A stretch of DNA of 64,000 nt, taken from Rhodocytophaga rosea. Its GTDB lineage: Bacteria; Bacteroidota; Bacteroidia; Cytophagales; 172606-1. The stretch's first letter is position 1; each line of letters opens with the position of its first letter. The notes beneath the pieces are model-generated. The model had not been told where the DNA came from. It saw nothing but the letters and a program-made list of their open reading frames with translations, and searched no databases. Shown here in pieces: positions 1 to 64,000 of the stretch. Position numbers and translations under genes: made by a program. The DNA lies in contig NZ_CP048222.1 of the NCBI RefSeq assembly GCF_010119975.1, positions 310,001-374,000 on the forward strand. The letters run 5' to 3'.

Positions 1-91
1 GCAGATAACCGAAATTAAAAGTCTTCATAATTTTCTGTTACTAGTCTATTGAAGCATCTACTTTACTTCAGGAGAATGGTAGTGTAATATA

Positions 92-577
92 CTATAAAGT
101 CAGCTTATAGTCGCACCGGATGATGCTCTTTTTCAGATCATCAATTTTTTCATCATTCAGGCACAATTTGATGGATTTCTTGTAGTGCCCAATAGCGGTT
201 TCGAAGTTGCCTTTAAATTCCTCCAGCACACCCAGCCGGTTGTAAATAATAGATTTATCGATGACGGGAATGTGCAGGCATTTGTTCATCAATTGTTGAG
301 CGTCTTCGAAGCGCTCCAGTTCGGTAAGCAAATAAATGAGGTTGTAATAACTATAAGGATAATCCGGACCAAATTTAATGGCGGCTTTATAATGATTTTC
401 TGCTTTTTTATAATCATCAAACTGGCTTTTGTATATCCATCCCAGCGAATTATGTGCATAATAACATTGTGGATCATCCAGCAGAATAGCTTCATAATGC
501 TGCTTTGCTTCGATCATATTCCCGTTTTTAATGGCGTTTTCGCCTTCCAGGTATAATTCTTCAATTCGTGAACTCAT
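92..577 (-). CDS. TPR-repeat protein
   Basis: A 161-residue protein made almost wholly of tetratricopeptide repeats. The repeat pattern (Y-x-x-A, LG-W/RL-x-Y, A-x-x-x-Y-x-x-A) can be seen about four times, near residues 15-45, 40-75, 75-105 and 108-140. There is no signal peptide or membrane segment, so it should be a cytoplasmic protein-protein interaction scaffold; the partner cannot be told from sequence. It stands alone on the minus strand, 70 bases downstream of the symporter gene, and may be read through from it. The family assignment is firm and the cellular role unknown. Confidence 0.85.
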   Translation of the reverse strand: MSSRIEELYLEGENAIKNGNMIEAKQHYEAILLDDPQCYYAHNSLGWIYKSQFDDYKKAENHYKAAIKFGPDYPYSYYNLIYLLTELERFEDAQQLMNKCLHIPVIDKSIIYNRLGVLEEFKGNFETAIGHYKKSIKLCLNDEKIDDLKKSIIRCDYKLTL

Positions 578-648
578 AGGTTTACAGAAAAAAACAATAC
601 ATAAGTGTACGTAAAAATACTGATTTTTCGAGGCTACAAAACCGTTTT

Positions 649-2370
649 CTACCCTTTTTTGGCACTTACCACAGGCACTTTTTCAGGATCTGGCTGCAAA
701 AACAAATTGAATATCCAGGCAATGAGGATCACCAGTAAACAGCCGATCACATTGTACCAGAGGAAGGCAATGCTGGAAAAATAAAACAATGCAAATACAA
801 CAACTTCAGTAATAATGGCTGCATAAAAAGTTGCAGCTCCTCTAATTTTCTTAAAATAGAAGGCACAAACAAAAATACCCAGGATGGCTCCGTAAAACAG
901 GGAACCCAGTCGGTTTACTGCTTCCAGCAGATTTCCCACCCGTCCTGCATACAAAGCTACTACTACACAAAATACGCCCCAGCCAATGGTGATCCATCTC
1001 GACATATGGAAATAGTGTTCTTCACTGGCATCTTTCCGGATAATGCGTTTGTATACATCTACAATGGTGGTGGAAGTAAGGGAGTTAAACGCAGAGGCAG
1101 AAGAAGACATAGAGGCAGAAAAAACCACTGCAATCAGCAATCCGACCACGCCAGCCGGTAAATAGGTAGTTACGAAATTGAGAAACACATAATTCGTATC
1201 ATTTACATCGGCCAGCTTGTCGTTCTTTTTAATGAGCCGGACCGTCTCTCCCCTTACGGCTGTATCCAGGGCCAGAGATCGTTCCAGTTGCTGTTCAGCG
1301 GAAGCAATACTGGTTTCATCGCCGGAGCGTAAGGCACCTACCAGTTGTCTTATCTCTGCCTGCCTGGTCTGGAATATGGTCTCATGCTTTTTTTCTAATA
1401 CTGCAAATTCAGCAGCATAGGCACTATTGCGGAGTTTATCAGTTTCAACTGTATTAAAAAATACCGGAGGCATCACAAACTGGTAGAACACAAATACCAT
1501 AATGCCCACAAACAAAATACAAAATTGCATGGGTACTTTTATTATGCCATTAAATAAAAGGCCAAGCCGGCTTTGTGCAATAGAACTCCCAGATAAATAC
1601 CGGCCTACCTGCGACTGGTCGGTGCCAAAGTAAGACATGGCCAGAAAAAATCCGCCAATAATCCCAGACCATATATTGTATTGGCTATCCGGGTTAAATT
1701 CGAGATCAATGGCATTCAGGCGGCCGGTTTTTCCGGCTACTTTTACGGCTTCCATAAATGAAATATCATCTGGCAGCAAATACAGGATCATAAAAAAAGC
1801 CGTTACCATGCCACTCAGAATAATCGCCATCTGGCCCAGTTGTGTATGACTCACCGCTTTTGATCCTCCAAAAACGGTATACATCAATACCATCACGCCA
1901 ATGATGATACTGGTTAAGTTTGTATTCCAGCCTAATAGAGAAGAAAGAATAATGGAAGGGGCATAAATGGACAGGCCGGTAGAAATACCCCTTTGAATCA
2001 GGAACAGAAAGGCAGCCAGCACTCTTGTCTTCAGGTCGAAGCGGTTTTCCAGGTATTCGTATGCGGTGTATACATTAAGTTTATGGTAGATTGGTACCGC
2101 CGTAATGCATAAGACTATCATGGCTATAGGCAAACCGAAGTAGAATTGTACAAAACGCATCCCATCAGAAAAAGCCTGTCCTGGTGCGGAGAGAAAGGTA
2201 ATCGCACTGGCCTGGGTTGCAATAATAGATAAACCTACAGTATACCAGGGCATGGCACGGTTTGCCAGCAAATATCCTTTCATATCTTTGTTGCCCCTGC
2301 CCTTCCATATACCATACAACACAATAAACAGTAAGGCGGCAACTAAAACAATCCAGTCTAAAATTCGCAT
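649..2370 (-). CDS. Sodium:solute symporter (SSS family)
   Basis: A 573-residue membrane protein of the SSS/SLC5 family that couples Na+ influx to uptake of a small solute. Many hydrophobic segments are visible, starting with TM1 at residues 5-22. Family signatures include the stretch around ITFLSAPGQAF near residue 57 and the SASMSSSASAFNSL helix that carries Na+ site residues. A charged insertion of about 85 residues (roughly 303-390), rich in E, K, R and Q and probably helical, separates two membrane segments; similar inserts occur in other Bacteroidota members. The substrate is not predictable; sugars, sialic acid or amino acids are all possible. The 45-residue membrane peptide upstream on the same strand may be an accessory subunit. 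Confidence 0.9.
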   Translation of the reverse strand: MRILDWIVLVAALLFIVLYGIWKGRGNKDMKGYLLANRAMPWYTVGLSIIATQASAITFLSAPGQAFSDGMRFVQFYFGLPIAMIVLCITAVPIYHKLNVYTAYEYLENRFDLKTRVLAAFLFLIQRGISTGLSIYAPSIILSSLLGWNTNLTSIIIGVMVLMYTVFGGSKAVSHTQLGQMAIILSGMVTAFFMILYLLPDDISFMEAVKVAGKTGRLNAIDLEFNPDSQYNIWSGIIGGFFLAMSYFGTDQSQVGRYLSGSSIAQSRLGLLFNGIIKVPMQFCILFVGIMVFVFYQFVMPPVFFNTVETDKLRNSAYAAEFAVLEKKHETIFQTRQAEIRQLVGALRSGDETSIASAEQQLERSLALDTAVRGETVRLIKKNDKLADVNDTNYVFLNFVTTYLPAGVVGLLIAVVFSASMSSSASAFNSLTSTTIVDVYKRIIRKDASEEHYFHMSRWITIGWGVFCVVVALYAGRVGNLLEAVNRLGSLFYGAILGIFVCAFYFKKIRGAATFYAAIITEVVVFALFYFSSIAFLWYNVIGCLLVILIAWIFNLFLQPDPEKVPVVSAKKG

Positions 2371-2608
2371 GAAACTATTAAAGTATAAACTAATCAGGCA
2401 ATTAAGTTATTCTGTATGCCTATCAGAAGCAGAGTAATATAGAATACAATTCTACTGCTCCTCAACAGAAAGATAGATAACGCATAAACACAAACGGAAA
2501 TATGAGAAAAAACAGGGAAAGATTTATTTTTTTTTGATAAACGGATAGAAAAAAGTATCTGCAGAAGCAAAACCTGAAATAAGTTACTGACGCTGCAAAA
2601 GTCAATCC

Positions 2609-2746
2609 CTATTGAAAGTATTGGGTAAACCAGTAAAATAAGAGTATCAGCAAAAGCAGATTAGCCAGAACAGCCAGGTAGATTTTCTTCCAGGTGTTCA
2701 AAAAAGGAGGTAGTTCATTACTTGATTCTTCAGAGTGGTCTGACAT
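2609..2746 (-). CDS. Small single-span membrane peptide beside SSS symporter
   Basis: A 45-codon frame read directly from the minus strand, starting ATG at 2746 and ending TAG at 2609. The peptide has a polar acidic N-terminus (MSDHSEESSNELPP), then W-K-K-I-Y and one hydrophobic span of about 20 residues ending in FYWFTQYFQ. It is predicted as a one-pass inner-membrane protein with a short N-terminal tail. It lies 238 bases upstream of, and on the same strand as, the SSS symporter. Short peptides with a W-K..Y and a YW(F/I)T ending beside SSS genes are, in my recollection, common in Bacteroidota. It could be a small subunit or stabiliser of the transporter; that role is inference. Confidence 0.6.
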   Translation of the reverse strand: MSDHSEESSNELPPFLNTWKKIYLAVLANLLLLILLFYWFTQYFQ

Positions 2747-3173
2747 AGTTCCAATCGATTTTTCTCACAAAACAAATGCTGATAATAAAACTTATTTATT
2801 CTTCACTCTATTTCCTCGCTTACTAATTTCTTCTCAAAGAGTGAATATTTTGATTTTATACGTAAAAATAGAAGGTAATTCTTTAAAATACACAGGAAAT
2901 CTATTTGAATCAACCTGGCTTTGAGAATATTGTTCAATTGATTTGCGAAAAGGTATAGGCGGACGGCGTTTTCTGTTTTACGAAAATTTAATAGTTAATT
3001 AACCTCAGATTGTTATACAAGTTATAAAAATTCACAATCTTCGCCCAGGCAAATGTTTACAAATAGTAAACAAAAATTAAGCTATTCAGTCCAGGGAATC
3101 CGGATGTATGGATATAGTTTATTAAAAATTTATTATCACCTTTACTCTTATACACACTCATATTTCTCTTACT
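2747..3173 (+). other. Intergenic region with a short palindrome
   Basis: This 427-base AT-rich spacer separates the divergent small membrane peptide and the HAD gene, so it should hold both promoters. A perfect 7-base inverted repeat, tgtttac at 3054-3060 and gtaaaca at 3066-3072 with a 5-base spacer, lies about 100 bases before the HAD start and could be an operator. The open frame seen on the plus strand from 2694 runs through this spacer and the complementary strand of the small peptide and looks non-coding. No RNA gene was recognised. Confidence 0.4.
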
Positions 3174-3887
3174 ATGGCTATTAAATTAGTTGTTTTCGAT
3201 ATGGCAGGCACTACCATCCAGGACAAGGATAATGTGCATACTGCTCTGCAAAAAGCTTTCGAAATTGAAGGAATCCGGGTTAGCAGAGATGATGCTAACC
3301 AGGTAATGGGGTATCCAAAGCCAGTAGCCATCCGGGAATTATTGCGGCAAAAACTAACCGATGAAACCTACAAAGACGAATCCTATATCACACACATTCA
3401 TAGCAACTTTTTAAAAGAGATGATTTCCTTCTATGAAACAAGTCCGGATGTGCAGGAGAAAGAAGGTGTACAGGAAACATTTGAGACGTTGCGGAAAAAT
3501 CATGTTAAAATTGCCATTGATACCGGCTTCGACAGAAGCATTGCCAACGCTGTACTCAACCGGGTAGGCTGGCAGGAAAAGGGATTGATAGATGCCAGCA
3601 TTACCAGTGATGAAGTGGAAAAGGGCCGTCCGTATCCGGATATGATTTTTCGGGCCATGAAATTAACCGGCGTAGAAAATGTAGCCGAAGTCGCCAAAGT
3701 AGGTGATACGGCTTCTGACTTACAGGAAGGGAATGCCGCCGGATGTACATATGTAATTGGCGTAACCACAGGTGCCTTTACCAGAGAAGCGCTCCAAAGT
3801 GAACCTCACACCCATTTAATAGAAAAACTTCCCGAGTTGCTCGCTATTCTTGAGTTGGATAAAACACCTGCAGGTAAGCGGCTTTAA
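3174..3887 (+). CDS. HAD-family phosphonatase-like hydrolase
   Basis: A 237-residue HAD-superfamily hydrolase of the phosphonatase-like group (PhnX-like). Motif I is DMAGTT at residues 9-14, with D9 as the expected nucleophile; the MAGTT form is typical of phosphonoacetaldehyde hydrolase relatives. An alpha-helical cap follows. Motif II sits in IDTGFD, the motif III lysine in VEKGRPYPDM, and motif IV in VGDTASDL. Known members act on phosphonoacetaldehyde or on small phosphate esters. No phosphonate transport or aminotransferase gene is nearby, so the substrate is open. It is monocistronic and convergent with the PHP gene. Confidence 0.85.
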   Translation: MAIKLVVFDMAGTTIQDKDNVHTALQKAFEIEGIRVSRDDANQVMGYPKPVAIRELLRQKLTDETYKDESYITHIHSNFLKEMISFYETSPDVQEKEGVQETFETLRKNHVKIAIDTGFDRSIANAVLNRVGWQEKGLIDASITSDEVEKGRPYPDMIFRAMKLTGVENVAEVAKVGDTASDLQEGNAAGCTYVIGVTTGAFTREALQSEPHTHLIEKLPELLAILELDKTPAGKRL

Positions 3888-3926
3888 AGCAGGTAAGATA
3901 GTCAGGAAACTAAATGCGCTATAAAA

Positions 3927-4802
3927 TCAGGAGGTGACTGTGTGTAACAGTCCGGTCTGATCAAAATTCACCTGCTGCCATTTGCCATTCAGAAGTACAC
4001 TTACCTGTTTATAACCAACAGATGCCAGGAGTACCGCCGTATCTTCAAACTGTAAAATGATTTCTTCCGGATGATGAGCATCGGAATTGATAGTTATGGG
4101 AATACCTAATGCTTTCATTTTTTCCAGTGCCCATTTTCCAGGATAGGTCTGGCTGGTTTTTTTCTTGTAAATGCCTCTGGTATTCACTTCTATAATAGCA
4201 CCTACATCAGCAATCAATCGTAGGGTTTGCTCCAGTTCCTGCCGATACCAGCCGGCTTGCTGGGAGAATAAAGCCCCTTCTTCATCCTGAATTTTGATTT
4301 TATCTATATGCCCGATCACATCCGGGCATTCCTGCTCAATCATTTGCCTGGTAAGTTCAAAGTAGCGGCTTACGGCCTGCCGGATATCTCCTCTGAATAT
4401 TTGTTGCAAGCCATCCAGAAACACCTGGTGAGAACCGTCTATTTCCCATCGCTTTCCATCCGGAAATGCATCCACAAAATGCACGGAGCCAATGGTATAA
4501 TCCAGGCCAAGGTCTAAAACTGGCAAACTTTTAGGTCCGGTAACGCCAGGAATATAATCTACTTCCAGCCCACAATATAATTCTATATCCCGCTGATAAG
4601 CTTGCTGCAATTCCCGGATCTCGGCTACATAGGCATGGGCAGATTCCGGTTTCATTGTCCAGACACAATCGAAAGGCACAGGCGCATGAGAAGAAAATCC
4701 GTAGGCCACCAACCCTTTTTCTAAAGAGCTTTTTACGTATTCTTCCGGTGCATATTTTCCATCACAATAATGGCAATGGCTGTGGTAATTGGTCCAGGAC
4801 AT
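3927..4802 (-). CDS. PHP-domain phosphoesterase, histidinol-phosphatase-like
   Basis: A 291-residue protein of the PHP superfamily, closest in pattern to HisK-type histidinol phosphatase. The metal-binding HxH is in YHSHCHYCDG at residues 6-14, more ligands fall in SSHAP and GLEVDYIP, the GSVHF motif is near residue 128, GHIDKI near 205, and the C-terminal INSDAHHPEE supplies the last ligands. The trinuclear metal centre therefore looks complete. HisK removes phosphate from L-histidinol phosphate, but no other his genes are close by, so a different small phosphoester is equally possible. It is soluble, with no signal peptide. Confidence 0.8.
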   Translation of the reverse strand: MSWTNYHSHCHYCDGKYAPEEYVKSSLEKGLVAYGFSSHAPVPFDCVWTMKPESAHAYVAEIRELQQAYQRDIELYCGLEVDYIPGVTGPKSLPVLDLGLDYTIGSVHFVDAFPDGKRWEIDGSHQVFLDGLQQIFRGDIRQAVSRYFELTRQMIEQECPDVIGHIDKIKIQDEEGALFSQQAGWYRQELEQTLRLIADVGAIIEVNTRGIYKKKTSQTYPGKWALEKMKALGIPITINSDAHHPEEIILQFEDTAVLLASVGYKQVSVLLNGKWQQVNFDQTGLLHTVTS

Positions 4803-4879
4803 GTTATAGTTCTAAATCGTTGTTCGTTGTTGGTTATTGGCAAGTTCTATGAATGATTGAGTAGATGAACGCCACCTGA

Positions 4880-6094
4880 TCAAATTTTAATAAATACTTT
4901 ATTCTTAAAGAGCCAGTATAAAATTAACCATTCCATTACCAGAATAGCAGCACCCCTGATCAAAGAGGCATACGCAAGGCCAAATACCTGGTTATATTCC
5001 TGTCCTACATGTATTTTAAATGAGCTGTCAATAAAAGAAGGTATGGTTTCGGCAATAATATAGGCAGCAATAGAATTCATGCCGATCACCACCAGAAAAA
5101 AGGCCCATTTTTTATATCCCAGTATGTCGATTATCCCATAAAAACCTGCCAGCAGTATAAAGCACCAGCCTCCGCTGAAAATAGTCCAGGCTGGCGTCCA
5201 TATGCGTTTTACAATCGGGCAGATGCCGCTTATGTGCAGCAATACTCCCAGAATCAGTAGTGCTACCCCTATGGTGAAATATTGAATGATAATTCTTTTT
5301 GGGGGAATCCCGGAACGGATGATATTGCCGGCGATTAGTCCCAGAATCATGGTGCCCAGGGTAGGGATAAAACTCAGGGTGGAATATCCGCCTCCATTAT
5401 TTGCAAATACCGACTCTCTGGGAAACAGATTCAGAAACCAGCGGTCAAAAGCCCAGGCAAGATTGGTGTTTTTATTCCAGTGTGCAGCAAAGCCTGACAA
5501 ATTATGCTCCCAATCCTGGGTAACGCCGGCGAGTGTATAATCGAAACCGGCTCCCGGCAATGGATATAAGGCAAAGGCCAGCCAGTAGAAAAACAAAATC
5601 CCGATGAGAGAAAACAGTTGCATCCGTTTTGAAGCAAAGCCCAGCAGGAAAAGAAAAGTATACCCCAGACCAATCTGCGTCAGGGTATCTTCAAAGGTAA
5701 AATAGGTCTGCTCCGCATGCATAGAACGCAGGAAGATGCCCAGAAAAATGAGTATCAATGAGCGTTTGATGGTATGAAGCAGCAGACTGGAAAAGGATGC
5801 TCCTTTTGAAACCCGGCTGGCAATAGAAAAAGGCAAGGCTACTCCGACCAGAAAGGAGAAAGAGGGCTGAATCAGATCATGAAGCGAGCAACCCACCCAT
5901 TCTACATGGCTTTGGTGAAAGGATAAAAAACGCCAGAAACCGCTGTCTGGCAATGCCTCAGACACTCTTGAAAAGGATAGTACTTCTGCCATCATCAGCA
6001 GCATCACAAAACCACGGTAGGCATCCATGGATTCCAGCCTTCTGACTGACGTTACAGTTGCGGTCAATGTTGGTTCTTTGGTGAGTACTTGCAT
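4880..6094 (-). CDS. DUF5009-type membrane acyltransferase (HGSNAT-like)
   Basis: A 404-residue polytopic membrane protein with about ten hydrophobic segments. The opening stretch R-L-x-S-x-DAYRGF (residues 20-27) followed by a [12 protein letters not shown]-x-F-x-F-L-V-G run is diagnostic of the DUF5009/YeiB/heparan-alpha-glucosaminide N-acetyltransferase group. The conserved His of the CSLHD loop is the candidate acyl carrier. The mammalian enzyme acetylates terminal glucosamine across a membrane; bacterial members are mostly uncharacterised and may acetylate periplasmic sugars. It lies 77 bases downstream of the PHP gene start on the same strand and could be transcribed just upstream of it. 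Confidence 0.8.
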
Positions 6095-6184
6095 GAAGTT
6101 TAGGTTGTTTGGATTTCAAAAGTTACAAAAATAAAGCATACCTACATACAAGATTGCCTTCAATATTCGAAGGTATTGTTAAAT

Positions 6185-7066
6185 CTAAAAATCACCATAA
6201 TATACCTGCAGGCAAAGCAAGCCAATTTCTTTACGCCACATATCTACTACCTGATTCCGGTCGTCGAGTACAAACTCTATATAATATATGCCCTGAATGT
6301 GGCTTTCATACAGCTCTTTTTTAACGATAGAATCTTTTCGCATATCTCCCTGCTTTCGCATGAACAGGGCATCATAACTTACTCCCTTTGCTGAAAGCCA
6401 GTTGGTAGTTTGTATCCGGTGTTCCGAAGATCTTCCGGATAGTAGTAAAATTACAAATCCTGCTTTCGCATATTGATTGACAATATTTAGCACTGGTTCA
6501 TTTACCAGATCCTGCTCACACCTGGAAGCATCAAATGGGTTGCGGTCATTAATTAAAGCCAGAGTGCCGTCTATGTCACAAATAATGGCTTTAGGGAGAG
6601 AAGTATCTTGCTGGCAGTAAAAAGGAATTCTGCCCACCGGTGCCACATAGCGGTTATGTATTCCCCGGATGGCCTTCTCTCCTACCGGAACCGGCCGTTT
6701 GGCATCCCGTTCAATAGATTCTTCCAGCGTTACGTTGAATTCTTTTACCTGGACCTTTATTTGCCGGTCATTTTCCCTGGCATATTCACTGACAAGCTCG
6801 CGTATGCGGGCTTCATGTTTGGGGTCTAGGTTGGTATCATCCACAATCACATGTTTGCCCTCTTTCAATGCTTCTGTAATCAGATAATCACGTACTTTTA
6901 ACACAAAGGCTTCGTTGCCTTTGCTCCAGTAAGCGTTATCCAGCATCGCTCTCAGGTCATCCTTATTGATGCGTTTATACATACCAGGATGTTGGTCCAG
7001 CATTTGCCTGGCCCAGGTTGATTTTCCACTGGCTGGAATTCCTTTGAGTATCGTAACGGTGATCAT
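6185..7066 (-). CDS. T4-type polynucleotide kinase-phosphatase
   Basis: A 293-residue two-domain RNA end-healing enzyme. The N-terminal kinase has the P-loop GIPASGKST (residues 9-17) and the INKDD motif, which matches the INRDD of phage T4 Pnkp. The C-terminal HAD phosphatase starts near residue 160 with CDIDGTLAL, followed by SGRSS and the KQGDMRKD signature, again very like T4 Pnkp. The enzyme should phosphorylate 5'-OH ends and remove 2',3'-cyclic or 3'-phosphate. Its start overlaps the RNA ligase stop by four bases (ATGA), so the two are translationally coupled. Length and domain order equal those of the phage enzyme (about 300 residues). Confidence 0.93.
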   Translation of the reverse strand: MITVTILKGIPASGKSTWARQMLDQHPGMYKRINKDDLRAMLDNAYWSKGNEAFVLKVRDYLITEALKEGKHVIVDDTNLDPKHEARIRELVSEYARENDRQIKVQVKEFNVTLEESIERDAKRPVPVGEKAIRGIHNRYVAPVGRIPFYCQQDTSLPKAIICDIDGTLALINDRNPFDASRCEQDLVNEPVLNIVNQYAKAGFVILLLSGRSSEHRIQTTNWLSAKGVSYDALFMRKQGDMRKDSIVKKELYESHIQGIYYIEFVLDDRNQVVDMWRKEIGLLCLQVYYGDF

Positions 7067-8082
7067 ACTTCGGTCTTAAAAGGTTTTTCGTGTTTGGGTT
7101 TTATCATTTTCCAGATAGCTGGCTTATAGTCACGGTTGTCGAGCATGGCAAACAGAATACCTGGATAGCGGCAAGTCAGAAAGTAAAGTGCCGTAGTTTT
7201 TCTATCTTCCAGCATCCGAAAATCCTGTTTACACTGGGTTTCGATGTTTGCAAATTCCGCTAATAGTTTTTCTCTGGTATGTTTTACCCACTGATAAAAT
7301 TCATCTGGCACATGGTCCAGCATTTCGTCCAGCGGTTTATCTTCCCTGAGCATTTCCCAGATCATCTGGTTAGAAACACCTGTAAGGATGCGGTGCAGGC
7401 GAACATATTCCTCGAATTTTACTTTTACCCGGAATCCGTTTTTAAACCGTACGACAAATCCTTCCCGGTTATCAGCGGCTAGTTTACGCAACTGGCGAAT
7501 ATCATGCAAACCATCATATTTTTTTACCAACGGAAATCCAATGTCTTCCAAAGGCAGATCTTGTCCGGTTTTGTTATCGAGTATAGCCAGTAAGATGAGT
7601 TCATTCTTTTGCCCGTAATCTACAACAATCCGGTTTTCCGGGTAAATAATTTCAAACAAATACGTCTGGTCTTTTTGCAGAAAAGGAATACTATGGGCAT
7701 AGGTCGAATACAAAAACTGAGTGGCTTTACGGGCTTGATCGCTATCAAATGAACCTCTGGTGGCAATAAACGGCTCATCATTGTGCCAGTACAGAATTCC
7801 CAGGGAGCCATCCAGCTTTTCATATACCTCAAATGACTCATTAGGAATTTCTTCCGGCTGGTGTTCTTCCAGGTTAAAGAATTTAGGAAACGGACGGGCA
7901 ATGATTTTACTTGTAGCATCCAGAATTAATCCCCGGCACAGTAAAGTAAGCTCAGTCCAGAGCCGTTCGTACTGGGTTTTTGGGGCATAGTTGTAGATAT
8001 ATAGTTCTGCCTGGGGATGTTTCTGGACGGAAATATATTTTTGGTCGATCATCGACTGGAGTTCTGGTAAGTTGATAGGCAT
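7063..8082 (-). CDS. RNA ligase, T4 Rnl1-like
   Basis: A 339-residue nucleotidyl transferase of the T4 RNA ligase 1 type. Motif I is YEKLDGS with the predicted AMP-accepting lysine K89; the upstream CRG (residues 49-51) is also typical. FEIIYPENRIVVDY matches motif IIIa, EGFVVRF matches motif IV, and VKVKFEEYVRLH matches motif V. It should seal 3'-OH and 5'-phosphate RNA ends using ATP. As first gene of a two-gene operon with the kinase-phosphatase it forms a complete heal-and-seal pathway. The biological target, perhaps cleaved tRNA anticodon loops, is inference; no anticodon nuclease gene was recognised in the window. Confidence 0.93.
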   Translation of the reverse strand: MPINLPELQSMIDQKYISVQKHPQAELYIYNYAPKTQYERLWTELTLLCRGLILDATSKIIARPFPKFFNLEEHQPEEIPNESFEVYEKLDGSLGILYWHNDEPFIATRGSFDSDQARKATQFLYSTYAHSIPFLQKDQTYLFEIIYPENRIVVDYGQKNELILLAILDNKTGQDLPLEDIGFPLVKKYDGLHDIRQLRKLAADNREGFVVRFKNGFRVKVKFEEYVRLHRILTGVSNQMIWEMLREDKPLDEMLDHVPDEFYQWVKHTREKLLAEFANIETQCKQDFRMLEDRKTTALYFLTCRYPGILFAMLDNRDYKPAIWKMIKPKHEKPFKTEV

Positions 8083-8119
8083 AAATTATTATAAACTTGT
8101 TAAATGGACGTGGTAGTTG

Positions 8120-8285
8120 CTACCCATCTCTTTCTTTAGCTTGGCTGAACTTACGATTGTGATTGCTACAAAGAAAGTAACAAAGAAAAATCCAGAAAAA
8201 ACAAACGTAAGTTCAGCCAAGCTAATGCTTCTCCGCTCATATCCTACACATTGCCGGCTGTTTTTCAGACTCCCCCGCATGGAAT
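8120..8285 (+). repeat. Degenerate intergenic repeat, copy A
   Basis: Shares with copy B (41704-41862) the block tgctacaaagaaagtaacaa followed by agaaaaatc-aga, the aatgcttc-cc block, and the terminal gctgttttt...gcatggaat block, in the same order and spacing. The copy carries an additional perfect 20-base inverted repeat, 8136-8155 against 8206-8225, built on agcttggctgaacttacg. The 63-codon minus-strand frame here is created by the repeat and is not a gene. The repeat lies between the RNA ligase and the plus-strand small gene, in a gap of 346 bases. Confidence 0.65.
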
Positions 8286-8428
8286 ATTATTAATAAGATA
8301 GTATGGCTAATTCCTCAATTCTAACCTAATATCAGACAAAACAGACTTATTCAAATACACGTTTACATCATCCAATTCAACCAAGTAAATAATATCCATT
8401 TGATTATTGTAGTTAAACAAATTTAAAT

Positions 8429-8701
8429 ATGAAACAACGGGAAGTTACGGATGAGAATAATGTTACCTGGACCTGTGTACAGCCTTTATCGGGTACGGAA
8501 GGAAAAACAGCCCAAAAAGCGGAGGAAATATTAAAAAGCGAAAATGGAGGTATACCTGTCGTGTGTACACCTTCTGGTGGTGCACAATCTGTCAGGCTGG
8601 CACTCAATGAAAACTGGGATGAGCAAGTATCAGATGAGGAATTACTCATTTGTATTCAGGCTCAACAAGGTAAACAAAGCCAGAACCAGGAGCGAAAATA
8701 A
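8429..8701 (+). CDS. Small hypothetical protein
   Basis: A 90-residue acidic soluble protein of unknown function. It starts at ATG 8429 after an AT-rich leader, contains the stretch VVCTPSGGAQSVRLAL in its middle and ends in a polar Q/K/E-rich tail. No known domain, signal peptide or membrane segment is recognised. A strong hairpin with a T-run follows 25 bases after the stop, which supports a real transcription unit of one gene. Codon use resembles its neighbours. Confidence 0.6.
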   Translation: MKQREVTDENNVTWTCVQPLSGTEGKTAQKAEEILKSENGGIPVVCTPSGGAQSVRLALNENWDEQVSDEELLICIQAQQGKQSQNQERK

Positions 8702-8725
8702 GATAAAGTTGATTACAGATTTCTT

Positions 8726-8761
8726 AAAAAGCCTGTTTTTCGTTAAAATACAGGCTTTTTT
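8726..8761 (+). terminator. Rho-independent terminator after small hypothetical gene
   Basis: Perfect stem aaaaagcctgt (8726-8736) with acaggcttttt (8750-8760), a 13-base loop, and a T-run on the 3' side for plus-strand transcription. The A-run on the 5' arm means it could work in both directions. Confidence 0.8.
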
Positions 8762-8899
8762 ACTATTAAAATCTCCTATACCAAGTATAAATCACTTTTC
8801 AAATTGATTATAAATCACGAACATTTAACCAGCTATTAAAATAATATCTATTAGTTTGCGTATTAGTTACAGCGTAAAAAAAGCTGATTATTAGATACG

Positions 8900-9586
8900 A
8901 TGAGATTTTTCCTTTTGATCTGGTTCATATGTTCCGGCCTGTATGTACAAGCACAGGCTTTTTTTCCAGCCTCGTATTCAGCTTTACGTACGCCCAGTGT
9001 ATACGACATTCAGGCCAGTCAGGCAAAGTTATTCCAGCGGAATCATGGGATGATTATTGGGTTACAACGTGGGAAGTATACTACCATAGAATTTGGCGGG
9101 GAAATACACTGGCGAAAAATCAGCCTGACCAAACCGAGGTTATTTGCCACCACGGCTAATATGGAATACAATTTCTCCGACAATGTGATTGGCTATAAGG
9201 CCGGTGTATGGTTCAAACGTGGCCGGATTAACCTGACATACGGGGCTAATCTGGTGTATTTTACAGATTTTGATAAATCCAGATTTGGCGTTGCCCCTTC
9301 TATCGGCTTCCGTTTACTGGGATTTCACCTGGTGAATAGCTATAATTTTCTGGCTGGCGATAAAGAACTTGACAAGGTCAATACCCTTAATATTGCCCTC
9401 AGGTATTATTTTCCCATAGATAATGCCTTTAACTGGAAAAAGAAAAATAACGACGGAGAGAAAAAGCGGGAAAAGAAGAAAAAAGAAAAATCCAAAAAGA
9501 AAAAAAAGCGGGAAAAGGAGAAAAAGAAAAAAGCCAGACAAAAACAGAAAAATAAAGATAATACCAGGAAAAAACTGTTTGGCTGA
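8900..9586 (+). CDS. Predicted outer-membrane beta-barrel protein with lysine-rich tail
   Basis: A 228-residue protein with a signal peptide (hydrophobic residues 2-15, cleavage likely after QAQA near residue 20). Residues 45-175 show alternating strands ending in aromatic residues (for example NMEYNF, VGVAPSIGFRL-like strands, IALRYYFP), as in small outer-membrane barrels of Bacteroidota. The last 50 residues are almost only K, E, R and N, giving a very basic charged tail after the final strand. The repeated AAA/GAA codons make the DNA purine-rich there. Function is unknown; the tail could contact lipopolysaccharide, peptidoglycan or nucleic acid. A hairpin overlaps the stop codon. Confidence 0.65.
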   Translation: MRFFLLIWFICSGLYVQAQAFFPASYSALRTPSVYDIQASQAKLFQRNHGMIIGLQRGKYTTIEFGGEIHWRKISLTKPRLFATTANMEYNFSDNVIGYKAGVWFKRGRINLTYGANLVYFTDFDKSRFGVAPSIGFRLLGFHLVNSYNFLAGDKELDKVNTLNIALRYYFPIDNAFNWKKKNNDGEKKREKKKKEKSKKKKKREKEKKKKARQKQKNKDNTRKKLFG

Positions 9587-9603
9587 TACCAGCCAAACAG
9601 TTT
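9572..9603. terminator. Bidirectional terminator between convergent genes
   Basis: A perfect 14-base stem, aaactgtttggctg (9572-9585) and cagccaaacagttt (9590-9603), with a 4-base loop. It overlaps the TGA stop of the plus-strand barrel gene and ends 8 bases before the stop of the minus-strand SET gene. A T-rich stretch follows on the plus strand and A-runs precede it, so it can serve both. Confidence 0.8.
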
Positions 9604-9611
9604 AATCTTTT

Positions 9612-10037
9612 TTATCGGGAAGTTAGTTTTTCTTCTTCTTCACTCATCAACAGGTGTTTGTAAGAATTAAACTCAGCATCGAATAATTGATAATCTGAAG
9701 TAATCTCCTCACCTGGGTAGATATCTTTGGAAGCAATAGTTAAGCCCTCAATATCATCCATCGTATCAATAGTATTTGGTTCATAGGAATGATTAATGAA
9801 CCTTGCATCATCCGAACATAAGATATAACAACCACTAATTCTGCTTTTATAAATGTAGTTGTCTATCCGCTCACAGTCATGTTTCAACTTAAAGGCCTGA
9901 TATTCTTTTTCGTTGAATTTCAAATCTAACTTAGGTATAAACCTCCATATTACGGTGCCTTTCGGAATGAAAGAATCAGCATACAAACCGATGCCGCTGA
10001 TTTTACTTAAACCAAGTCTGGTTTTTACTATTAACAT
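9612..10037 (-). CDS. SET-domain protein (putative protein lysine methyltransferase)
   Basis: A 141-residue protein that is essentially one SET domain. The N-terminal G-I-G-L-Y-A motif (S-G-I-G-L-Y-A-D, about residues 15-22), the central RFINHSYEPNT (about residues 80-90), which forms the cofactor-site pseudoknot, and the C-terminal DIYPGEEITSDY with its catalytic tyrosine are all present. SET enzymes use S-adenosylmethionine to methylate lysines; small bacterial members have few known targets, ribosomal or chromatin-like proteins among them. Pre- and post-SET cysteine clusters are missing, as usual for the short bacterial form. It is monocistronic, convergent with the barrel gene. Confidence 0.85.
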   Translation of the reverse strand: MLIVKTRLGLSKISGIGLYADSFIPKGTVIWRFIPKLDLKFNEKEYQAFKLKHDCERIDNYIYKSRISGCYILCSDDARFINHSYEPNTIDTMDDIEGLTIASKDIYPGEEITSDYQLFDAEFNSYKHLLMSEEEEKLTSR

Positions 10038-10671
10038 GTTACTTTCTTTGTTTGGATAGTGGATGAAAATTTATTTAATAATATGTTTGATTAAAACGCT
10101 AAAATAAGAAATTAGTTCAAATAAAATACAATTATTAACATGCTGACTTTCAGTAACTTAATTAGTATAAAATTTACTCTTATTCAGCAGTTCCTTTAAT
10201 TACTTTTACCTGAGGTTATTGCCTAAAACAGGTAAAAAGATATACTACTTATTTTAATAAAACAATACCCTTAATTAAAAAACATAAGATTATTTGCTAT
10301 TATTTTTATTAAGCATGGAGAATAAAGGTGAGTAAACTATACGTGATATAATTAAGATAGCTGATGACATTTATAACTCTGTGTACCTTATACAATTATA
10401 GGAATTCCTTCCTTCATAATCTTGTTTCTCATAAATAATTGAAAGTGATTGCTAATCCAAAACTAATTTTCTATTCAAGTATTATGTGGATGTAAGATTT
10501 TTCCGGCTTATGTCAATCAAAATGTTTTCAGCCTGATTAAGTATCTGACAGGGCTACGCTCATACCGGGTAACCAGTTAACTTATTAGTATTCCTGAAAA
10601 CTGAGGATTTTCCATATTCAGCATACATCTAGATTAAAAGCAGAAACAAAAATGAGTTAAATTTAATATTA
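10038..10671. other. Long AT-rich intergenic spacer
   Basis: A non-coding stretch of about 630 bases, markedly AT-rich, between the SET gene promoter and the operator region of the DUF4856 operon. No open frame with coding character, RNA gene or terminator-class hairpin was recognised. It may hold upstream control sequences for the operon at 10740. Confidence 0.4.
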
Positions 10672-10735
10672 TTTATAATTAGTCTAAATTAAAAAATCTA
10701 ATAAATTTGCCGTAAGTATTTAGACTAATTATAAA
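10672..10735 (+). promoter_or_regulatory. Promoter with paired inverted operator arms
   Basis: Two 18-base arms form a perfect inverted repeat: 10672-10689 (tttataattagtctaaat) and 10718-10735 (atttagactaattataaa). Between them, at 10702-10709, is TAAATTTG, which fits the Bacteroidota -7 consensus TAnnTTTG; the first codon of the DUF4856 gene follows at 10740. Each arm is itself a rough palindrome (TTTA....TAAA ends), as expected for a dimeric repressor. The downstream operon has imelysin and a TonB receptor, so a metal-sensing regulator of DtxR or Fur type is a reasonable guess, but that is inference. Confidence 0.55.
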
Positions 10736-10739
10736 CAAC

Positions 10740-11831
10740 ATGCTAAAACCTATTCTTTCCCGTACAGCTATCGCCTTATTTGTAGGACTTGTATCTTTCA
10801 CTGCGTGTGATAAAGATGACTCTGAGCCAATCCAGCCATATGATGTACCAGCCACCTATGATTTTGAAGGGGCAGATTATAGTTCTTCTACCCACCGGAT
10901 TAATATGGCAGTAGAATTAAATTCGTATCTGGGCTCCGGAACTTCTACTATCCTGTCACAGGCTACCGCTAATAACCTGTTTAATAATACCAATACCCCG
11001 TTTGCAAATGCTGCCTTAAATACCGCTGGTGTAAACCTAGCTGATAAAACAGCTGATGTGAACGTATTTAAAGGTTTTATAGAACAGCGTGTGACACACA
11101 GCAACACTAATAACACGCCTGCTACAGATGGAACAGCCGGATACATTCCCAGAGGAAGTGGTAAGATTTTAGTAGGTCCGCAAGGGCTGGAAAATAACCA
11201 GGCCGTAGCAAAAGGAATGATGGGGAGTCTTTTCTTCAAAGAAGCAATGGCCATTCTTGCTGGCATTCCGAATGAGGATAATGCTACTAAAACCGAAGGA
11301 GCAACTGCTATGGAGAGCCGCTGGGATGAGGCATTTGGTTACCTGGGCATTCCGGAAGATTATGATACGACCAAAACGTATGCAAATACCGATCCGAACA
11401 GGCCACTTTTATGGGGAGGATACTTAACAGAAAGAGGCAAACCAATTCAGGCTGGCGGTATACTTTTCGAAGCTTTCCGGAAGGGACGTGCAGCCATTGG
11501 AGCAAAAGATTATGCCGTTCGTGACCAGCAGGTTAAACTTATACAGGAAACCTGGGAAAAACTCGCGGCTATCTCTGCACTGGCCTATGTAACCATTCCG
11601 CAGGCTTCTACCAGTGTAGGCAATTTGGGTACTCAGTTTCATGCGCTATCTGAAGGATATGGTTTTGTTCTTGCCCTGAAATACCGCCCGGCAGGCAGCA
11701 AGCTTTCAGAAGCCGACTACCAGAAATTAGTAAGTATTCTGACTACTAATTTTTATACACTTGTAAATGAACCTGGCTTTACCAAGCTAAAGGAGGCAGA
11801 AAATATATTAAAAACCACTTATAGTCTGTAA
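10740..11831 (+). CDS. DUF4856 lipoprotein
   Basis: A 363-residue predicted lipoprotein: the hydrophobic leader ends in SFTAC with the lipid-bearing Cys at 23, followed by a D/E-rich tether. The mature part begins YDVPATYDFEGADYSSSTHRI, the characteristic opening of the DUF4856 family. The remainder is alpha-helical with a repeated NTA/NTN-rich segment. The family has no established biochemical role but occurs beside imelysin genes in Bacteroidota. It is the first gene of the operon, right behind the palindromic operator, and is probably anchored in the outer membrane. A stable hairpin follows its stop codon. Confidence 0.85.
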   Translation: MLKPILSRTAIALFVGLVSFTACDKDDSEPIQPYDVPATYDFEGADYSSSTHRINMAVELNSYLGSGTSTILSQATANNLFNNTNTPFANAALNTAGVNLADKTADVNVFKGFIEQRVTHSNTNNTPATDGTAGYIPRGSGKILVGPQGLENNQAVAKGMMGSLFFKEAMAILAGIPNEDNATKTEGATAMESRWDEAFGYLGIPEDYDTTKTYANTDPNRPLLWGGYLTERGKPIQAGGILFEAFRKGRAAIGAKDYAVRDQQVKLIQETWEKLAAISALAYVTIPQASTSVGNLGTQFHALSEGYGFVLALKYRPAGSKLSEADYQKLVSILTTNFYTLVNEPGFTKLKEAENILKTTYSL

Positions 11832-11839
11832 TAAGTTCT

Positions 11840-11888
11840 ACCTCATATACCAGGCAGCCCTATTATATGGAGGCCTGGTATGTGAGGT
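11840..11888 (+). terminator. Intra-operon hairpin, possible attenuator
   Basis: Arms acctcatataccaggc (11840-11855) and gcctggtatgtgaggt (11873-11888) pair along 16 bases with a single G-T wobble and a 17-base loop. There is no T-run after it. Position between the first and second gene suggests partial termination or protection of the upstream mRNA from 3' decay. Confidence 0.5.
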
Positions 11889-11984
11889 TATAATAGAACA
11901 CCGAAAAGAATGATACTGATTTCTTAGCTACATTCTGTCCGGTGATTATTTTTTCAGGCTTAAAACAGTCAAAAACATATTCCA

Positions 11985-13064
11985 ATGAAATATTATTGCA
12001 AACAAAGGCTGTTGATAATAATTGTAGCCCTTATCTCAATCAGCGGATGTATCAAAGACGAGGGTCCAGATACTGGTCCCGACACTACTTTTGATAAAAC
12101 CGCCATGCTGACTACCTATGCCGATGCGCTGATTATTCCGGCATATGTAGGCATGCAGCAAAAACTCCAGGCGCTGGAAACACCTTTAACCACGTTTTTA
12201 ACAGATCCTTCACCAGCCAATCAACAAGCACTAAAACCAGCCTTTAAAGAAGCTTACCTGCAATTTCAACGAATTTCTGTATACCAGCTAGGTCCGGCAG
12301 AAGAGGCTTTATTGAGCAATTTTCTGAATATGTTTCCGGCAGATATTAGTGTCATTGAGAACAACAGCAGCACAGGTAATTATAATCTCCTGGTAAACTC
12401 TTCTGTAGATGAGCAGGGTTTTCCGGCCTTAGATTATTTATTGTTTGCTGAAGATGCACTCCAGAAGTTTAATGGGTCTACGGCAACTACCCGCAAAAAG
12501 TATGTTCAGGATATTTTTTCCAGAATGAAAACACTGGTAAATACTGTACATGCCGATTGGCAAAGCAACTACCGCAGCGAGTTTATTGATAATACCCGAA
12601 CGGATGTGGGAAGCCCGATCGGCTATCTGGTCAACCAGTTTGCCTATGAAATGGACCAGCTGAAAGGTCCACGGATCGGATGGCCATTTGGTAAACAATC
12701 GGGGGGAGTAGTTTTTGCAGATAAAAGCGAAGGTTACTATTCCGGACTCTCTCTTGCTCTGGCAATTGAAAACCTAAGCAGCCTTAAAAATGCCTTTACA
12801 GCCGGAAGCAGCGGAAGTGGTATTTCTGCTTACCTGGTTGCTTTAAATAAACAAGAATTAAATACAGAGGTGTTAAGCCAGTTTGATGTGGCTATCAACA
12901 AACTCAAAGCCATTCCTGATCCCCTGTCTATTGCCTTTACCCAGCACAAAGATCAGGTGGATACTGCATACAAGGAGATACAAACCCTGCTCACCTTGAT
13001 AAAAACAGATGTGGCTTCGGCTACCGGGGTGCGCATAACTTACCAGGATAGTGACGGTGACTAA
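11985..13064 (+). CDS. Imelysin-family lipoprotein (M75-like)
   Basis: A 359-residue lipoprotein with lipobox ISGC (Cys at 22). The imelysin fold signatures are present: an early helical bundle, and GFPALDYLLFAED near residue 145, which stands in place of the classic GxHxxE motif, as in many Bacteroidota members. A second conserved patch is GPRIGWPFGKQSGG. Imelysins are iron-regulated surface proteins once thought to be peptidases; current evidence favours metal or heme uptake roles. It is the second gene of the operon, followed by the HTTM gene with a 14-base overlap. Confidence 0.88.
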   Translation: MKYYCKQRLLIIIVALISISGCIKDEGPDTGPDTTFDKTAMLTTYADALIIPAYVGMQQKLQALETPLTTFLTDPSPANQQALKPAFKEAYLQFQRISVYQLGPAEEALLSNFLNMFPADISVIENNSSTGNYNLLVNSSVDEQGFPALDYLLFAEDALQKFNGSTATTRKKYVQDIFSRMKTLVNTVHADWQSNYRSEFIDNTRTDVGSPIGYLVNQFAYEMDQLKGPRIGWPFGKQSGGVVFADKSEGYYSGLSLALAIENLSSLKNAFTAGSSGSGISAYLVALNKQELNTEVLSQFDVAINKLKAIPDPLSIAFTQHKDQVDTAYKEIQTLLTLIKTDVASATGVRITYQDSDGD

Positions 13065-14442
13065 AACCAATACAGGCTGGTTTGGGAAGCAGGTTTTAAA
13101 AAGTCTGCAACAGCCTGTTCATATTTCTCCGCTTATTACCTTCCGGATACTTTTCGGCCTGATGATGTGTGTGGGCATTATCCGTTTCTGGCTCAATGAC
13201 TGGATCACAGAATTATATGTAAAACCTGCTTTCTACTTTTCCTATCCTGGTTTTCAATGGGTGCATCCTTTAGGAAATTCGGGTATGCATATCATATTTG
13301 CCGGAATGGCTATATGCACCCTTTTGATCAGTATTGGATTATGGTACAGAGTGGCGAGTATCCTGTTTTTTCTGTCTTTTACGTATGTAGAACTGATCGA
13401 CAGCACCAACTACCTGAATCATTACTATTTTATCAGCCTGATCAGTTTTCTGCTGATATTTTTACCGGCTAACCGCTATTTCTCCCTGGATATAGTCATA
13501 AACCCGGCTCGTAAACTGACTGTGATCCCCCTCTGGATGGTAGGTATAATCCGCTTGCAGGTAGGTCTGATCTATTTTTTTGCCGGGATAGCTAAACTTA
13601 ATCCAGACTGGCTGCTGGAAGCGTTGCCTATGAAAATCTGGCTCCCGGCTAAAAGTCACATTCCACTGATTGGCTCACTGCTATATAAAACCTGGGTCGC
13701 ATACTTGTTCAGCTGGTTTGGGGCAGTATATGATCTGTTCATCGCCTTTTTTTTGCTTCACCGTAAAACCAGGCCGGTGGCGTATTTTTTTGTACTCGCC
13801 TTTCACCTGGCTACTGCCCTGTTTTTTCCAGGCATTGGATTATTTCCCTATGTAATGATGATTTGCAGCCTGGTATTTTTCAGTTCAGCCTTTCATCAAA
13901 AGTTATTACAGTTTTTTTCCTTTTCCCGGAAAACACAAGAACAAGCTCCCTCTTCCAGTACTTATCTTAATAATATCAGGAGAAATCAAGTTTTACTAAC
14001 AGGTATAGGTGTTTATTTTCTATTTCAGATACTCATTCCTTTCCGGCATGTACTCTATCCCGGACATTTATTCTGGCATGAAGAGGGTTTCCGTTTCTCC
14101 TGGCGGGTGATGCTGATGGAAAAATCGGGAAATGCATTTTTTTACATAAAAGAACCCTCTACTGGCCGGACATATGAAGTAAATAATGCCGAATTTTTAA
14201 CACCTTTGCAGGAAAAAATGATGAGCACCCAGCCAGACATGATCCTGCGCTATGCACACCATCTGGCAGAAGTATATACAGGCAAAGGTATCCGGCAGCC
14301 GCAGGTATATACGGAATGTTATGTGGCCCTGAATGGAAAGCGGTCCAGATTGTTTATTGATACAACAGTGAATCTGGCTAAGCAGCCTTTGAGTCTGAAG
14401 CATTATACCTGGGTACTGCCTTATTCCCTGAAAGCTAAGTAG
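13051..14442 (+). CDS. HTTM-domain membrane protein (gamma-carboxylase-like)
   Basis: A 463-residue membrane protein with an N-terminal HTTM domain (about residues 20-290), which contains four to eight membrane helices and the motifs RILFGLMM, VELIDSTNYLNHYY and GLIYFFAGIAKLNPDWL; the last two are shared with vitamin K-dependent gamma-carboxylase. The C-terminal third is soluble and periplasmic. The chosen start is GTG at 13051; a second GTG at 13057 is possible. It overlaps the imelysin gene by 14 bases, and its stop TAG directly abuts the ATG of the TonB receptor, so the last three genes are translationally coupled. Bacterial HTTM proteins lack a known reaction; association with uptake operons is repeated in Bacteroidota. 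Confidence 0.82.
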   Translation: MTVTKTNTGWFGKQVLKSLQQPVHISPLITFRILFGLMMCVGIIRFWLNDWITELYVKPAFYFSYPGFQWVHPLGNSGMHIIFAGMAICTLLISIGLWYRVASILFFLSFTYVELIDSTNYLNHYYFISLISFLLIFLPANRYFSLDIVINPARKLTVIPLWMVGIIRLQVGLIYFFAGIAKLNPDWLLEALPMKIWLPAKSHIPLIGSLLYKTWVAYLFSWFGAVYDLFIAFFLLHRKTRPVAYFFVLAFHLATALFFPGIGLFPYVMMICSLVFFSSAFHQKLLQFFSFSRKTQEQAPSSSTYLNNIRRNQVLLTGIGVYFLFQILIPFRHVLYPGHLFWHEEGFRFSWRVMLMEKSGNAFFYIKEPSTGRTYEVNNAEFLTPLQEKMMSTQPDMILRYAHHLAEVYTGKGIRQPQVYTECYVALNGKRSRLFIDTTVNLAKQPLSLKHYTWVLPYSLKAK

Positions 14443-16828
14443 ATGAAATACATACAGATCGTTCTTTTTTTACTTATCTCTGGTTTTGCCAGTGCACAAG
14501 GCTTTACCATAACTGGTACTATTCAACTAGAGAAAACTCCTGTTGAAGGGGCTACTATTAGTTTACTGCCTTTAGATATAAAAACAGCAAGTACTTCTGG
14601 AGGCGCATTTCAATTCACAAAGATTCAATCCGGCACTTATCAATTAGTTGTAACGTATGTGGGTGCCAGGCAGCATACCCAGGAAGTGATTATCACCAGT
14701 AAAGATATTTCTCTTACCATCAATCTGTTGCTGGATAATACTTTGTTAAAAGAAGTAGTGGTAAAAGATGCCAGTGAGCAGGTATCCGGCAATTTGCGCC
14801 AGATAGAAGGAATTGCCATTTATGCCGGCAAAAAAACGGAAGTAATTAACCTGGTTAATATCAACGCCAATCTGGCTACCAATAATGCCAGGCAGGTTTA
14901 CAGCCGTATTCCCGGCTTAAACATCTGGGAATATGATGGTGGTGGTTTGCAGTTAGGCATTGGCGGACGGGGGCTTAATCCCAGCCGGGTTTCTAATTTT
15001 AATACCCGCCAGAATGGCTACGATATCAGTGCTGATGCCCTGGGGTATCCGGAAAGTTATTATACACCACCCAATGAAGCGGTTGAAAAGATTGAGATCA
15101 TCCGGGGGCTGCTAGCTTGCAGTATGGCACCCAGTTTGGCGGACTCATTAATTTTCAACTCAAAAAAGGTCCGGAAGACAAACCCATCCAGGTGGTAAGT
15201 CGCCAGACTGGGGTTCTTTTGGTTTTTTCAATTCATTTAACAGCGTTGGAGGGACCGTCAAAAAGTTAAATTATTATACCTATTATCAGTTCAAACGAGG
15301 CGATAGCTGGCGGCCCAACAGCCATTTTAACCAGCATGCAGCTTATGCCCACCTGGAATATAACTTTAATGAAAAACTCTCCCTTACCGGCGAATATACG
15401 TTTATGCATTACCTGGCCAAACAACCAGGAGGCTTAACAGATGCTGACTTTCAGCGTGACCCTTCGCAATCGGTAAGAGAAAGAAACTGGTTTAAAGTAG
15501 ACTGGAACCTGATTAGTCTTTCGTTGGATTACCGCTTCAGCGACCAGACCAGGCTCAACTGGCGCACCTATACATTACAGGCTGGCCGGGAAGCCTTGGG
15601 TATTCTCAATTACATTAACCGCCCCGACCCAGGTGGCGCCAGGGACCTGCTGGCTGACCGGTATAATAACTTTGGTTCAGAAGTCCGGCTGTTACACCAG
15701 TATACCTTATTCAAAGACCTGAAAAGCACTTTACTTACTGGGGCACGTTTATATAAAGGACTTACTCTGCGCAAACAAGGCGAAGCAGATGCTGGAAATG
15801 GTCCTCAGTTTGATTTTGTACCGTCAGAACCCAGTCACTCCGATTACCGATTTCCCGGAACCAATGTGGCCGGTTTTGTAGAAAACATTTTTCAGCTAAA
15901 CGATAAGTGGAACGTAACCCCAGGAGTACGGATGGAATACATTTCTACCAATGCAGAGGGATATTTCTACCAGATTATGCGGTTCGTGCCGAATGTAAAA
16001 GTTCAGGAAGAACGGGAGAAAAACCGTTCGTTTCTGCTGGCAGGCATAGGAAGTTCCTATCAATTATTTAAAGGCGTAGAATTGTATGCCAATATTTCGC
16101 AGAATTACCGCTCGATCAACTTCAACGATTTGCGGGTACAGAATGAAAATGCCAGGGTGGATTCGCTGCTCAAAGATGAAAACGGATACACCGCCGATGG
16201 AGGAATCCGGGGAAAACTCAATGACTGGCTGTATTACGACATGAGCCTTTTTTATCTCAAATACAATGATCGCATTGGTTCTGTATTTACCAAAAATGAA
16301 GATAACATGGTATACCGTTTACGCACCAATGTAGCCGATAGCCGCAATATTGGTTTTGAAGGTATTATAGAGGCAGATTTTCTCAAAGTGTTTACCCAAG
16401 GAAAAAGCCGGTATAAATTATCTGTGTATACCAATTTTGCTGCCATTGATGCCCGGTATATCAACACCCAGGAAACAGCTATCCGCAACAAAAGAGTAGA
16501 ATTTGTGCCTCCCCTATTATTCCGGAGCGGAGTATCTTTCGGAGATAAACGCTTTAATATAACCTACCAGTATTCTTATATAGCCAAACAATATTCGGAT
16601 GCGACGAATGCTGAATTCACCCCTACGGCTGTTGATGGAGCCGTACCAGCTTATCAGGTGATGGATGTAAGTGTAAGTTACCAGTGGAAATGGCTGGGTA
16701 TTTTTGGAAGTATAAATAACCTGGCGAATACCAGCTATTTTACCCGCCGAGCAGATGGCTATCCTGGTCCTGGGATTCTCCCCTCCGACCCCAGAGGCTA
16801 CTACCTGACCTTACAGGCTAAATTTTAA
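14443..16828 (+). pseudogene. TonB-dependent receptor, frame broken twice
   Basis: An outer-membrane receptor of FecA type. Frame 1 (14443-15198) holds a signal peptide, a carboxypeptidase-like domain (about residues 20-105) and most of the plug with GIGGRGLNPSR and EKIEIIRG. At the G-run 15104-15108 the reading must move to another frame, where AASLQYGTQFGG continues the plug; at 15210-15213 a second shift leads into the frame 15212-16828, which carries the barrel and ends in a typical aromatic C-terminal residue (LQAKF). One extra G at each run restores a single protein of about 795 residues. The barrel frame has no other stop, so decay is recent or the breaks are sequence errors. Fourth gene of the imelysin operon; ligand probably a metal complex. 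Confidence 0.85.
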
Positions 16829-16903
16829 TTTTTGCGATTATTCTGAAATAATAATTGGAAAAACAGACGTTGAAATCGAAAACTAAAACAATAATATAAT
16901 GCT

Positions 16904-17061
16904 ATTCCATGAGGGTGTGGATAAATGAAAAGCGGGTGCGCGTTGAATTGTGGGAGGAAGCATTTTTCATTTTGCCAGAACTACATTGGCTTGCTTCGGC
17001 TCTCGCCTCACAAGTGTTTTGTTACTTTAATTTTGTGCATGCAATAGAAAAGTAAGACGGC
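16904..17061 (-). repeat. Degenerate intergenic repeat, copy C (reverse orientation)
   Basis: About 158 bases that match the reverse complement of copy B: attccatg at one end, a gaagcatt block, the cttcggctctcgcct block, ttttgttactt, and agtaag-acggc at the other end. The element fills most of the 347-base gap between the TonB receptor and the GH15 gene. No gene is seen here. Confidence 0.55.
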
Positions 17062-17175
17062 TTAAGTATCAGAAATCGGCATAATCAATAATTTCCAGTA
17101 TAAATTTAAGAATACAAACAAAAGGTGGCATTTAAATAAATGAAAACGACTTACAGGAGATTTACTATTGACCTG

Positions 17176-19041
17176 CTACTTAGTTTCCTTATCCCTGGCT
17201 ACATGCTCCTCTTCCCAGCCAGTGAGTTTTCTATCCAGTTCAAAAGCAGCACTGATTAAACCCAGGTGGGTAAATGCCTGCGGAAAATTGCCCAGATGTT
17301 CGCCCCGTAAACCCAGTTGTTCGGAAAACAGGCCCAGGTGATTGGCATAGCCCAGCATTTTTTCAAAATACAACCTGGCTTTTTCGATCTGCCCGGATCT
17401 GGCCAGGCATTCCACAAACCAGAACGAGCACATCGTAAAAGTGCCTTCTTCTCCATCCAGGCCATCTGTGGCTCCTTTGTCGGTACGGTAGCGGTATACC
17501 AGTGAATCGGATACCAGTTCTCTTTCTATGGCTTCGAGGGTGGAGAGCCATTTGGGTTCATAGGGGCTGATAAAACGCATTAATGGCATGAGCAAGGCAG
17601 CAGCATCCAGCACCGTAGAATCTTTGGATTGTACAAAGGCTTTTTTCTCCTCATTCCAGAAGTTGACAAAAATATCCTTATAGATCTCGTCCCGCACTTT
17701 TCGCCATTCATATACAGGAGAAGGAAAAGACCGGCTATCGGCAATACGGATGGCCCTGTCTAGAGCCACCCAGCACATGAGCCTTGATTGTAAGAATTCC
17801 CGCTTTTCATCCCTCACCTCCCAGATGCCATGATCAGGCAGTTGCCAGTTGCGGCACACATACTCAATCTGCGGCTCCATCTTTTGCCAGAATTCATAAG
17901 TAATAGGCCCGCCATATTTATTGAATAAGTAGATAGAGTCGATCAGTTCCCCATAAATATCCAGCTGCAATTGTTCAAAAGCGGCATTTCCGATGCGTAC
18001 AGGCGATGATTTTCTATATCCTTCCAGATGAGATAATTCCTCCTCCTCAATAGAAAGATGGCCATCCAGGCCATACATCAACTGCAGGTACTGATCCCGA
18101 TTAGTAATGGTGCCTAGCTCTTTTTCTATCCATTTCATAAAAGCATATGCTTCCTCCATCAGGCCAAGGCGTAAAAAGGCAAACATGGTAAAGGCTGCAT
18201 CCCTGATCCAGGTGTAGCGATAATCCCAGTTGCGTTCTCCGCCAATTACAGATGGCAGGCTAAAAGTAGGAGCTGCCACCGCCGAGCCAAACTGGTAAGA
18301 GGTAAGGAGTTTGAGCGTAAGCGCTGAACGGTTTACCATTTCCAGCCACCGGCCACTATATTTGGATTTGCCTATCCAGCGTTTCCAGTAGTTGACGGTA
18401 TCATTAAAGCTAGTTTCAGTATAATAACGAATACTTGCCTCTATTGTCCGGTGTTCTTCAGAGCTAAGGGCTTGCATCACAAAATGTGCTTTTTGCTTTT
18501 CACATAAGGTAAATTCTGCGATTACATCATCGCCCACGATCTGCAAAGGTACACTGCTAATAAGACGGATAGCAGTCTGCTCGGCATCCTGGCTTGTAAA
18601 AATCACTTCATGTTCAGTACCTGATACACTATGTTTGGCTCTGGCATAATCAAACCTGGGCTCACAGTGCATCCGGAAGCGCATATTCCCTCTGGTTGCG
18701 GTGATGCTTCTGACCAGGACACAATTTTTTTCTTTTGCTTTAACCGGCATAAAATCGGTTAATTCCGCTACCCCTTTATCCGATAAGAACCTGGTCAGCA
18801 GCACATTGGTATCCGGCAAGTAGAGTTGTTTGTAGTCCAGTTCATTCAATTCTGGCTGAATAGAGAAAAAGCCTCCTTTGGCATGGTCCAGGATAGAAGC
18901 AAATACCGTAGGAGAATCAAACCGGGTGAAACACATAAAATCGATGGAACCTTGCAACGACACCAGGGCTACGGTATGCAGATTTCCGATAATGCCATAA
19001 TTGGCAATAGGTTGATAGGGTTGATTTGATTTTTCCTTCAT
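17176..19041 (-). CDS. Glycoside hydrolase family 15 (glucoamylase/trehalase-like)
   Basis: A protein of 621 residues from ATG 19041; a GTG 99 bases upstream would add 33 residues without family resemblance, so the later start is preferred. The N-terminal beta-sandwich begins with PIANYGIIGNLHTVALV and GSIDFMCFTRFDSPTVFASILD, the hallmark of bacterial GH15 glucoamylase-like proteins. The (alpha/alpha)6 barrel holds GGERNWDYRYTWIRDAAFT, with the conserved W-x-R-D. Catalytic glutamates are expected in EEEGTF-like and EQ segments near the C-terminus (DGEEGTF, LFSEQL). Substrates of the group include alpha-glucans and trehalose. There is no signal peptide, so it should act in the cytoplasm, probably on storage sugar. 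Divergent from the Kai operon. Confidence 0.87.
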   Translation of the reverse strand: MKEKSNQPYQPIANYGIIGNLHTVALVSLQGSIDFMCFTRFDSPTVFASILDHAKGGFFSIQPELNELDYKQLYLPDTNVLLTRFLSDKGVAELTDFMPVKAKEKNCVLVRSITATRGNMRFRMHCEPRFDYARAKHSVSGTEHEVIFTSQDAEQTAIRLISSVPLQIVGDDVIAEFTLCEKQKAHFVMQALSSEEHRTIEASIRYYTETSFNDTVNYWKRWIGKSKYSGRWLEMVNRSALTLKLLTSYQFGSAVAAPTFSLPSVIGGERNWDYRYTWIRDAAFTMFAFLRLGLMEEAYAFMKWIEKELGTITNRDQYLQLMYGLDGHLSIEEEELSHLEGYRKSSPVRIGNAAFEQLQLDIYGELIDSIYLFNKYGGPITYEFWQKMEPQIEYVCRNWQLPDHGIWEVRDEKREFLQSRLMCWVALDRAIRIADSRSFPSPVYEWRKVRDEIYKDIFVNFWNEEKKAFVQSKDSTVLDAAALLMPLMRFISPYEPKWLSTLEAIERELVSDSLVYRYRTDKGATDGLDGEEGTFTMCSFWFVECLARSGQIEKARLYFEKMLGYANHLGLFSEQLGLRGEHLGNFPQAFTHLGLISAAFELDRKLTGWEEEHVARDKETK

Positions 19042-19289
19042 AAGAGAACAAAAGAGATGCAAAGCGCTATATATGTCTACTTCCAGACATCGAGCTAATA
19101 ATGCGTATACTTCATTTTGAGATAGTAAGTTTTTAAACACCTAAGAAAGTTAGAATCGTTGAAAAATACGTACCTGATCCAGGATAAAGCTTTATTTTAG
19201 TCATCTAAATCTATTGAAAAGCTACCCCTCTTTTACGCCAATTCATTCTCATACTTAAACATTTATCCTTTTCTATCGTAGGCTTTAGC

Positions 19290-21023
19290 ATGAAAACAGA
19301 TAAAGATAAGTCTACCCTTAGCTTACCTCAACTTACACTTGCTAAAACGCAGACAGGTATTGATGGCCTGGATGAAATCACGCAAGGAGGTTTGCCCAAA
19401 GGCCGTCCTACCCTGATTTGTGGAAGTGCCGGCTGTGGCAAAACATTAATGGCCATGGAATTTCTTGTAAATGGTGCCACCCTCTATAATGAGCCTGGTG
19501 TATTTATGGCATTTGAGGAAACGTCTGAGGAATTAGCTACAAATGTGGCTTCTCTTGGTTTTGATTTGAAAAAGCTAAGTGAAGAGAAAAAATTAAAAGT
19601 AGATTATGTATATGTAGAACGAAGCGAAATTGAGGAAACCGGTGAATATGACCTGGAAGGCCTTTTTATACGCCTGGGTTATGCCATTGATTCGATAGGA
19701 GCCAAACGGGTGGTGCTCGATACCATTGAATCACTTTTTTCCGGCTTATCTAATCCCTCTATTTTACGGGCAGAAATCCGGAGACTGTTCCGCTTTCTGA
19801 AAGAGAAAGGACTAACTGCCATTATCACCGGAGAAAGAGGCGATGCTACTCTCACCCGCCAGGGGCTGGAAGAATTTGTGTCTGATTGTGTAATACTGCT
19901 CGATCACCGCATTATCAATCAAATATCTACCAGAAGGCTACGGATCGTGAAGTACAGAGGCACTACTCATGGAACCAATGAATATCCTTTTTTGATAGAT
20001 GAAGATGGGATTTCGGTGTTGCCAGTTACGTCCCTGGGACTGGCACATGAGGTATCCGATGAAATTATTTCTTCCGGTGTAAAAGGACTGGATGAAATGC
20101 TGGGCAAGGGAGGATTTTATAAAGGAAGCACTGTATTGATTACAGGCACCGCTGGAACCGCCAAAACTACTTTTGCTTCCTCATTTGCCTATGATACCTG
20201 TAAACGGAAGGAACGTTGTTTATTTTTCGCCTTTGAAGAATCTGAGCAGCAGTTATTACGGAACATGAAGCAGGTAGGCCTGGACCTGGAACCGTTTATA
20301 AAAAAAGGATTGCTACAAATCTACTCCTCCCGACCTACCCTGTATGGACTGGAAATGCACCTGGTTACTATTCATAAATTGATTAATAGCTTTAAACCAG
20401 ATGTAGTCGTAATTGATCCGATGAGCAATCTGGTATCTGTAGGTGGGCTCACCGAAGTACAGGGCATGCTTACCAGGCTTATTGATTTTTTGAAAGTGAA
20501 TAAAATTACTGCCCTGCTCACCGCTTTAACTATTCCTACCGGTAACAGTTTAGAACTCACGGAAGAAGGTATATCCTCCCTGGTAGATTCCTGGGTACTG
20601 GTACGGGATGTGGAAGGAATCGGCGAGCGTAACCGGGGAATATTTGTGATCAAATCCCGAGGCATGCAGCATTCTAACCAGGTACGGGAGTTTGTTATTA
20701 CAGACCAGGGTATCAGATTACTGGATGTAAACATTGGTCCTACTGGTATATTGACTGGTTCGGCCAGGCTGGCTTATCAAATGCAGCAAACTACGAGTGC
20801 AGCGGCCAAGCAGAATGAGATCGATAAAAAAGACAGGGAGCTTGCCCGTAAGCGAAAAATCCTGGAAGCCTCCATCGAAAATATGCGCACAGAATTTGAA
20901 TCTATTGAGGAAGACCTCAGGCAGATTCACGCTCAGGAACTTTTCCAGCAAAATTTACCTGCAACTGATTCCATTCTAACAAAATCTGGTAACGGTTCAG
21001 GTAAAAAGAAAACAAAAAGATAA
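19290..21023 (+). CDS. kaiC: KaiC-like double RecA ATPase
   Basis: A 577-residue protein with two KaiC domains. CI has P-loop GSAGCGKT (45-52) and the paired glutamates of FMAFEET; CII has GTAGTAKT (286-293) and FFAFEES. The CII phosphorylation segment LTEEGISS aligns with ITDSHIST of Synechococcus KaiC, giving T424, S429 and S430 opposite T426, S431 and T432; the last site is Ser instead of Thr. A charged coiled-coil-like tail of about 70 residues follows residue 500. Cyanobacterial KaiC is the autokinase of the circadian oscillator; homologues without KaiA work in stress adaptation or hourglass timers. First gene of an operon with two KaiB genes and a histidine kinase. Confidence 0.92.
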   Translation: MKTDKDKSTLSLPQLTLAKTQTGIDGLDEITQGGLPKGRPTLICGSAGCGKTLMAMEFLVNGATLYNEPGVFMAFEETSEELATNVASLGFDLKKLSEEKKLKVDYVYVERSEIEETGEYDLEGLFIRLGYAIDSIGAKRVVLDTIESLFSGLSNPSILRAEIRRLFRFLKEKGLTAIITGERGDATLTRQGLEEFVSDCVILLDHRIINQISTRRLRIVKYRGTTHGTNEYPFLIDEDGISVLPVTSLGLAHEVSDEIISSGVKGLDEMLGKGGFYKGSTVLITGTAGTAKTTFASSFAYDTCKRKERCLFFAFEESEQQLLRNMKQVGLDLEPFIKKGLLQIYSSRPTLYGLEMHLVTIHKLINSFKPDVVVIDPMSNLVSVGGLTEVQGMLTRLIDFLKVNKITALLTALTIPTGNSLELTEEGISSLVDSWVLVRDVEGIGERNRGIFVIKSRGMQHSNQVREFVITDQGIRLLDVNIGPTGILTGSARLAYQMQQTTSAAAKQNEIDKKDRELARKRKILEASIENMRTEFESIEEDLRQIHAQELFQQNLPATDSILTKSGNGSGKKKTKR

Positions 21024-21031
21024 CCTAACAA

Positions 21032-21349
21032 ATGCACATGATACACAACATGGAACCGAAAGAAGAAACCTGGGAATTACGACTCTATGTAGCCGGACAA
21101 ACCCCTAAATCTGTTACGGCTATTTCTAATTTAAAAAAATATTGTGAAGAACACCTTAAAGGCAGATATCAACTGGAAGTAATAGACCTGCTGAAACATC
21201 CGCAGCTGGCCGAAGGCGATCAGATTCTCGCCATTCCGACACTGGTGCGGAAAGTACCTGAGCCGATCAGAAAAATAATCGGCGACTTATCAAATCAGGA
21301 ACGGGTACTGGTAGGATTAGATATAAAGCCGCTCGAACCTAAAATATGA
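21032..21349 (+). CDS. kaiB: KaiB-fold protein, first copy
   Basis: A 105-residue thioredoxin-like KaiB protein. Hallmarks are [45 protein letters not shown] and [16 protein letters not shown], which follow the cyanobacterial protein almost position by position. KaiB switches fold to bind the CI ring of KaiC. The start is at 21032, but Met codons at 21038 and 21050 are possible because the first 14 residues are not conserved. It begins 8 bases after the kaiC stop, so the two are clearly co-transcribed. Confidence 0.92.
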
Positions 21350-21353
21350 AATA

Positions 21354-21680
21354 ATGGATCAACACGAACCAGAAGGATTTGAAGAGTCATTAGGTAATTC
21401 AGCACAAGATATATATATTCTCCGTTTATACATCACCGGCATGACGCCCAATTCCAAACGGGCTGTAGAAAATGTAAAACAGATTTGTGAACAGTATCTG
21501 CCAGGAAGGTATGAACTGGAAGTGATTGATATTTACCAGCAGCCGACACTTGCCCAGCAAGAACAGATTATTGCGGCTCCCACACTTATTAAAAAACTTC
21601 CGGGTCCGTTACGTAGATTAATTGGAGATATGTCTAACACAGAAAAAGTGCTGATTGGCCTTGATTTAAAATCTAAATAG
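21354..21680 (+). CDS. kaiB: KaiB-fold protein, second copy
   Basis: A 108-residue paralogue of the preceding gene, with LRLYITGMTPNSKRAVENV, YELEVIDIYQQPTLA, IIAAPTLIKKLPGP and IGDMSNTEKVLIGLD. It has a longer acidic N-terminus (EPEGFEESLG). It starts four bases after the stop of the first copy. The two differ at many surface positions, which fits separate partners, one perhaps KaiC and one the histidine kinase downstream; that division is inference. Confidence 0.92.
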   Translation: MDQHEPEGFEESLGNSAQDIYILRLYITGMTPNSKRAVENVKQICEQYLPGRYELEVIDIYQQPTLAQQEQIIAAPTLIKKLPGPLRRLIGDMSNTEKVLIGLDLKSK

Positions 21681-21705
21681 ATCTTTGCATCCTGAAAGAT
21701 GAGAT

Positions 21706-23457
21706 ATGTCAGAAAAAGAGTTTGGTCCTAGAGATAATGATAAGCGGCTGCTACAGGAGAATATGGAACTCCGGAGAAAGTTGCAGGAATCTGAGGAAAT
21801 TCTTGAAGCCATCCGGATGGGTACCGTTGATGCACTCACGATCCAGGGTCCGGATGGCCCCCAGATTTATACTATTAAAGGAGCCGATCATACCTACCGG
21901 ATTCTCATAGAAGAAATGAATGAGGGCGCACTTACCCTCAACCAGGCTGGTGTGATCCTGTACAGCAATTCGCATTTTGCTACCCTCATCAATTTACCTT
22001 TAGAAAAGGTAATTGGCGGTTCGTTCTATACTTTTCTACAGCCGGAAGACCATACCCGGTTTCAATACCTGTTTTCACAAGGGTGGAATAAAAACAGCAA
22101 AGGAGATTTTTTTTTCCGGACGGATCATGGGGATTTACTGCCGTTTTTACTTTCTATAAATGCACTTCCCGGCAGCGATCCACCCGCTCTGGGAATGATT
22201 GTTACAGACTTATCGGCCGAAAAAGAGATTCTGGCTGTAAAAACACAGGTAGAACTCCAAACCCAGATTATTTCCAGAAAAGAGGAGGAATTGCTGAATG
22301 AAAAGCAGACCAAAGAAGAAGCACAGCGTTTCCGGATTGTATTAGAAGGTATTCCTCAGATCGCCTGGACCTCCACACCGGATGGGCTGATTAATTATGC
22401 CAATCTGTTCTGGCACCAGTATACCGGACTTTCTGAACAGGAAACCAAAGGCAATGCCTGGTTGCAGGCCTTGTATCCCCCGGATGTAGAAGGAACGCTG
22501 GCATATTTTAATGCGTGTTTACAAACAGGCGAGCAAATTAATTTTGAAAGCCGTTTCAAAAGAGCCTCCGATGGAATGTACAGGTGGCACGTCATAAAAG
22601 CATCGCCGGTACGAAATTTGGCTGGCGAGATCATTCTATGGGTCGGAACCTGTACTGATATTCATGACCAGAAAGAGTATACAGAAAAACTAGCCCTGGC
22701 TAAACAAAACTTAGTTGAATTAAATGATCAGTTAACGGAGAAGAATGAACAACTTATCCGTACGAATAACGACCTGGACACCTTCATCTATACCGCCTCG
22801 CATGATCTGAAAGCGCCGGTAGTAAATATTGAAGGTCTGATCAAAAACCTGGAAAGAAAACTGGAACGGGAAAAAGTATTAAAAGAAAACGATCAGCTGC
22901 TCATCGAAATGATTTATCATTCTATCCTCCGGTTTAAGGCTACCATTCAGGACCTAGCTGAGATAGTGAAGATTCAGAAAACCTTTAAGGAAGACGCGGC
23001 GATAGTAAGTATTGAAGAGATTATAGCAGATGTGAAAGAAAGTATCGGCGAAATGCTGATACAAACGAATGCAAAAATTATTCTGGATGTAGCCCGGGTG
23101 CCACAGTTACATATTTCCCGCAACAACCTAAAAAGTATTATGTATAACCTGATCAGCAATGCCGTGAAATACCGTTCTAAAGAGCGGGTGCCGGAGATCA
23201 TCATATGCACAGAAAAAGTAGATCAGTTCGTATGTATGACCATACAGGATAACGGTCTGGGAATGGAACTACCGGATAAAGATAAGATATTTTTAATGTT
23301 TAAAAGACTCCATGATCATGTGGAAGGAACTGGTGTAGGCCTCTATATTGTAAAGAAAATTATTGATAATATGGGAGGCAAGATTGAAGTAGAAAGTCAG
23401 GTAGGGAAAGGCTCTATCTTTAAAATCTATTTTAATACTGCTCAGAATCTTGACTAG
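21706..23457 (+). CDS. PAS-domain hybrid-less sensor histidine kinase of the Kai operon
   Basis: A 583-residue cytoplasmic histidine kinase with no membrane segment. The order is an N-terminal coiled coil (residues 10-35), PAS 1 (about 60-175), coiled coil, PAS 2 with PAC (about 205-325, containing W-x-x-x-T-P-D-G), coiled coil, dimerisation domain with phospho-acceptor H366 in TASHDLKAP, and a HATPase domain with N-box NLISNAVKY, G1 DNGLGM and G2 GTGVGLYIVKKII. No receiver domain or response regulator gene lies near, so the output partner is elsewhere. Position 25 bases after kaiB suggests it reads or feeds the KaiC state, as SasA does in cyanobacteria, although it has no KaiB-like sensor domain. 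Confidence 0.9.
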   Translation: MSEKEFGPRDNDKRLLQENMELRRKLQESEEILEAIRMGTVDALTIQGPDGPQIYTIKGADHTYRILIEEMNEGALTLNQAGVILYSNSHFATLINLPLEKVIGGSFYTFLQPEDHTRFQYLFSQGWNKNSKGDFFFRTDHGDLLPFLLSINALPGSDPPALGMIVTDLSAEKEILAVKTQVELQTQIISRKEEELLNEKQTKEEAQRFRIVLEGIPQIAWTSTPDGLINYANLFWHQYTGLSEQETKGNAWLQALYPPDVEGTLAYFNACLQTGEQINFESRFKRASDGMYRWHVIKASPVRNLAGEIILWVGTCTDIHDQKEYTEKLALAKQNLVELNDQLTEKNEQLIRTNNDLDTFIYTASHDLKAPVVNIEGLIKNLERKLEREKVLKENDQLLIEMIYHSILRFKATIQDLAEIVKIQKTFKEDAAIVSIEEIIADVKESIGEMLIQTNAKIILDVARVPQLHISRNNLKSIMYNLISNAVKYRSKERVPEIIICTEKVDQFVCMTIQDNGLGMELPDKDKIFLMFKRLHDHVEGTGVGLYIVKKIIDNMGGKIEVESQVGKGSIFKIYFNTAQNLD

Positions 23458-23481
23458 CGTATATCTCACCTGTCCAATATT

Positions 23482-24417
23482 ATGAAACAACTATTTACTT
23501 ATCCGCTCCAGGGCATTCTCAGCGCTGTATTTATCAGTCTGATTGGTATTGGTTTATGGTCGTATGTAGGAAACAAAGAACTACTATTTACCCGCCAAGC
23601 AACCGGGAATACAGGAATTGCCCATCAGCAGAAGCCTGCCCGGCTGATCATCCGCGGTGATGATATGGGGTATACACATTCCGGAAATCTGGCAATTATG
23701 AAAGCGTATAAAGAAGGAATTGAGAAATCAATTGAAGTAATTGTTCCTTCTCCCTGGTTCCCGGAAGCGGTAAAAATGCTCGGACAGATTCCTGATGCCG
23801 ATGTTGGTATCCACCTTGCCCTTACCAGCGAGTGGGATCATGTAAAGTGGCGGCCTCTTACAGATTGTCCGAGCCTGCGCGATGAAGATGGCTATTTCTA
23901 CCCTATGATCCAGAAAAATAAAAATTACCCAGGCCGGGCACTTACCGAAAATCAATGGAAAATCGAAGACGTGGAGAAAGAATTCCGGGCGCAAATCGAG
24001 CTGGCGCTAAAGAAAATCCCGCGTATCAGTCATGTTTCAGCACACATGGGCTGTTCCAATATTAGTCCGCAGGTGAAAGAACTAACCCGTAAACTTGCCC
24101 GGGAATACAAAATTGATATCGATCCGGCTTCGCTTGGCGTAACATCTATCAGTTATGCAGGACCGCAGCTCACCCGTGCGGAAAAGGAAAGCAGTTTTAT
24201 TAATATGCTGGGCCAGCTGAAAGCCGGAGAAACGTATTTATTCGTAGAGCATCCTGGATTTGACGATGCTGAATTGCGTGCTGTCCATCATATAGGTTAC
24301 GAAAATGTTGCCGATGACCGCCAGGGAGTTACTGATATGTGGACGAGTGAAAAGGTAAAAGCAGAGATCAAAAAAAGAAACATACAAATTATCAGTTACA
24401 AAGACCTGCTGAAATAG
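23482..24417 (+). CDS. ChbG/YdjC-family carbohydrate deacetylase
   Basis: A 311-residue protein with a single N-terminal membrane span (residues 10-28) followed by a ChbG/HpnK/YdjC domain. The metal site motif RGDDMGYTHSGN (near residues 58-69), DVGIHLALTSEW with its His, and SHVSAHMG with a further His are all present. The family removes acetyl groups from chitooligosaccharides or related sugars using a divalent metal. The anchor places the catalytic part in the periplasm. It starts 24 bases after the kinase stop and is probably in the same operon, though functional linkage to Kai proteins is not evident. Confidence 0.82.
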   Translation: MKQLFTYPLQGILSAVFISLIGIGLWSYVGNKELLFTRQATGNTGIAHQQKPARLIIRGDDMGYTHSGNLAIMKAYKEGIEKSIEVIVPSPWFPEAVKMLGQIPDADVGIHLALTSEWDHVKWRPLTDCPSLRDEDGYFYPMIQKNKNYPGRALTENQWKIEDVEKEFRAQIELALKKIPRISHVSAHMGCSNISPQVKELTRKLAREYKIDIDPASLGVTSISYAGPQLTRAEKESSFINMLGQLKAGETYLFVEHPGFDDAELRAVHHIGYENVADDRQGVTDMWTSEKVKAEIKKRNIQIISYKDLLK

Positions 24418-24447
24418 AGTGTGTTATTTTTTCCAAATACACCATAT

Positions 24448-25299
24448 ATGAACAAAATACTGATCACTGGCGCTACAGGGCATATCGGGAACAGGGTGGC
24501 TCATCTGTTAAAACAAGATACCAGCATTCGGCTCATGACCCGAACGCCTGAAAAACTATCGGGGTTCGGACAGGCAGAAAAAATTCAAGCTGAATATGGG
24601 GACAAAGCTAGTTTGACAGCGGCTTTCAAAGATATTGATACTGCTTTCATTGTTTCTGGCTATGCCGCCCCTGGTCAACGGGCATTGTTGCATAAAAATG
24701 CCATAGATAGTGCCCAACAGGCAGGCGTAAGTCATATCGTGTATCTTTCTTTTCAAGGCGCTTCTGCCCAGAGTAAATTTCCTATGTCCAGAGATCATTT
24801 TCAGACCGAGGAATTCATCAGGCAAAGCGGTTTAGCCTGTACCATTCTGAGAGATAGCTTTTATATGGATCTGATCCCTGAAATGTTTGGAGAAAACCGG
24901 CTGATGCGTGGACCGGGAGGCGATGGAAAAGTTGCCTGGGTAGCCAGAGAAGACGTGGCCAGAACTATAGCCGCTGTACTCAGTAATCCTTCTGCTTACC
25001 CAGGTACTTTTAATCTTACTGGCCGGGAAGCACTATCACTTACCGAAACAGCAGGGCGCTTATCCAAATTAACTGGAAAAAAATACACCTATCAGCAGGA
25101 GTCAGTAGAGGAGGGTATGCTATGGCGTAATCAACTCGGTGCCCCTGCCTGGGAAGTAGATACCTGGATTGGCTCATATGTAGCGATAGCTGCCGGAGAA
25201 GTAGCTTCAGTAAGCAAGGCAGTGTATGAAATTACACATCAACACCCTTTTACTCTGGAAGAATACGTTAGCCAACATCCGGAGATTTTTCACCCATAG
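24448..25299 (+). CDS. NmrA-like NAD(P)-dependent oxidoreductase
   Basis: An atypical short-chain dehydrogenase of 283 residues from ATG 24448; a GTG 27 bases earlier gives extra residues that do not fit the fold. The nucleotide-binding motif ITGATGHIGNRVA (residues 5-17) begins the Rossmann domain; YLSFQGAS and the later GPGGDGKVAWVAREDVA are typical of NmrA/QorB-type proteins. The active-site tyrosine of classic SDRs is absent, so it may be a redox sensor or quinone reductase. Last gene before the terminator at 25370. Confidence 0.85.
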   Translation: MNKILITGATGHIGNRVAHLLKQDTSIRLMTRTPEKLSGFGQAEKIQAEYGDKASLTAAFKDIDTAFIVSGYAAPGQRALLHKNAIDSAQQAGVSHIVYLSFQGASAQSKFPMSRDHFQTEEFIRQSGLACTILRDSFYMDLIPEMFGENRLMRGPGGDGKVAWVAREDVARTIAAVLSNPSAYPGTFNLTGREALSLTETAGRLSKLTGKKYTYQQESVEEGMLWRNQLGAPAWEVDTWIGSYVAIAAGEVASVSKAVYEITHQHPFTLEEYVSQHPEIFHP

Positions 25300-25369
25300 A
25301 AGAGAGATTTATAAATTCTAAGCTAAGGAACACTTCCTTTATAAAAAGACAGTTCCGGACTACAAATAA

Positions 25370-25400
25370 AAGGCAAGTGATTCATTAAATCACTTGCCTT
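25370..25400. terminator. Bidirectional terminator
   Basis: Perfect 13-base stem aaggcaagtgatt (25370-25382) and aatcacttgcctt (25388-25400) with a 5-base loop, located between the convergent oxidoreductase and sugar-isomerase genes. It probably ends both transcripts. Confidence 0.75.
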
Positions 25401-25426
25401 GAATGAAGTCAATGTATAATGCTATG

Positions 25427-26320
25427 CTATTGCAAGCGGTTTACCTGGTCGTTATAATATTTTACGGTTTGAATGACAGAGGGCAGGTTGCTTGGCAGGT
25501 CTTCGGCATCCCGTTCAATATAAATATGGCCATTGAAGTTCTGCTTTTTTAACTCATCAAAAACTGCCGGGAAATCAACTACGCCAGTTCCTACTGGCAC
25601 ATCTACTAGTTTAGGATTGTTGAAGGCAGCAATATCTTTCAAATGAACCCCGATAATATGACCACTTAGTTTTTTTACCGCATCTACCGGATTGATGCCA
25701 CTTTTAGGCCAGTGACCCAGGTCGGCACAAGCGCCAAAATTCGGATGGTCTTTGATGGCGGCTAATACAGAATCAGGATGCCAGTACTGGCTGGTTCCTT
25801 TCCAGTGTTCATGAATGGCTACTTTCATTCCATACGCTCCGGCAAGGCTATCTACACTATCCCACATTTTGGTTGGTGGCTCAGCGGTTACAAATTTCGC
25901 CCCCAGTTGTTTGGCAATCTCAAACTGCTTTTTCCAGGATAGAACCGTAGAATCTCCTACAATATAAACGGATTCTGCTTTTAATCCCTTCTGATCTATC
26001 ATTGTTCGGAGTTTGGCAATACCTGATGGCGAAAGCTGTAAAATGAGAGAGTCTTTTAATTCAGGACCAGTTTTATGAAAGGTATTAGGCTCAATATAGG
26101 TCAGGTCAGCACTATCCACTTTTGCCAAGGCATCCGGAAAATTAAACGTGTGAAAGGTCCATAAGGCGACACCGAATTTCCAGTCATTGGCTACATTTTG
26201 GGTTGCGGCAGGTGTTGAACTACTATCTGCTGAAGCAGTATCCTGGGTCGTATTTTTTTCATTGTTACAGGCTGTAAAAGCGAGCACAGCACATAAGCAG
26301 GCAATTAATAGTGTTTTCAT
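25427..26320 (-). CDS. Lipoprotein of the sugar phosphate isomerase/epimerase fold
   Basis: A 297-residue protein with a lipobox LAFTAC (Cys at 18) and a Ser/Thr/Ala-rich tether, then a xylose-isomerase-like TIM barrel starting at WKFGVALWTFHTFNF. Likely metal ligands are in YIEPNTF, the HEHWKG segment, FGACADLGHWPKSG, GVHLKDI and HIYIERD. Related secreted Bacteroidota proteins act as epimerases or 3-keto-sugar processing enzymes, but the exact reaction is unknown. It should be anchored to a membrane, most likely facing the periplasm or outside. Lies 57 bases downstream of the fbp gene on the same strand. Confidence 0.82.
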   Translation of the reverse strand: MKTLLIACLCAVLAFTACNNEKNTTQDTASADSSSTPAATQNVANDWKFGVALWTFHTFNFPDALAKVDSADLTYIEPNTFHKTGPELKDSLILQLSPSGIAKLRTMIDQKGLKAESVYIVGDSTVLSWKKQFEIAKQLGAKFVTAEPPTKMWDSVDSLAGAYGMKVAIHEHWKGTSQYWHPDSVLAAIKDHPNFGACADLGHWPKSGINPVDAVKKLSGHIIGVHLKDIAAFNNPKLVDVPVGTGVVDFPAVFDELKKQNFNGHIYIERDAEDLPSNLPSVIQTVKYYNDQVNRLQ

Positions 26321-26377
26321 TTAGTGTAAGGATAAAAGTTTAGGTACGGGGAATTGAATAAAATTACGTATTTACCA

Positions 26378-27379
26378 TCAACTGGCATCAGCAAAACATA
26401 AAGAATATATATCTTCCACCATTTTAGTAGAACCAATATACAGCGGGGAGCGCTGGTGAAGGGAAGATGGCATTATATCCAGAATACGTCCTTTTCCATC
26501 ACAGGCGATTCCTCCAGCTTGTTCAATGATAAAAGCTAAGGGAAAACATTCATACAACAAACGAAGTTTGCCAGTTGGGTTTTTAGTAGTAGAAGGATAT
26601 AAATACACTCCTCCTTTGAGCAGGTTTCTGTGAAAATCAGCTACCAGTGAGCCAATATACCTGCCTGTCAATCGCTGTCCTTTACACTTATGCAAATACT
26701 GTTGAATGGAAGCCGGAAAATCATCCATATTGCCTTCATTACAAGAATATGTATCTCCCATAGCTGCCGTTTTGACCTGAGGATGGGAAAGGAAAAATTC
26801 TCCCAGCGAATAATCATAGGTAAAGCCATTCACGCCCCTGCCGGTGGTATAGACCAGCATCGTGGAAGAACCATACAGAATATAGCCTGCTGCTACCTGC
26901 ATCCTTCCCTTTTGTAAGGCATCGTTAATATTGGGTTCGGTTCCCATCGGAGTCAGCCTTCGGTAAATAGAAAAGATGGTTCCTACCGATACATTGGAAT
27001 CTATGTTAGACGAACCATCCAGCGGATCAATGGCTACTACATATTTTGCTTTGTTATTTCCTGTAGCAAGCAACTCCGGATCTTCTTCAGAAATAATAGC
27101 ACAGACTTCTCCCCCATTTTTTAAAGCCCGGATAAAACGGATATTAGCTATTACATCGAGTTTCATCTGCTGTTCGCCCTGGATGTTCTGGGAGCCAAAC
27201 TGACCGCTGATATCGGCCAGACCTCCCCGGTTAATATCGCGGTTTACAATCTTTCCGGCCAGGGCAATGTCGCGGAGAAGCTGGGAAAGTTCACCGGTAG
27301 CAAAGGGAAAATCGGCCTCATTTCGCATAATGAATCGGTCGAGGGTAATGCCGACAGGCAGGGCTAGTTGATCGTTCAT
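26378..27379 (-). CDS. fbp: Class I fructose-1,6-bisphosphatase
   Basis: A 333-residue enzyme that hydrolyses fructose 1,6-bisphosphate to fructose 6-phosphate in gluconeogenesis. The signature [10 protein letters not shown] (metal and phosphate binding), the preceding EEDPELL metal site, [25 protein letters not shown] and the C-terminal IEQAGG are all present and spaced as in class I FBPases of about 330 residues. Cytoplasmic. It is probably transcribed with the downstream lipoprotein gene. Confidence 0.95.
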
Positions 27380-27669
27380 AGGAGTGGTTGTTATAGGATT
27401 GAAAGAATCAGATATAAATATTCTTACAAAAAATCAGCCTTGCACTTTGCAGGATTGTTACATCCAATTCCATATATGTTCCCGGACTTTAGCTGTTTAG
27501 GCTACATATCTTTCTTATTCCTCGTTAAGTTAACTAAAATGAACATAAACTTACGATGCCAAGCCCTCTTGCATCAGCCTTGTGTGCTTGGTGGACTGGG
27601 AAGCGTATAAATCCGATGTTGCACTAAACCTACGGTAGCCTGTTGGTAGGTGGGAATAGTTATAGGAGT

Positions 27670-28608
27670 ATGTTTCACCAAACTCTTACCACTATGTCAA
27701 CACCAAACACTAACACCCACCCTACTTTTATCCAACAGGCTTGCCTGAAGGTAAGCGGATTTTCTCTCCTTTACAACAAGCTGGAAAGGGATATCTCCCT
27801 GTCTGGCAGAAGTCTGAGCACGTTAAAAAACTACTCCCGCCACATGGCTCAGATTGCTCTCTACTACAATCAGTTGCCTACCGAACTAGACGAAGATCAG
27901 GTCAGAGATTACCTGTGGATGCTGCAGAAGAAAACGAACAAGCCTTCTAAAAGCTCTTTCAAACATGCTGTCTATGGCCTGCGCCTGCTCTACCGGCTTA
28001 CCGGCAGAGATGACCGGGCTATCCGCCTACCTTCCATCCCTAAAGTACACAAACTGCCAGCGGTCCTCAGTAAGCAGGAAGTCAAAGCTCTGCTCAAAGC
28101 ACCCCGTCTGTTAAAGCACCGGGTGCTGCTGGCCTTAATCTATTCAGCAGGCCTTCGCATGCAGGAAGTATGCCGGCTTGAGATCTCAGATTTAGATTTT
28201 GACCGCATGCAGATCCACATTCGCCAAAGCAAAGGAAGAAAAGACCGCTATGTACCCCTCTCCCAGCTGATGAAAAGAGGACTGCTCTCCTACCTGTCTG
28301 CCTGCAAACCCCACTACTACCTCTTCAATGGCAAGGAATATGGCTCGCAGCTCAGCCGCAAAGGCGTGCAATGGCTCATGCAGGATGCAGTTAGTAAAGC
28401 GGGCATCAAAAAGAAAGGCATCTGTGTACATACCCTGCGCCATTCCTATGCCACCCATCTGCTAGAAGATGGATTGGATATTGTCTCCATCAAAGAACTT
28501 TTAGGCCATAGCTTCCTGGAAACTACCCTTGTATATCTGCACATGGCAGGACTTGGCAGAAAAGCTCCTTTCTCTCCTCTAGATACCCTCTATACAAAGG
28601 AGGCATGA
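27670..28608 (+). CDS. Tyrosine recombinase of an IS91-type element
   Basis: A tyrosine-type site-specific recombinase of about 313 residues; ATG 27670 and ATG 27694 are both plausible, while an upstream TTG at 27643 is less so. The SAM-like N-terminal core-binding domain (LSGRSLSTLKNYSRHM) is followed by a catalytic domain with Arg in SAGLRMQEVCRLE, HTLRHSYATHLLE (HxxR), LLGHSFLETT and the nucleophile Tyr in LVYLHM. All catalytic residues appear intact. Its stop overlaps the IS91 transposase start by four bases (ATGA), which shows that it belongs to the transposable element and is not a phage or integron integrase. Confidence 0.88.
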   Translation: MFHQTLTTMSTPNTNTHPTFIQQACLKVSGFSLLYNKLERDISLSGRSLSTLKNYSRHMAQIALYYNQLPTELDEDQVRDYLWMLQKKTNKPSKSSFKHAVYGLRLLYRLTGRDDRAIRLPSIPKVHKLPAVLSKQEVKALLKAPRLLKHRVLLALIYSAGLRMQEVCRLEISDLDFDRMQIHIRQSKGRKDRYVPLSQLMKRGLLSYLSACKPHYYLFNGKEYGSQLSRKGVQWLMQDAVSKAGIKKKGICVHTLRHSYATHLLEDGLDIVSIKELLGHSFLETTLVYLHMAGLGRKAPFSPLDTLYTKEA

Positions 28609-29777
28609 AGCCTGCCCTAGAGTTAGCCCATATACTGTCGGCTCACTTACATGAGTTTATGGCCACGCATGCAGTCTCTGCTCACAAGTTCTCCACCCTA
28701 AAGGCGATTGAGCATTGCCGTACTGCCAGACTAGGCGGCCATATAGATGCCTGTGATAGTTGTGGCTACCTGCGTATTAGCTACAACAGCTGCCGCAACA
28801 GACACTGCCCTAAGTGTCAGACTACCAATCGTGAAAAGTGGATTATGCAAAGGGAGGCAGACCTGTTACCGGTCAGCTACTTTCATGTGGTCTTCACCTT
28901 GCCCCACTCCCTTAATCTATTGTGCCTGCAGTATCCCCAAGAACTCTATGCTTTGCTCTTCAAGACAGCCTGGTCTACGATCAACAGCTTTGCCAATAAT
29001 CCCAAGCATCTGGGTGCTAAAACAGGTATGATCTCCATTCTGCACACCTGGGGACAGAACCTCTCACTGCATCCACATCTGCATTGTATTGTGCCGGGTG
29101 GAGGGATCTCTGGGAGTGGCCACTGGAAAAAGGCCAGAAGTACAGGTAAATATCTTTTCCCGGTCAAAGCACTCAGTAAAGTGTTCCGTGCTCGCTATGT
29201 CTCACTACTGAGAAGCTTTCTTTCTGCTAATAAAGCACAGGTGGATAATGGGCTATGGAAAGAGTTATTTGCCAAAGACTGGGTGGTATACTGTAAAAGG
29301 CCTTTCTTAGGTCCTGCTCAGGTGATTGAATATCTGGGACGTTACACCCACAAAGTAGCTATCTCCAATCACCGCCTCCAAAGTATAGAGGATGGCAAGG
29401 TGAGCTTCGCTTACAAAGATTACCGGCAAGAAGCAGCAAAGAAAACCATGAGTTTGGAGGCTACTGAGTTCATCAGGCGTTTCAGCCTGCACATTCTGCC
29501 ACCAAAGTTTGTCCGCATCCGCCACTATGGCATTTTGTCTTCCAAAGCAAAAGCCCATGATTTAGCACTGGCCAGACAAGATTTGAGAGTAGCTACGCCG
29601 GAAAAAAGAGTGTCGGACTGGAAAAGCATCTGCAAAGAACGCTTAGGCTATGATATAGACCTGTGTCCTTGCTGCAGCAAAGGCCGCATGAGAGAAATCT
29701 TGCGCTTTGAAGCAGCCCGTTCCCCACCTGATAGGGCTTACCTGCTATCGATAGCTTTACACTTGAAAACTGCCTGA
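28605..29777 (+). CDS. IS91-family HUH transposase
   Basis: A 390-residue rolling-circle transposase. The N-terminal zinc-binding region has CDSCG...CRNRHCPKCQ. The HUH motif is HLH in LHPHLHCIVPGGG (metal site for strand nicking), and the catalytic tyrosine region is EYLGRYTHKVAISNHRL. The C-terminal zinc knuckle CPCCSKGRM is present too. The protein should nick the ori end of the element and transfer a single strand to a new site. Length and motif order are those of full IS91 transposases, so the gene is probably functional. Confidence 0.93.
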   Translation: MKPALELAHILSAHLHEFMATHAVSAHKFSTLKAIEHCRTARLGGHIDACDSCGYLRISYNSCRNRHCPKCQTTNREKWIMQREADLLPVSYFHVVFTLPHSLNLLCLQYPQELYALLFKTAWSTINSFANNPKHLGAKTGMISILHTWGQNLSLHPHLHCIVPGGGISGSGHWKKARSTGKYLFPVKALSKVFRARYVSLLRSFLSANKAQVDNGLWKELFAKDWVVYCKRPFLGPAQVIEYLGRYTHKVAISNHRLQSIEDGKVSFAYKDYRQEAAKKTMSLEATEFIRRFSLHILPPKFVRIRHYGILSSKAKAHDLALARQDLRVATPEKRVSDWKSICKERLGYDIDLCPCCSKGRMREILRFEAARSPPDRAYLLSIALHLKTA

Positions 29778-30004
29778 GTAGAATAAAAAAGCCACTCAAA
29801 AAATTGGCCGGGAAAGTTATTGCCCATGTTGGAATATAGTCACCTTACTTGGAGCCAACACGGCTGCTCAGTTTACAAATAGTGAGATCTTTTCTCTTCC
29901 TTTTTTTACACTATCTTCTTTTAGTGTACTACCGCTTCACCCAGAAGCTTCTTCTCTATTGATTGATTCCCCATAAATAAGGGCAGGTTAAACCACCCGG
30001 TTTC

Positions 30005-30062
30005 GTGCAACACAGGGTTCATGGTGGGTTAAGACCACCCCATGAACCCTTATATGTTATGT
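30005..30062 (-). repeat. attC-like palindrome 1 / hairpin
   Basis: A 58-base imperfect palindrome with arms agggttcatgg (30014-30024) and ccatgaaccct (30040-30050). On the plus strand it is flanked by GTGCAAC (30005-30011) and GTTATGT (30056-30062), near the RYYYAAC and GTTRRRY boxes of integron attC sites. The stop codon of the lipoprotein gene lies inside the second box. An alternative is a plain terminator for that gene. Confidence 0.4.
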
Positions 30063-30899
30063 CTCGTTTTTCTTCTTTTCTGATAGAAGGTATTCTCTGG
30101 GTTCAAAATCTTTTTTCCTCAATAATTCTTGAGGTATCATTAACTGACCTTTATTTACTTGCCCTTGTATTGAGTTAGAGTAATAAATCTTTCCTTCGCT
30201 AAAGAATTTGATCCGTATCTCGGTATTGAAATCACCTCGAAAAACGGGTGTTTTACTCATCAACCCACAGTTAGCTAATATTGCTATGGACTGAATACCG
30301 CTATCACAGAAAGGAATCTCCTTATTACCTCTCCAGTATTCTAGTTCTCTCCATACCCCTTGCTCGTCTTTCGCCTGTTGGACCATAAAAAGTCTGGCCC
30401 CTTCACATTCTAAAGTGAGTAGTGAATCTGTCATGTTTTTGACCAATACCGGATAAGCCTGAAATAAAATTGAATCTTCACCTATCATTTGATGGTTCTT
30501 TGTTACTATATGAGTTTGGGAAATAATAACTTTCAACTTTCCACTTATATCTTCCTTTTGGGTCCTGAGCCTATCGGTAGTTTCCATAGGTGGTGGTGGC
30601 GGCGGACTTTCAGGAAGAGCTAGCTTTTTTTCAACATATTCATTAATGAAGTATAATAAAAACAATGAATCTATGTGTTTACATAGCTCCTCTGATTGAA
30701 GAACATGAATAGAATCTTTTTCTATATCAAAGTAAGCTTCTATGGTTGAGCTTGAATTTGTCATCGAATCAATATCAAGCCTTAAATTCACTTTCCTCAA
30801 ATTATCAACAATATAAGGCTTCTCTTCTTGGCTATGTTGTTGCTTACAACCATAGAAAAGAATTATAATAGCCAATATAATTTGTAATTTGATAATCAT
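30057..30899 (-). CDS. Hypothetical lipoprotein
   Basis: A predicted lipoprotein of 280 residues from ATG 30899 (an upstream TTG is less likely). The hydrophobic leader ends in LFYGC with Cys at about residue 18. A run of proline residues (SPPPPPP) lies near residue 100, after which the protein is rich in beta-strand-type sequence. No family was recognised. Base composition looks more AT-rich than in the metabolic genes around it. It sits between two attC-like palindromes, begins 11 bases after the box of the one, and ends inside the other, which is the layout of an integron gene cassette. Confidence 0.6.
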   Translation of the reverse strand: MIIKLQIILAIIILFYGCKQQHSQEEKPYIVDNLRKVNLRLDIDSMTNSSSTIEAYFDIEKDSIHVLQSEELCKHIDSLFLLYFINEYVEKKLALPESPPPPPPMETTDRLRTQKEDISGKLKVIISQTHIVTKNHQMIGEDSILFQAYPVLVKNMTDSLLTLECEGARLFMVQQAKDEQGVWRELEYWRGNKEIPFCDSGIQSIAILANCGLMSKTPVFRGDFNTEIRIKFFSEGKIYYSNSIQGQVNKGQLMIPQELLRKKDFEPREYLLSEKKKNET

Positions 30900-30909
30900 T
30901 TTAAATGAG

Positions 30910-30999
30910 ACATAACGTAGCAAGTACAGCCATCAACCATAGCCATTTAGCATTTGCTTTACACATGGCGGTTTGGTTGTCGGCTGTACAGTGTTACAT
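30910..30999 (-). repeat. attC-like palindrome 2
   Basis: A 90-base imperfect palindrome: gtacagcc..caacca...gccat (30924-30946) pairs with atggc...tggttg..ggctgtac (30965-30989), with two mismatches and a short bulge, and a loop of about 18 bases. It is bounded by ACATAAC (30910-30916) and GTTACAT (30993-30999). There is no T-run, so it does not look like a normal terminator. Confidence 0.45.
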
Positions 31000-31035
31000 G
31001 CTATTTTTTACAATAATTTCCACTATGTATTGAGT

Positions 31036-31653
31036 TTACTTAAAAATATCTCCAATTCTCTTTTCTGTATAGTCCTGTAAAGAAAATCCATATCTTTTTC
31101 TAAGTCTATTTAATTCAATATACGCACCTGAATTTTCGTAATTACTAATTTGATTTTTAATTGACAGTACATATTCTAATAAATAATTATAATAATCAAC
31201 TTCTGCTTTTTTAAAGTCTATACTCTTCAGGTTATGATCAGTAATTAAATATATTCCTGACTTCATCACTAAAGAATCGATTCTGTATGGTTTGCTTATC
31301 CCAAGATCGGTTTTTAAAATTAGTGTCATTGTATCATTCCTATGAATAAATTTCCTTAACAAGTCATTATAAACGACAACACCCGAACCATCATAAAATT
31401 TAGTTTTGTCATTATATGTATGCTCTTTGGGGATATTAGAATTTGTGCAAGATGTTTGGTCATCTCTGTTTAACTCTCCCAGCATCTTAAAATTTTTACA
31501 AAAGTTCTCGTATTCAACAATGTGACCATTGTTATCAAATAATCTGAATTGAAAACCAACTACATAAGAAGGCTGTCCATTTGAAACTGATGATAAGAAA
31601 TTTGAAATAATTAAAATTAACGCAAATCGTAATAAATTTTGTTTCACTCTCAT
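31036..31653 (-). CDS. Hypothetical secreted protein
   Basis: A 205-residue protein with a probable signal peptide (hydrophobic residues 8-24, then SVSNGQ). The mature part begins PSYVVGFQFRLFDNNGHIVEYENFC and ends in a polar helical region (ELNRLRKRYGFSLQDYTEKR). It has a few cysteines and no recognised domain. AT-rich, unlike the flanking metabolic genes. It lies on the same strand as the two other orphan genes of the cluster, with palindromes on both sides. Confidence 0.55.
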   Translation of the reverse strand: MRVKQNLLRFALILIISNFLSSVSNGQPSYVVGFQFRLFDNNGHIVEYENFCKNFKMLGELNRDDQTSCTNSNIPKEHTYNDKTKFYDGSGVVVYNDLLRKFIHRNDTMTLILKTDLGISKPYRIDSLVMKSGIYLITDHNLKSIDFKKAEVDYYNYLLEYVLSIKNQISNYENSGAYIELNRLRKRYGFSLQDYTEKRIGDIFK

Positions 31654-31717
31654 TTGTCTACCATTGAAAAAGTATTTATGTGATTCTATAATATTGCAGA
31701 CAATGAATCAAATATTT

Positions 31718-31767
31718 ACGCAACTATTGCCTAAGCTAGGGTCTGTATTCTGCTGGCATAGTTGTCG
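31718..31767 (-). repeat. attC-like palindrome 3
   Basis: An imperfect palindrome whose arms ACGCAACTATTGCC (from 31718) and GGCATAGTTGTCG (to 31767) pair with two extrahelical bases; the pairing continues outward through aaatattt/aaatat. The boxes ACGCAAC and GTTGTCG are only partial matches to attC boxes. Unpaired bases placed within otherwise complementary arms are a known attC trait. It lies between the genes at 31036-31653 and 31819-32106. Confidence 0.35.
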
Positions 31768-31818
31768 TTTAAATATGGTGTTATACCTTGTTATTTATTC
31801 ATCATCTACTTATAACCT

Positions 31819-32106
31819 TCAATCTGGCTTTATTAAAGGGAGTGGTATCCATGGTAAAATAAAAAAAATGAAATTTATTATAAATGAAAATATTAAAGGT
31901 AAAATCATAATAACTTTGACTACAAATGAGAGTTTGCGGTAAAAGTAGAAACATACAAAGGATAAACAGAAATTTGTCCAACGCATTAACACAAACATGT
32001 TATCATCAATTGGAGTGTGTGGATTGAAAAAAAGATCTAATGGCCAATATAAACTTAGATAAGCTATGAATAGAATAATCAAAGTATTCATTATTTTCTT
32101 ATTCAT
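31819..32106 (-). CDS. Hypothetical small membrane protein
   Basis: A 95-residue protein with three predicted membrane spans (about residues 5-22, 38-56 and 60-85) and a W-P-L-D-L-F-F-N-P-H-T-P loop. No family was recognised. AT-rich. It is first in transcriptional order of the three orphan genes on the minus strand. The plus-strand frame overlapping part of this region looks non-coding. Confidence 0.5.
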   Translation of the reverse strand: MNKKIMNTLIILFIAYLSLYWPLDLFFNPHTPIDDNMFVLMRWTNFCLSFVCFYFYRKLSFVVKVIMILPLIFSFIINFIFFILPWIPLPLIKPD

Positions 32107-32164
32107 AATCCTTTCTATGATAAGTTATAACAAATATATACACACAACCAGCTTACATTTCTCC

Positions 32165-32776
32165 TTACAAAGACTTTATCAGCACAGTCATGCTTTTGGG
32201 GCCATGGGCACCTAATACCAGAGACTGCTCTATATCGGCTGTTTTGGACGGACCCGCAATGAAAACACCAAATCCATATTCGGCTGAACCAATCCGGTTA
32301 TACGCCTCATGCATGGTAGGCACGATGGTATTCACATCCAGAATCGCCACTAAATGTTCACATATAAAAGGCAATACCCGTATTTTCAGGTCGTCTTCCG
32401 TCACCCAGATCGCCCCATTTTCAGCCACCCCAAACTGTGCATTAATAATGGCCACATCTACATCCTGCAGGGAATGATGCACAATTGTCAGGTGTTCTTT
32501 CAGGTAATGGATTTCCATGGATTCATCCACCGAAACCACCCTTCGGGCTTCCGGAAAAATCGTTGAAATTACCGCAAGTACATCTTCTCCCTCTTTCAGC
32601 ATATACGCTTTTCCGCCAATTCCTTCCAGGGTGGCACTAAACTTTTCTATATCACCCTTTCTGGCTGAAGTATACTCTTTCTCCGGCAAAGGAAGCGCTG
32701 CTGGCTGGTTTCGTTTTACAGCGGCTAATATGGCGTTACGGCTACTCATTTTTTCTTTCTGTTTTTCTGATACCAC
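32165..32776 (-). CDS. lutC: LUD-domain lactate utilisation protein LutC
   Basis: A 203-residue protein of the LUD (YkgG/LutC) family. GSAEYGFGVFIAGPSKTADIEQSLVLGAHGPKSM-like C-terminal signature is present (key part IAGPSKTADIE), as is the EDVLAVIS...RRVVSVDES region. LutABC together oxidise L-lactate to pyruvate in bacteria without the flavin-type lactate dehydrogenase. It overlaps the lutB stop by 31 bases and is last in the operon. The overlap means coupled translation; the start at 32776 gives a few extra N-terminal residues, and ATG 32749 (MSSRNAIL) is a good alternative. Confidence 0.9.
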   Translation of the reverse strand: MVSEKQKEKMSSRNAILAAVKRNQPAALPLPEKEYTSARKGDIEKFSATLEGIGGKAYMLKEGEDVLAVISTIFPEARRVVSVDESMEIHYLKEHLTIVHHSLQDVDVAIINAQFGVAENGAIWVTEDDLKIRVLPFICEHLVAILDVNTIVPTMHEAYNRIGSAEYGFGVFIAGPSKTADIEQSLVLGAHGPKSMTVLIKSL

Positions 32777-34131
32777 TCTGTAAACGATTCTTTGGGAGGT
32801 TCCGGCATTTCCCTCTCTTTAAACCAGGGATTAAATTGATTACTTACCATAAAAGGCATCAGTTTCATGGCCCATCTGCCTGCTTTTCCGGCAACTTTAA
32901 ATAAGCCCGGATTCGACAAAGTAGTAGCCATGGCTCTCATGGCAACCGTTTTGGCTGCAGGCTGATGGCCTTCTTCAGTCAATACCTGCCGCCACTGATA
33001 GAGCTGCTCGTGAATATTGATCTTAACCGGACATACATTGCTGCAGGAACCACACAAGGTAGAAGCAAAAGGCAGGTCTTTGTTCTGCCGCATATCCAGG
33101 TTAGGCGCTAAAATAGAACCAATCGGTCCGGCAATGGCATTGTGGTAACTGTGTCCGCCACTTCTGCGGTATACCGGACAAGTATTGAAGCAGGCACCAC
33201 AACGGATACATTTGAGTGAATTCCTGAAATCTTCCCGACCCAGTTGTGTACTCCGTCCATTATCCACCAGTATAATGTGCAACTGCTTGCCCTCTTTGGG
33301 CTTTTTGAAATGACTGGAATACGTAGTGATCGGTTGTCCGGTAGCACTCCTGGCTAAGAGGCGGAGAAAAACACCTAAATGTTTGCGTTTGGGAATCAGT
33401 TTTTCTATACCCATGCAGGCAATATGTACGTCGGCCAGATGAGCGCCCATATCGGCATTACCCTCATTAGTACATACTACAAATTCACCGGTTTCGGCAA
33501 TAGCAAAGTTTACCCCGGTAATGGCAATCCTCCGGGTTAAAAACTTTTCCCGTAAATGCACCCTGGCTGTATTCGTCAGGAAAGCCGGATCAATTACGCC
33601 TTCCGGTGAACCTAGATGCCTGTGAAACAACTCTCCGATTTCTTCTTTTTTCCAGTGAATACAAGGCAGTACAATATGGCTAGGGGTTTCATCTGCCAGT
33701 TGCACAATACGTTCACCCAGGTCGGTATCAATTACATCTATTCCCTGATGTTTCAGATATTCATTCAGGTGGCATTCCTCAGTAAGCATCGATTTGCTTT
33801 TTACAATCTGCTGAATCTTATGCTCCGTAAGAATGCTGTTTACAATCTGGTTATGTTCTTTGGCATCGGCTGCCCAGTGCACGGTAATACCATTTGCCTG
33901 TGCATTCTTTTCAAACTCGGTTAAATACTCGCTCAGGTTGGATAAAGTATGTGCTTTAATTTTGGAGGCTTCTTCCCGCAAGGGTTCCCACTCCTCCCCC
34001 AGCGACCAGGCCGCTTTATCCCGCTTCTGGCGAATCCACCATAACGTCCGGTCATGCCAGTTTACACGCTCCTCATCTTTGTTGAACTTTTCTGCTAATG
34101 CTGCATGATCTTTTCCTGCTGCCTGACTCAT
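32746..34131 (-). CDS. lutB: Iron-sulfur L-lactate oxidation protein LutB
   Basis: A 461-residue protein with an N-terminal LUD domain (about residues 70-300, ending around TTYSSHF) and a ferredoxin-like domain with two [4Fe-4S] motifs: CIRCGACFNTCPVYRR and CGSCSNVCPVKI. A C-terminal LutB domain follows. Length and arrangement equal Bacillus LutB. It transfers electrons from lactate oxidation together with LutA and LutC. A 427-base gap with a repeat-like insert separates it from lutA, although the three are usually contiguous. Confidence 0.93.
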   Translation of the reverse strand: MSQAAGKDHAALAEKFNKDEERVNWHDRTLWWIRQKRDKAAWSLGEEWEPLREEASKIKAHTLSNLSEYLTEFEKNAQANGITVHWAADAKEHNQIVNSILTEHKIQQIVKSKSMLTEECHLNEYLKHQGIDVIDTDLGERIVQLADETPSHIVLPCIHWKKEEIGELFHRHLGSPEGVIDPAFLTNTARVHLREKFLTRRIAITGVNFAIAETGEFVVCTNEGNADMGAHLADVHIACMGIEKLIPKRKHLGVFLRLLARSATGQPITTYSSHFKKPKEGKQLHIILVDNGRSTQLGREDFRNSLKCIRCGACFNTCPVYRRSGGHSYHNAIAGPIGSILAPNLDMRQNKDLPFASTLCGSCSNVCPVKINIHEQLYQWRQVLTEEGHQPAAKTVAMRAMATTLSNPGLFKVAGKAGRWAMKLMPFMVSNQFNPWFKEREMPEPPKESFTEWYQKNRKKK

Positions 34132-34260
34132 GTAAAGAAAATTTAACTTGTCAATATAGTTTAATGTAAAGACTCCTCTTTCCTAAAAACGAAAGCACGA
34201 AGATTTACGGCTCTTAAAATCACTTTAAAAATTATTAAATATGCCAATTTCTAATTCGTA

Positions 34261-34470
34261 GGCCGTCTTTACTTTTATTTTGCTTGCCCAAAAGAGGGCA
34301 AAGCGAGAGCTTTGAGCCAGCTTGTGTGCCAGTAACAAAACAAAAGGGCAGCACCAACAAAGCCTGTTTTACGCTGGAATGGCTGATAGTCGCACAAACC
34401 TCCGGCTTACCCACAGGCCAAAACCGGCCACACTGTTTCTGCACCACCCTCGGCACTCTTTCATAATCTA
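34261..34470 (+). repeat. Possible distant repeat copy D between lutA and lutB
   Basis: A non-coding insert in the 427-base gap. It opens with gccgtctttactttt, like the left end of copy B (gccgtccttactttc), and its distal part has ctgtttctgcaccaccctcg, which is reminiscent of the ctgtttttt-c-g-ccctcg end of the family. The middle differs. It also has an internal short inverted repeat, cttgccc/gggcaaag. No gene is seen in the gap; the small frames there read the insert. Confidence 0.35.
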
Positions 34471-34558
34471 TACATATTTAGGAATTGGTTGCAATGACTT
34501 TACTTGGGTAGTTCATTGAAAACTAATTCTATTCTTAAATGTCAAACAAAGTTTTATT

Positions 34559-35296
34559 CTAAGAGTCTGCATTTAAAATCTCGGCAATATGCTTTACCTG
34601 AATGTTGCTTTTCTGCCGTCTTAAGATGCCTTCCATATGCATCAGGCAGCTCATATCAGCTCCGGTGATGTATTGTGCGCCATGTTCCACATGATCTTGT
34701 ACTCTATCTTTTCCCATTTTGGCAGAAACCGCTTCTTCAAATACAGAAAATGTACCGCCAAAGCCGCAACATTCATCTTTCCTGTCCAGGGGAATGAGTT
34801 CGATTCCTTCCACCATGCGAAGTAATTGTTCCGGCTTTGAGAACGGGGCTGCTACCAGTTCGGTCATTTGGGAGAGATGTAAACCTCTTTCTCCATGGCA
34901 GCTCTGGTGTACACCTACTTTGTAAGGAAATTTAGCCTTCAATTTATCCACCTTCAACACATCCGTCAGGAATTCTGTAAGCTCATAAATTTGCTGGCGG
35001 ATTCTGGCGGATTCCGGCTCGTTTTTCTGAGAATGCAAATGGTCTTTTATATGCAATACACAACTACCTGATGGGCAAACGATATGGGTGTATCCGGCAA
35101 AATTTTTAGTAAATAGCTCATCACAATCTTTGGTTAAAGAAGAATAACCTGAATTAGCCATCGGTTGTCCGCAACAGGTTTGTGCCAGGGGATACTCTAC
35201 GTCACAGCCTAATTTCTCCAGTAATTCCAGGGTGGCAATTCCTACCTGCGGATAAAACTGATTGACATAACAAGGAATAAAAAGCGCTACTTTCAT
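34559..35296 (-). CDS. lutA: Fe-S oxidoreductase LutA
   Basis: A 245-residue protein with two CCG domains (cysteine-rich, heterodisulfide-reductase type). Features are IPCYVNQFYPQVG at the N-terminus, CDVEYPLAQTCCGQPM as first CCG motif, VCPSGSCVLHI, and DECCGFGGTFSV as second. It is the size of bacterial LutA/YkgE. Its gene starts 18 bases after the kinase gene stop, so it belongs to the rhamnose operon; the L-lactate it oxidises would come from lactaldehyde made by RhaD-dehydrogenase. Confidence 0.92.
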   Translation of the reverse strand: MKVALFIPCYVNQFYPQVGIATLELLEKLGCDVEYPLAQTCCGQPMANSGYSSLTKDCDELFTKNFAGYTHIVCPSGSCVLHIKDHLHSQKNEPESARIRQQIYELTEFLTDVLKVDKLKAKFPYKVGVHQSCHGERGLHLSQMTELVAAPFSKPEQLLRMVEGIELIPLDRKDECCGFGGTFSVFEEAVSAKMGKDRVQDHVEHGAQYITGADMSCLMHMEGILRRQKSNIQVKHIAEILNADS

Positions 35297-35314
35297 TGTA
35301 TACAGTTTCAGTGT

Positions 35315-36712
35315 TTATTTCAGAACGCTATCTGTAGAAGATATTTTAGAGGAAGGTGAATATCGTTTCAATTCAATAATATCTCCGGGTATCGGTTGTG
35401 AATTCCAGGAAGAATGAATAGCCAGAGCAGCGCCCATGGCCGTAGCCTGTGCCATTGAAGCGGCGTAGACCTCTATCTCTGGAAAAGCATGGGCCAGTAA
35501 ATGCATATAAATCGGATTTTTGCTAAAGCCCCCATCTACAAACAGTTTTTTCACCGGCGCTCCATTCAGCACCAGCTGCGTGGAGGTGATTTGCTGCGTA
35601 ATAAGATCTGCAATCAACTGGTGATAGGCTTCCTCATAGCTATTAAAATCTGCCAGATTACGTTGCTGAAATATAGATTCACTCACCAAAGCAGTAGCCT
35701 TTGTTTCTCCAGCCGTTTGCTTTAACGGTCTATCTATGAGTAACTCCGGATTCAGGCCAACTGTTTTAAAATAATCAACTGGCTGCTTAAAATGGGAAGC
35801 CAGTCTTTTAATTTGCTGTTCATGTTCATTTCCTGCAAACAAGCGGGAAGATTTTACGGCCTTTCCCTGATAGGTCAGGTAACACAGGCAGTCTTGTTGT
35901 AATTCTGCGGCAGTAAGCAAGGTTTGATTAAAAGGATTCAGGCTAATGCACCAGGTGCCGGAAGAAATTAATACAAAGGGTTCATTGAAACTGGCCAGAT
36001 ACGGAATGAGTGCAGCAGAACTATCATGCAGACCCACACCCATTGGTAAATTTTTGTCATGAATAAGGGTAGGATAGCTTGCATCACCAGGATAAAAAGG
36101 AGCAAACTTTTCAGGCAAGCCTTCATCTTTCGCCCATTGATGATAATCGTTGGTGGAAAAATCCCATAACAAGGTATGGCAGCCTACACTGGTGATATCG
36201 GTGGCCGCCCGCTGCGACAACACAAAACTTATATACTGGGGTAAATGCAGGGTATATTTAATGCGTTTGAATGCCTCCGGCTGTTCATATTTGATGCGAT
36301 ATAACTGCAAGCCCGAATTTAAACTGCCCAATACCGGAGAAGCCGTTTCTTTGCTGAGCTGGATTTCGCCTCCATAGTTGTTATACAACTGATCGTGCAA
36401 TGTTTTGGGAAAAGGTTTCAGGTAATTGTATAAGGGAGTAACCGGATTTCCATTTTCATCTATGTGTACCAATGAAGCCCCATATCCCGAAACATTGATC
36501 GCTTTTATATCAAATCCGGGTTTAGAAAGCACCTGTTGATAGGCACTCCTTATCCAATCGGTAAGTGCCTGCACATCTTCACATGGAAAACCTTCTTCAT
36601 CTGTTATTTCCTGCAGCTGGGTACTATCTTCATAGACAAGCTGATATTTTTCATCAAAGAGGAATAATTTTTTGTTGGTTTTACCAATATCGAAAATCGC
36701 AATAACCTGCAT
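35315..36712 (-). CDS. rhaB: FGGY-family carbohydrate kinase, probable L-rhamnulokinase
   Basis: A 465-residue sugar kinase of the FGGY family. The N-terminal phosphate loop reads AIFDIGKTNKK, the second phosphate motif is VLISSGTWCISLN, and the adenosine motif is LFVDGGFSKNPIYMHLLA. Context decides the substrate: it lies between lutA and rhamnose isomerase, so it most likely phosphorylates L-rhamnulose at C1. Sequence alone would also allow fuculose or xylulose. Cytoplasmic. Confidence 0.85.
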   Translation of the reverse strand: MQVIAIFDIGKTNKKLFLFDEKYQLVYEDSTQLQEITDEEGFPCEDVQALTDWIRSAYQQVLSKPGFDIKAINVSGYGASLVHIDENGNPVTPLYNYLKPFPKTLHDQLYNNYGGEIQLSKETASPVLGSLNSGLQLYRIKYEQPEAFKRIKYTLHLPQYISFVLSQRAATDITSVGCHTLLWDFSTNDYHQWAKDEGLPEKFAPFYPGDASYPTLIHDKNLPMGVGLHDSSAALIPYLASFNEPFVLISSGTWCISLNPFNQTLLTAAELQQDCLCYLTYQGKAVKSSRLFAGNEHEQQIKRLASHFKQPVDYFKTVGLNPELLIDRPLKQTAGETKATALVSESIFQQRNLADFNSYEEAYHQLIADLITQQITSTQLVLNGAPVKKLFVDGGFSKNPIYMHLLAHAFPEIEVYAASMAQATAMGAALAIHSSWNSQPIPGDIIELKRYSPSSKISSTDSVLK

Positions 36713-36831
36713 AATGAAAAAATTGAAAATTGATAGTGGAAAATTGAAACGGTGAAATGGAAAATGAAATTTGAAATTATCAATGATATATTGTCAATTG
36801 TCAATTGTCAATTTTTAATTTTCCATTTACT
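36713..36831. repeat. AT-rich palindromic spacer between kinase and isomerase genes
   Basis: A low-complexity spacer built of variants of aaattgaaaat and gtcaatt. Three tandem copies of gtcaatt occur at 36793-36813, and the right end (tttttaattttccattt) is complementary to the aaatggaaaatgaaatttg block to the left, so the whole can fold into a long imperfect hairpin. The same word types recur in the next spacers (38107-38285). Confidence 0.55.
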
Positions 36832-38106
36832 TTACAATCCGGTGGCAACTGTTTTTAAACCCCGTTCTTTGATCAGATTCTCGCGAACTTTCAGGCTGCG
36901 GTATACTTGTAAGGGTTGTAAGGCGGCACCAGCCCGCAACCTGGCTTCGGCTACCAGTGGACGTACATCGGTGCGGTAAGCCTGTTGCAGAATTTCCTGC
37001 GCTTTTACTACATCGTTTGCTTCCCTGGCCGCTTCCAGTTCTTTAGTATCTACCAGCAAGGCTTGTGCATAGGCTATTTTTATGGCTTCTACGGATTGTA
37101 ATAAATCTTCTAAGGGATCTTTGATATTATGGGAAGCATCAATCATCCAGCCGAGGTCCGATGCATGGGTCATGCCTCTGGCATTCATGCCTTCTACCAG
37201 TTCATTAAAGATCAGAAATAACTGATATGGATTAATGCTGCCTACCGTCAGGTCATCGTCGCCATACTTGGAATCGTTAAAATGGAACCCGCCTAATTTC
37301 CCATCCATCAACAGCAAAGCTACGATCTGCTCAATATTGGCATTAGGAAGATGATGCCCCAGATCTACCAGCGTATAGGCTTTAGGACCTAATTTCTGGA
37401 CGTAATTCAGCGATTGTCCCCAGTCGCCTACGGTAGTGGAATAAAAGTTGGGTTCAAAGGCTTTGTATTCCACAAACATTTTCCAATTGTCTGGCAAGGC
37501 GGCATATACCTCTTTTAAACTCTCCAGCGTCCGTTCGAAGGCTTTGCGGAAATTGAGCTGACCAGGAAAAGAAGATCCATCCGATAACCAGACCGTTAAT
37601 GATTCAGAACCTAATTCTATCCCATACTTAATTACTTCTATGTTGTGCTCTACCGCTTGTTTGCGTACGGTTTTGTCCGTATGCTGCATAGAGCCGAATT
37701 TATAGCTATGCGCCTGCCCAGGCTGATCCTGAAAAGTATTCGAGTTCATCGCATCGAAACGCAAGCCATGCTGTGCCGCTAAAGCCCGGATAGAGGCAGC
37801 ATTCTGTGGAATGTCCCAGGGAATGTGCAGCGAAATCGCCCCACTCGAACCATTCAGGGCATGAAGCAGTCCTACGTCTTCGATTTTTTCTTCCAGGCTG
37901 CGAGGTTCGCCTCCCCCAGAAAACCGGCCAAACCTGGTTCCTCCGGTTCCTAATGCCCAGGAAGGAATAGCGATCTGAAAATCAATTAACTGCTGCAGAA
38001 TACTATTCACATTTTTAATGTCAGCGGCCAGGGTTTCGAAGCGGCGCTGATGCTGTTGCAATTGTTGCTCGTTTAGATTTTCGAGCTTATATTTTTCGAC
38101 TTGCAT
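36832..38106 (-). CDS. rhaI: L-rhamnose isomerase (RhaI type)
   Basis: A 424-residue enzyme that converts L-rhamnose to L-rhamnulose. It belongs to the Pseudomonas stutzeri/rhizobial subtype, distinct from E. coli RhaA. Metal-site segments of the TIM barrel are visible: WDIPQNAA, FDAMNSNTFQDQ, MFVEYKAFEPNF, TLVDLGHHLPNAN, GGFHFNDSKYGDDDL and SDLGWMIDASHN. Length equals that of family members. The gene is in the rhamnose run between the kinase and the bifunctional aldolase, with AT-rich palindromic spacers on both sides. Cytoplasmic, no signal peptide. Confidence 0.93.
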   Translation of the reverse strand: MQVEKYKLENLNEQQLQQHQRRFETLAADIKNVNSILQQLIDFQIAIPSWALGTGGTRFGRFSGGGEPRSLEEKIEDVGLLHALNGSSGAISLHIPWDIPQNAASIRALAAQHGLRFDAMNSNTFQDQPGQAHSYKFGSMQHTDKTVRKQAVEHNIEVIKYGIELGSESLTVWLSDGSSFPGQLNFRKAFERTLESLKEVYAALPDNWKMFVEYKAFEPNFYSTTVGDWGQSLNYVQKLGPKAYTLVDLGHHLPNANIEQIVALLLMDGKLGGFHFNDSKYGDDDLTVGSINPYQLFLIFNELVEGMNARGMTHASDLGWMIDASHNIKDPLEDLLQSVEAIKIAYAQALLVDTKELEAAREANDVVKAQEILQQAYRTDVRPLVAEARLRAGAALQPLQVYRSLKVRENLIKERGLKTVATGL

Positions 38107-38285
38107 AGCAATAGTTTTTAGTAAATGGACAATTGAAAATGGATAATTAATTATAGCGCATCATTATTTGTGGCTGTGTGTTAGTTGCTGTTTGTTGGTA
38201 TCAGGACTTTCGCTTAAAATGAAAGTCATACATTGATAATCAATTGCCTTTCAATTATCAATTTTCAATTCTCCATTCAAATGAA
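38107..38285. repeat. AT-rich palindromic spacer between rhaI and rhaD genes
   Basis: The gap opens with aatggacaattgaaaatgg (near 38124) and ends with caattatcaattttcaattctccatt (near 38250-38277), which are inverted relative to each other. The word types are those of 36713-36831. The inner part shows no gene. Confidence 0.5.
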
Positions 38286-40406
38286 TTATCTTACAAAAGC
38301 AGCAGCCACTCCTCCATCTACATTCAATATATTTCCTGTCGATTTATCGAGAAAACCACCTACAAAAGCATAGCAGGCATTGGCAATATCAGCAGGCAAA
38401 ATGGCTTCATTCATCAGGGTACGCTTGGCATAATACGCAGGCAGTTCCTCCACCGTAATGCCATAAGCTTTTGCCCGTCCTTCTGCCCATCCACCGGCCC
38501 AGATATTGGAATCTGCAATCACCGCATCAGGATTTACGGTGTTCACCCGGATTTTATCCGGACCTAACTCAGCTGCCAGTAAACGGGTGAGATGTGCCTG
38601 GGCTGCTTTTGCCGAACCGTAGCCTGCATTATTGGGACCGGCTACTACAGAGTTTTTGGATACAATATTTATGATGTCGCCACCAAAACCTTGTTTACGC
38701 AATACTTTTACACCTGCTTTCGACACCAGAAACTGTCCTTTTACTAAAATATCATAGAGCTTGTCCCAGTCTTCAATGCTATGATCTACCAAAGGTTTTG
38801 ATGTACTAATGCCAGCATTATTTACAATAATATCTACGCCACCAAAAGCCAGAGCGGCTTCGTCCAATGCTTTTTCAATCGTATCTTCTTTGGTTACATC
38901 CAGTAATGAAGCAGCCGCTGTATCCCGTCCATAGGTTTGCTGGAACTCAGCCATGGCACCCTGCATTCTTTCAGTATTGATATCATTAATGATCACACAA
39001 GCACCTTCGTCTGCAAATTTTTTGGCAATAGCTTTACCTATTCCTCCGGCACTCCCGGTAATTAATGCGATCCTTCCACTCAGTGGTTTGGGTTTGGGCA
39101 TTCGCTGTAATTTGGCTTCTTCCAATAGCCAGTATTCAATGTTAAAAGCTTCCTGCCGGGGCAAAGAGGTATATTCGGAAATAGCTTCAGAGCCTCGCAT
39201 CACATTGATGGCATTGATATAAAATTCAGCCGCTACCCTGGCAGTCTGTTTGTCTTTAGCGAAGGTGAACATACCTACTCCAGGATACAGATGCACCACC
39301 GGGTTGGCATCCCGGATAGCGGGACTATTCGGATGTTTGCATGTATTGTAATACTGCTGGTACATCTTGCGGTAGTCATCATACTGCGGCGCTAACTTTT
39401 CTTTTACGGCAGTGATATTTGATACATCTTCACCTGGCTGCAGATTCAGCACCAGCGGACTGATTTTCGTTCTCAGAAAATGATCCGGACAGGAAGTACC
39501 CATAGGTGCCAGCCGGTCGAGGTCTTTGGAATTAATATACTGGAGTACCCGCTCATCATCTGTAAAATGCCCGATCATTTTGGTCTGGCTGGAGCAAAAA
39601 CCCCGGAGAATGGGTGCTAAGGCAGCGGCCTTCTGTAAACGTTCTTCTTTGGGCAATGACTCTATTCTGGCACCGCCAAATACTGGCCCTTTTTTGCCAA
39701 GATTATCTTCAATATACTGGGCACACCGCTCGATCACCTCCAGGGTATTGATATAACTTTCGTAAGCTGTATTTCCCCAGGTAAACAAGCCATGAGAACC
39801 AAGCATTATGCCTCGTATGCCAGGATTATCCCGCAGGCATTGCCGCAATTGCAACCCCAGGTCAAAGCCAGGTTTTTGCCACTGTACCCAGCCAATGGTT
39901 CCATTAAATAGTTCCTGTGTGATCTGCTTTCCATCTTTAGCAGCGGCAATGGCTATGGCTGCATCTGGATGCAAATGATCAATGTGTTTGAAAGGCAAAA
40001 ATCCATGTAAGGGTGTGTCAATAGAAGGAGCCTTGGAGCTCAGATCGTAAATACAATGGTTGAACAGCTCTACCATCTCATCTTCATGTTCAATTCCCCG
40101 GTATTTGTATTCGAGGCTACGCAAACGGTCTACATATAATGCTGCCAGTCCACTCTTTTTCAGGGTTCCCAGATCACCTCCTGAACCCTTTACCCACATA
40201 ATTTCTTTGAGTTCTCCGGTTAAGGGATCTTTTGCCATGGCTTTGCAGGAAGTATTTCCTCCGCCATAATTGGTAAGCCGTAGATCGGCACCCAGTAAAT
40301 TGGAGCGGTAAATTAATAAGGCTACTTCATCTCCTTCCATAGCAGCTGCTTTTGCATCATCCCACAGATAGCTTACATGTTTAAATGTGTTTGTTGAAAC
40401 AGACAT
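38286..40406 (-). CDS. rhaD: Bifunctional rhamnulose-1-phosphate aldolase / short-chain dehydrogenase
   Basis: A 706-residue fusion. Residues about 20-400 are a class II aldolase domain (metal-binding HGLFTWG and HLHPDA, GGGNTSCKAM at the phosphate site). Residues 425-706 are a classical SDR with ALITGSAGGIGKAIAKKF, NNAGIST and catalytic Tyr and Lys in YGSAKAAQ. The aldolase splits L-rhamnulose 1-phosphate to dihydroxyacetone phosphate and L-lactaldehyde; the dehydrogenase half is thought to oxidise lactaldehyde to L-lactate, as in Bacillus RhaEW. This fused form normally travels with the RhaI-type isomerase, as here. Confidence 0.94.
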   Translation of the reverse strand: MSVSTNTFKHVSYLWDDAKAAAMEGDEVALLIYRSNLLGADLRLTNYGGGNTSCKAMAKDPLTGELKEIMWVKGSGGDLGTLKKSGLAALYVDRLRSLEYKYRGIEHEDEMVELFNHCIYDLSSKAPSIDTPLHGFLPFKHIDHLHPDAAIAIAAAKDGKQITQELFNGTIGWVQWQKPGFDLGLQLRQCLRDNPGIRGIMLGSHGLFTWGNTAYESYINTLEVIERCAQYIEDNLGKKGPVFGGARIESLPKEERLQKAAALAPILRGFCSSQTKMIGHFTDDERVLQYINSKDLDRLAPMGTSCPDHFLRTKISPLVLNLQPGEDVSNITAVKEKLAPQYDDYRKMYQQYYNTCKHPNSPAIRDANPVVHLYPGVGMFTFAKDKQTARVAAEFYINAINVMRGSEAISEYTSLPRQEAFNIEYWLLEEAKLQRMPKPKPLSGRIALITGSAGGIGKAIAKKFADEGACVIINDINTERMQGAMAEFQQTYGRDTAAASLLDVTKEDTIEKALDEAALAFGGVDIIVNNAGISTSKPLVDHSIEDWDKLYDILVKGQFLVSKAGVKVLRKQGFGGDIINIVSKNSVVAGPNNAGYGSAKAAQAHLTRLLAAELGPDKIRVNTVNPDAVIADSNIWAGGWAEGRAKAYGITVEELPAYYAKRTLMNEAILPADIANACYAFVGGFLDKSTGNILNVDGGVAAAFVR

Positions 40407-40432
40407 AGATTTTAGTTTTAATGATTCTTAAT

Positions 40433-40546
40433 ATAATTACTAATTACGAATTACCAATTACGGATTGAATTGTGCATAAGCAATTACTCCTTTGCAAAAA
40501 GCTTTAATAGAATTTGTAATTCGTAATTGGTAATTCGTAATTACTC
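40433..40546. repeat. Inverted AT-rich repeat at the rhaD-rhaT junction
   Basis: The left block attactaattacgaattacc (from about 40436) and the right block ggtaattcgtaattactc (to about 40546) are inverted copies of one word, taattacgaattaccaattac. A related block, with taattac and its complement gtaatta, stands at about 47592-47660. The right block overlaps the last codons of rhaT. Confidence 0.6.
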
Positions 40547-41595
40547 TAACGAGTTGCCGTAGCCGACAATAATAACAGAAGCTAAAATAAAGAGCAATCC
40601 TGCAACGAACAAACCCAATACTTTTTTCGGAACCCCTTTCCATTCTTTCAAAAACAAGCCCCACATATTGGAGATCAATATAATAAAAGCCATATGCAAA
40701 ATCCAGGAAGAAGCGCCATTACCTAACTTACTTTCGCCCATGCCATAGAAGAAAAACTGTAAGTACCAAGTGGTTCCTGCCAGCGCTGAGAATAAATAAT
40801 TGGCTGTAAGCGGTGTACGTTCATCGGTATAATCGGTATAGCTGCGGTTGCGGATGTTTAGGATCAGGCACCAGATAAAGTTGGTGGTAAGTCCGCCCCA
40901 GAGCAGCACAATATATATCACATTATTCTGAAACAGTGGATTATAGCCTTCTTTCACCGCTAAATCGGCCATGGGTTCTCCGGCTTCGATGCCATAATTA
41001 AAACAAGCGCTTAGTATACCAGAAATAATAGCAAAAGTTAACCCTTTCGTGAGATCGAATTCTTTGATGCTTTGCTGCTTCTGCTCGGCAGACAAACTTT
41101 TTTCCTTTTGATTGCCGGCTAAACCACAGATAGCAATGCCGGCCAGACAAACCACCACACCTAGTAATACCAGCTGTCCACCAGAACTGTTGATCATATC
41201 TGAGAAGGTAATTTTACCCTCCTGCGGTGCATAATTATAGTAAATGGATGGCAGCAGCGAACCAAAAGCAGCGGTAAGTCCAAGCAGAATAGAATTTCCC
41301 AGTGACATACCCAGGTAGCGGATACCCAGGCCATAGGTTAAGCCCCCAATACCCCATAATACCCCCAGAAATAGGTCCATCCTAAGGTAGCACTATCTGT
41401 CTGGCTAATGATAGAAGAAAATCCAGGAACGGTTAAAAAAGCAGCCAGTGGTGGTACGATCAGCCAGGAAAACAGGCCGCCTACAATCCAGTAGCTTTCC
41501 CAGGACCATTTTTTTACCTGTTTATAAGGCACATAAAAACTACCGGAAGCAAAGCCGCCAATCAAATGAAAAATTATTCCTGAGATAACTTGCAC
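40541..41595 (-). pseudogene. rhaT: L-rhamnose/proton symporter RhaT, frame broken once
   Basis: The N-terminal part (41595 to about 41362) encodes GIIFHLIGGFASGSFYVPYKQVKKWSWESYW, the well-known start of RhaT with cleavable-like first helix; the rest (41380-40541) continues WGIGGLTYGLGIRYLGMSLG in another frame. Joined, they give about 351 residues and ten membrane helices, the family norm. The break lies at the five-C run 41362-41366 (G on the coding strand); one additional base restores FWGVLWGIGG. The protein should import L-rhamnose with H+. It is directly upstream of rhaD in transcription order. A real null would block rhamnose uptake unless another carrier exists, so a sequence error is plausible. 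Confidence 0.85.
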
Positions 41596-41703
41596 GTATA
41601 TTGATTTAAGGTGATAGATTAAATATGTAGGCTTTCACTTTCCTTACTTGTTCTACGGCTCTGTTTTTCATTCCACTTAAACTACCTGAATGATTCCCTA
41701 TTG

Positions 41704-41862
41704 CGCCGTCCTTACTTTCTTTGTCATTGTTACAAAGAAAGTAACAAAGAAAAATCTAGAATTCTCGAGGCGAGAGCCGAAGAGAACCAACATAGTTGTC
41801 AATGCTTCCCCACTCAAGCCTATGCCTTGCCCGCTGTTTTTTCGGGCCCTCACGCATGGAAT
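41704..41862 (+). repeat. Degenerate intergenic repeat, copy B (best preserved)
   Basis: A 159-base element. It starts gcgccgtcc and has a perfect 13-base inverted repeat, ttactttctttgt (41712-41724) and acaaagaaagtaa (41732-41744), followed by a caaagaaaaatctaga block, gaggcgagagccgaag, an aatgcttccccactc block and a gctgttttttcgggccctca end with catggaat. Copies A and C carry the same blocks in the same order. The overlapping frames on both strands are not genes. It fills most of the 334-base gap between rhaT and the esterase gene. Confidence 0.7.
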
Positions 41863-41929
41863 TTTTATTTTATTAATCATTTTCTCTTTTTAGGATGTAA
41901 TGCTTAAAATGCGCTTAGGGTAATAAAAA

Positions 41930-42841
41930 TTATTTCATCCATCCATTCTTACCCATCCAGGCAAATAAAGGCTGCATCCATTCTTCTGTGGGCTGAGACA
42001 ATACAAACCCATGATCACCTTTGGGATACAAATGCATTTCAGCGGGCACTTTATTTTTAATTAAAGCCTGGTAAAACTGAATGCTGTTTTCTACAGAAAC
42101 AAGCTTATCATCGCCAGTATGCGTAAGCCAGGTAGGAGGCGTTTGTTCCGTTACCTGCTGTTCATTGGAGAATAGTTTGATTTGTTCGGCAGATGGATTG
42201 ATACCCAGTAAAAGATCTCTGGAGCCTTTGTGCGTTAACTGGTCGGTAAAACTAATCACCGGGTATATCAACACAGCAAAATCAGGACGCAGGTTCATTG
42301 ATTCTTTATTGGGAATATACGCTTTATTGAAATGCGTGGCGGCTGTAGCTGCCAGATGCCCGCCTGCTGAAAAACCCATAATACCAATCTTATTAACATC
42401 CAGGCTCCACTCTTTTGCCCGTTGGCGGACCAGCTTGATGGCTTGCTGGGCATCCTGCAAAGGGCCGATCGATTTATCCTTCATAATAGAATCAGAAGGC
42501 AAACGGTATTTGAGAACAAAAGCCGTAATGCCATGCTTAACAAACGTTTCAGCAATCACTTTCCCTTCCGGCACTGTCATTTCAACAGCATAACCCCCAC
42601 CTGGACAAATAATTACAGCGCATCCATTCGCCGTTTGTGATGAGGGCAGATATACGGAAAGAGAGGGCTCAGAAACACTTCTTATGCCAGCTTTCATTTG
42701 TTTATATTCTACCGGCAACTCTTTCATTTTATACCCGGTAGAATTAGGTATAACTCCCTGGTATAATGGAATGATTTGCTGCGCCATTGCACTTATAGAC
42801 ACTAACAGAAACAGAATCATCAGCCGCAGGGTGTTCATCAT
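41930..42841 (-). CDS. Secreted alpha/beta-hydrolase, acetyl/polysaccharide esterase-like
   Basis: A 303-residue protein with signal peptide (residues 1-20, ends AMAQQ). The fold is the BD-FAE/acetylxylan esterase type of alpha/beta-hydrolase: oxyanion region CPGGGYAVEM, nucleophile Ser in GIMGFSAGGH, acid in THTGDDKLV and catalytic His in KGDHGFVLSQ. Such enzymes remove acetyl or feruloyl groups from plant polysaccharides or glycosides. It lies between the GH106 and RhaT genes, so it should help to release rhamnose from decorated substrates. Confidence 0.87.
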   Translation of the reverse strand: MMNTLRLMILFLLVSISAMAQQIIPLYQGVIPNSTGYKMKELPVEYKQMKAGIRSVSEPSLSVYLPSSQTANGCAVIICPGGGYAVEMTVPEGKVIAETFVKHGITAFVLKYRLPSDSIMKDKSIGPLQDAQQAIKLVRQRAKEWSLDVNKIGIMGFSAGGHLAATAATHFNKAYIPNKESMNLRPDFAVLIYPVISFTDQLTHKGSRDLLLGINPSAEQIKLFSNEQQVTEQTPPTWLTHTGDDKLVSVENSIQFYQALIKNKVPAEMHLYPKGDHGFVLSQPTEEWMQPLFAWMGKNGWMK

Positions 42842-42970
42842 ATATTAGGTAATTTTCTTCTTATACTGAATTATGATAAGTATGTCTTACTTAAATTAAA
42901 ATAATCAATTGATTCACAACATTATTACAGCAATTATTAACGAACAACAAACAACGATTTGGTATTACAC

Positions 42971-45900
42971 TTATTTTAAAGAAGAAGCCTGTTTAGTTGA
43001 TACCGCCTGACTGCTCAGGGATACTATTTTTACTGGCCCCATTAACCCGGAAGGCAACAGCTTAGCATCTGCCTGGTAGAAAGGCATGGTGGTATAGGTG
43101 ATCTTTTTCTCTACGCCAGGTTGTGCATCGCCGATCAAGCGGTTTACCCACAGGTTGGTCACCTTGATTTCTACAGCATTTTGTCCCTTTTTTAAAGCAT
43201 TGGTAATATCCAGGCGGAATGGCTTTTTCCAGAGAGTGCCGATACTTTTCCCATTTACTACTACTTCAGCCATATTCTTTACGTCGCCTAAGTCAATCAC
43301 ATAGCGGTTCTTCTTGTCGAGTCCGGAAAGGTTAAAAGTATTGGTATATGTAGCAGTTCCTGAAAAGTATTTGATGCCAGCATCAGCATTATCAGATAAT
43401 GAGCTTAACTGTGTGAATGTTGCACTTTGTGGCGCTCCTCTCCCTTCCTGAAATTTAACAGTCCATGTTCCGTTAATCTGAGCAACGGATGCTTCTGTTA
43501 CAGCTGGCTTGGTATAGGAGGTTAGGGTAGTATTTTCCTTGAAAACGATGAAATAGGCATCCCAGGATTCAAATTTAAGCGGTATATAAGTACGGCCATC
43601 CCTTATCTGATAGGATACCTTTTCTACGGCACCAGTTTGTGGATTCCATAATTCAGGCGCTTTGCCTGTTACCCGGAAACTGATTTCTGCCTCATTTACA
43701 TTTTCGCTGCGGCTGTTGAGCCAATAGATGTCTCTGTCACTTGTATTCCGGTGTACATATAATATTTCTGCTTTGGGATTTTTAATGAGTACATCTTCTG
43801 CTACATTTACCGACTTTAACACTTCCCCTACAGATTTATTAGCCGATACATTCGGGTTGTTCCAGATTTCATTCACCAGGGTTGTAAACGCTGCCTGATT
43901 GTCGCTAAGGCTAGGCGATTTTTCTGGTTTAGTGCCGGTCACTTTAGCGCCAGCTTTTACCAAATCGCCTAATTTTTTCAGTACCGGCAAGGTCATCTGT
44001 CTGGCACTTTCATCCAGAACAAGCACACTATAGGCCATTCCGCCTGGCGTTACAATTTTGCCATTTTTCACCTCCAATACATTCAGCAGTGCAGTGGCAT
44101 TCACAAAATCATATTCGTAGCCTGGAACCTCTGGCAGTTTTGTGTTAAATACAGAAGTGATATTCGTATTCTCTCCATAATAATACAGCACATCTGCTAC
44201 CTGTTTACCTTGCTGCAATAAATAACAGCTCCGGCCCAGGTAATCCGTCCAGGCTTTGGCTTGTTCCGCCCAGGTTTCCTGGCGGCCAAAATACTGACCA
44301 AAAGGACCTAAAGAGAAACCAGGTTTTTTATCATCCAATGGCTGGTGTACAGAAGTATGGATCACAAACCGGTTCAGGCCGGAAGCCATTTCCATATCGG
44401 CGGTACGTTTTAGCTTTTCAGGGTGGAAAGAAAAACCATTTCCAACGGAGGTCATGGATTCGGCGGCTACAAAAGGTTTTCCATAAATATGGGCAACCGA
44501 TGCAGATTCCCGGATGTCAGCTTTGCTGCGTACTTCCTCATCTGCCCCACCAGCCAGACTGCCGGGCGTCCACATGGCAGACATCGGTATATCGGCATTG
44601 CGTTTTACATCCATGCCATCAGCCAGGTAAATCCGTTTGTTTTCGTGAGATTCTGTATAACGTTTCATACCCCGTTGATGCAAGGCTTCACCAATCACAT
44701 CGTAATGATTCTCTGCAATCAGTTCACCAATGGTTTTCCTAAAATCCCACAAAAACTTCTCGCTCTCTTCCACACTTTTTACCACCCGTCCGGTTAACAC
44801 TGGTATCCAGGATTTGAGATCGTACCCCCGGCGTTTGGCAAACTCTTCAAGAAAAGCTTTGGTCCAGGTCATGTGGCCTGCTTCGTAACTATCGAGAACC
44901 ATGTATTGTAATCCTTTTGCGCCCATTTGTCCGCCGGTAGCATCTTTGTACATGTCCAGATAGGTATTGATGTATTTTGTAACGGCTGCTTTGTCGAGTT
45001 TATCTACTTCCAAGCCGGTAGCTTCCGGAGACGCCGGATGATTCTGGCGGCCGGTTAATGAATAGCCCAAACGTATCACCACCCAGTTTCCGGCAGGCGC
45101 TTTCCAGTTCAGCGAACCATCGGGTTTTAGTTGAGCGGTTAAGTCCACCACATTTTCGCTTGGAATGGCATCAGCCTGGGCAGTGGCAGATATAGAACCT
45201 GTTTCTTTCCAGGGCGTAAAACCTGCTTTATCTTCGAACAGATGAATTCTGTCGGTGTTATGTAATACGATTTCAGCCACGTTCACCCCTTCAGGTTTCG
45301 GTGTTTCTGGTTTTGCTCCCATCATAGCTGCAAACATATTTGGCTGAGGGGGTAAAGTTTTAAAAGCGAACCGGAAATATTTCGCTGTAGTAGCTGGAAT
45401 GCTCAATGTATTCTGCGGCACGATGCTTCCGGGAATAGTTGCCACTTCACGGAAATTAACGCCATCATTGCTCACTTTTAATGTCCTGTTTTCTGGCCCT
45501 CCATTAAATTCCTGCAAGGCCGTCTGGCTGGCTCCGGAAATGGAAAATGCTTTGAAGGTTTGTGGTTTGTCGAACTCATATTGAATCCACATATCCTGCC
45601 CTACTCCAACAGGGGGCAGAAAATTAGTTTTGACGATGTTCCCATCGGTTAATTGGGCCAGCATAAAGGTACCACCACTGGATGTTACTTTAGGATTGAA
45701 TGAGGCTAGCGGTTTTTCATTGTCAGGCAACCGGTAGGCAATCACCAGCGCATCCTGGTAATAGGTAGGCAAAGGTTTAGTGGAACCTCCCATCAGGGAA
45801 GAATGTCCCATTTCTACCTGCTGAAAAGGACCGGTAGCCGATGGGGGCTGAGGTAATTTGCCGGTAAACGTTTTTCCACCGGTTACTCGCGTTTCTGACC

Positions 45901-46324
45901 ATACATATTTTTTCATCCCATCCTGTGGTTCTACCCAGGGGCCACCTGTTACACTCCATCCGGGTGAGCCGGCAATGGCCATTTCGAGTTGTAGTTTCTG
46001 GGCTAAGTCGGTGGTATGTTTGAAGGCATCTTTCCATTCTGGTGTCATAAAGACAAGTTTCTTTGGGACTACCAAAGGCGTAAACAGGCTGGCATCAAAG
46101 TTTTGAAAACCGCCAATGCCACTGCGGTTCATCCATTCCAGGTCTTTGGTAATACCTTCCTTGGTGATATTGCCATTCATCCAGTGCCACCATACCCGGG
46201 GTTTGGCTGCATTAGGTACCGTAACAAACCCTGTATGTAAACTATCGCTTCCCAGACTTGTATTCTGGCAAAACGCTGCAGTTGACATTCCTATGGCAAC
46301 CAGAAAGGCGGTGATTGTCTTCAT
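42971..46324 (-). CDS. Glycoside hydrolase family 106 alpha-L-rhamnosidase
   Basis: A secreted protein of 1117 residues from ATG 46324 (signal peptide MKTITAFLVAIGMSTAAFCQ); a start 27 bases earlier adds residues before the signal and is unlikely. The family opening is PRVWWHWMNGNITKEGITKDLEWM. The catalytic barrel includes LQYMVLDSYEAGHMTW and YTESHENKR, where catalytic Glu residues of GH106 lie, and HTSVHQP. A C-terminal galactose-binding-like sandwich (YVIDLGDVKNMAEVVVNG) completes it. The enzyme cleaves terminal alpha-L-rhamnose from pectic side chains or from glycosides. It is upstream of the rhamnose catabolic genes and divergent from an AraC regulator. Confidence 0.92.
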   Translation of the reverse strand: MKTITAFLVAIGMSTAAFCQNTSLGSDSLHTGFVTVPNAAKPRVWWHWMNGNITKEGITKDLEWMNRSGIGGFQNFDASLFTPLVVPKKLVFMTPEWKDAFKHTTDLAQKLQLEMAIAGSPGWSVTGGPWVEPQDGMKKYVWSETRVTGGKTFTGKLPQPPSATGPFQQVEMGHSSLMGGSTKPLPTYYQDALVIAYRLPDNEKPLASFNPKVTSSGGTFMLAQLTDGNIVKTNFLPPVGVGQDMWIQYEFDKPQTFKAFSISGASQTALQEFNGGPENRTLKVSNDGVNFREVATIPGSIVPQNTLSIPATTAKYFRFAFKTLPPQPNMFAAMMGAKPETPKPEGVNVAEIVLHNTDRIHLFEDKAGFTPWKETGSISATAQADAIPSENVVDLTAQLKPDGSLNWKAPAGNWVVIRLGYSLTGRQNHPASPEATGLEVDKLDKAAVTKYINTYLDMYKDATGGQMGAKGLQYMVLDSYEAGHMTWTKAFLEEFAKRRGYDLKSWIPVLTGRVVKSVEESEKFLWDFRKTIGELIAENHYDVIGEALHQRGMKRYTESHENKRIYLADGMDVKRNADIPMSAMWTPGSLAGGADEEVRSKADIRESASVAHIYGKPFVAAESMTSVGNGFSFHPEKLKRTADMEMASGLNRFVIHTSVHQPLDDKKPGFSLGPFGQYFGRQETWAEQAKAWTDYLGRSCYLLQQGKQVADVLYYYGENTNITSVFNTKLPEVPGYEYDFVNATALLNVLEVKNGKIVTPGGMAYSVLVLDESARQMTLPVLKKLGDLVKAGAKVTGTKPEKSPSLSDNQAAFTTLVNEIWNNPNVSANKSVGEVLKSVNVAEDVLIKNPKAEILYVHRNTSDRDIYWLNSRSENVNEAEISFRVTGKAPELWNPQTGAVEKVSYQIRDGRTYIPLKFESWDAYFIVFKENTTLTSYTKPAVTEASVAQINGTWTVKFQEGRGAPQSATFTQLSSLSDNADAGIKYFSGTATYTNTFNLSGLDKKNRYVIDLGDVKNMAEVVVNGKSIGTLWKKPFRLDITNALKKGQNAVEIKVTNLWVNRLIGDAQPGVEKKITYTTMPFYQADAKLLPSGLMGPVKIVSLSSQAVSTKQASSLK

Positions 46325-46632
46325 GTTATAATTTATTTTAGTCACTTTCATAGAATCAATAAGCTAGTACCTGAGTTGAAATGATCGAAATGTATTCTTA
46401 TCAATGCATTGGAAAACAGGACAGAGAAAAGCTAAGCGTTGTGTTTGGCAAGATACTTTCTCCATCAGTACTATTCAGTTCATTCCTCTCCTTTATATAA
46501 TACCACTCGCTTCATCCATTTTGTTTAAATGACCAATGGAATTTTAAAACACTTTTAGCTTATTCAACAAATTTATTGTATTATTTTTGGGTTGATGTTA
46601 TCTTTATTGAGATTTGTTTTACACTTTTTGAT
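46325..46632. promoter_or_regulatory. Divergent control region of GH106 and AraC genes
   Basis: The 308-base gap separates the divergent GH106 and AraC genes. TATTTTTG at 46582-46589 fits the Bacteroidota -7 consensus TAnnTTTG and lies 44 bases before the AraC start. AraC regulators commonly bind direct repeats in such regions; I could not identify clear repeated half-sites by eye. No gene is seen. Confidence 0.4.
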
Positions 46633-47511
46633 ATGAAAACCTTCAGGCGTTATTTCAAATTTTCGGATGATAAGCTGGATAATAGCCTCAGTGTGGTCAT
46701 TCATACGCTTGGGTATCATATACATCCGGCCAATACTTCCTACCCCGATGCAGGCCACCCGGAAAGCCATTACTTCGACTGGGAAAAAGGGAGAAGGCTG
46801 AAAGAATATCAGATCCTCTATATCTGTAAAGGAGAAGGTATTTTTGAAGCTACCGGTATGCCTCCTCAACTCATTGAAGCAGGCACAGTGATTTTACTAT
46901 ATCCTGGCATCTGGCATCGCTATAAGCCCATGCTCCAATCCGGCTGGGAGGAATACTGGGTGGGGTTTTCCGGCTCATTTGCCAAACATTTATTAGAACA
47001 GGAATGTTTTAATCCGCAAAATCCAATCATTAAAGTAGGTTTTAATTCGGAATTCCTGGCTACATTCGAACGCTTGCTGGATGTGGTAGAAATCCGGGAT
47101 GAATCGTATCAAAAACTGGCTTCTTTTTTACTCATTCAACTGCTGGGCATTCTGTATTCTTCGGTATTGCTTTCCAACCAGAAGTTTTCAAGAAAAGAAA
47201 AAGTAGTAGGCGATATCAAAAAAGAGATCAACGACAGCTGGCAGAAGGATATAGATTTTGAACAACTGGCCAACAAAAATGGCGTGAGTTATGCCTGGCT
47301 ACGAAAAACGTTTAAAGAAGTAACTGGTACCTCTCTGAATCAATATCACTTGTCCATTAAGCTCAGAAACGCCGAACAATTGATCTATGAATCTGACAGC
47401 ACCTTATCTGAAATCGCCTATACCTGCGGCTTTGAATCGGTTCAATATTTTTCCAGAATCTATAAGTCCAAAATGAATATCAACCCCAGTGATTTACGGA
47501 AAGGAAGCTAA
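46633..47511 (+). CDS. AraC-family transcriptional regulator of the rhamnose locus
   Basis: A 292-residue regulator from ATG 46633; the longer frame upstream reads the promoter region and is rejected. An N-terminal cupin sugar-sensing domain (QILYICKGEGIFEATG...AGTVILLYPGIWHRYKP) is followed by the twin helix-turn-helix DNA-binding domain (LANKNGVSYAWLRKTFKEVTG and LSEIAYTCGFESVQYFSRIYKSKMN). It is divergent from the GH106 gene, and from position is likely the L-rhamnose-responsive activator of this locus, analogous to RhaS/RhaR in enteric bacteria. Confidence 0.9.
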   Translation: MKTFRRYFKFSDDKLDNSLSVVIHTLGYHIHPANTSYPDAGHPESHYFDWEKGRRLKEYQILYICKGEGIFEATGMPPQLIEAGTVILLYPGIWHRYKPMLQSGWEEYWVGFSGSFAKHLLEQECFNPQNPIIKVGFNSEFLATFERLLDVVEIRDESYQKLASFLLIQLLGILYSSVLLSNQKFSRKEKVVGDIKKEINDSWQKDIDFEQLANKNGVSYAWLRKTFKEVTGTSLNQYHLSIKLRNAEQLIYESDSTLSEIAYTCGFESVQYFSRIYKSKMNINPSDLRKGS

Positions 47512-47825
47512 CCTACAAGATTTATTAATACTAAAATAAAACACAGATTGCCTTTTTGTTAATCACAGCTTTTGCAGGAGGCACCTTATATGTAATTACG
47601 AATGACTAATTACCAATTACAAATTGTAGATCGATACTCTCATTAGTAATTAGTAATTGATTAAGGCCTCTCCGGCCCAGGAGGAGATAAGCTTCTTCGC
47701 AAAATATCAGTATTGGAAAGCAAATTAATTTTGATACTGGTATAAATTTCATATTTCTATGTTTTCAAATATGCCTTATCAGACCGCAGAAAACAACCGA
47801 AACAACACTTATCTTATATATTGCT
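47512..47825. other. Intergenic gap with taattac repeats
   Basis: A 314-base convergent gap. The block at about 47592-47660 has gtaattacgaa, taattaccaattac and tagtaattagtaattg words like those at 40433-40546 and can fold back on itself, so it may act in termination of both flanking genes. The plus-strand frame from 47759 overlaps the esterase gene on the other strand and is not accepted as a gene. Confidence 0.4.
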
Positions 47826-49424
47826 CTACTTGCGTTTCAGAGCTTCTGCAATGGCTTTTTCTGCCAGAGGTTCCATCACTTTATATCCGGCCAGAGTTGG
47901 ATGCACCCCATCATAGGTCAGTTCTTTTTTCAAGCCTTTTTGATTATCTACCATGGCAGAAAAATAATCCAGGTAAACGATATTATTCCTGGTCGCATAG
48001 TCTTTAATCATGTTGTTGAGCTTCACTACTTTTTCTGCGGGTTCTAATCCGGGGCGCCAGGGAAAATCGTAGGCCGGAAGCACGGAACTGAGGACGACTT
48101 TTATATGATTAACTTTTGCCAGTTCCGCCATAGAAACAATATTGCCGAAAGTCTGCTCTAATGTCATCGGGCCTGTATTCTGGGCAATGTCGTTGATGCC
48201 TGCCAGAATCACCACCACCGCTGGTTTGAGGTCTATTACATCTGGCCGGAAGCGAAGGAGCATTTGTGGCGTTGTTTGGCCGCTGATCCCCCGGTCAAGG
48301 TATGGCCGGCCGGCAAAAAAGCTACTATCGGCCCTTTTCCATCCTTCGGTGATGGAGTTGCCCATAAATACCACCCGCTTCTCTCCTGCTGCCACTGCTG
48401 TTAAGGCTTTGTTTTCAGTTTCATATTTTTTGAAATAGGCCCAGTCGTTGCGTACTCTCTCTTCTGCTGCTTTTCTCCGTTCCATCACTTGTTTGAGCGT
48501 AACCTGCGATGTAGTGCCAGATGGTTTCTCTGGCCACAATAAGCCTTGTAATTCCAGCCATTCGCCAAAACGGTCTATCCATGAATCCACAGGTAAATCT
48601 TGTTTGCGCATGCCAAACCCATGTCCACCTTTCTCATACATATGCAATTCTGCTATTTTCTTTGCCCCGATCCAGGCGTTGTATAAATTAGTGCTATGGG
48701 AAGCCATACCCAGCTGGTCGTCGGTGGAGGCACAGATAAAAAGCGGCGGTGCATCTGCAGGAATGGTCTGGTTCTTTAATGCATTCATGTAGGCATAAAT
48801 AGGGGCTGCAAAATTAGGGCGGTTAGCGGAAGTGGAATTAAACACCGTACCCATCGTAACCGTGCCGCCTGCTGAAAAGCCCATAATGCCAATCCGTTTG
48901 GGATTCACGCCATAGTCATCTGCATGCGAACGAACGTACTCTATTGCTTTTAATCCATCCGCTATAGCCAATTCAACAACCGGGGCATTTATCTCATCCA
49001 GTTTCTTAAAATCTCTCATTTTAGGCGCTAGTTCTGCCACCGGATCATCGGTGAGGCTGCGTACCAGACGGTATTTTAATACAAAGGCAGCCACTCCTTT
49101 AGAATTCAGCCATTTGGCTACCTGAATGCCTTCGCTTTCGATGGAGAGGATATGAAAAGCGCCGCCTGGCGCTACAATAACGGCGGTACCATTCGCTGTG
49201 GCGGCTGGCGGTAAATAAGCTGTGAGTGTAGGCTGCGATACATTGTATACTAATTTCGACTGGTAGGGCTGATGAAATAGCTCTTTCTCCTGCCATGTCC
49301 AGCTTTCAGAACCGGGTGCTTTGCCAGGATATAAGGGGATAACTTTTTGCTGTGCCTGTATATCTGTTAATACCCAATTTAACAGCAAACACAAGAGAAT
49401 GAGTGGTCGCATACCAATGTTCAT
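47826..49424 (-). CDS. Double-domain secreted esterase: alpha/beta-hydrolase plus SGNH hydrolase
   Basis: A 532-residue protein from ATG 49424 (49412 and 49442 are alternatives) with a signal peptide ending near IQAQQ. Residues 20-310 form an alpha/beta-hydrolase with APGGAF oxyanion region, nucleophile GIMGFSAGGT, CASTDDQ and catalytic His in KGGHGFGM. Residues 345-538 form an SGNH/GDSL hydrolase with block I FMGNSITEGW, block III GINDIA and block V YDGVHPTLAGY. Each part looks catalytically complete, so it may remove two kinds of ester groups. The first half is paralogous to the esterase at 41930. It is 82 bases downstream of the GH35-like gene. Confidence 0.9.
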   Translation of the reverse strand: MNIGMRPLILLCLLLNWVLTDIQAQQKVIPLYPGKAPGSESWTWQEKELFHQPYQSKLVYNVSQPTLTAYLPPAATANGTAVIVAPGGAFHILSIESEGIQVAKWLNSKGVAAFVLKYRLVRSLTDDPVAELAPKMRDFKKLDEINAPVVELAIADGLKAIEYVRSHADDYGVNPKRIGIMGFSAGGTVTMGTVFNSTSANRPNFAAPIYAYMNALKNQTIPADAPPLFICASTDDQLGMASHSTNLYNAWIGAKKIAELHMYEKGGHGFGMRKQDLPVDSWIDRFGEWLELQGLLWPEKPSGTTSQVTLKQVMERRKAAEERVRNDWAYFKKYETENKALTAVAAGEKRVVFMGNSITEGWKRADSSFFAGRPYLDRGISGQTTPQMLLRFRPDVIDLKPAVVVILAGINDIAQNTGPMTLEQTFGNIVSMAELAKVNHIKVVLSSVLPAYDFPWRPGLEPAEKVVKLNNMIKDYATRNNIVYLDYFSAMVDNQKGLKKELTYDGVHPTLAGYKVMEPLAEKAIAEALKRK

Positions 49425-49505
49425 TTTTAGATGGAAATACAATGTACAGAGGTTCTGATAAACCGGAAACCAACCATGAAAAAATATTCTTTGGAAAGAT
49501 TTTTC

Positions 49506-51236
49506 CTAGTAACTGTAGAATTTTATACGCACAATGCTATACTCATCTGTAGGATTTTTCTGGAAACGTAATGAGCCGACCTTTGTATTTTTAGGAGCAA
49601 CTACGCCAATACCGCCACCGCCGGTGCCTTCATCTCCATTTAGCCGCCTGGTAGTTACCCATTTGCCTTTTACAAATTTTCCCTCTTCCAGAAATTCTAC
49701 GTCCACTTGCGGTTTTTGAGGATCTGGGTTTTGGGGAGTAAAGGTAAGTTCATACTCTTTTCCAACGGCAATAAATTCATCCGGACCGGTAGCGAAAATC
49801 AATCCTCCGGCCAGAACAGGTCTTTTGGCAACAGATGCAGCCGCAGGTCCACCCCTGGGTACTACCAGGTCAGCTTTTACAGTATAGCCATTCAACTGGA
49901 AGGTTTGCGATTTATCTGTTGAATCTACAAAGATACCCGCCATCGTTCCTTTGCCCTGATGCTGTAAAACCAAGTCCTGTACCTGGGAGATTGCGGCAAA
50001 TGTTTTGGTGAAAGGATCTTCTTCAGCAGTAGTGCCGTCAATTCCAAACGGAGCCACACATAGAGCATCATGGGTTCCATAGATCCAGAATGCAAGATTG
50101 GCTGGTTCAATTCCTTGCCTGATTTCGGGAATAAAAACCGGATTACCCGGACGGTGGTATTGCTCTACTAAATGATAAACGCCCCGTTTGGGTCCATATA
50201 CATTAGGCGTAATAAAATCAATAGCTGGTGCATTTGCCCGCCAGATATCCAGTACATGCGGCACCGGGCCACCACTGGGATATTTGCCGGGAACACCGGT
50301 AAATCCAGGTGCTTTGGGCCAGGCATTCACAAACATCGGTATAGGATAGGCTTCTTTTCCGGCTGCCGCCAGTTGTCCTACGAATTTGGTGTAATGGTAG
50401 GTAGAAAACATTTCTTCCGGGAAATAAGAAAAAACTTTTGGGTTCTTATCATCCATTATACTTTTGCCAAAAACATCCTCCCAGCTTCCGGAGGTTTTGG
50501 AGCCGTTTGCCTTCCAGATACTGTCCAGTTCAGGTTGTAATTTCCCTGTATTGGCTGCAAAATACTGCATCAGGTCGGCAGGCACACCCTGGCTATATGC
50601 CTTTTTTGCGGCATCGCTGTACTCACGGGGCTCATAAAATAAACCTACTTCATTTTCCACCTGCGCCATAATCACTGTCTGGTATTTTTCATCTACCTGA
50701 CGGATGTGCTGCATGAGCGCTTTGAATGCCTTCGCATCAGCTTTCAGGTTGGCTTCGGAAAATACAGATAATACCGGAAGAGATTCACCCTTGCTATTCT
50801 TAGCTCTTGGATATGTATCTGTATTGGTTTTTATCCAGGATGGAACATAGGTAGAATAGGTAGTTTTAAAGGCACCGAACCAAAGAATACCCAGATGCAG
50901 GTTTTGTTTTCTTGCCCCATAAATCATACTATCCACCAAGGTGAAATCAAACTTACCTTCCTGTGGCTCCATCAGTTCCCAATATACAGGCACCAACACT
51001 GTATTCAGATTTTTCTGCTTCATCTGCAACCAGATGGGCCGCATGGAAGCTGTTGTTGAAACGCTTGAGTTATGTATCTCGCCACCTAATGCTAAAAATG
51101 GTTTGTCTTTCACGATCAACTGTATGGCATTTCCCTTTTTCTCCAGGTGAGGCGGTTTAAATTGCTGGGAAAATCCTTTTACACAAGCGAATAACAGAAT
51201 GATAAATAGACAATAAACTTTCAATGGCTTCAACAT
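49506..51236 (-). CDS. GH35-like beta-galactosidase with DUF5597
   Basis: A 576-residue secreted protein with signal peptide (ends KGFSQQ). The TIM barrel begins KPFLALGGEIHNSS; VPVYWELMEPQEGKFDF and IMAQVENEVGLFYEP contain the acid/base Glu of clan GH-A enzymes, and the nucleophile Glu is expected in PVFIPEIRQG. The C-terminal region (LEEGKFVKGKWV...RRLNGDEG) matches DUF5597. Members act as beta-galactosidase- or beta-glucosidase-like exo-enzymes in Proteobacteria and Bacteroidota. Only 31 bases separate its start from the stop of the monooxygenase gene, so it may be in the ring-cleavage operon. Confidence 0.87.
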   Translation of the reverse strand: MLKPLKVYCLFIILLFACVKGFSQQFKPPHLEKKGNAIQLIVKDKPFLALGGEIHNSSVSTTASMRPIWLQMKQKNLNTVLVPVYWELMEPQEGKFDFTLVDSMIYGARKQNLHLGILWFGAFKTTYSTYVPSWIKTNTDTYPRAKNSKGESLPVLSVFSEANLKADAKAFKALMQHIRQVDEKYQTVIMAQVENEVGLFYEPREYSDAAKKAYSQGVPADLMQYFAANTGKLQPELDSIWKANGSKTSGSWEDVFGKSIMDDKNPKVFSYFPEEMFSTYHYTKFVGQLAAAGKEAYPIPMFVNAWPKAPGFTGVPGKYPSGGPVPHVLDIWRANAPAIDFITPNVYGPKRGVYHLVEQYHRPGNPVFIPEIRQGIEPANLAFWIYGTHDALCVAPFGIDGTTAEEDPFTKTFAAISQVQDLVLQHQGKGTMAGIFVDSTDKSQTFQLNGYTVKADLVVPRGGPAAASVAKRPVLAGGLIFATGPDEFIAVGKEYELTFTPQNPDPQKPQVDVEFLEEGKFVKGKWVTTRRLNGDEGTGGGGIGVVAPKNTKVGSLRFQKNPTDEYSIVRIKFYSY

Positions 51237-51267
51237 GTATTTTTTCAGGTTTCAGGATATACATTAT

Positions 51268-52404
51268 TTAAATAGGTGCCATCATATTCGCTAGGGTACG
51301 TCCCATCAATGCGCCTATATTGGCATCCGGAACCGGAGTGCCTTTCCACTCCATTTGTTCCCATTCGCCTATGGTTTTGGATACATTTACAATCATTTTG
51401 CACCTGTCGAAACGCCGTTCCATAAATGCAGACAATACCTCAGAAACCGCTCCTTCTTTTTGCAACTCTTCTGCCAGTACGACGGCATCTTCAATGGCCA
51501 GGGATGCCCCTTGTCCTAATTGAGGAAGGGTGGCATGGGCTGCATCGCCAATAATTACTACCCGGTTCTGATACCAGGGATCAGGCAGCAGAAGCCACTC
51601 TAAAGGCCGGTATACAATATCTTTGGGATCTTGAATTCTATTGATAATATCTGTTACCAGAGGCGTTGTGTATTCACTTAAATGCTCTTTGAGCTTACTC
51701 ACCATCTGGTCTTCCGAAATTTTTGGACGGTCTCCTTCGGCTGTTACGCAAAGCAGGTACATCGAATTTTTAGTCATGGGCACCAGTCCGGCTTTCGATT
51801 TTTTGCCGAAAATCATAAAGCCATTGTCTACTTCTGCCGGACGTTCTGTCGTAAAACGCCACACCGACTGGCCTGTATACTGCGATTTTATCTGGTCACC
51901 AAAAATCAGGCTTCTGACTTTGGAATGCAGACCATCTGCTCCTATCACTAAATCATAACTCCCTGATGTATTATCGGAAAAAGTAACATGGGCGGCATCA
52001 GACTGGTTGTCAATATGAGTGACCGTAGTTCCCATCCGTATATGTATTCCTTTCAACCGGGCGGCTTCCAGCAAAATATGATGCAGCCGGTTACGGGGAA
52101 TCCCATTATTGCCCGGAAACCGGCCTAAAGGTAGTGTGGAAGCGGTGGTGAACCTGTGTCCATTGGAAGCACACATATGAAACGTATTGAATGCGTATCC
52201 CTCTTCCAGGCATTGATCTGCCACTCCTATCTGATCCAGAGCACGTAGGGCATTGGACGGCTGAATAATACCTACGCCATATACTTTATACTCCGGCTGG
52301 TATTCTATAATTTCAGCCTGAATACCTGCCTGTTGTAAGGCAATGCCGGCAGATAGCCCACCAATTCCACCCCCTACAATGAGTACATTTTTTACGGAAG
52401 ACAT
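51268..52404 (-). CDS. FAD-dependent aromatic monooxygenase
   Basis: A 378-residue flavoprotein hydroxylase of the salicylate/3-hydroxybenzoate hydroxylase family. The FAD dinucleotide motif VGGGIGGLSAGIALQQAG (residues 10-27), the DG motif VIGADGLHSKVR and the GDAAHATLPQLGQGASLAIEDA motif are all present. It uses NAD(P)H and O2 to insert one oxygen into an aromatic ring. Position in an operon with an extradiol dioxygenase suggests it prepares a catechol-type substrate. No signal peptide. Confidence 0.9.
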   Translation of the reverse strand: MSSVKNVLIVGGGIGGLSAGIALQQAGIQAEIIEYQPEYKVYGVGIIQPSNALRALDQIGVADQCLEEGYAFNTFHMCASNGHRFTTASTLPLGRFPGNNGIPRNRLHHILLEAARLKGIHIRMGTTVTHIDNQSDAAHVTFSDNTSGSYDLVIGADGLHSKVRSLIFGDQIKSQYTGQSVWRFTTERPAEVDNGFMIFGKKSKAGLVPMTKNSMYLLCVTAEGDRPKISEDQMVSKLKEHLSEYTTPLVTDIINRIQDPKDIVYRPLEWLLLPDPWYQNRVVIIGDAAHATLPQLGQGASLAIEDAVVLAEELQKEGAVSEVLSAFMERRFDRCKMIVNVSKTIGEWEQMEWKGTPVPDANIGALMGRTLANMMAPI

Positions 52405-52430
52405 ACGCGAGAATTTAAGATCATAGAAGG

Positions 52431-53192
52431 TTAACTTTCAAAAATGGCTACTGCTCTGGTCCATCCGGCACTGCCTCCTTTGATTTTAGCAGGAAAACAG
52501 GCTACTTTAAAACCGAATGGCGGTAACTGATCCAGATTTGCTAGTTTTTCTATCTGGCAATACTCTTTTTCGCGGCCTACATAATGTGCCGCCCATATCA
52601 CACCCGGACGGGGATTTTGCAGATAGTCTTGTGCCTGTAAGTAGAGTGGGATATCCCAGCCCCAGCCATCAGTACCCATTACTTTAATGCCCTGATCAAT
52701 GAGCCAGTGGGTGGCTTCAGCAGAAACGCCTACATGAATTTTTACAAAGTCTTCATTATAGATTCGCTTGTCTGCATCACAGCGGATCAGCACAATATCA
52801 AAGGGTTTCAGTGTATAGTTGATGGCAGCTAACTTTTCTTTCAGGTCGTTAGTAGTAATGCTGTACCCATCTGGTTTATTGGTATAATCAAGCACAACGC
52901 CATCAGAGAAAAACCATTCTAAGGGAAGCTGTTCAATGGTGCGGGAAGGTTTTCCATCACAGGTTGGGAAATAGTGCCAGGGGGCGTCGACATGTGTTCC
53001 GGCATGTCCGGTAACGGTAATAAATTCCCCTGCCGGGCCATTCCCATCAATAAATGCATCTGCCGGAAGTCCGTTAAACAATTTAGATCCCATTTTTCGT
53101 GCGCCTTCTTTATGATCTTCATAGGTAATGCTGGTAGGCAGCGGCTCTTTTATTTCCGGAGAAATGGTAACGGAAAGGTCGATTATTTTCAT
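52431..53192 (-). CDS. Cyclase-family metal hydrolase (kynurenine-formamidase-like)
   Basis: A 253-residue protein of the cyclase/kynurenine formamidase family. The metal site is GHAGTHVDAPWHYF (HxGTHxDxPxH), which is complete, and RCDADKRIYNEDFVK and IKVMGTDGWGWD follow as expected. Related enzymes hydrolyse formamides, isatin or cyclic amides; the substrate here may be an intermediate of the ring-cleavage pathway. It starts 67 bases after the ABM gene stop on the same strand and is followed by the monooxygenase after 26 bases. Confidence 0.85.
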   Translation of the reverse strand: MKIIDLSVTISPEIKEPLPTSITYEDHKEGARKMGSKLFNGLPADAFIDGNGPAGEFITVTGHAGTHVDAPWHYFPTCDGKPSRTIEQLPLEWFFSDGVVLDYTNKPDGYSITTNDLKEKLAAINYTLKPFDIVLIRCDADKRIYNEDFVKIHVGVSAEATHWLIDQGIKVMGTDGWGWDIPLYLQAQDYLQNPRPGVIWAAHYVGREKEYCQIEKLANLDQLPPFGFKVACFPAKIKGGSAGWTRAVAIFES

Positions 53193-53259
53193 TTGGGGTT
53201 TGTTTAATGTTGTGATTAGTAAGCTTTTGAAATTTGATCATTGACCTTCCTGGCCATCC

Positions 53260-53556
53260 CTACATTTCAAACTTTAATTCATAGTGTTGTACCACAGGAG
53301 CCTTGTCAAAAAAAGGCCCGATCAATGCCCGCCATTCTTTGAATAAGTCCGATTCCCGAAAGCCTTTGGTATGATCTTCTAGGGTTTCCCAGCGGATCAA
53401 TAAAACATAGCGGTTATGCTGTTCCAGGCACTTTTGAAACTGATGGCCTATGTATCCTTTCGATTTGCTGATGACAAATTGTGCCTGTTGCAGACTCTGT
53501 TCAAATTCAGCATTGGTTCCTTCTTTAATGTCAATGGTGGCTAGTTCTAAAATCAT
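53260..53556 (-). CDS. Antibiotic biosynthesis monooxygenase (ABM) domain protein
   Basis: A 98-residue dimeric alpha-beta barrel protein. The pattern ILELATIDIKEGTNAEFEQSL, SKGYIGHQFQKCLEQHNRYVLLIRWETLEDH and the C-terminal PVVQHYEL are typical of ABM proteins. Members oxidise quinol-type substrates or simply bind small aromatics. In this operon it may protect from or process quinones. It starts 12 bases after the FAH stop. Confidence 0.85.
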   Translation of the reverse strand: MILELATIDIKEGTNAEFEQSLQQAQFVISKSKGYIGHQFQKCLEQHNRYVLLIRWETLEDHTKGFRESDLFKEWRALIGPFFDKAPVVQHYELKFEM

Positions 53557-53568
53557 GGGTTAATAGAG

Positions 53569-54483
53569 TTAAATGACTGAGTTGCGTAATATACCAATTC
53601 CTTCAATTTCAAACTCTACTACATCACCTGGTTCCAGAAAGCGGTAGGCTTCGCCGTTGGTTTCGATCAGGCTGCCAAAACCCACCGTACCAGAACCGAT
53701 AATATCTCCAGGATACAGGTTTACTCCATTTTCAGAGGCACGTTCGATCATCTGTCCAAACGTGTAATAGATGGTTTTGAAATTGCCATCACAAATTAGC
53801 TGGCCATTGATTTTGGAAGTCATGCGAATATCAAAGCGGTTATCTGGGGTGCGGTATTTATCCATTTCATCTCTGGTGATGATATAGGGACCAAGGGCAT
53901 TGGCAAAATCCTTTCCTTTCGCAGGTCCTAAATGACACTTCATTTCCTTATTCTGGATGGCACGGGCCGTCCAGTCGTTAAAAATAGTATACCCGAAAAT
54001 ATAGTCTTCCGCTTCTTCCGCTTTAATGTCTTTTCCTTTTTTGCCGATAATACAACCCATCTCCAGTTCATAATCCAGTCTGGTTTCTTTGGGAGGCCGG
54101 GGAATACTTTCTTCCGGGCCAAAAATCTGCTGGTGATTGGTAAAATAGAAAATGGGCATTTCGTACCATTCCTGGGCGATCTGGTGGCCAAACTTGGCAG
54201 ACGCATTTTTCAAATGTTGCTCGAATGATATAAAATCACGAAAGCTGCGGGGATTGGGAAGCGGTGCAAGCAGGGTAACTTCTTCAAGGGTATAAGTGGG
54301 TTTTGCATTCAGTAAGCCTGTTTGCTGAATAAGCGCAACATATTCTTCATGCTTGTCAATAAAACCCAGCATATCGGCAGGCAATTTCCCATGGCTGGCA
54401 AGGTTCATATCTATTACACCTCCATCTTGCAACCAACCGGCTCTTGCTTGTCCTTCTTTATTTTTAAATGTGATCAGTTTCAT
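53569..54483 (-). CDS. Fumarylacetoacetate hydrolase family protein
   Basis: A 304-residue FAH-fold protein. Metal ligands are found in LDYELEMGCIIGKKGKDI (E..E pair) and the later IFNDWTARAIQ (Asp) with KGKDFANALGPYI lysine; a catalytic loop with SFIS-like F-R-D-F-I-S-FEQH precedes them. Family reactions include C-C hydrolysis, isomerisation and decarboxylation of ring-cleavage products. The reaction here is not fixed, but it fits a step after the extradiol dioxygenase. Confidence 0.9.
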   Translation of the reverse strand: MKLITFKNKEGQARAGWLQDGGVIDMNLASHGKLPADMLGFIDKHEEYVALIQQTGLLNAKPTYTLEEVTLLAPLPNPRSFRDFISFEQHLKNASAKFGHQIAQEWYEMPIFYFTNHQQIFGPEESIPRPPKETRLDYELEMGCIIGKKGKDIKAEEAEDYIFGYTIFNDWTARAIQNKEMKCHLGPAKGKDFANALGPYIITRDEMDKYRTPDNRFDIRMTSKINGQLICDGNFKTIYYTFGQMIERASENGVNLYPGDIIGSGTVGFGSLIETNGEAYRFLEPGDVVEFEIEGIGILRNSVI

Positions 54484-54515
54484 TCGACTAAGTCTATAAG
54501 TTGTATTGATTTTGG

Positions 54516-55736
54516 TTAAGCAGTTGCCAGTTTGGTAGCATTCACCTTAAGTGGTGCTGTTTCTATCAGTAATAATCCTATCAAACCTGCCGTGATAGCA
54601 GCGCTAGCGGCAATCAGAAAAGGAGCATGCATCCCAAATGTATCTGCAGACCATCCGGCAATAGCTGGTGCAGCAAAACCTCCCACTAATTCACCAATGC
54701 CCATCACAAAACCCATCGTTTGCGCCAGGTATTGCCTGGGCACTGTTTCAGAAGGGATGGTGGCAAGCACAACAGGAAAACAACCCATGGTAGAGGCTCC
54801 TGCTAAAATCAAGGGTGCTAGGCTGCCAAATGTTTCACCCAGGTATACCACAGCCAAGGGCATAATCATGCTGAGCAGAAAGAAAAATATAACCACCGGT
54901 TTTCTCCCCAGCTTGTCTGACAAGGCTGGAACGATGGCTCCCCATATGATGGAAGCAAGGCCAAATATGGCCATGGATTTACCCATATCTTCTTCCGAAA
55001 AAAGCTTTTCAGTGATTAAGTATTTCGGCAGAAAGGTAATTTGCGAAAACATCCATGTCATCATGCAGCAACTGAGTAAAATAGCTACCCAAACATTGCG
55101 ATACTTCAGCAAATCAGTAATGCTTGCTTTTTGTTTGAGTTCAGTTACTGTTTTAGTTGTTGGCTCTTTAATGAAGAAATAACAGAGTGCAGCTAAGATC
55201 AATCCTGGAATTCCAGCAATAAAAAAAGCGTTCCGCCAGCCAAAACTGGTCGCCAGGGCTACTAATACCAAGGGTGCCAGCATCGTTCCCAGCAGGTTAC
55301 TGCCAAAACTTTGCATAAAGCCCATATTAAATCCCCTGCGCTTTTCAGTGGAAGCACCTACCATAATCGATTGCGCCAATGGCAGCACCGGGCCTTCTGC
55401 TAACCCCATAATGATACGGGCTACTAGTAAAAAAGCAAATGAAGCCGCTAACCCAGAGATGAAGGAACACAGCGAAAAAATGACTACCGATATCACTAAA
55501 TATTTTATTCGTTTGCCGGTAGCATCTGATAAGGTTCCGATCACATACCCGGAAATAGCCCATGCCAGGGCAAGTAACGAAGCCAGAAGTCCGATCTGGG
55601 TATTATTCAAACCAAGTTCCTTGTCGAAAAAAGGCACCAGAAAGTTGAGTGCCATCCGGTCAAATAACACAAAGCCGAACGTGAAGCTCAGGAGCAGGAG
55701 CAGTTTGTTTTCGTAACTAAAAAGAGTGGAACGCAT
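54516..55736 (-). CDS. MFS transporter of the catabolic operon
   Basis: A 406-residue major facilitator with twelve predicted membrane helices. The loop 2-3 motif is GTLSDATGKRIKYL (G-x-L-x-D-x-x-G-x-R/K-R/K), and MGLAEGPVLPLAQ in helix 4 resembles the anion:cation symporter subfamily for aromatic acids and sugar acids. It presumably imports the operon substrate. It lies between FAH and SDR genes with short gaps (32 and 30 bases). Confidence 0.88.
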   Translation of the reverse strand: MRSTLFSYENKLLLLLSFTFGFVLFDRMALNFLVPFFDKELGLNNTQIGLLASLLALAWAISGYVIGTLSDATGKRIKYLVISVVIFSLCSFISGLAASFAFLLVARIIMGLAEGPVLPLAQSIMVGASTEKRRGFNMGFMQSFGSNLLGTMLAPLVLVALATSFGWRNAFFIAGIPGLILAALCYFFIKEPTTKTVTELKQKASITDLLKYRNVWVAILLSCCMMTWMFSQITFLPKYLITEKLFSEEDMGKSMAIFGLASIIWGAIVPALSDKLGRKPVVIFFFLLSMIMPLAVVYLGETFGSLAPLILAGASTMGCFPVVLATIPSETVPRQYLAQTMGFVMGIGELVGGFAAPAIAGWSADTFGMHAPFLIAASAAITAGLIGLLLIETAPLKVNATKLATA

Positions 55737-55766
55737 ATAGTTAGAAAATAAGTTTACTAGTTTGTA

Positions 55767-56519
55767 TCACTTTTTGGCTAATGGCCTTCCTCCATCCACT
55801 GGAATTATCGCCCCAGTTGTAAAAGTTAAAGTTGTGGCAAGTGCATATACCGCATTCGCTACATCTTGCGGGGTGGCCAGCCGGTTCAGCGGCGTTGCAT
55901 CCAGCTGGCTTTGCAAATAAGCCGGATCAATATGTTTGGTATATTCCCCCAGCACCCAGCCTGGCGAAACAGAAACCACCCGGATAACCGGTGCCAAAGC
56001 CCTGGCCAGTGAACGGGTCATGGAATCCATGGCGGCTTTGGAGGCACAATACGCTACATTACTGCCAATACCAGTGATGCCAGCTACCGAAGAAATATTC
56101 ACCACTAATCCATCTTCGCTGTTGACTAATAATTGCTTACATGCCCGGATCATCGAAAAAGCACCTCGCCAGTTGACCATAAAAATGTTGTCTATCCACT
56201 CATCAGTTAATTCCTCCAACCGATCATGTGCAACTGGCGTTGTGATGCCTGCATTGTTTACCAGTATATCAAGCTTGCCATATTTCTTTTCAATATATAT
56301 TGCTAATTCTTTCAGTGCCTGGCTATCCTGCACAGGCGCATAAAAAATACTATGGTTATCTCCAGCCAGTTCATGTAGTAAGTGTTCTCCCTTTTCAGGG
56401 TTACTGTTATACGTGATAATGACCGATGACCCTGCCTCCGCTAATTGCCTGCAAATGGCAGAGCCAATACTTCCTGCCCCACCAGTTACCAGCGCTATTT
56501 TTCCTGTCAGGGCTTTCAT
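55767..56519 (-). CDS. Short-chain dehydrogenase/reductase
   Basis: A 250-residue classical SDR. Nucleotide motif [18 protein letters not shown] (residues 9-26), NNAGIT, catalytic Ser in VNISSVAG and [11 protein letters not shown] (Tyr and Lys) are present. It oxidises or reduces an alcohol/ketone intermediate with NAD(P). Its start overlaps the stop of the HisD-like gene by four bases (ATGA), so the two dehydrogenases are co-translated and perhaps successive. Confidence 0.92.
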
Positions 56520-57820
56520 TTATTTCCCATTAATTCAGCTTCTTTTTTGCCATGCCGTTTTACCCGTAAATCTGCTTGTGCCTGATGTGCTGAGAAATTT
56601 TCGATGGCGCATAACCTGGAACAATACTCACCAATCATGGCACTGGCCTCGGCAGTACGTACTTCCTGATAGGTACACGTTTTCAAGAATTTTCCGACCC
56701 ATAAACCTCCGGTATACCTGGCTGCTTCTTTGGTAGGTAAGGTGTGATTGGTGCCAATCACTTTATCACCATAGGCCACATTGGTTTTATCGCCTAAAAA
56801 CAAGGCACCGTAATTGGTCATCTTCTCAAGAAAATAGCGGGGATTTTCGGTAAGCACTTCCACATGCTCACTGGCAATGCGGTCACCTTCGGAAACGAGT
56901 TCCTCTACCGTATCTACAACAATCACCTGTCCATAATCCCGCCAGGAAACACTGGCAATATCAGCCGTTGGTAAAGTCTGCAACTGTCTTTCGATCTCTT
57001 TCAGTGTGGCATGCGCGAGTTCTTCACTGGTAGTTAATAAAATGGCAGGTGTGGTAGGTCCATGTTCTGCCTGTCCTAACAGATCGGTCGCACAGGTTTC
57101 CGCATCGGCTGTATGGTCGGCAATGACCAGTACTTCCGTAGGTCCGGCAAACAAATCTATTCCTACCTTGCCATACAATTGACGTTTGGCCTCGGCTACA
57201 TAGGCATTTCCCGGGCCAACCAGCATATCTACCGGCTTAATTGTTTCGGTGCCCAGGGCCATTGCAGCAACCGCTTGTACACCTCCCAGTATATAAATCT
57301 CATCGGCACCTGCCATATGCATAGCAGCCACGGTGGAAGCCGGAATTTCTCCATGAATAGGTGGTGTGCAGGCAATCACCCGTTGAACACCAGCCACCTT
57401 TGCCGTTAACACACTCATATGGGCAGAGGCTACCATGGGATATCGGCCACCCGGCACATAACAACCCACACTGTTTACCGGAATATTTTTATGGCCGAGA
57501 ATAACACCAGGCAAGGTTTCTACTTCAATATCTTTAATGGATTCCCGTTGTTTCTGAGCGAAATTGCGGATCTGAGTCTGGGCAAATTTGATGTCTTCAA
57601 TCACCTGCTGAGGCAAACCGGCTATTATATTTTCTACCTGTTCCCCGGATAATTTAAAGCTCTCCGGTGACCATTTGTCTAAGCGGCCAGATAATTCACG
57701 AACGGCAACATCACCTTTTTCGCCTACCTCCTTGAGCATACTTTCTACAGTCGCCCGCACCTTCAAATCGGCTTCTTTGGATTCAGCGTAAGTAATGCCT
57801 TTTTTTATTATTCGTACCAT
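56516..57820 (-). CDS. Histidinol-dehydrogenase-like NAD enzyme
   Basis: A 434-residue protein from ATG 57820 (the longer frame to 57877 does not fit). The family signatures are [31 protein letters not shown] with Zn ligands, and [16 protein letters not shown]. Biosynthetic HisD oxidises L-histidinol twice to histidine. No histidine biosynthetic gene is close and neighbours are catabolic, so this is more likely a HisD paralogue that oxidises another primary alcohol to its carboxylate, as known for sulfopropanediol dehydrogenase. Co-translated with the SDR gene. Confidence 0.85.
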
Positions 57821-57855
57821 AACCTTAAATAAGTGATTGGAGATTGTTATTTGCT

Positions 57856-58959
57856 TTACAATACCGTTTGCAACCAATCGAACATCGGATTGATTTTATT
57901 GAAATTATCAATATGGCAATGGGATGAACCGGTACTCTCTTTGGGAACAATGTTGATATGCTTCTCGCATTGAAGGGCATCGTATAACTTATAGGCATTC
58001 TCAACGAAATTCTGCTTGTCGTCTTCGCCATGTGAGATAAAAGCCGGCATACTGATTTTATCAGCGACTCCTTCCAGGGTAAAATTCTTGAGTTTCTCCC
58101 GGGCTTCTGTCATGTTGGCAGAACCGGTGATGTGCATCATGATGCTGGCTAGTGGATGATTATCCGGGCGGTTTTTCCAGATATCGTAATAACTCCAGAC
58201 AGCCCCCCAGATACAACAGACCTTAAAACGTTTCTCAAAAGCAGCTGCTCTGGCCGCCATATAGCCACCCATCGAAACAGCAATAATTCCGATACGCTTA
58301 GGGTCAACCGGCAAGTTGGCTACTGCCCAGTCAAAGGCAGCGGTGGCAGGTACTTCATAATCGTAACGGGTGAGCATATGACGCAGGCGCAATGATGCGC
58401 CCTGGCCGGGTCCATCGAGCATTAATAGCGAAATGCCTCTTTCTTGCATCTTCTGCCAAGGACCGAAATACAGTTCTTCTGCGGTGGAATCCAGGCCTCC
58501 AAACATGATCATCAGGGGTTGATTTTCTTTGGCATTGGCTGGCTGTAAAAAGTAGCCGGTTATTTCGGAGCCTTCAAATGGAATACTGACAAATCTGGGA
58601 GGATTAGGTAATTGATAGGCTCCTTTTTGAAAAGCTTCGGTGGCTTTTAAATAGCCTGGTACTTTTCGCGGGTCATCTGGTTTTAAGAAAAACTCGGATG
58701 TTCTTAAATAATTAGAAGCCCGTAGATATGCCTGCCTGGCAGTAATAGAATATCCTTTTGCGGTAGCTTCCTCAGCCATTTGCAAAGCCTGATTTCCGGC
58801 AAACGCCCAGCCTTTATTAAAACTTTCAAAATCGCCGGGCGTAATTTTGCTGGCTGCTTCAATACATTCGTTAAACTCCCCTCCCCCAAAATGACTTTGC
58901 GTCAGTATCCGGTTGAGCTGATACGAGAACATATAGTGATCAGGATAGAAATGCCACAT
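57856..58959 (-). CDS. Alpha/beta-hydrolase, C-C hydrolase-like (FrsA/DHPONH type)
   Basis: A 367-residue hydrolase with a helical N-terminal lid (residues 1-120) and an alpha/beta core. Oxyanion motif is [12 protein letters not shown], the nucleophile Ser is in [13 protein letters not shown], and the end has [10 protein letters not shown] (acid) and GSSHCHIDN (His). The arrangement resembles 2,6-dihydroxypseudooxynicotine hydrolase, which splits a C-C bond next to a ring. It is the second gene in transcription order, 33 bases after the dioxygenase stop, so it may cleave the ring-fission product. Confidence 0.85.
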
Positions 58960-58992
58960 GGTGATTTCGGATTTGATTTTAAAAGCTATGCG

Positions 58993-59985
58993 TTATACAT
59001 CTTGTGGTTTTACCACTCCTTCTGTCAAACCTAGTTTTTTGCCTTTTCCCATTTCAGCGAAAGGATTGGCGTGTCCCCAGGCATCATTAGGGTTATCTTT
59101 CAGATAATGAAGATCCGGCCCATGGTCAGGCGCAAATATCAGCCTGGCTCCGGCATAAAACTCAAATAAATATCCACTACCAGGATCAATGACGTAGATG
59201 AAGAAGCCTTCATCGGCTTTATGACGGGTAGGTGCACCCATTACGCTTTTAAACCCTTTTTCTGCGAAATAATCCAGGGCAAGCAGTACTTCTTCCCGGC
59301 TATCGAAGTTGAAAGCAATGTGATTAAGTACTGCTTCGTTTGGCTCTATATTTGGATCAGTAAATACAGCAATATCATGCGAAAGATTGCCGATGGTCCA
59401 TAAGCCGCCGACAGCAGGGATCTCATCGGAGATACGTACTTCATCTGGATTTTTCAGTCCTAAACCTTTCCAGAATGCCTTTTCCTCCACATATTTGAAT
59501 TTAGCTACCATATAGGTAATATGGTCAAAACGACGGGGATTCACCCCCATGCGGCGATTTGATGCGTACCGGTCAGCATAGATACTTTTCTTCTCCCCCT
59601 TTTCTCTTAACCAGACTACCTCCCAGAATACTTCATGAATATGTCCATCTGGTGACTTGAAACGATAGGCTTTGCCATGTCCTAGATCACCATCTACCCA
59701 GCCTAAGCCTGCACCAATACCTTCTAAGTACGCCACACAATCTTCCAACGCTTCCGAGCTATCAGCCCGCCAGCCTAAATGTCCCATGCCTTGTGTATCA
59801 CGTTTGGTGATTTTTAAAGTATGGTGAAAATAGTCACCCCATGCCCGGAAATACACAGAATTTTCATCCCGGCCAGTTTCGTCAAGACCTACGACCTGGG
59901 TAAAAAAGTGTACCGACTCTTCCAGTTTGGGACTGTAGATTTCAATATGTGCCAGCTGGGATAAATAATGCGGATTTCTTGCCAT
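58993..59985 (-). CDS. VOC-family extradiol dioxygenase (catechol 2,3-dioxygenase-like)
   Basis: A 330-residue protein from ATG 59985 (the longer frame to 60075 adds residues of the promoter region). Two vicinal-oxygen-chelate modules are visible: residues 8-115 starting LAHIEIYSPKLEESVHFF, and residues 165-300 starting RRFDHITYMVAKF. Metal ligands are the His of FDHITY, the His of LNHIAFNFDS and the Glu of LFEFYAG, as in type I extradiol dioxygenases. It should open a catechol ring next to the hydroxyls. First gene of the ring-cleavage operon. Confidence 0.88.
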   Translation of the reverse strand: MARNPHYLSQLAHIEIYSPKLEESVHFFTQVVGLDETGRDENSVYFRAWGDYFHHTLKITKRDTQGMGHLGWRADSSEALEDCVAYLEGIGAGLGWVDGDLGHGKAYRFKSPDGHIHEVFWEVVWLREKGEKKSIYADRYASNRRMGVNPRRFDHITYMVAKFKYVEEKAFWKGLGLKNPDEVRISDEIPAVGGLWTIGNLSHDIAVFTDPNIEPNEAVLNHIAFNFDSREEVLLALDYFAEKGFKSVMGAPTRHKADEGFFIYVIDPGSGYLFEFYAGARLIFAPDHGPDLHYLKDNPNDAWGHANPFAEMGKGKKLGLTEGVVKPQDV

Positions 59986-60109
59986 GAGTATATAATGGAG
60001 ATGACTAGTATATGACCAGAGAGTTAGCAATTTCTGGTGTAATAGATATACAAAAGTAATAGCAGAATTATGCAATATTTAGTCAGAATTATGCTATTTA
60101 TAGTCAAAA

Positions 60110-61015
60110 TCAATCCAACACCCGGTATTGTTTGGGAGTAAAGCCTGTTTTAAGTTTAAAAAATTTACCAAAACTGCTCTGATCTTCTTTACCAATTTTG
60201 TACGCAATCTCACTGATATTCAGATCAGACTGTTTCAACAGTACTTTGGCTTCCAGCAGAAGCATTTCATCCAGGAGATCATGAGCCGATTGACCGGTAG
60301 CCGCTTTTACACATTTATTGAGGTGATTGGGCGTAATATTGAGTATATCTGCATAGTCGGATACCTTTTGTTTGGCGTAAATATGCTGGGTGAGGGCATT
60401 TTTATAGAGCTGCGAAATCCTGAGGGCGGCGTTTTCAGTGATGGTTTCTTCAGGCCGAACATATCGTTTGAGCTCTGTAAACAAGGTCAGCAGATAGAGA
60501 ACAACCAGATCAAGTTTGTCGGTACGCTTGTGTTTGAATTCATTTTCCAGGCGGTTTAAAATGTTGAGTACAGGTTCCATCGCTTCCGCTGAAATCTGCA
60601 CCAAAGGATGGCTATTAAATTGTAAAAAAGGAAATTCTTTGGATATATCCGGCTGAACCAGACTTGTTTTGAGCATATCCTGATCAAAATGGCAATAAAA
60701 ACCTTGGATATCTTCACTCATAAAGGTATCAGTACTGATCTGGTAGGCAGGCAGGAAAAAGAAGGTATAGGCTGAAAATTCATAGGAATTCAGCCCTTTA
60801 TTCCTTCTCATGGTACCTTGCGTGAGAAAAATAAAATCCAGGACTGTTTTGCGGTGGGGAAGCAAGGGAAATTGCATGTACTTCCGGAAATCTTCTATCC
60901 GGTTGATATGAAACAAGTTACCTGACTGCCCCTGCATCAGTACCCTTTCCGGGTTAACAAACAACTGTTTACCTAGTTGCACAGGATTTAATGTAGGAAC
61001 TTGCTTCTTTTCCAA
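60110..61015 (-). CDS. AraC-family regulator of the ring-cleavage operon
   Basis: A 301-residue regulator. The N-terminal half has a cupin-like ligand domain (TVLDFIFLTQGTMRRNKGLN...AYTFFFLPAY). The C-terminal HTH pair reads VSDYADILNITPNHLNKCVKAATG and LNISEIAYKIGKEDQSSFGKFFKLKTGFTPKQYR. It lies upstream of the dioxygenase operon on the same strand and divergent from the DUF3237 gene, so it may control both. The ligand is unknown. Confidence 0.9.
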   Translation of the reverse strand: MEKKQVPTLNPVQLGKQLFVNPERVLMQGQSGNLFHINRIEDFRKYMQFPLLPHRKTVLDFIFLTQGTMRRNKGLNSYEFSAYTFFFLPAYQISTDTFMSEDIQGFYCHFDQDMLKTSLVQPDISKEFPFLQFNSHPLVQISAEAMEPVLNILNRLENEFKHKRTDKLDLVVLYLLTLFTELKRYVRPEETITENAALRISQLYKNALTQHIYAKQKVSDYADILNITPNHLNKCVKAATGQSAHDLLDEMLLLEAKVLLKQSDLNISEIAYKIGKEDQSSFGKFFKLKTGFTPKQYRVLD

Positions 61016-61118
61016 GGTTAATTCATTCGATAGTTGCCTGAACTATTTGTTTAAGTTTTCTCAATATACTACTATTAGAAACAAGAAACATACTACTTTA
61101 ACAAGGACATACATTGCT

Positions 61119-61583
61119 ATGGCATATAAATCACCCAAACTCGAATTTGCTTTTGAAGCAACCATCACCCTTTCTCATATTTACGAAATTGGGGAAACCG
61201 CTTATGGAAAAAGACGGATCATTCCCATTACCGGAGGTACATTTCATGGGCCAGCCATCAAGGGCATTATTTTACCTGGTGGAGCAGATTATCAATTGAT
61301 CCGCAAAGATGGGGTAGCCGAACTGGAAGCAAAATATGCCCTGCAAGCCGATGATGGTACACTGATTTATATTATAAATAAAGGACTCCGGCATGGACCT
61401 GAACAGGTAATGAAGCGCCTCGCCGCTGGTGAAGAAGTAGATCCTAAGACTTATTATTTCCGCACTTCTCCGGCTTTTGAGGTCATTCCAGGGCCACATG
61501 ACTGGCTTACCAGATCTGTTTTTATTGGCGAAGGCATCCGGCGAAAAGACAGTGTGGAAGTCAGGTTCTGGCAGGTAGTCTAA
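61119..61583 (+). CDS. DUF3237 protein
   Basis: A 154-residue protein from ATG 61119 (an upstream ATG at 61047 lies in the promoter). The family marks are FAFEATITLS, GKRRIIPITGGTFHGPAIKGIILPGGADYQL and TYYFRTSPAFE near the end. DUF3237 proteins are lipocalin-like small barrels without a firm function, commonly encoded beside aromatic or lignin-related catabolic genes. Divergent from the AraC regulator and likely under its control. Confidence 0.87.
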   Translation: MAYKSPKLEFAFEATITLSHIYEIGETAYGKRRIIPITGGTFHGPAIKGIILPGGADYQLIRKDGVAELEAKYALQADDGTLIYIINKGLRHGPEQVMKRLAAGEEVDPKTYYFRTSPAFEVIPGPHDWLTRSVFIGEGIRRKDSVEVRFWQVV

Positions 61584-62023
61584 AGTCAGTAAATAATTCG
61601 CAGATCCCGTGTAAGCTTTATGTTGGCAGAGCTGATTAAATTTTCTCGTATCCTGCAAAAGTAGATGAAGTCTGATATCTATTAGAAACCAGTTTATTTC
61701 TCAAATATAATTGCAATATTCTAAGTTAAATATCTTTGCAGTTTATTTATAAAGTTGCAAAGAATCGGATAAAAAATACAAAGAAAGCAAACTAATGTAT
61801 TAAGATCATTAGCCATGTATAATTTCTACTTTAATTGTTAAAAGTGACTTACAAAGTCATTTTTAATACAACATACTATAAGGCTGGCATTAAAAATACC
61901 TAATTTACGGTATTTTATCCTACCATATTTAGCTTCAACTTTGAAAAATGATTGTGTCTGTCAATTAGTATACCACCAGGCACACCAATCTTATCTGATT
62001 AGCACAAAAAAACACCTATCCCT
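61584..62023. other. Intergenic region, nothing recognised
   Basis: A 440-base AT-rich region between the DUF3237 and radical SAM genes. No convincing frame, RNA gene, hairpin terminator or repeat was recognised. The frame on the minus strand that overlaps the end of the DUF3237 gene is a shadow. The promoter of the following gene is expected in the last 150 bases. Confidence 0.4.
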
Positions 62024-63034
62024 ATGAAACTGGTAAAAAAACAACTTTTCCCCCATTTAAAAGCTGCTTTGCTTCGAAAAGCTTATGTTTCCGCTTATTG
62101 GAAAATTCCGGGATTACTCCCGGATATAAAAAATCCTGAAATCATAGAAGTAGAGCTCACCAACGACTGTAATATGGGCTGTTTGCATTGTCACAGAACC
62201 CTGTTCATGAAAAGAGCCGTAGGCTTTATGGAGTTCGAGACTTTTAAAAAGATCGTCGATGAAATTGCCCAGTATCCGGTTAAGTTTTTACGCATTTGTG
62301 GACAAGGGGAACCTTCGCTCCATCCGCAGTTTCGTGAGATCATGGCATATGCTTCCGGGAAAGATATCAAGATTGAAATTACCACCAATGGTGAAATATT
62401 TGAACTGTTCCCTTTTGAAGAAATCCTTCGGTGGGATATCGATATCATAGGCGTATCGGTGGATGGAATCGACGGACCCTCCTACAATAAGATCAGGAAA
62501 GGAGGGGATTATGATCGGTTAAAACAGAATATAACCGGATTTTACGAATTCAGGAACCGGGCTAACAAAAAGTATCCCATGCTTTGTGTGCGTAATGTCA
62601 TTCTGCCCAGTTATACGCCGCAGCAAATAGAAAATTTCAATCTGCAATGGGGAAAATCAACAGATCAGGTAACCCATAATACGTTCCATGATATTATTCA
62701 AAAGTCTTCCACACAAGGATATAACCGGTGCACCGATATTTTCTTTTATGCTCACTTTAACTTCGATGGAAGCATCAGGCAATGTGCTTATGGGTTTCTG
62801 TATGGCAGTCATGAAAAAATAGGTAACATCAAAAATGACAGCATTCGAAATATGTGGAATTCACAGACTATGCGAAATTTACGCTGGCGCCACTACAAAA
62901 AGGATTTTCCGGAAGTATGTAAAAAATGCCATGAAACTTCTAAAAAACATGTGGGGCATCAAAACTCCCGCATATATAACACCTCTAAAAATGGCGTAGT
63001 AAAGCTGCTTAACCGAGTCATTAATATCACTTAG
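62024..63034 (+). CDS. Radical SAM protein with SPASM-type C-terminus
   Basis: A 336-residue protein. The [4Fe-4S] radical SAM motif is C-N-M-G-C-L-H-C (CxxxCxxC) near residue 50, with ICGQGEPSLHP and EITTNGEIF as later SAM-binding motifs. The C-terminal region has CAYGFLYGSHEKIGNI...WNSQTM and CKKCHETSK, a SPASM-like auxiliary cluster binding pattern. Related proteins occur in surface-polysaccharide clusters and modify sugars or peptides. It is the first gene of a group with an acyltransferase 8 bases downstream. Confidence 0.88.
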   Translation: MKLVKKQLFPHLKAALLRKAYVSAYWKIPGLLPDIKNPEIIEVELTNDCNMGCLHCHRTLFMKRAVGFMEFETFKKIVDEIAQYPVKFLRICGQGEPSLHPQFREIMAYASGKDIKIEITTNGEIFELFPFEEILRWDIDIIGVSVDGIDGPSYNKIRKGGDYDRLKQNITGFYEFRNRANKKYPMLCVRNVILPSYTPQQIENFNLQWGKSTDQVTHNTFHDIIQKSSTQGYNRCTDIFFYAHFNFDGSIRQCAYGFLYGSHEKIGNIKNDSIRNMWNSQTMRNLRWRHYKKDFPEVCKKCHETSKKHVGHQNSRIYNTSKNGVVKLLNRVINIT

Positions 63035-63042
63035 GCAAAACT

Positions 63043-63666
63043 ATGACGCTATTAAAATTTATAAATAAGACTTACAAATTTCTATATTTTAAGTTAGCAG
63101 GTTTTATTTCATGGATAATCACTTGGATAAAGTTTAAATTAAATGGCGTTTATTTTAGTCCGGAATTTATTTCGGGTGGTGTTCCCATTATTAAGGTTGA
63201 ATTAACAGGAAGATTTACCATTGGTAAAAAATTTAAAATCAATAATGGGAAATATCATAATATGATAGGAAGGCAACAGCCATGTTATTTTCTAGTTGGA
63301 AAAAATGGTGTATTAAAAATAGGAAATAATGTAGGAATAAGTAGTAGTGCGATAGTGTGTCATCATAAAGTTGAGATCAGTGATGATGTTAAGATTGGGG
63401 GTAATGTTGTTATCTATGATACAGATTTTCATTCTTTAAATTACATGGAAAGAAATGCTACTCCCGAAATTTATGATAATATAAAGACTGCCCCGGTAAT
63501 TATAAAAGAAGGAGCTTTTATAATTACCGGGGCACATAGTATTATACTTAAAGGGGTAAGTATAGGAAAAAACTCAATCGTTGGTGCCGGTTCAGTAGTT
63601 ACCAAATCCATTCCAGACAATCAGGTATGGGCTGGAAATCCTGCCAGATTTATTAAAAGTATTTAG
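63043..63666 (+). CDS. Hexapeptide-repeat acyltransferase
   Basis: A 207-residue protein with an N-terminal hydrophobic part and then a left-handed beta-helix made of [LIV]-G-x-x-x-x hexapeptide repeats (about residues 95-200). The catalytic His is expected in YDTDFHSLNY; the C-terminal SVVTKSIPDNQVWAGNPARFIKSI is the standard end of WbbJ/maltose O-acetyltransferase-type enzymes. Likely acetylates a sugar of surface glycan. Eight bases after the radical SAM gene. A strong hairpin follows its stop. Confidence 0.9.
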   Translation: MTLLKFINKTYKFLYFKLAGFISWIITWIKFKLNGVYFSPEFISGGVPIIKVELTGRFTIGKKFKINNGKYHNMIGRQQPCYFLVGKNGVLKIGNNVGISSSAIVCHHKVEISDDVKIGGNVVIYDTDFHSLNYMERNATPEIYDNIKTAPVIIKEGAFIITGAHSIILKGVSIGKNSIVGAGSVVTKSIPDNQVWAGNPARFIKSI

Positions 63667-63673
63667 GAGACTA

Positions 63674-63712
63674 AAGCTATTGATAAAGTATTACATACTT
63701 TATCAATAGCTT
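63674..63712. terminator. Hairpin after acyltransferase gene
   Basis: Perfect 18-base stem aagctattgataaagtat (63674-63691) with atactttatcaatagctt (63695-63712) and a 3-base loop. It is not followed by a long T-run but starts 8 bases after the stop. The downstream gene at 63773 therefore probably has its own promoter. Confidence 0.6.
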
Positions 63713-63772
63713 GTTTGAATATATCTTAAAGTGATAAGTTTGCATAAAAACCGCTTTTTATTTTGATAGAAT

Positions 63773-64000
63773 ATGACCTCAGAAAAGAAAATCAGACACA
63801 GAATTAAGATTTTAATCGTGTTATTTATTGTTGGACTTGTACTAAGCGGAGTTACTGCCTTTCCGATAGAATCCCAGCTTGCCATCGCATACGGGAATAT
63901 CTCGCTTTTCCCTGAGTTTATGAGAGAATGGATTACCAGTGTTTATTTTGCCGTTAAAACAACCAATGAAACTTTCCCCTATTTAAGTTATGGTACTGAC
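63773..64000 (+). CDS. Membrane protein, truncated by the window end
   Basis: The frame starts at ATG 63773 and is still open after 76 codons at the window edge. The N-terminus is basic (MTSEKKIRHRIKI), followed by a membrane helix LIVLFIVGLVLSGVTAFPIE and a region rich in aromatic residues (REWITSVYFAVKTTNETFPYLSYGTD). No family can be assigned from the part seen. Confidence 0.65.
   Translation, partial: MTSEKKIRHRIKILIVLFIVGLVLSGVTAFPIESQLAIAYGNISLFPEFMREWITSVYFAVKTTNETFPYLSYGTD

Follow-up and report, generated by a model that had tools for sequence, protein, structure and literature searches.

A kaiC-kaiB-kaiB-histidine kinase cassette in Rhodocytophaga rosea whose kinase begins with a conserved, Kai-associated module

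The Kai cassette and its genomic context

The window, by which we mean the whole 64,000-nucleotide stretch of Rhodocytophaga rosea DNA that was analyzed, carries at positions 19290-23457 (+) four close-set genes on one strand in the order kaiC-kaiB-kaiB-histidine kinase, with intergenic gaps of 8, 4 and 25 nt as calculated from their coordinates:

19290..21023, +, kaiC, 577 aa; double-domain, coil-type (KaiC2-like / R. sphaeroides-like)
21032..21349, +, kaiB1, 105 aa; first-position paralogue, slow-evolving
21354..21680, +, kaiB2, 108 aa; last-position paralogue, faster-evolving
21706..23457, +, Kai-associated PAS histidine kinase, 583 aa; H-box His is residue 366

An initial annotation of this DNA had described a compact cassette with two KaiBs and a PAS histidine kinase, and both the Pfam matches and the gaps bear this out. 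KaiA is not among the four genes, and the available texts of several papers describe KaiBC sets of this KaiA-less kind as hourglass timers or stress modules (PMC10076222; PMC4794148; PMC5520375; PMC11372060), as the annotation had also said. In the genome as a whole (one contig of 8.98 Mb), the cassette copies are the single KaiC and the single pair of KaiBs, the two other places that match PF06745 being weak (31-32 bits against a cut-off of 26.6). A scan for promoters and terminators over positions 19000-23700 showed no excess relative to shuffled sequence (7 against 10.5, and 5 against 4.3).

Comparisons below draw on 80 named loci, which are the best-scoring 80 of at least 366 confirmed and for that reason lean to Bacteroidota, and on a set of 87 loci formed by these 80 and 7 more from relatives of the window, its own genome included. 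The genes on either side of the cassette, a GH15-like gene (17176-19140) and YdjC (23482-24417), were considered as operon partners and rejected: neither has a homologue in the 80 named loci (cut-offs E 1e-10 and a length above 100 residues; flanks covered out to 6 kb at most) or in two closer relatives (E 1e-8).

A long-tailed KaiC with an unusual second P-loop

The following features of KaiC are of particular relevance:

20145..20168, +, CII P-loop GTAGTAKT (residues 286-293), with Ala for Gly before Lys
20556..20579, +, phospho-site segment LTEEGISS (residues 423-430), with T424, S429 and S430
20763..20969, +, C-terminal extension, roughly residues 492-560; aligns with R. sphaeroides KaiC (8dba) over its coiled-coil tail

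KaiC matches PF06745 over two stretches (382.7 bits), which gives the two RecA-like domains of the full double-domain protein that had been claimed. It passes NCBIfam NF006799 (734 against a cut-off of 408) and fails TIGR02655 circ_KaiC (362 against 546), and its top relative of solved structure is the dodecameric KaiC of Rhodobacter sphaeroides (phmmer, 8dba, 637 bits), with which residues 17-568 align and the C-terminal coil is covered. The tail beyond model position 485 measures 63-91 residues in all 80 named loci; it is only 12-22 residues long in 15/15 KaiCs of kaiB-first sets, a sample chosen from 18 listed loci, with L168-L170 and likewise L174, L179 and L180 omitted. Taking a C-terminal extension of about 50 residues as the mark of a coil-type KaiC, a length that the window protein has, we place it by sequence with the Rhodobacter-type, long-tailed coil-type KaiCs (KaiC2 / R. 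sphaeroides-like).

The hosts of cassettes of the same type, judged by their names, include Methanoperedens and many Bacteroidota, which would suit a stress or energy switch without time-keeping, as proposed for Kai homologues of Legionella and Pseudomonas; stress-response roles of Kai homologues are stated in the available texts of two papers (PMC11372060; PMC5520375). Sequence cannot tell such a switch from an hourglass, but the closest studied KaiC, that of R. sphaeroides, is described as an hourglass in vitro (PMC10076222, as available), and we regard a pure stress switch as lying on the unlikely side.

The catalytic and phosphorylation residues agree for the most part with the initial annotation. 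The glutamate pairs E76/E77 in CI and E316/E317 in CII are invariant in 7/7 alignment rows (the window and six relatives), and the phospho-site segment lies where it had been proposed. The serine at the third phospho-site had been put forward as a useful variant, a suggestion that we reject: the Ser-Ser dyad (S429/S430 here) is the rule, being found in 85/87 loci, in R. sphaeroides, whose phospho-sites are S413/S414 (PMC10076222), and in cyanobacterial KaiC2, for which two serines are stated (PMC5520375), both as given in the available texts.

Both P-loops had been called intact, which holds for CI (GSAGCGKT, canonical) and fails for CII, so that canonical GxxxxGK[ST] does not occur in both domains. 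The alanine at the consensus Gly of CII is shared by 52/87 KaiCs, and a single branch of the tree separates these from the rest. The motif is a general ATPase feature and does not set the coil-type KaiCs apart, and otherwise typical relatives share the alanine. The substitution could be read as having abolished CII chemistry, leaving a half-dead cassette capable of CI and KaiB binding only; its restriction to one side of the branch would suit this, as would the loss of the T424 equivalent in most Flavobacterium within the alanine set. However, the Ser-Ser dyad is retained in the alanine set, the CII glutamates are retained in the 6 alanine rows of the alignment, and Ala at the corresponding P-loop position is known from working ATPases, MCM and MoxR among them. 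A dead CII thus appears very improbable to us, though with a non-canonical P-loop its kinase chemistry may differ from that of R. sphaeroides.

The fourth protein and its N-terminal module

The conserved portion of the fourth gene is its N-terminal module, and not the kinase:

21745..21930, +, N-terminal module (residues 14-75): long helix, beta-hairpin, helix running into the PAS fold
21922..22215, +, first PAS domain; adjoins the module in relatives too
22327..22662, +, second PAS domain (Pfam)
22777..23436, +, HisKA and HATPase_c; effector part, replaced in relatives

Pfam finds two PAS domains, HisKA (25.1 bits, slightly below the cut-off of 26.9) and HATPase_c, and has no match for about the first 60 residues of the module. 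It also finds no KaiB-like domain (PF07689) in the window kinase, which in this respect differs from SasA. A literature search turned up no account of the module in the published texts it reached, which is not proof that none exists. In a 182-residue structural model, Foldseek matches at 2-4 Å rmsd span about 110-135 columns, and longer matches lie at about 9-11 Å. The matches for the first PAS (PAS, LOV and haem-PAS) were taken as reflecting the PAS fold, and light sensing by this domain was rejected as no LOV cysteine motif was seen by eye. Behind the module the enzyme varies among relatives, and may be HisKA, HisKA_2/HWE, HisKA_3, GGDEF-EAL, HD or none.

The module lies directly 3' of the last KaiB in 87/87 loci, with no second copy found within the loci. 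Genome-wide, it was detected in 60 of 1137 genomes, beside a KaiB in 59; module candidates were scored up to 15-16 per genome in some searches, where extra copies may be missed, and up to 37 or in full in others. Among the 59, the KaiB neighbor of L159 is a fragment, an 84-aa ORF containing pieces of both KaiC and KaiB, and the 60th, L160, is a match of 14 bits (E 9e-4) without an adjoining KaiB. At L193 and L197, no KaiC was found in the 1.5 kb flank. Plasmids give a similar picture: 13 of 72,556 match the module in two queries (the consensus recovered 2 of these 13 records, missing R. sphaeroides, and an R. sphaeroides query recovered 12), and kaiC stands just upstream on the same strand in every one. 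Together they account for every plasmid KaiC of at least 53% identity; the remaining three (about 36%) have no module match. As a comparison, two other 75-residue segments of the window kinase match 26 and 103 plasmids. Module and long-tailed KaiC occur together in 80/80 named loci, and the module is found in none of the 15 kaiB-first sets with short-tailed KaiC. KaiB itself occurs without it in 11 of the 39 KaiB-positive genomes of a Bacteroidota sample, four of these having only weak or fragmentary KaiB matches.

In the genomes searched, the module is thus confined almost wholly to Kai genes, with exchanged effectors. Such a constant neighborhood with an exchanged effector indicates dedication to Kai without telling which way the signal runs, and the module could instead feed a signal into KaiC. 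The fourth protein would then be an input device whose PAS domains, a type that generally acts as a sensor, detect redox, oxygen or a metabolite; by relaying this to KaiC/KaiB, the module would reset the timer. For R. sphaeroides, and by analogy for R. rubrum, a kinase inside or close to the kaiBC operon has been suggested as a redox or oxygen input in the available texts of two papers (PMC5520375; PMC10931921). However, output-type enzymes (several kinase classes, GGDEF-EAL and HD) are swapped behind the module, which would be odd for a pure input, and a receiver-only protein lies within 1 kb of the kinase in 32/80 loci (by BLAST at E 1e-8, three of these proteins serving as queries). We therefore judge an input role unlikely.

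In the search for a cognate response regulator, the window itself yielded no homologue of the three kai-linked receiver proteins. In a same-genus relative a receiver protein follows 46 nt behind the kinase stop, and its two best homologues in the R. rosea genome (67 and 63% identity) stand just downstream of other large ORFs (989 and 1063 aa).

Two KaiB paralogues

Both KaiBs are well above the PF07689 cut-off of 27 bits (101.9 for KaiB1 and 96.7 for KaiB2), and they fall on either side of the NCBIfam NF006798 cut-off of 110, KaiB1 barely over (113.9) and KaiB2 barely under (106.9). They are old paralogues with a deep split, seen in a tree of 83 columns in which bootstrap is not fully settled, and their order is constant in 84/84 two-KaiB loci. 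At the fold-switch positions K57, G88 and D90 (S. elongatus numbering), both window proteins have G88 and D90, with Gln at 57. Across the family, G88 is found in 86/86 KaiB1 and 34/87 KaiB2 proteins, and D90 in 49/86 and 23/87. In loci with the module and a single detected KaiB, the KaiB1 model scores higher in 15/19, one of these (L145) being a copy of L097 that branches near KaiB2.

This second KaiB, which adjoins the fourth gene in two-KaiB loci, might be thought of as one half of a split SasA, a KaiC-docking piece for the kinase that replaces the fused KaiB-like domain of SasA. An AlphaFold2 model of KaiB2 has the thioredoxin-like (fold-switched) topology, the one that binds KaiC, but AlphaFold2 may favor this state in general and the model was made without a KaiB1 control, so little weight can be put on it. 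KaiB2 also scores better than KaiB1 against SasA N-terminal domains (6x61: E 2.5e-4 against 0.16), yet the SasA model NF006800 gives both window KaiBs an equal 29.0 bits. Since the module also occurs with a single detected KaiB, mostly KaiB1-like by score, and in R. sphaeroides, an obligatory adapter role for KaiB2 is a weak rival, and we find a split SasA decidedly improbable. The depth of the KaiB1/KaiB2 split makes the presence of two KaiBs a testable division of labor.

A proposed mechanism

Our preferred reading, to which we give a somewhat better than even chance, is that the cassette encodes an ATP/ADP-driven, hourglass-type switch of coil-type KaiBC that is read through its own Kai-dedicated signaling port. 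What the sequences themselves show is the genes and residues, the KaiC tail, the split of the KaiB paralogues, the confinement of the module to Kai loci and the swapping of effectors. We infer the mechanism as a whole, including the receiver function of the module, which way the signal runs and what KaiB2 does, and its biochemistry is taken over from work on R. sphaeroides and S. elongatus. KaiC would form double-ring hexamers, probably paired via their C-terminal coils, and would autophosphorylate at S430/S429 without KaiA. As ADP rises, KaiC would lose its phosphates, aided by CI-bound KaiB1, and its phospho-state would thereby report the energy charge together with its recent course, in the manner of an hourglass rather than a self-sustained clock. 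Heading the fourth protein, the helix-hairpin module may then read the state of the KaiC-KaiB assembly and, with PAS, switch the attached enzyme, a histidine kinase here and a c-di-GMP-type enzyme elsewhere. KaiB2, as a second and less constrained KaiB, may tune or compete for CI sites.

A broader hypothesis, which in our estimate falls a little short of an even chance, is that the module is an undescribed Kai-dedicated signaling domain that has long served the coil-type KaiBC timers of bacteria and archaea as their output (or input) port. It would work with exchangeable enzymes, act with the KaiC coil tail and do the job of SasA's KaiB-like domain, the two KaiBs representing an old division of labor around it. 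The long KaiC tail, the deep KaiB split and the Kai-dedicated kinase module all go beyond the initial annotation. Within the scope of the searches, the module keeps to coil-type Kai operons across several phyla and offers a specific handle on Kai signaling; from its GGDEF-EAL and HD versions one would expect c-di-GMP to be the route by which some Kai timers act.

Comparison with known systems

The closest experimental reference is R. sphaeroides, for whose KaiC a dodecamer, KaiA-free phosphorylation, KaiB-promoted dephosphorylation and resetting by ATP/ADP have been measured, according to the available text (PMC10076222). Like the window, this system (8DBA, 8FWI, 8FWJ) has a double-domain KaiC with Ser-Ser and a long C-terminal coil, the order kaiC-kaiB-kinase with no kaiA in that stretch, and a kinase that bears the N-terminal module (51 bits). 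However, Rhodobacter (Cereibacter) sphaeroides has one KaiB where the window has two, its CII P-loop reads GVAGAGKS and that of the window GTAGTAKT, and its effector is an HWE kinase in place of HisKA. The kaiC-kaiB-PAS kinase set of Rhodopseudomonas palustris is similar in gene order and in the absence of kaiA, with one promoter predicted for its three genes, and also differs in having one KaiB, as far as the available text goes (PMC4794148). A paper of 2017 describes a group of Bacteroidetes whose Kai proteins are all KaiB2/KaiC2-like, and the window cassette fits this description, although the two-KaiB layout and the module of the fourth gene are not mentioned in the available part of that account (PMC5520375). 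Finally, SasA, the output kinase of the cyanobacterial clock, is likewise a histidine kinase tied to the Kai system; SasA has a KaiB-homologous domain (PMC6769508, as available), whereas the window kinase carries a helix-hairpin-PAS module instead.

A module at the start of the fourth gene

The cassette claimed in the initial annotation, kaiC-kaiB-kaiB-histidine kinase (19290-23457, + strand), is real and aptly named. Its genes are separated by 8, 4 and 25 nt and encode a KaiC of 577 aa with both KaiC domains, two paralogues (KaiB1 and KaiB2) with one KaiB domain each, and a fourth protein with two PAS domains, HisKA and HATPase_c. The whole genome, one contig of 8.98 Mb, holds a single KaiC and no KaiBs other than the cassette's two; the nearest named relatives among the matches listed are Hymenobacter, Flavobacterium, Mucilaginibacter and Pedobacter.

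The fourth gene combines a conserved start with exchanged effectors. A BLAST comparison with kinase residues 1-185 places a homologous start directly 3' of the last KaiB in all 87 Kai loci compared (the best 80 of 366 plus 7 relatives, including the window's own; L-numbers below denote such loci), and finds no second such start within them. The domains that follow differ among the ten proteins scanned.

Effectors of ten fourth-gene proteins (Pfam), nine from the 87 loci and one from R. sphaeroides
HisKA: L036, L078, L098, L108 (three of the four with a receiver domain)
HisKA_2/HWE: L085, R. sphaeroides
HisKA_3: L102
GGDEF-EAL: L106
HD: L099
No effector, PAS alone: L095 (235 aa)

At the module-bearing end, Pfam (best stretch per family listed) matches nothing in roughly the first 50-60 residues, and the end of the 62-residue module (kinase residues 14-75, window 21745-21930) overlaps the beginning of the PAS match. 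The AF2 model of kinase residues 1-182 (mean pLDDT 88, 66 rows) begins with a helix of 30 residues and a beta-hairpin; a second helix then runs into the PAS fold, which ends in an exit helix, with pLDDT of 65-79 in the hairpin region (residues 31-70); Foldseek matches of this model in the PDB are PAS-type proteins. A short form of 232-241 aa occurs in six loci (L095, L096, L100, L101, L107 and L109), and in L100 a hybrid kinase follows it immediately.

Confinement of the module to Kai loci

When genomes were searched with the 62-column module alignment (17 rows), the module was found in 28 of 395 Bacteroidota, one copy each among the matches listed; all 28 are KaiB-positive, with the module match 33-293 nt 3' of the KaiB match on the same strand. 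Among 398 Pseudomonadota, 12 carry it: 10 copies adjoin kaiC and kaiB, one (L159) lies beside a fragment only, and one (L160) is a weak match of 14 bits without KaiB. In the 8 of 171 Chloroflexota and 8 of 169 Planctomycetota genomes with the module, KaiB lies at most about 0.65 kb upstream (16/16), and the module is beside KaiB in all four further genomes reached via loci. Overall, 60 of 1137 genomes have the module, 59 of them beside KaiB; with all candidates scored, a single copy is present in the window's genome.

Among 72,556 plasmid records, the consensus matched 2 and the R. sphaeroides module 12, sharing one (Rhizobium sp. BG4). In all 13, kaiC lies just upstream on the same strand (by coordinates, with the annotation inspected for three), and the same 13 are those with a KaiC at least 53% identical to the window's; three further plasmid KaiCs (35-37% identity) have no module match in this search. 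Control pieces of the window kinase, 75 residues each, matched 26 plasmids (phosphoacceptor region) and 103 plasmids (second PAS). The first 182 kinase residues match nothing among phage records, and the Aquisphaera kinase, from a kinase-kaiB-kaiC set, lacks the module.

In the loci compared, the module goes with the coil-type KaiC (KaiC2 or R. sphaeroides-like, with a long C-terminal tail). In the 80 named loci (best 80 of 366), kaiC comes first, the module is present and KaiC extends 63-91 residues past model position 485. In 15 kaiB-first Pseudomonadota sets (from 18 listed, leaving out L168-L170; L174, L179 and L180 were also left out) it extends 12-22 residues, and the 6-6.5 kb examined yielded no module. 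Of the KaiB-positive genomes sampled, 11 of 39 Bacteroidota lack the module, four of them with weak or fragmentary KaiB matches only, as do 27 of 37 Pseudomonadota. In seven kaiB-first Pseudomonadota loci (L215-L217, L219, L222, L227 and L229) kaiC has another, divergent KaiB (63-82 bits) behind it and is thus flanked by KaiBs; in L174, L179 and L180 two KaiBs about 0.9 kb apart lie upstream of kaiC.

Direction of the signal

The gene layout, the residues, the split between the KaiB paralogues, the module's restriction to Kai loci and the exchange of effectors are observations; we infer that the module acts as the reader of the KaiC-KaiB assembly. The fourth protein could instead serve as an input to the Kai proteins, as its PAS domains would favor and as earlier suggestions had it for the kinase in or near kaiBC of R. 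sphaeroides and, by analogy, R. rubrum (PMC5520375, PMC10931921, in the sections available to us). However, the module's partner is exchanged among output enzymes, which speaks for output, and information would then probably flow outward, via the module to the effector.

Candidate output regulators lie near the kinase in some loci. By BLAST, 32 of the 80 named loci (best 80 of 366) have a receiver-only protein no more than 1 kb from the kinase, in L045 one nucleotide 3' of its stop codon. A same-genus relative of the window has such a protein 46 nt 3' of the kinase stop. No homologue of these kai-linked proteins was found within the window; the two closest genomic homologues of the receiver protein (67 and 63%) each have a large ORF, of 989 and 1063 aa, just upstream on the same strand. 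Separately, L230, a conjugative Rhizobium plasmid, carries an EAL-domain gene (6274-7162) two genes 3' of the kai kinase.

Two KaiB paralogues

Exactly two KaiBs follow kaiC in 84 of the 87 loci (best 80 of 366 plus 7), the exceptions being L076 (three), L092 (four) and L097 (one); in all 84 two-KaiB loci from this set the first is closer to KaiB1 and the second to KaiB2. In a tree of 181 KaiBs (83 columns, bootstrap not fully settled), one branch separates first- from last-position copies (99/87; 200/200 bootstrap trees), with the sole KaiB of L097 just outside the last-position group. Since Bacteroidota, Chloroflexota, Planctomycetota, Pseudomonadota and Methanoperedens occur on either side, the duplication looks to predate the cassette's spread across these groups.

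By sequence comparison, KaiB1 is the slowly changing paralogue: mean pairwise identity is 0.77 for KaiB1 versus 0.55 for KaiB2, KaiB1 being greater in 3445 of 3486 pairs, and the fold-switch glycine G88 is kept in 86/86 KaiB1 versus 34/87 KaiB2. Among the listed cassettes with one detected KaiB, 15 of 19 score better with the KaiB1 model. In its AF2 model, which has no control model beside it, KaiB2 is folded in the order beta-alpha-beta-alpha-beta-beta-alpha, the thioredoxin-like topology that KaiB has in its KaiC-binding state.

Runs of KaiB genes also occur, four consecutive in a Planctomycetota MAG (L092) and three in an archaeon (L076) with a KaiC that clusters with those of Methanoperedens. 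In L141 and L142 about 290 nt, enough for a KaiB gene, separate the only KaiB found, which is KaiB1-like, from the module; this gap perhaps hides a KaiB2 diverged beyond detection.

Other features of the window

13051-14442: vitamin K-dependent carboxylase-like ORF, preceding the split receptor
14443-15198, +: TonB-dependent receptor, carboxypeptidase-like and plug part
15404-16828, +: TonB-dependent receptor, beta-barrel
27643-29777, +: two overlapping ORFs, a phage-type integrase and an IS91-like Y2 transposase
30057-30923, -: 288-aa ORF, TTG start, in a low-G+C stretch, without Pfam match

The split receptor looks like an interrupted gene. The integrase/transposase region, with low G+C nearby (0.32 at 30001-32000), is perhaps a mobile element.

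KaiC and comparison with known systems

The CII P-loop of the window's KaiC reads GTAGTAKT, the Gly preceding Lys being replaced by Ala. Ala occurs in 52 of 87 KaiCs and Gly in the other 35 (best 80 of 366 plus 7); the 52 form one side of a single tree branch (SH-aLRT 99) and comprise the window's genus and family, Hymenobacter, Flavobacterium apart from L083, and several MAGs of Bacteroidetes. Ala stands at the same position in MCM and MoxR ATPases. We think that CII would stay active, because the Ser-Ser dyad is still conserved. At the T424 position, 23 of the 87 KaiCs (same set), mostly Flavobacterium (e.g. L036, L045, L052), have Ala, as in LAEESVSS; those Flavobacterium KaiCs also have the P-loop Ala. 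In L012 (G004:C127), from a genome 75% complete, a KaiC relative is split over several frames, by decay or sequencing error.

The Ser at the third phospho-site, singled out initially as a point of interest, proves ordinary: S429/S430 match the R. sphaeroides S413/S414 pattern, the dyad is Ser-Ser in 85 of 87 loci (best 80 of 366 plus 7), and cyanobacterial KaiC2 has two serines, according to the sections available of Schmelling et al. (PMC5520375), who there also single out a Bacteroidetes group with KaiB2/KaiC2-like proteins only.

In the parts of the Kai literature searched, we found no account of a Kai-dedicated module with exchangeable effectors, an ancient KaiB pair or an Ala P-loop group, and these are new as far as we know. 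The cassette itself is a coil-type KaiBC, an already known type. Among solved structures, its KaiC best matches the dodecameric Rhodobacter sphaeroides KaiC (8dba, 637 bits, query 17-568); the remaining full-length KaiC structures score at most 376 bits (many cyanobacterial entries about 333-341), in alignments that stop near query residue 477-499. According to the available sections of PMC10076222, a 12-helix bundle of C-terminal extensions links two hexamers of the R. sphaeroides KaiC, which autophosphorylates at S413/S414 independently of KaiA, while KaiB increases ATPase and dephosphorylation; because of these properties and its resetting by the ATP:ADP ratio, the authors termed it an hourglass timer. 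By analogy, the same phosphorylation logic would probably carry over to the KaiC of R. rosea.
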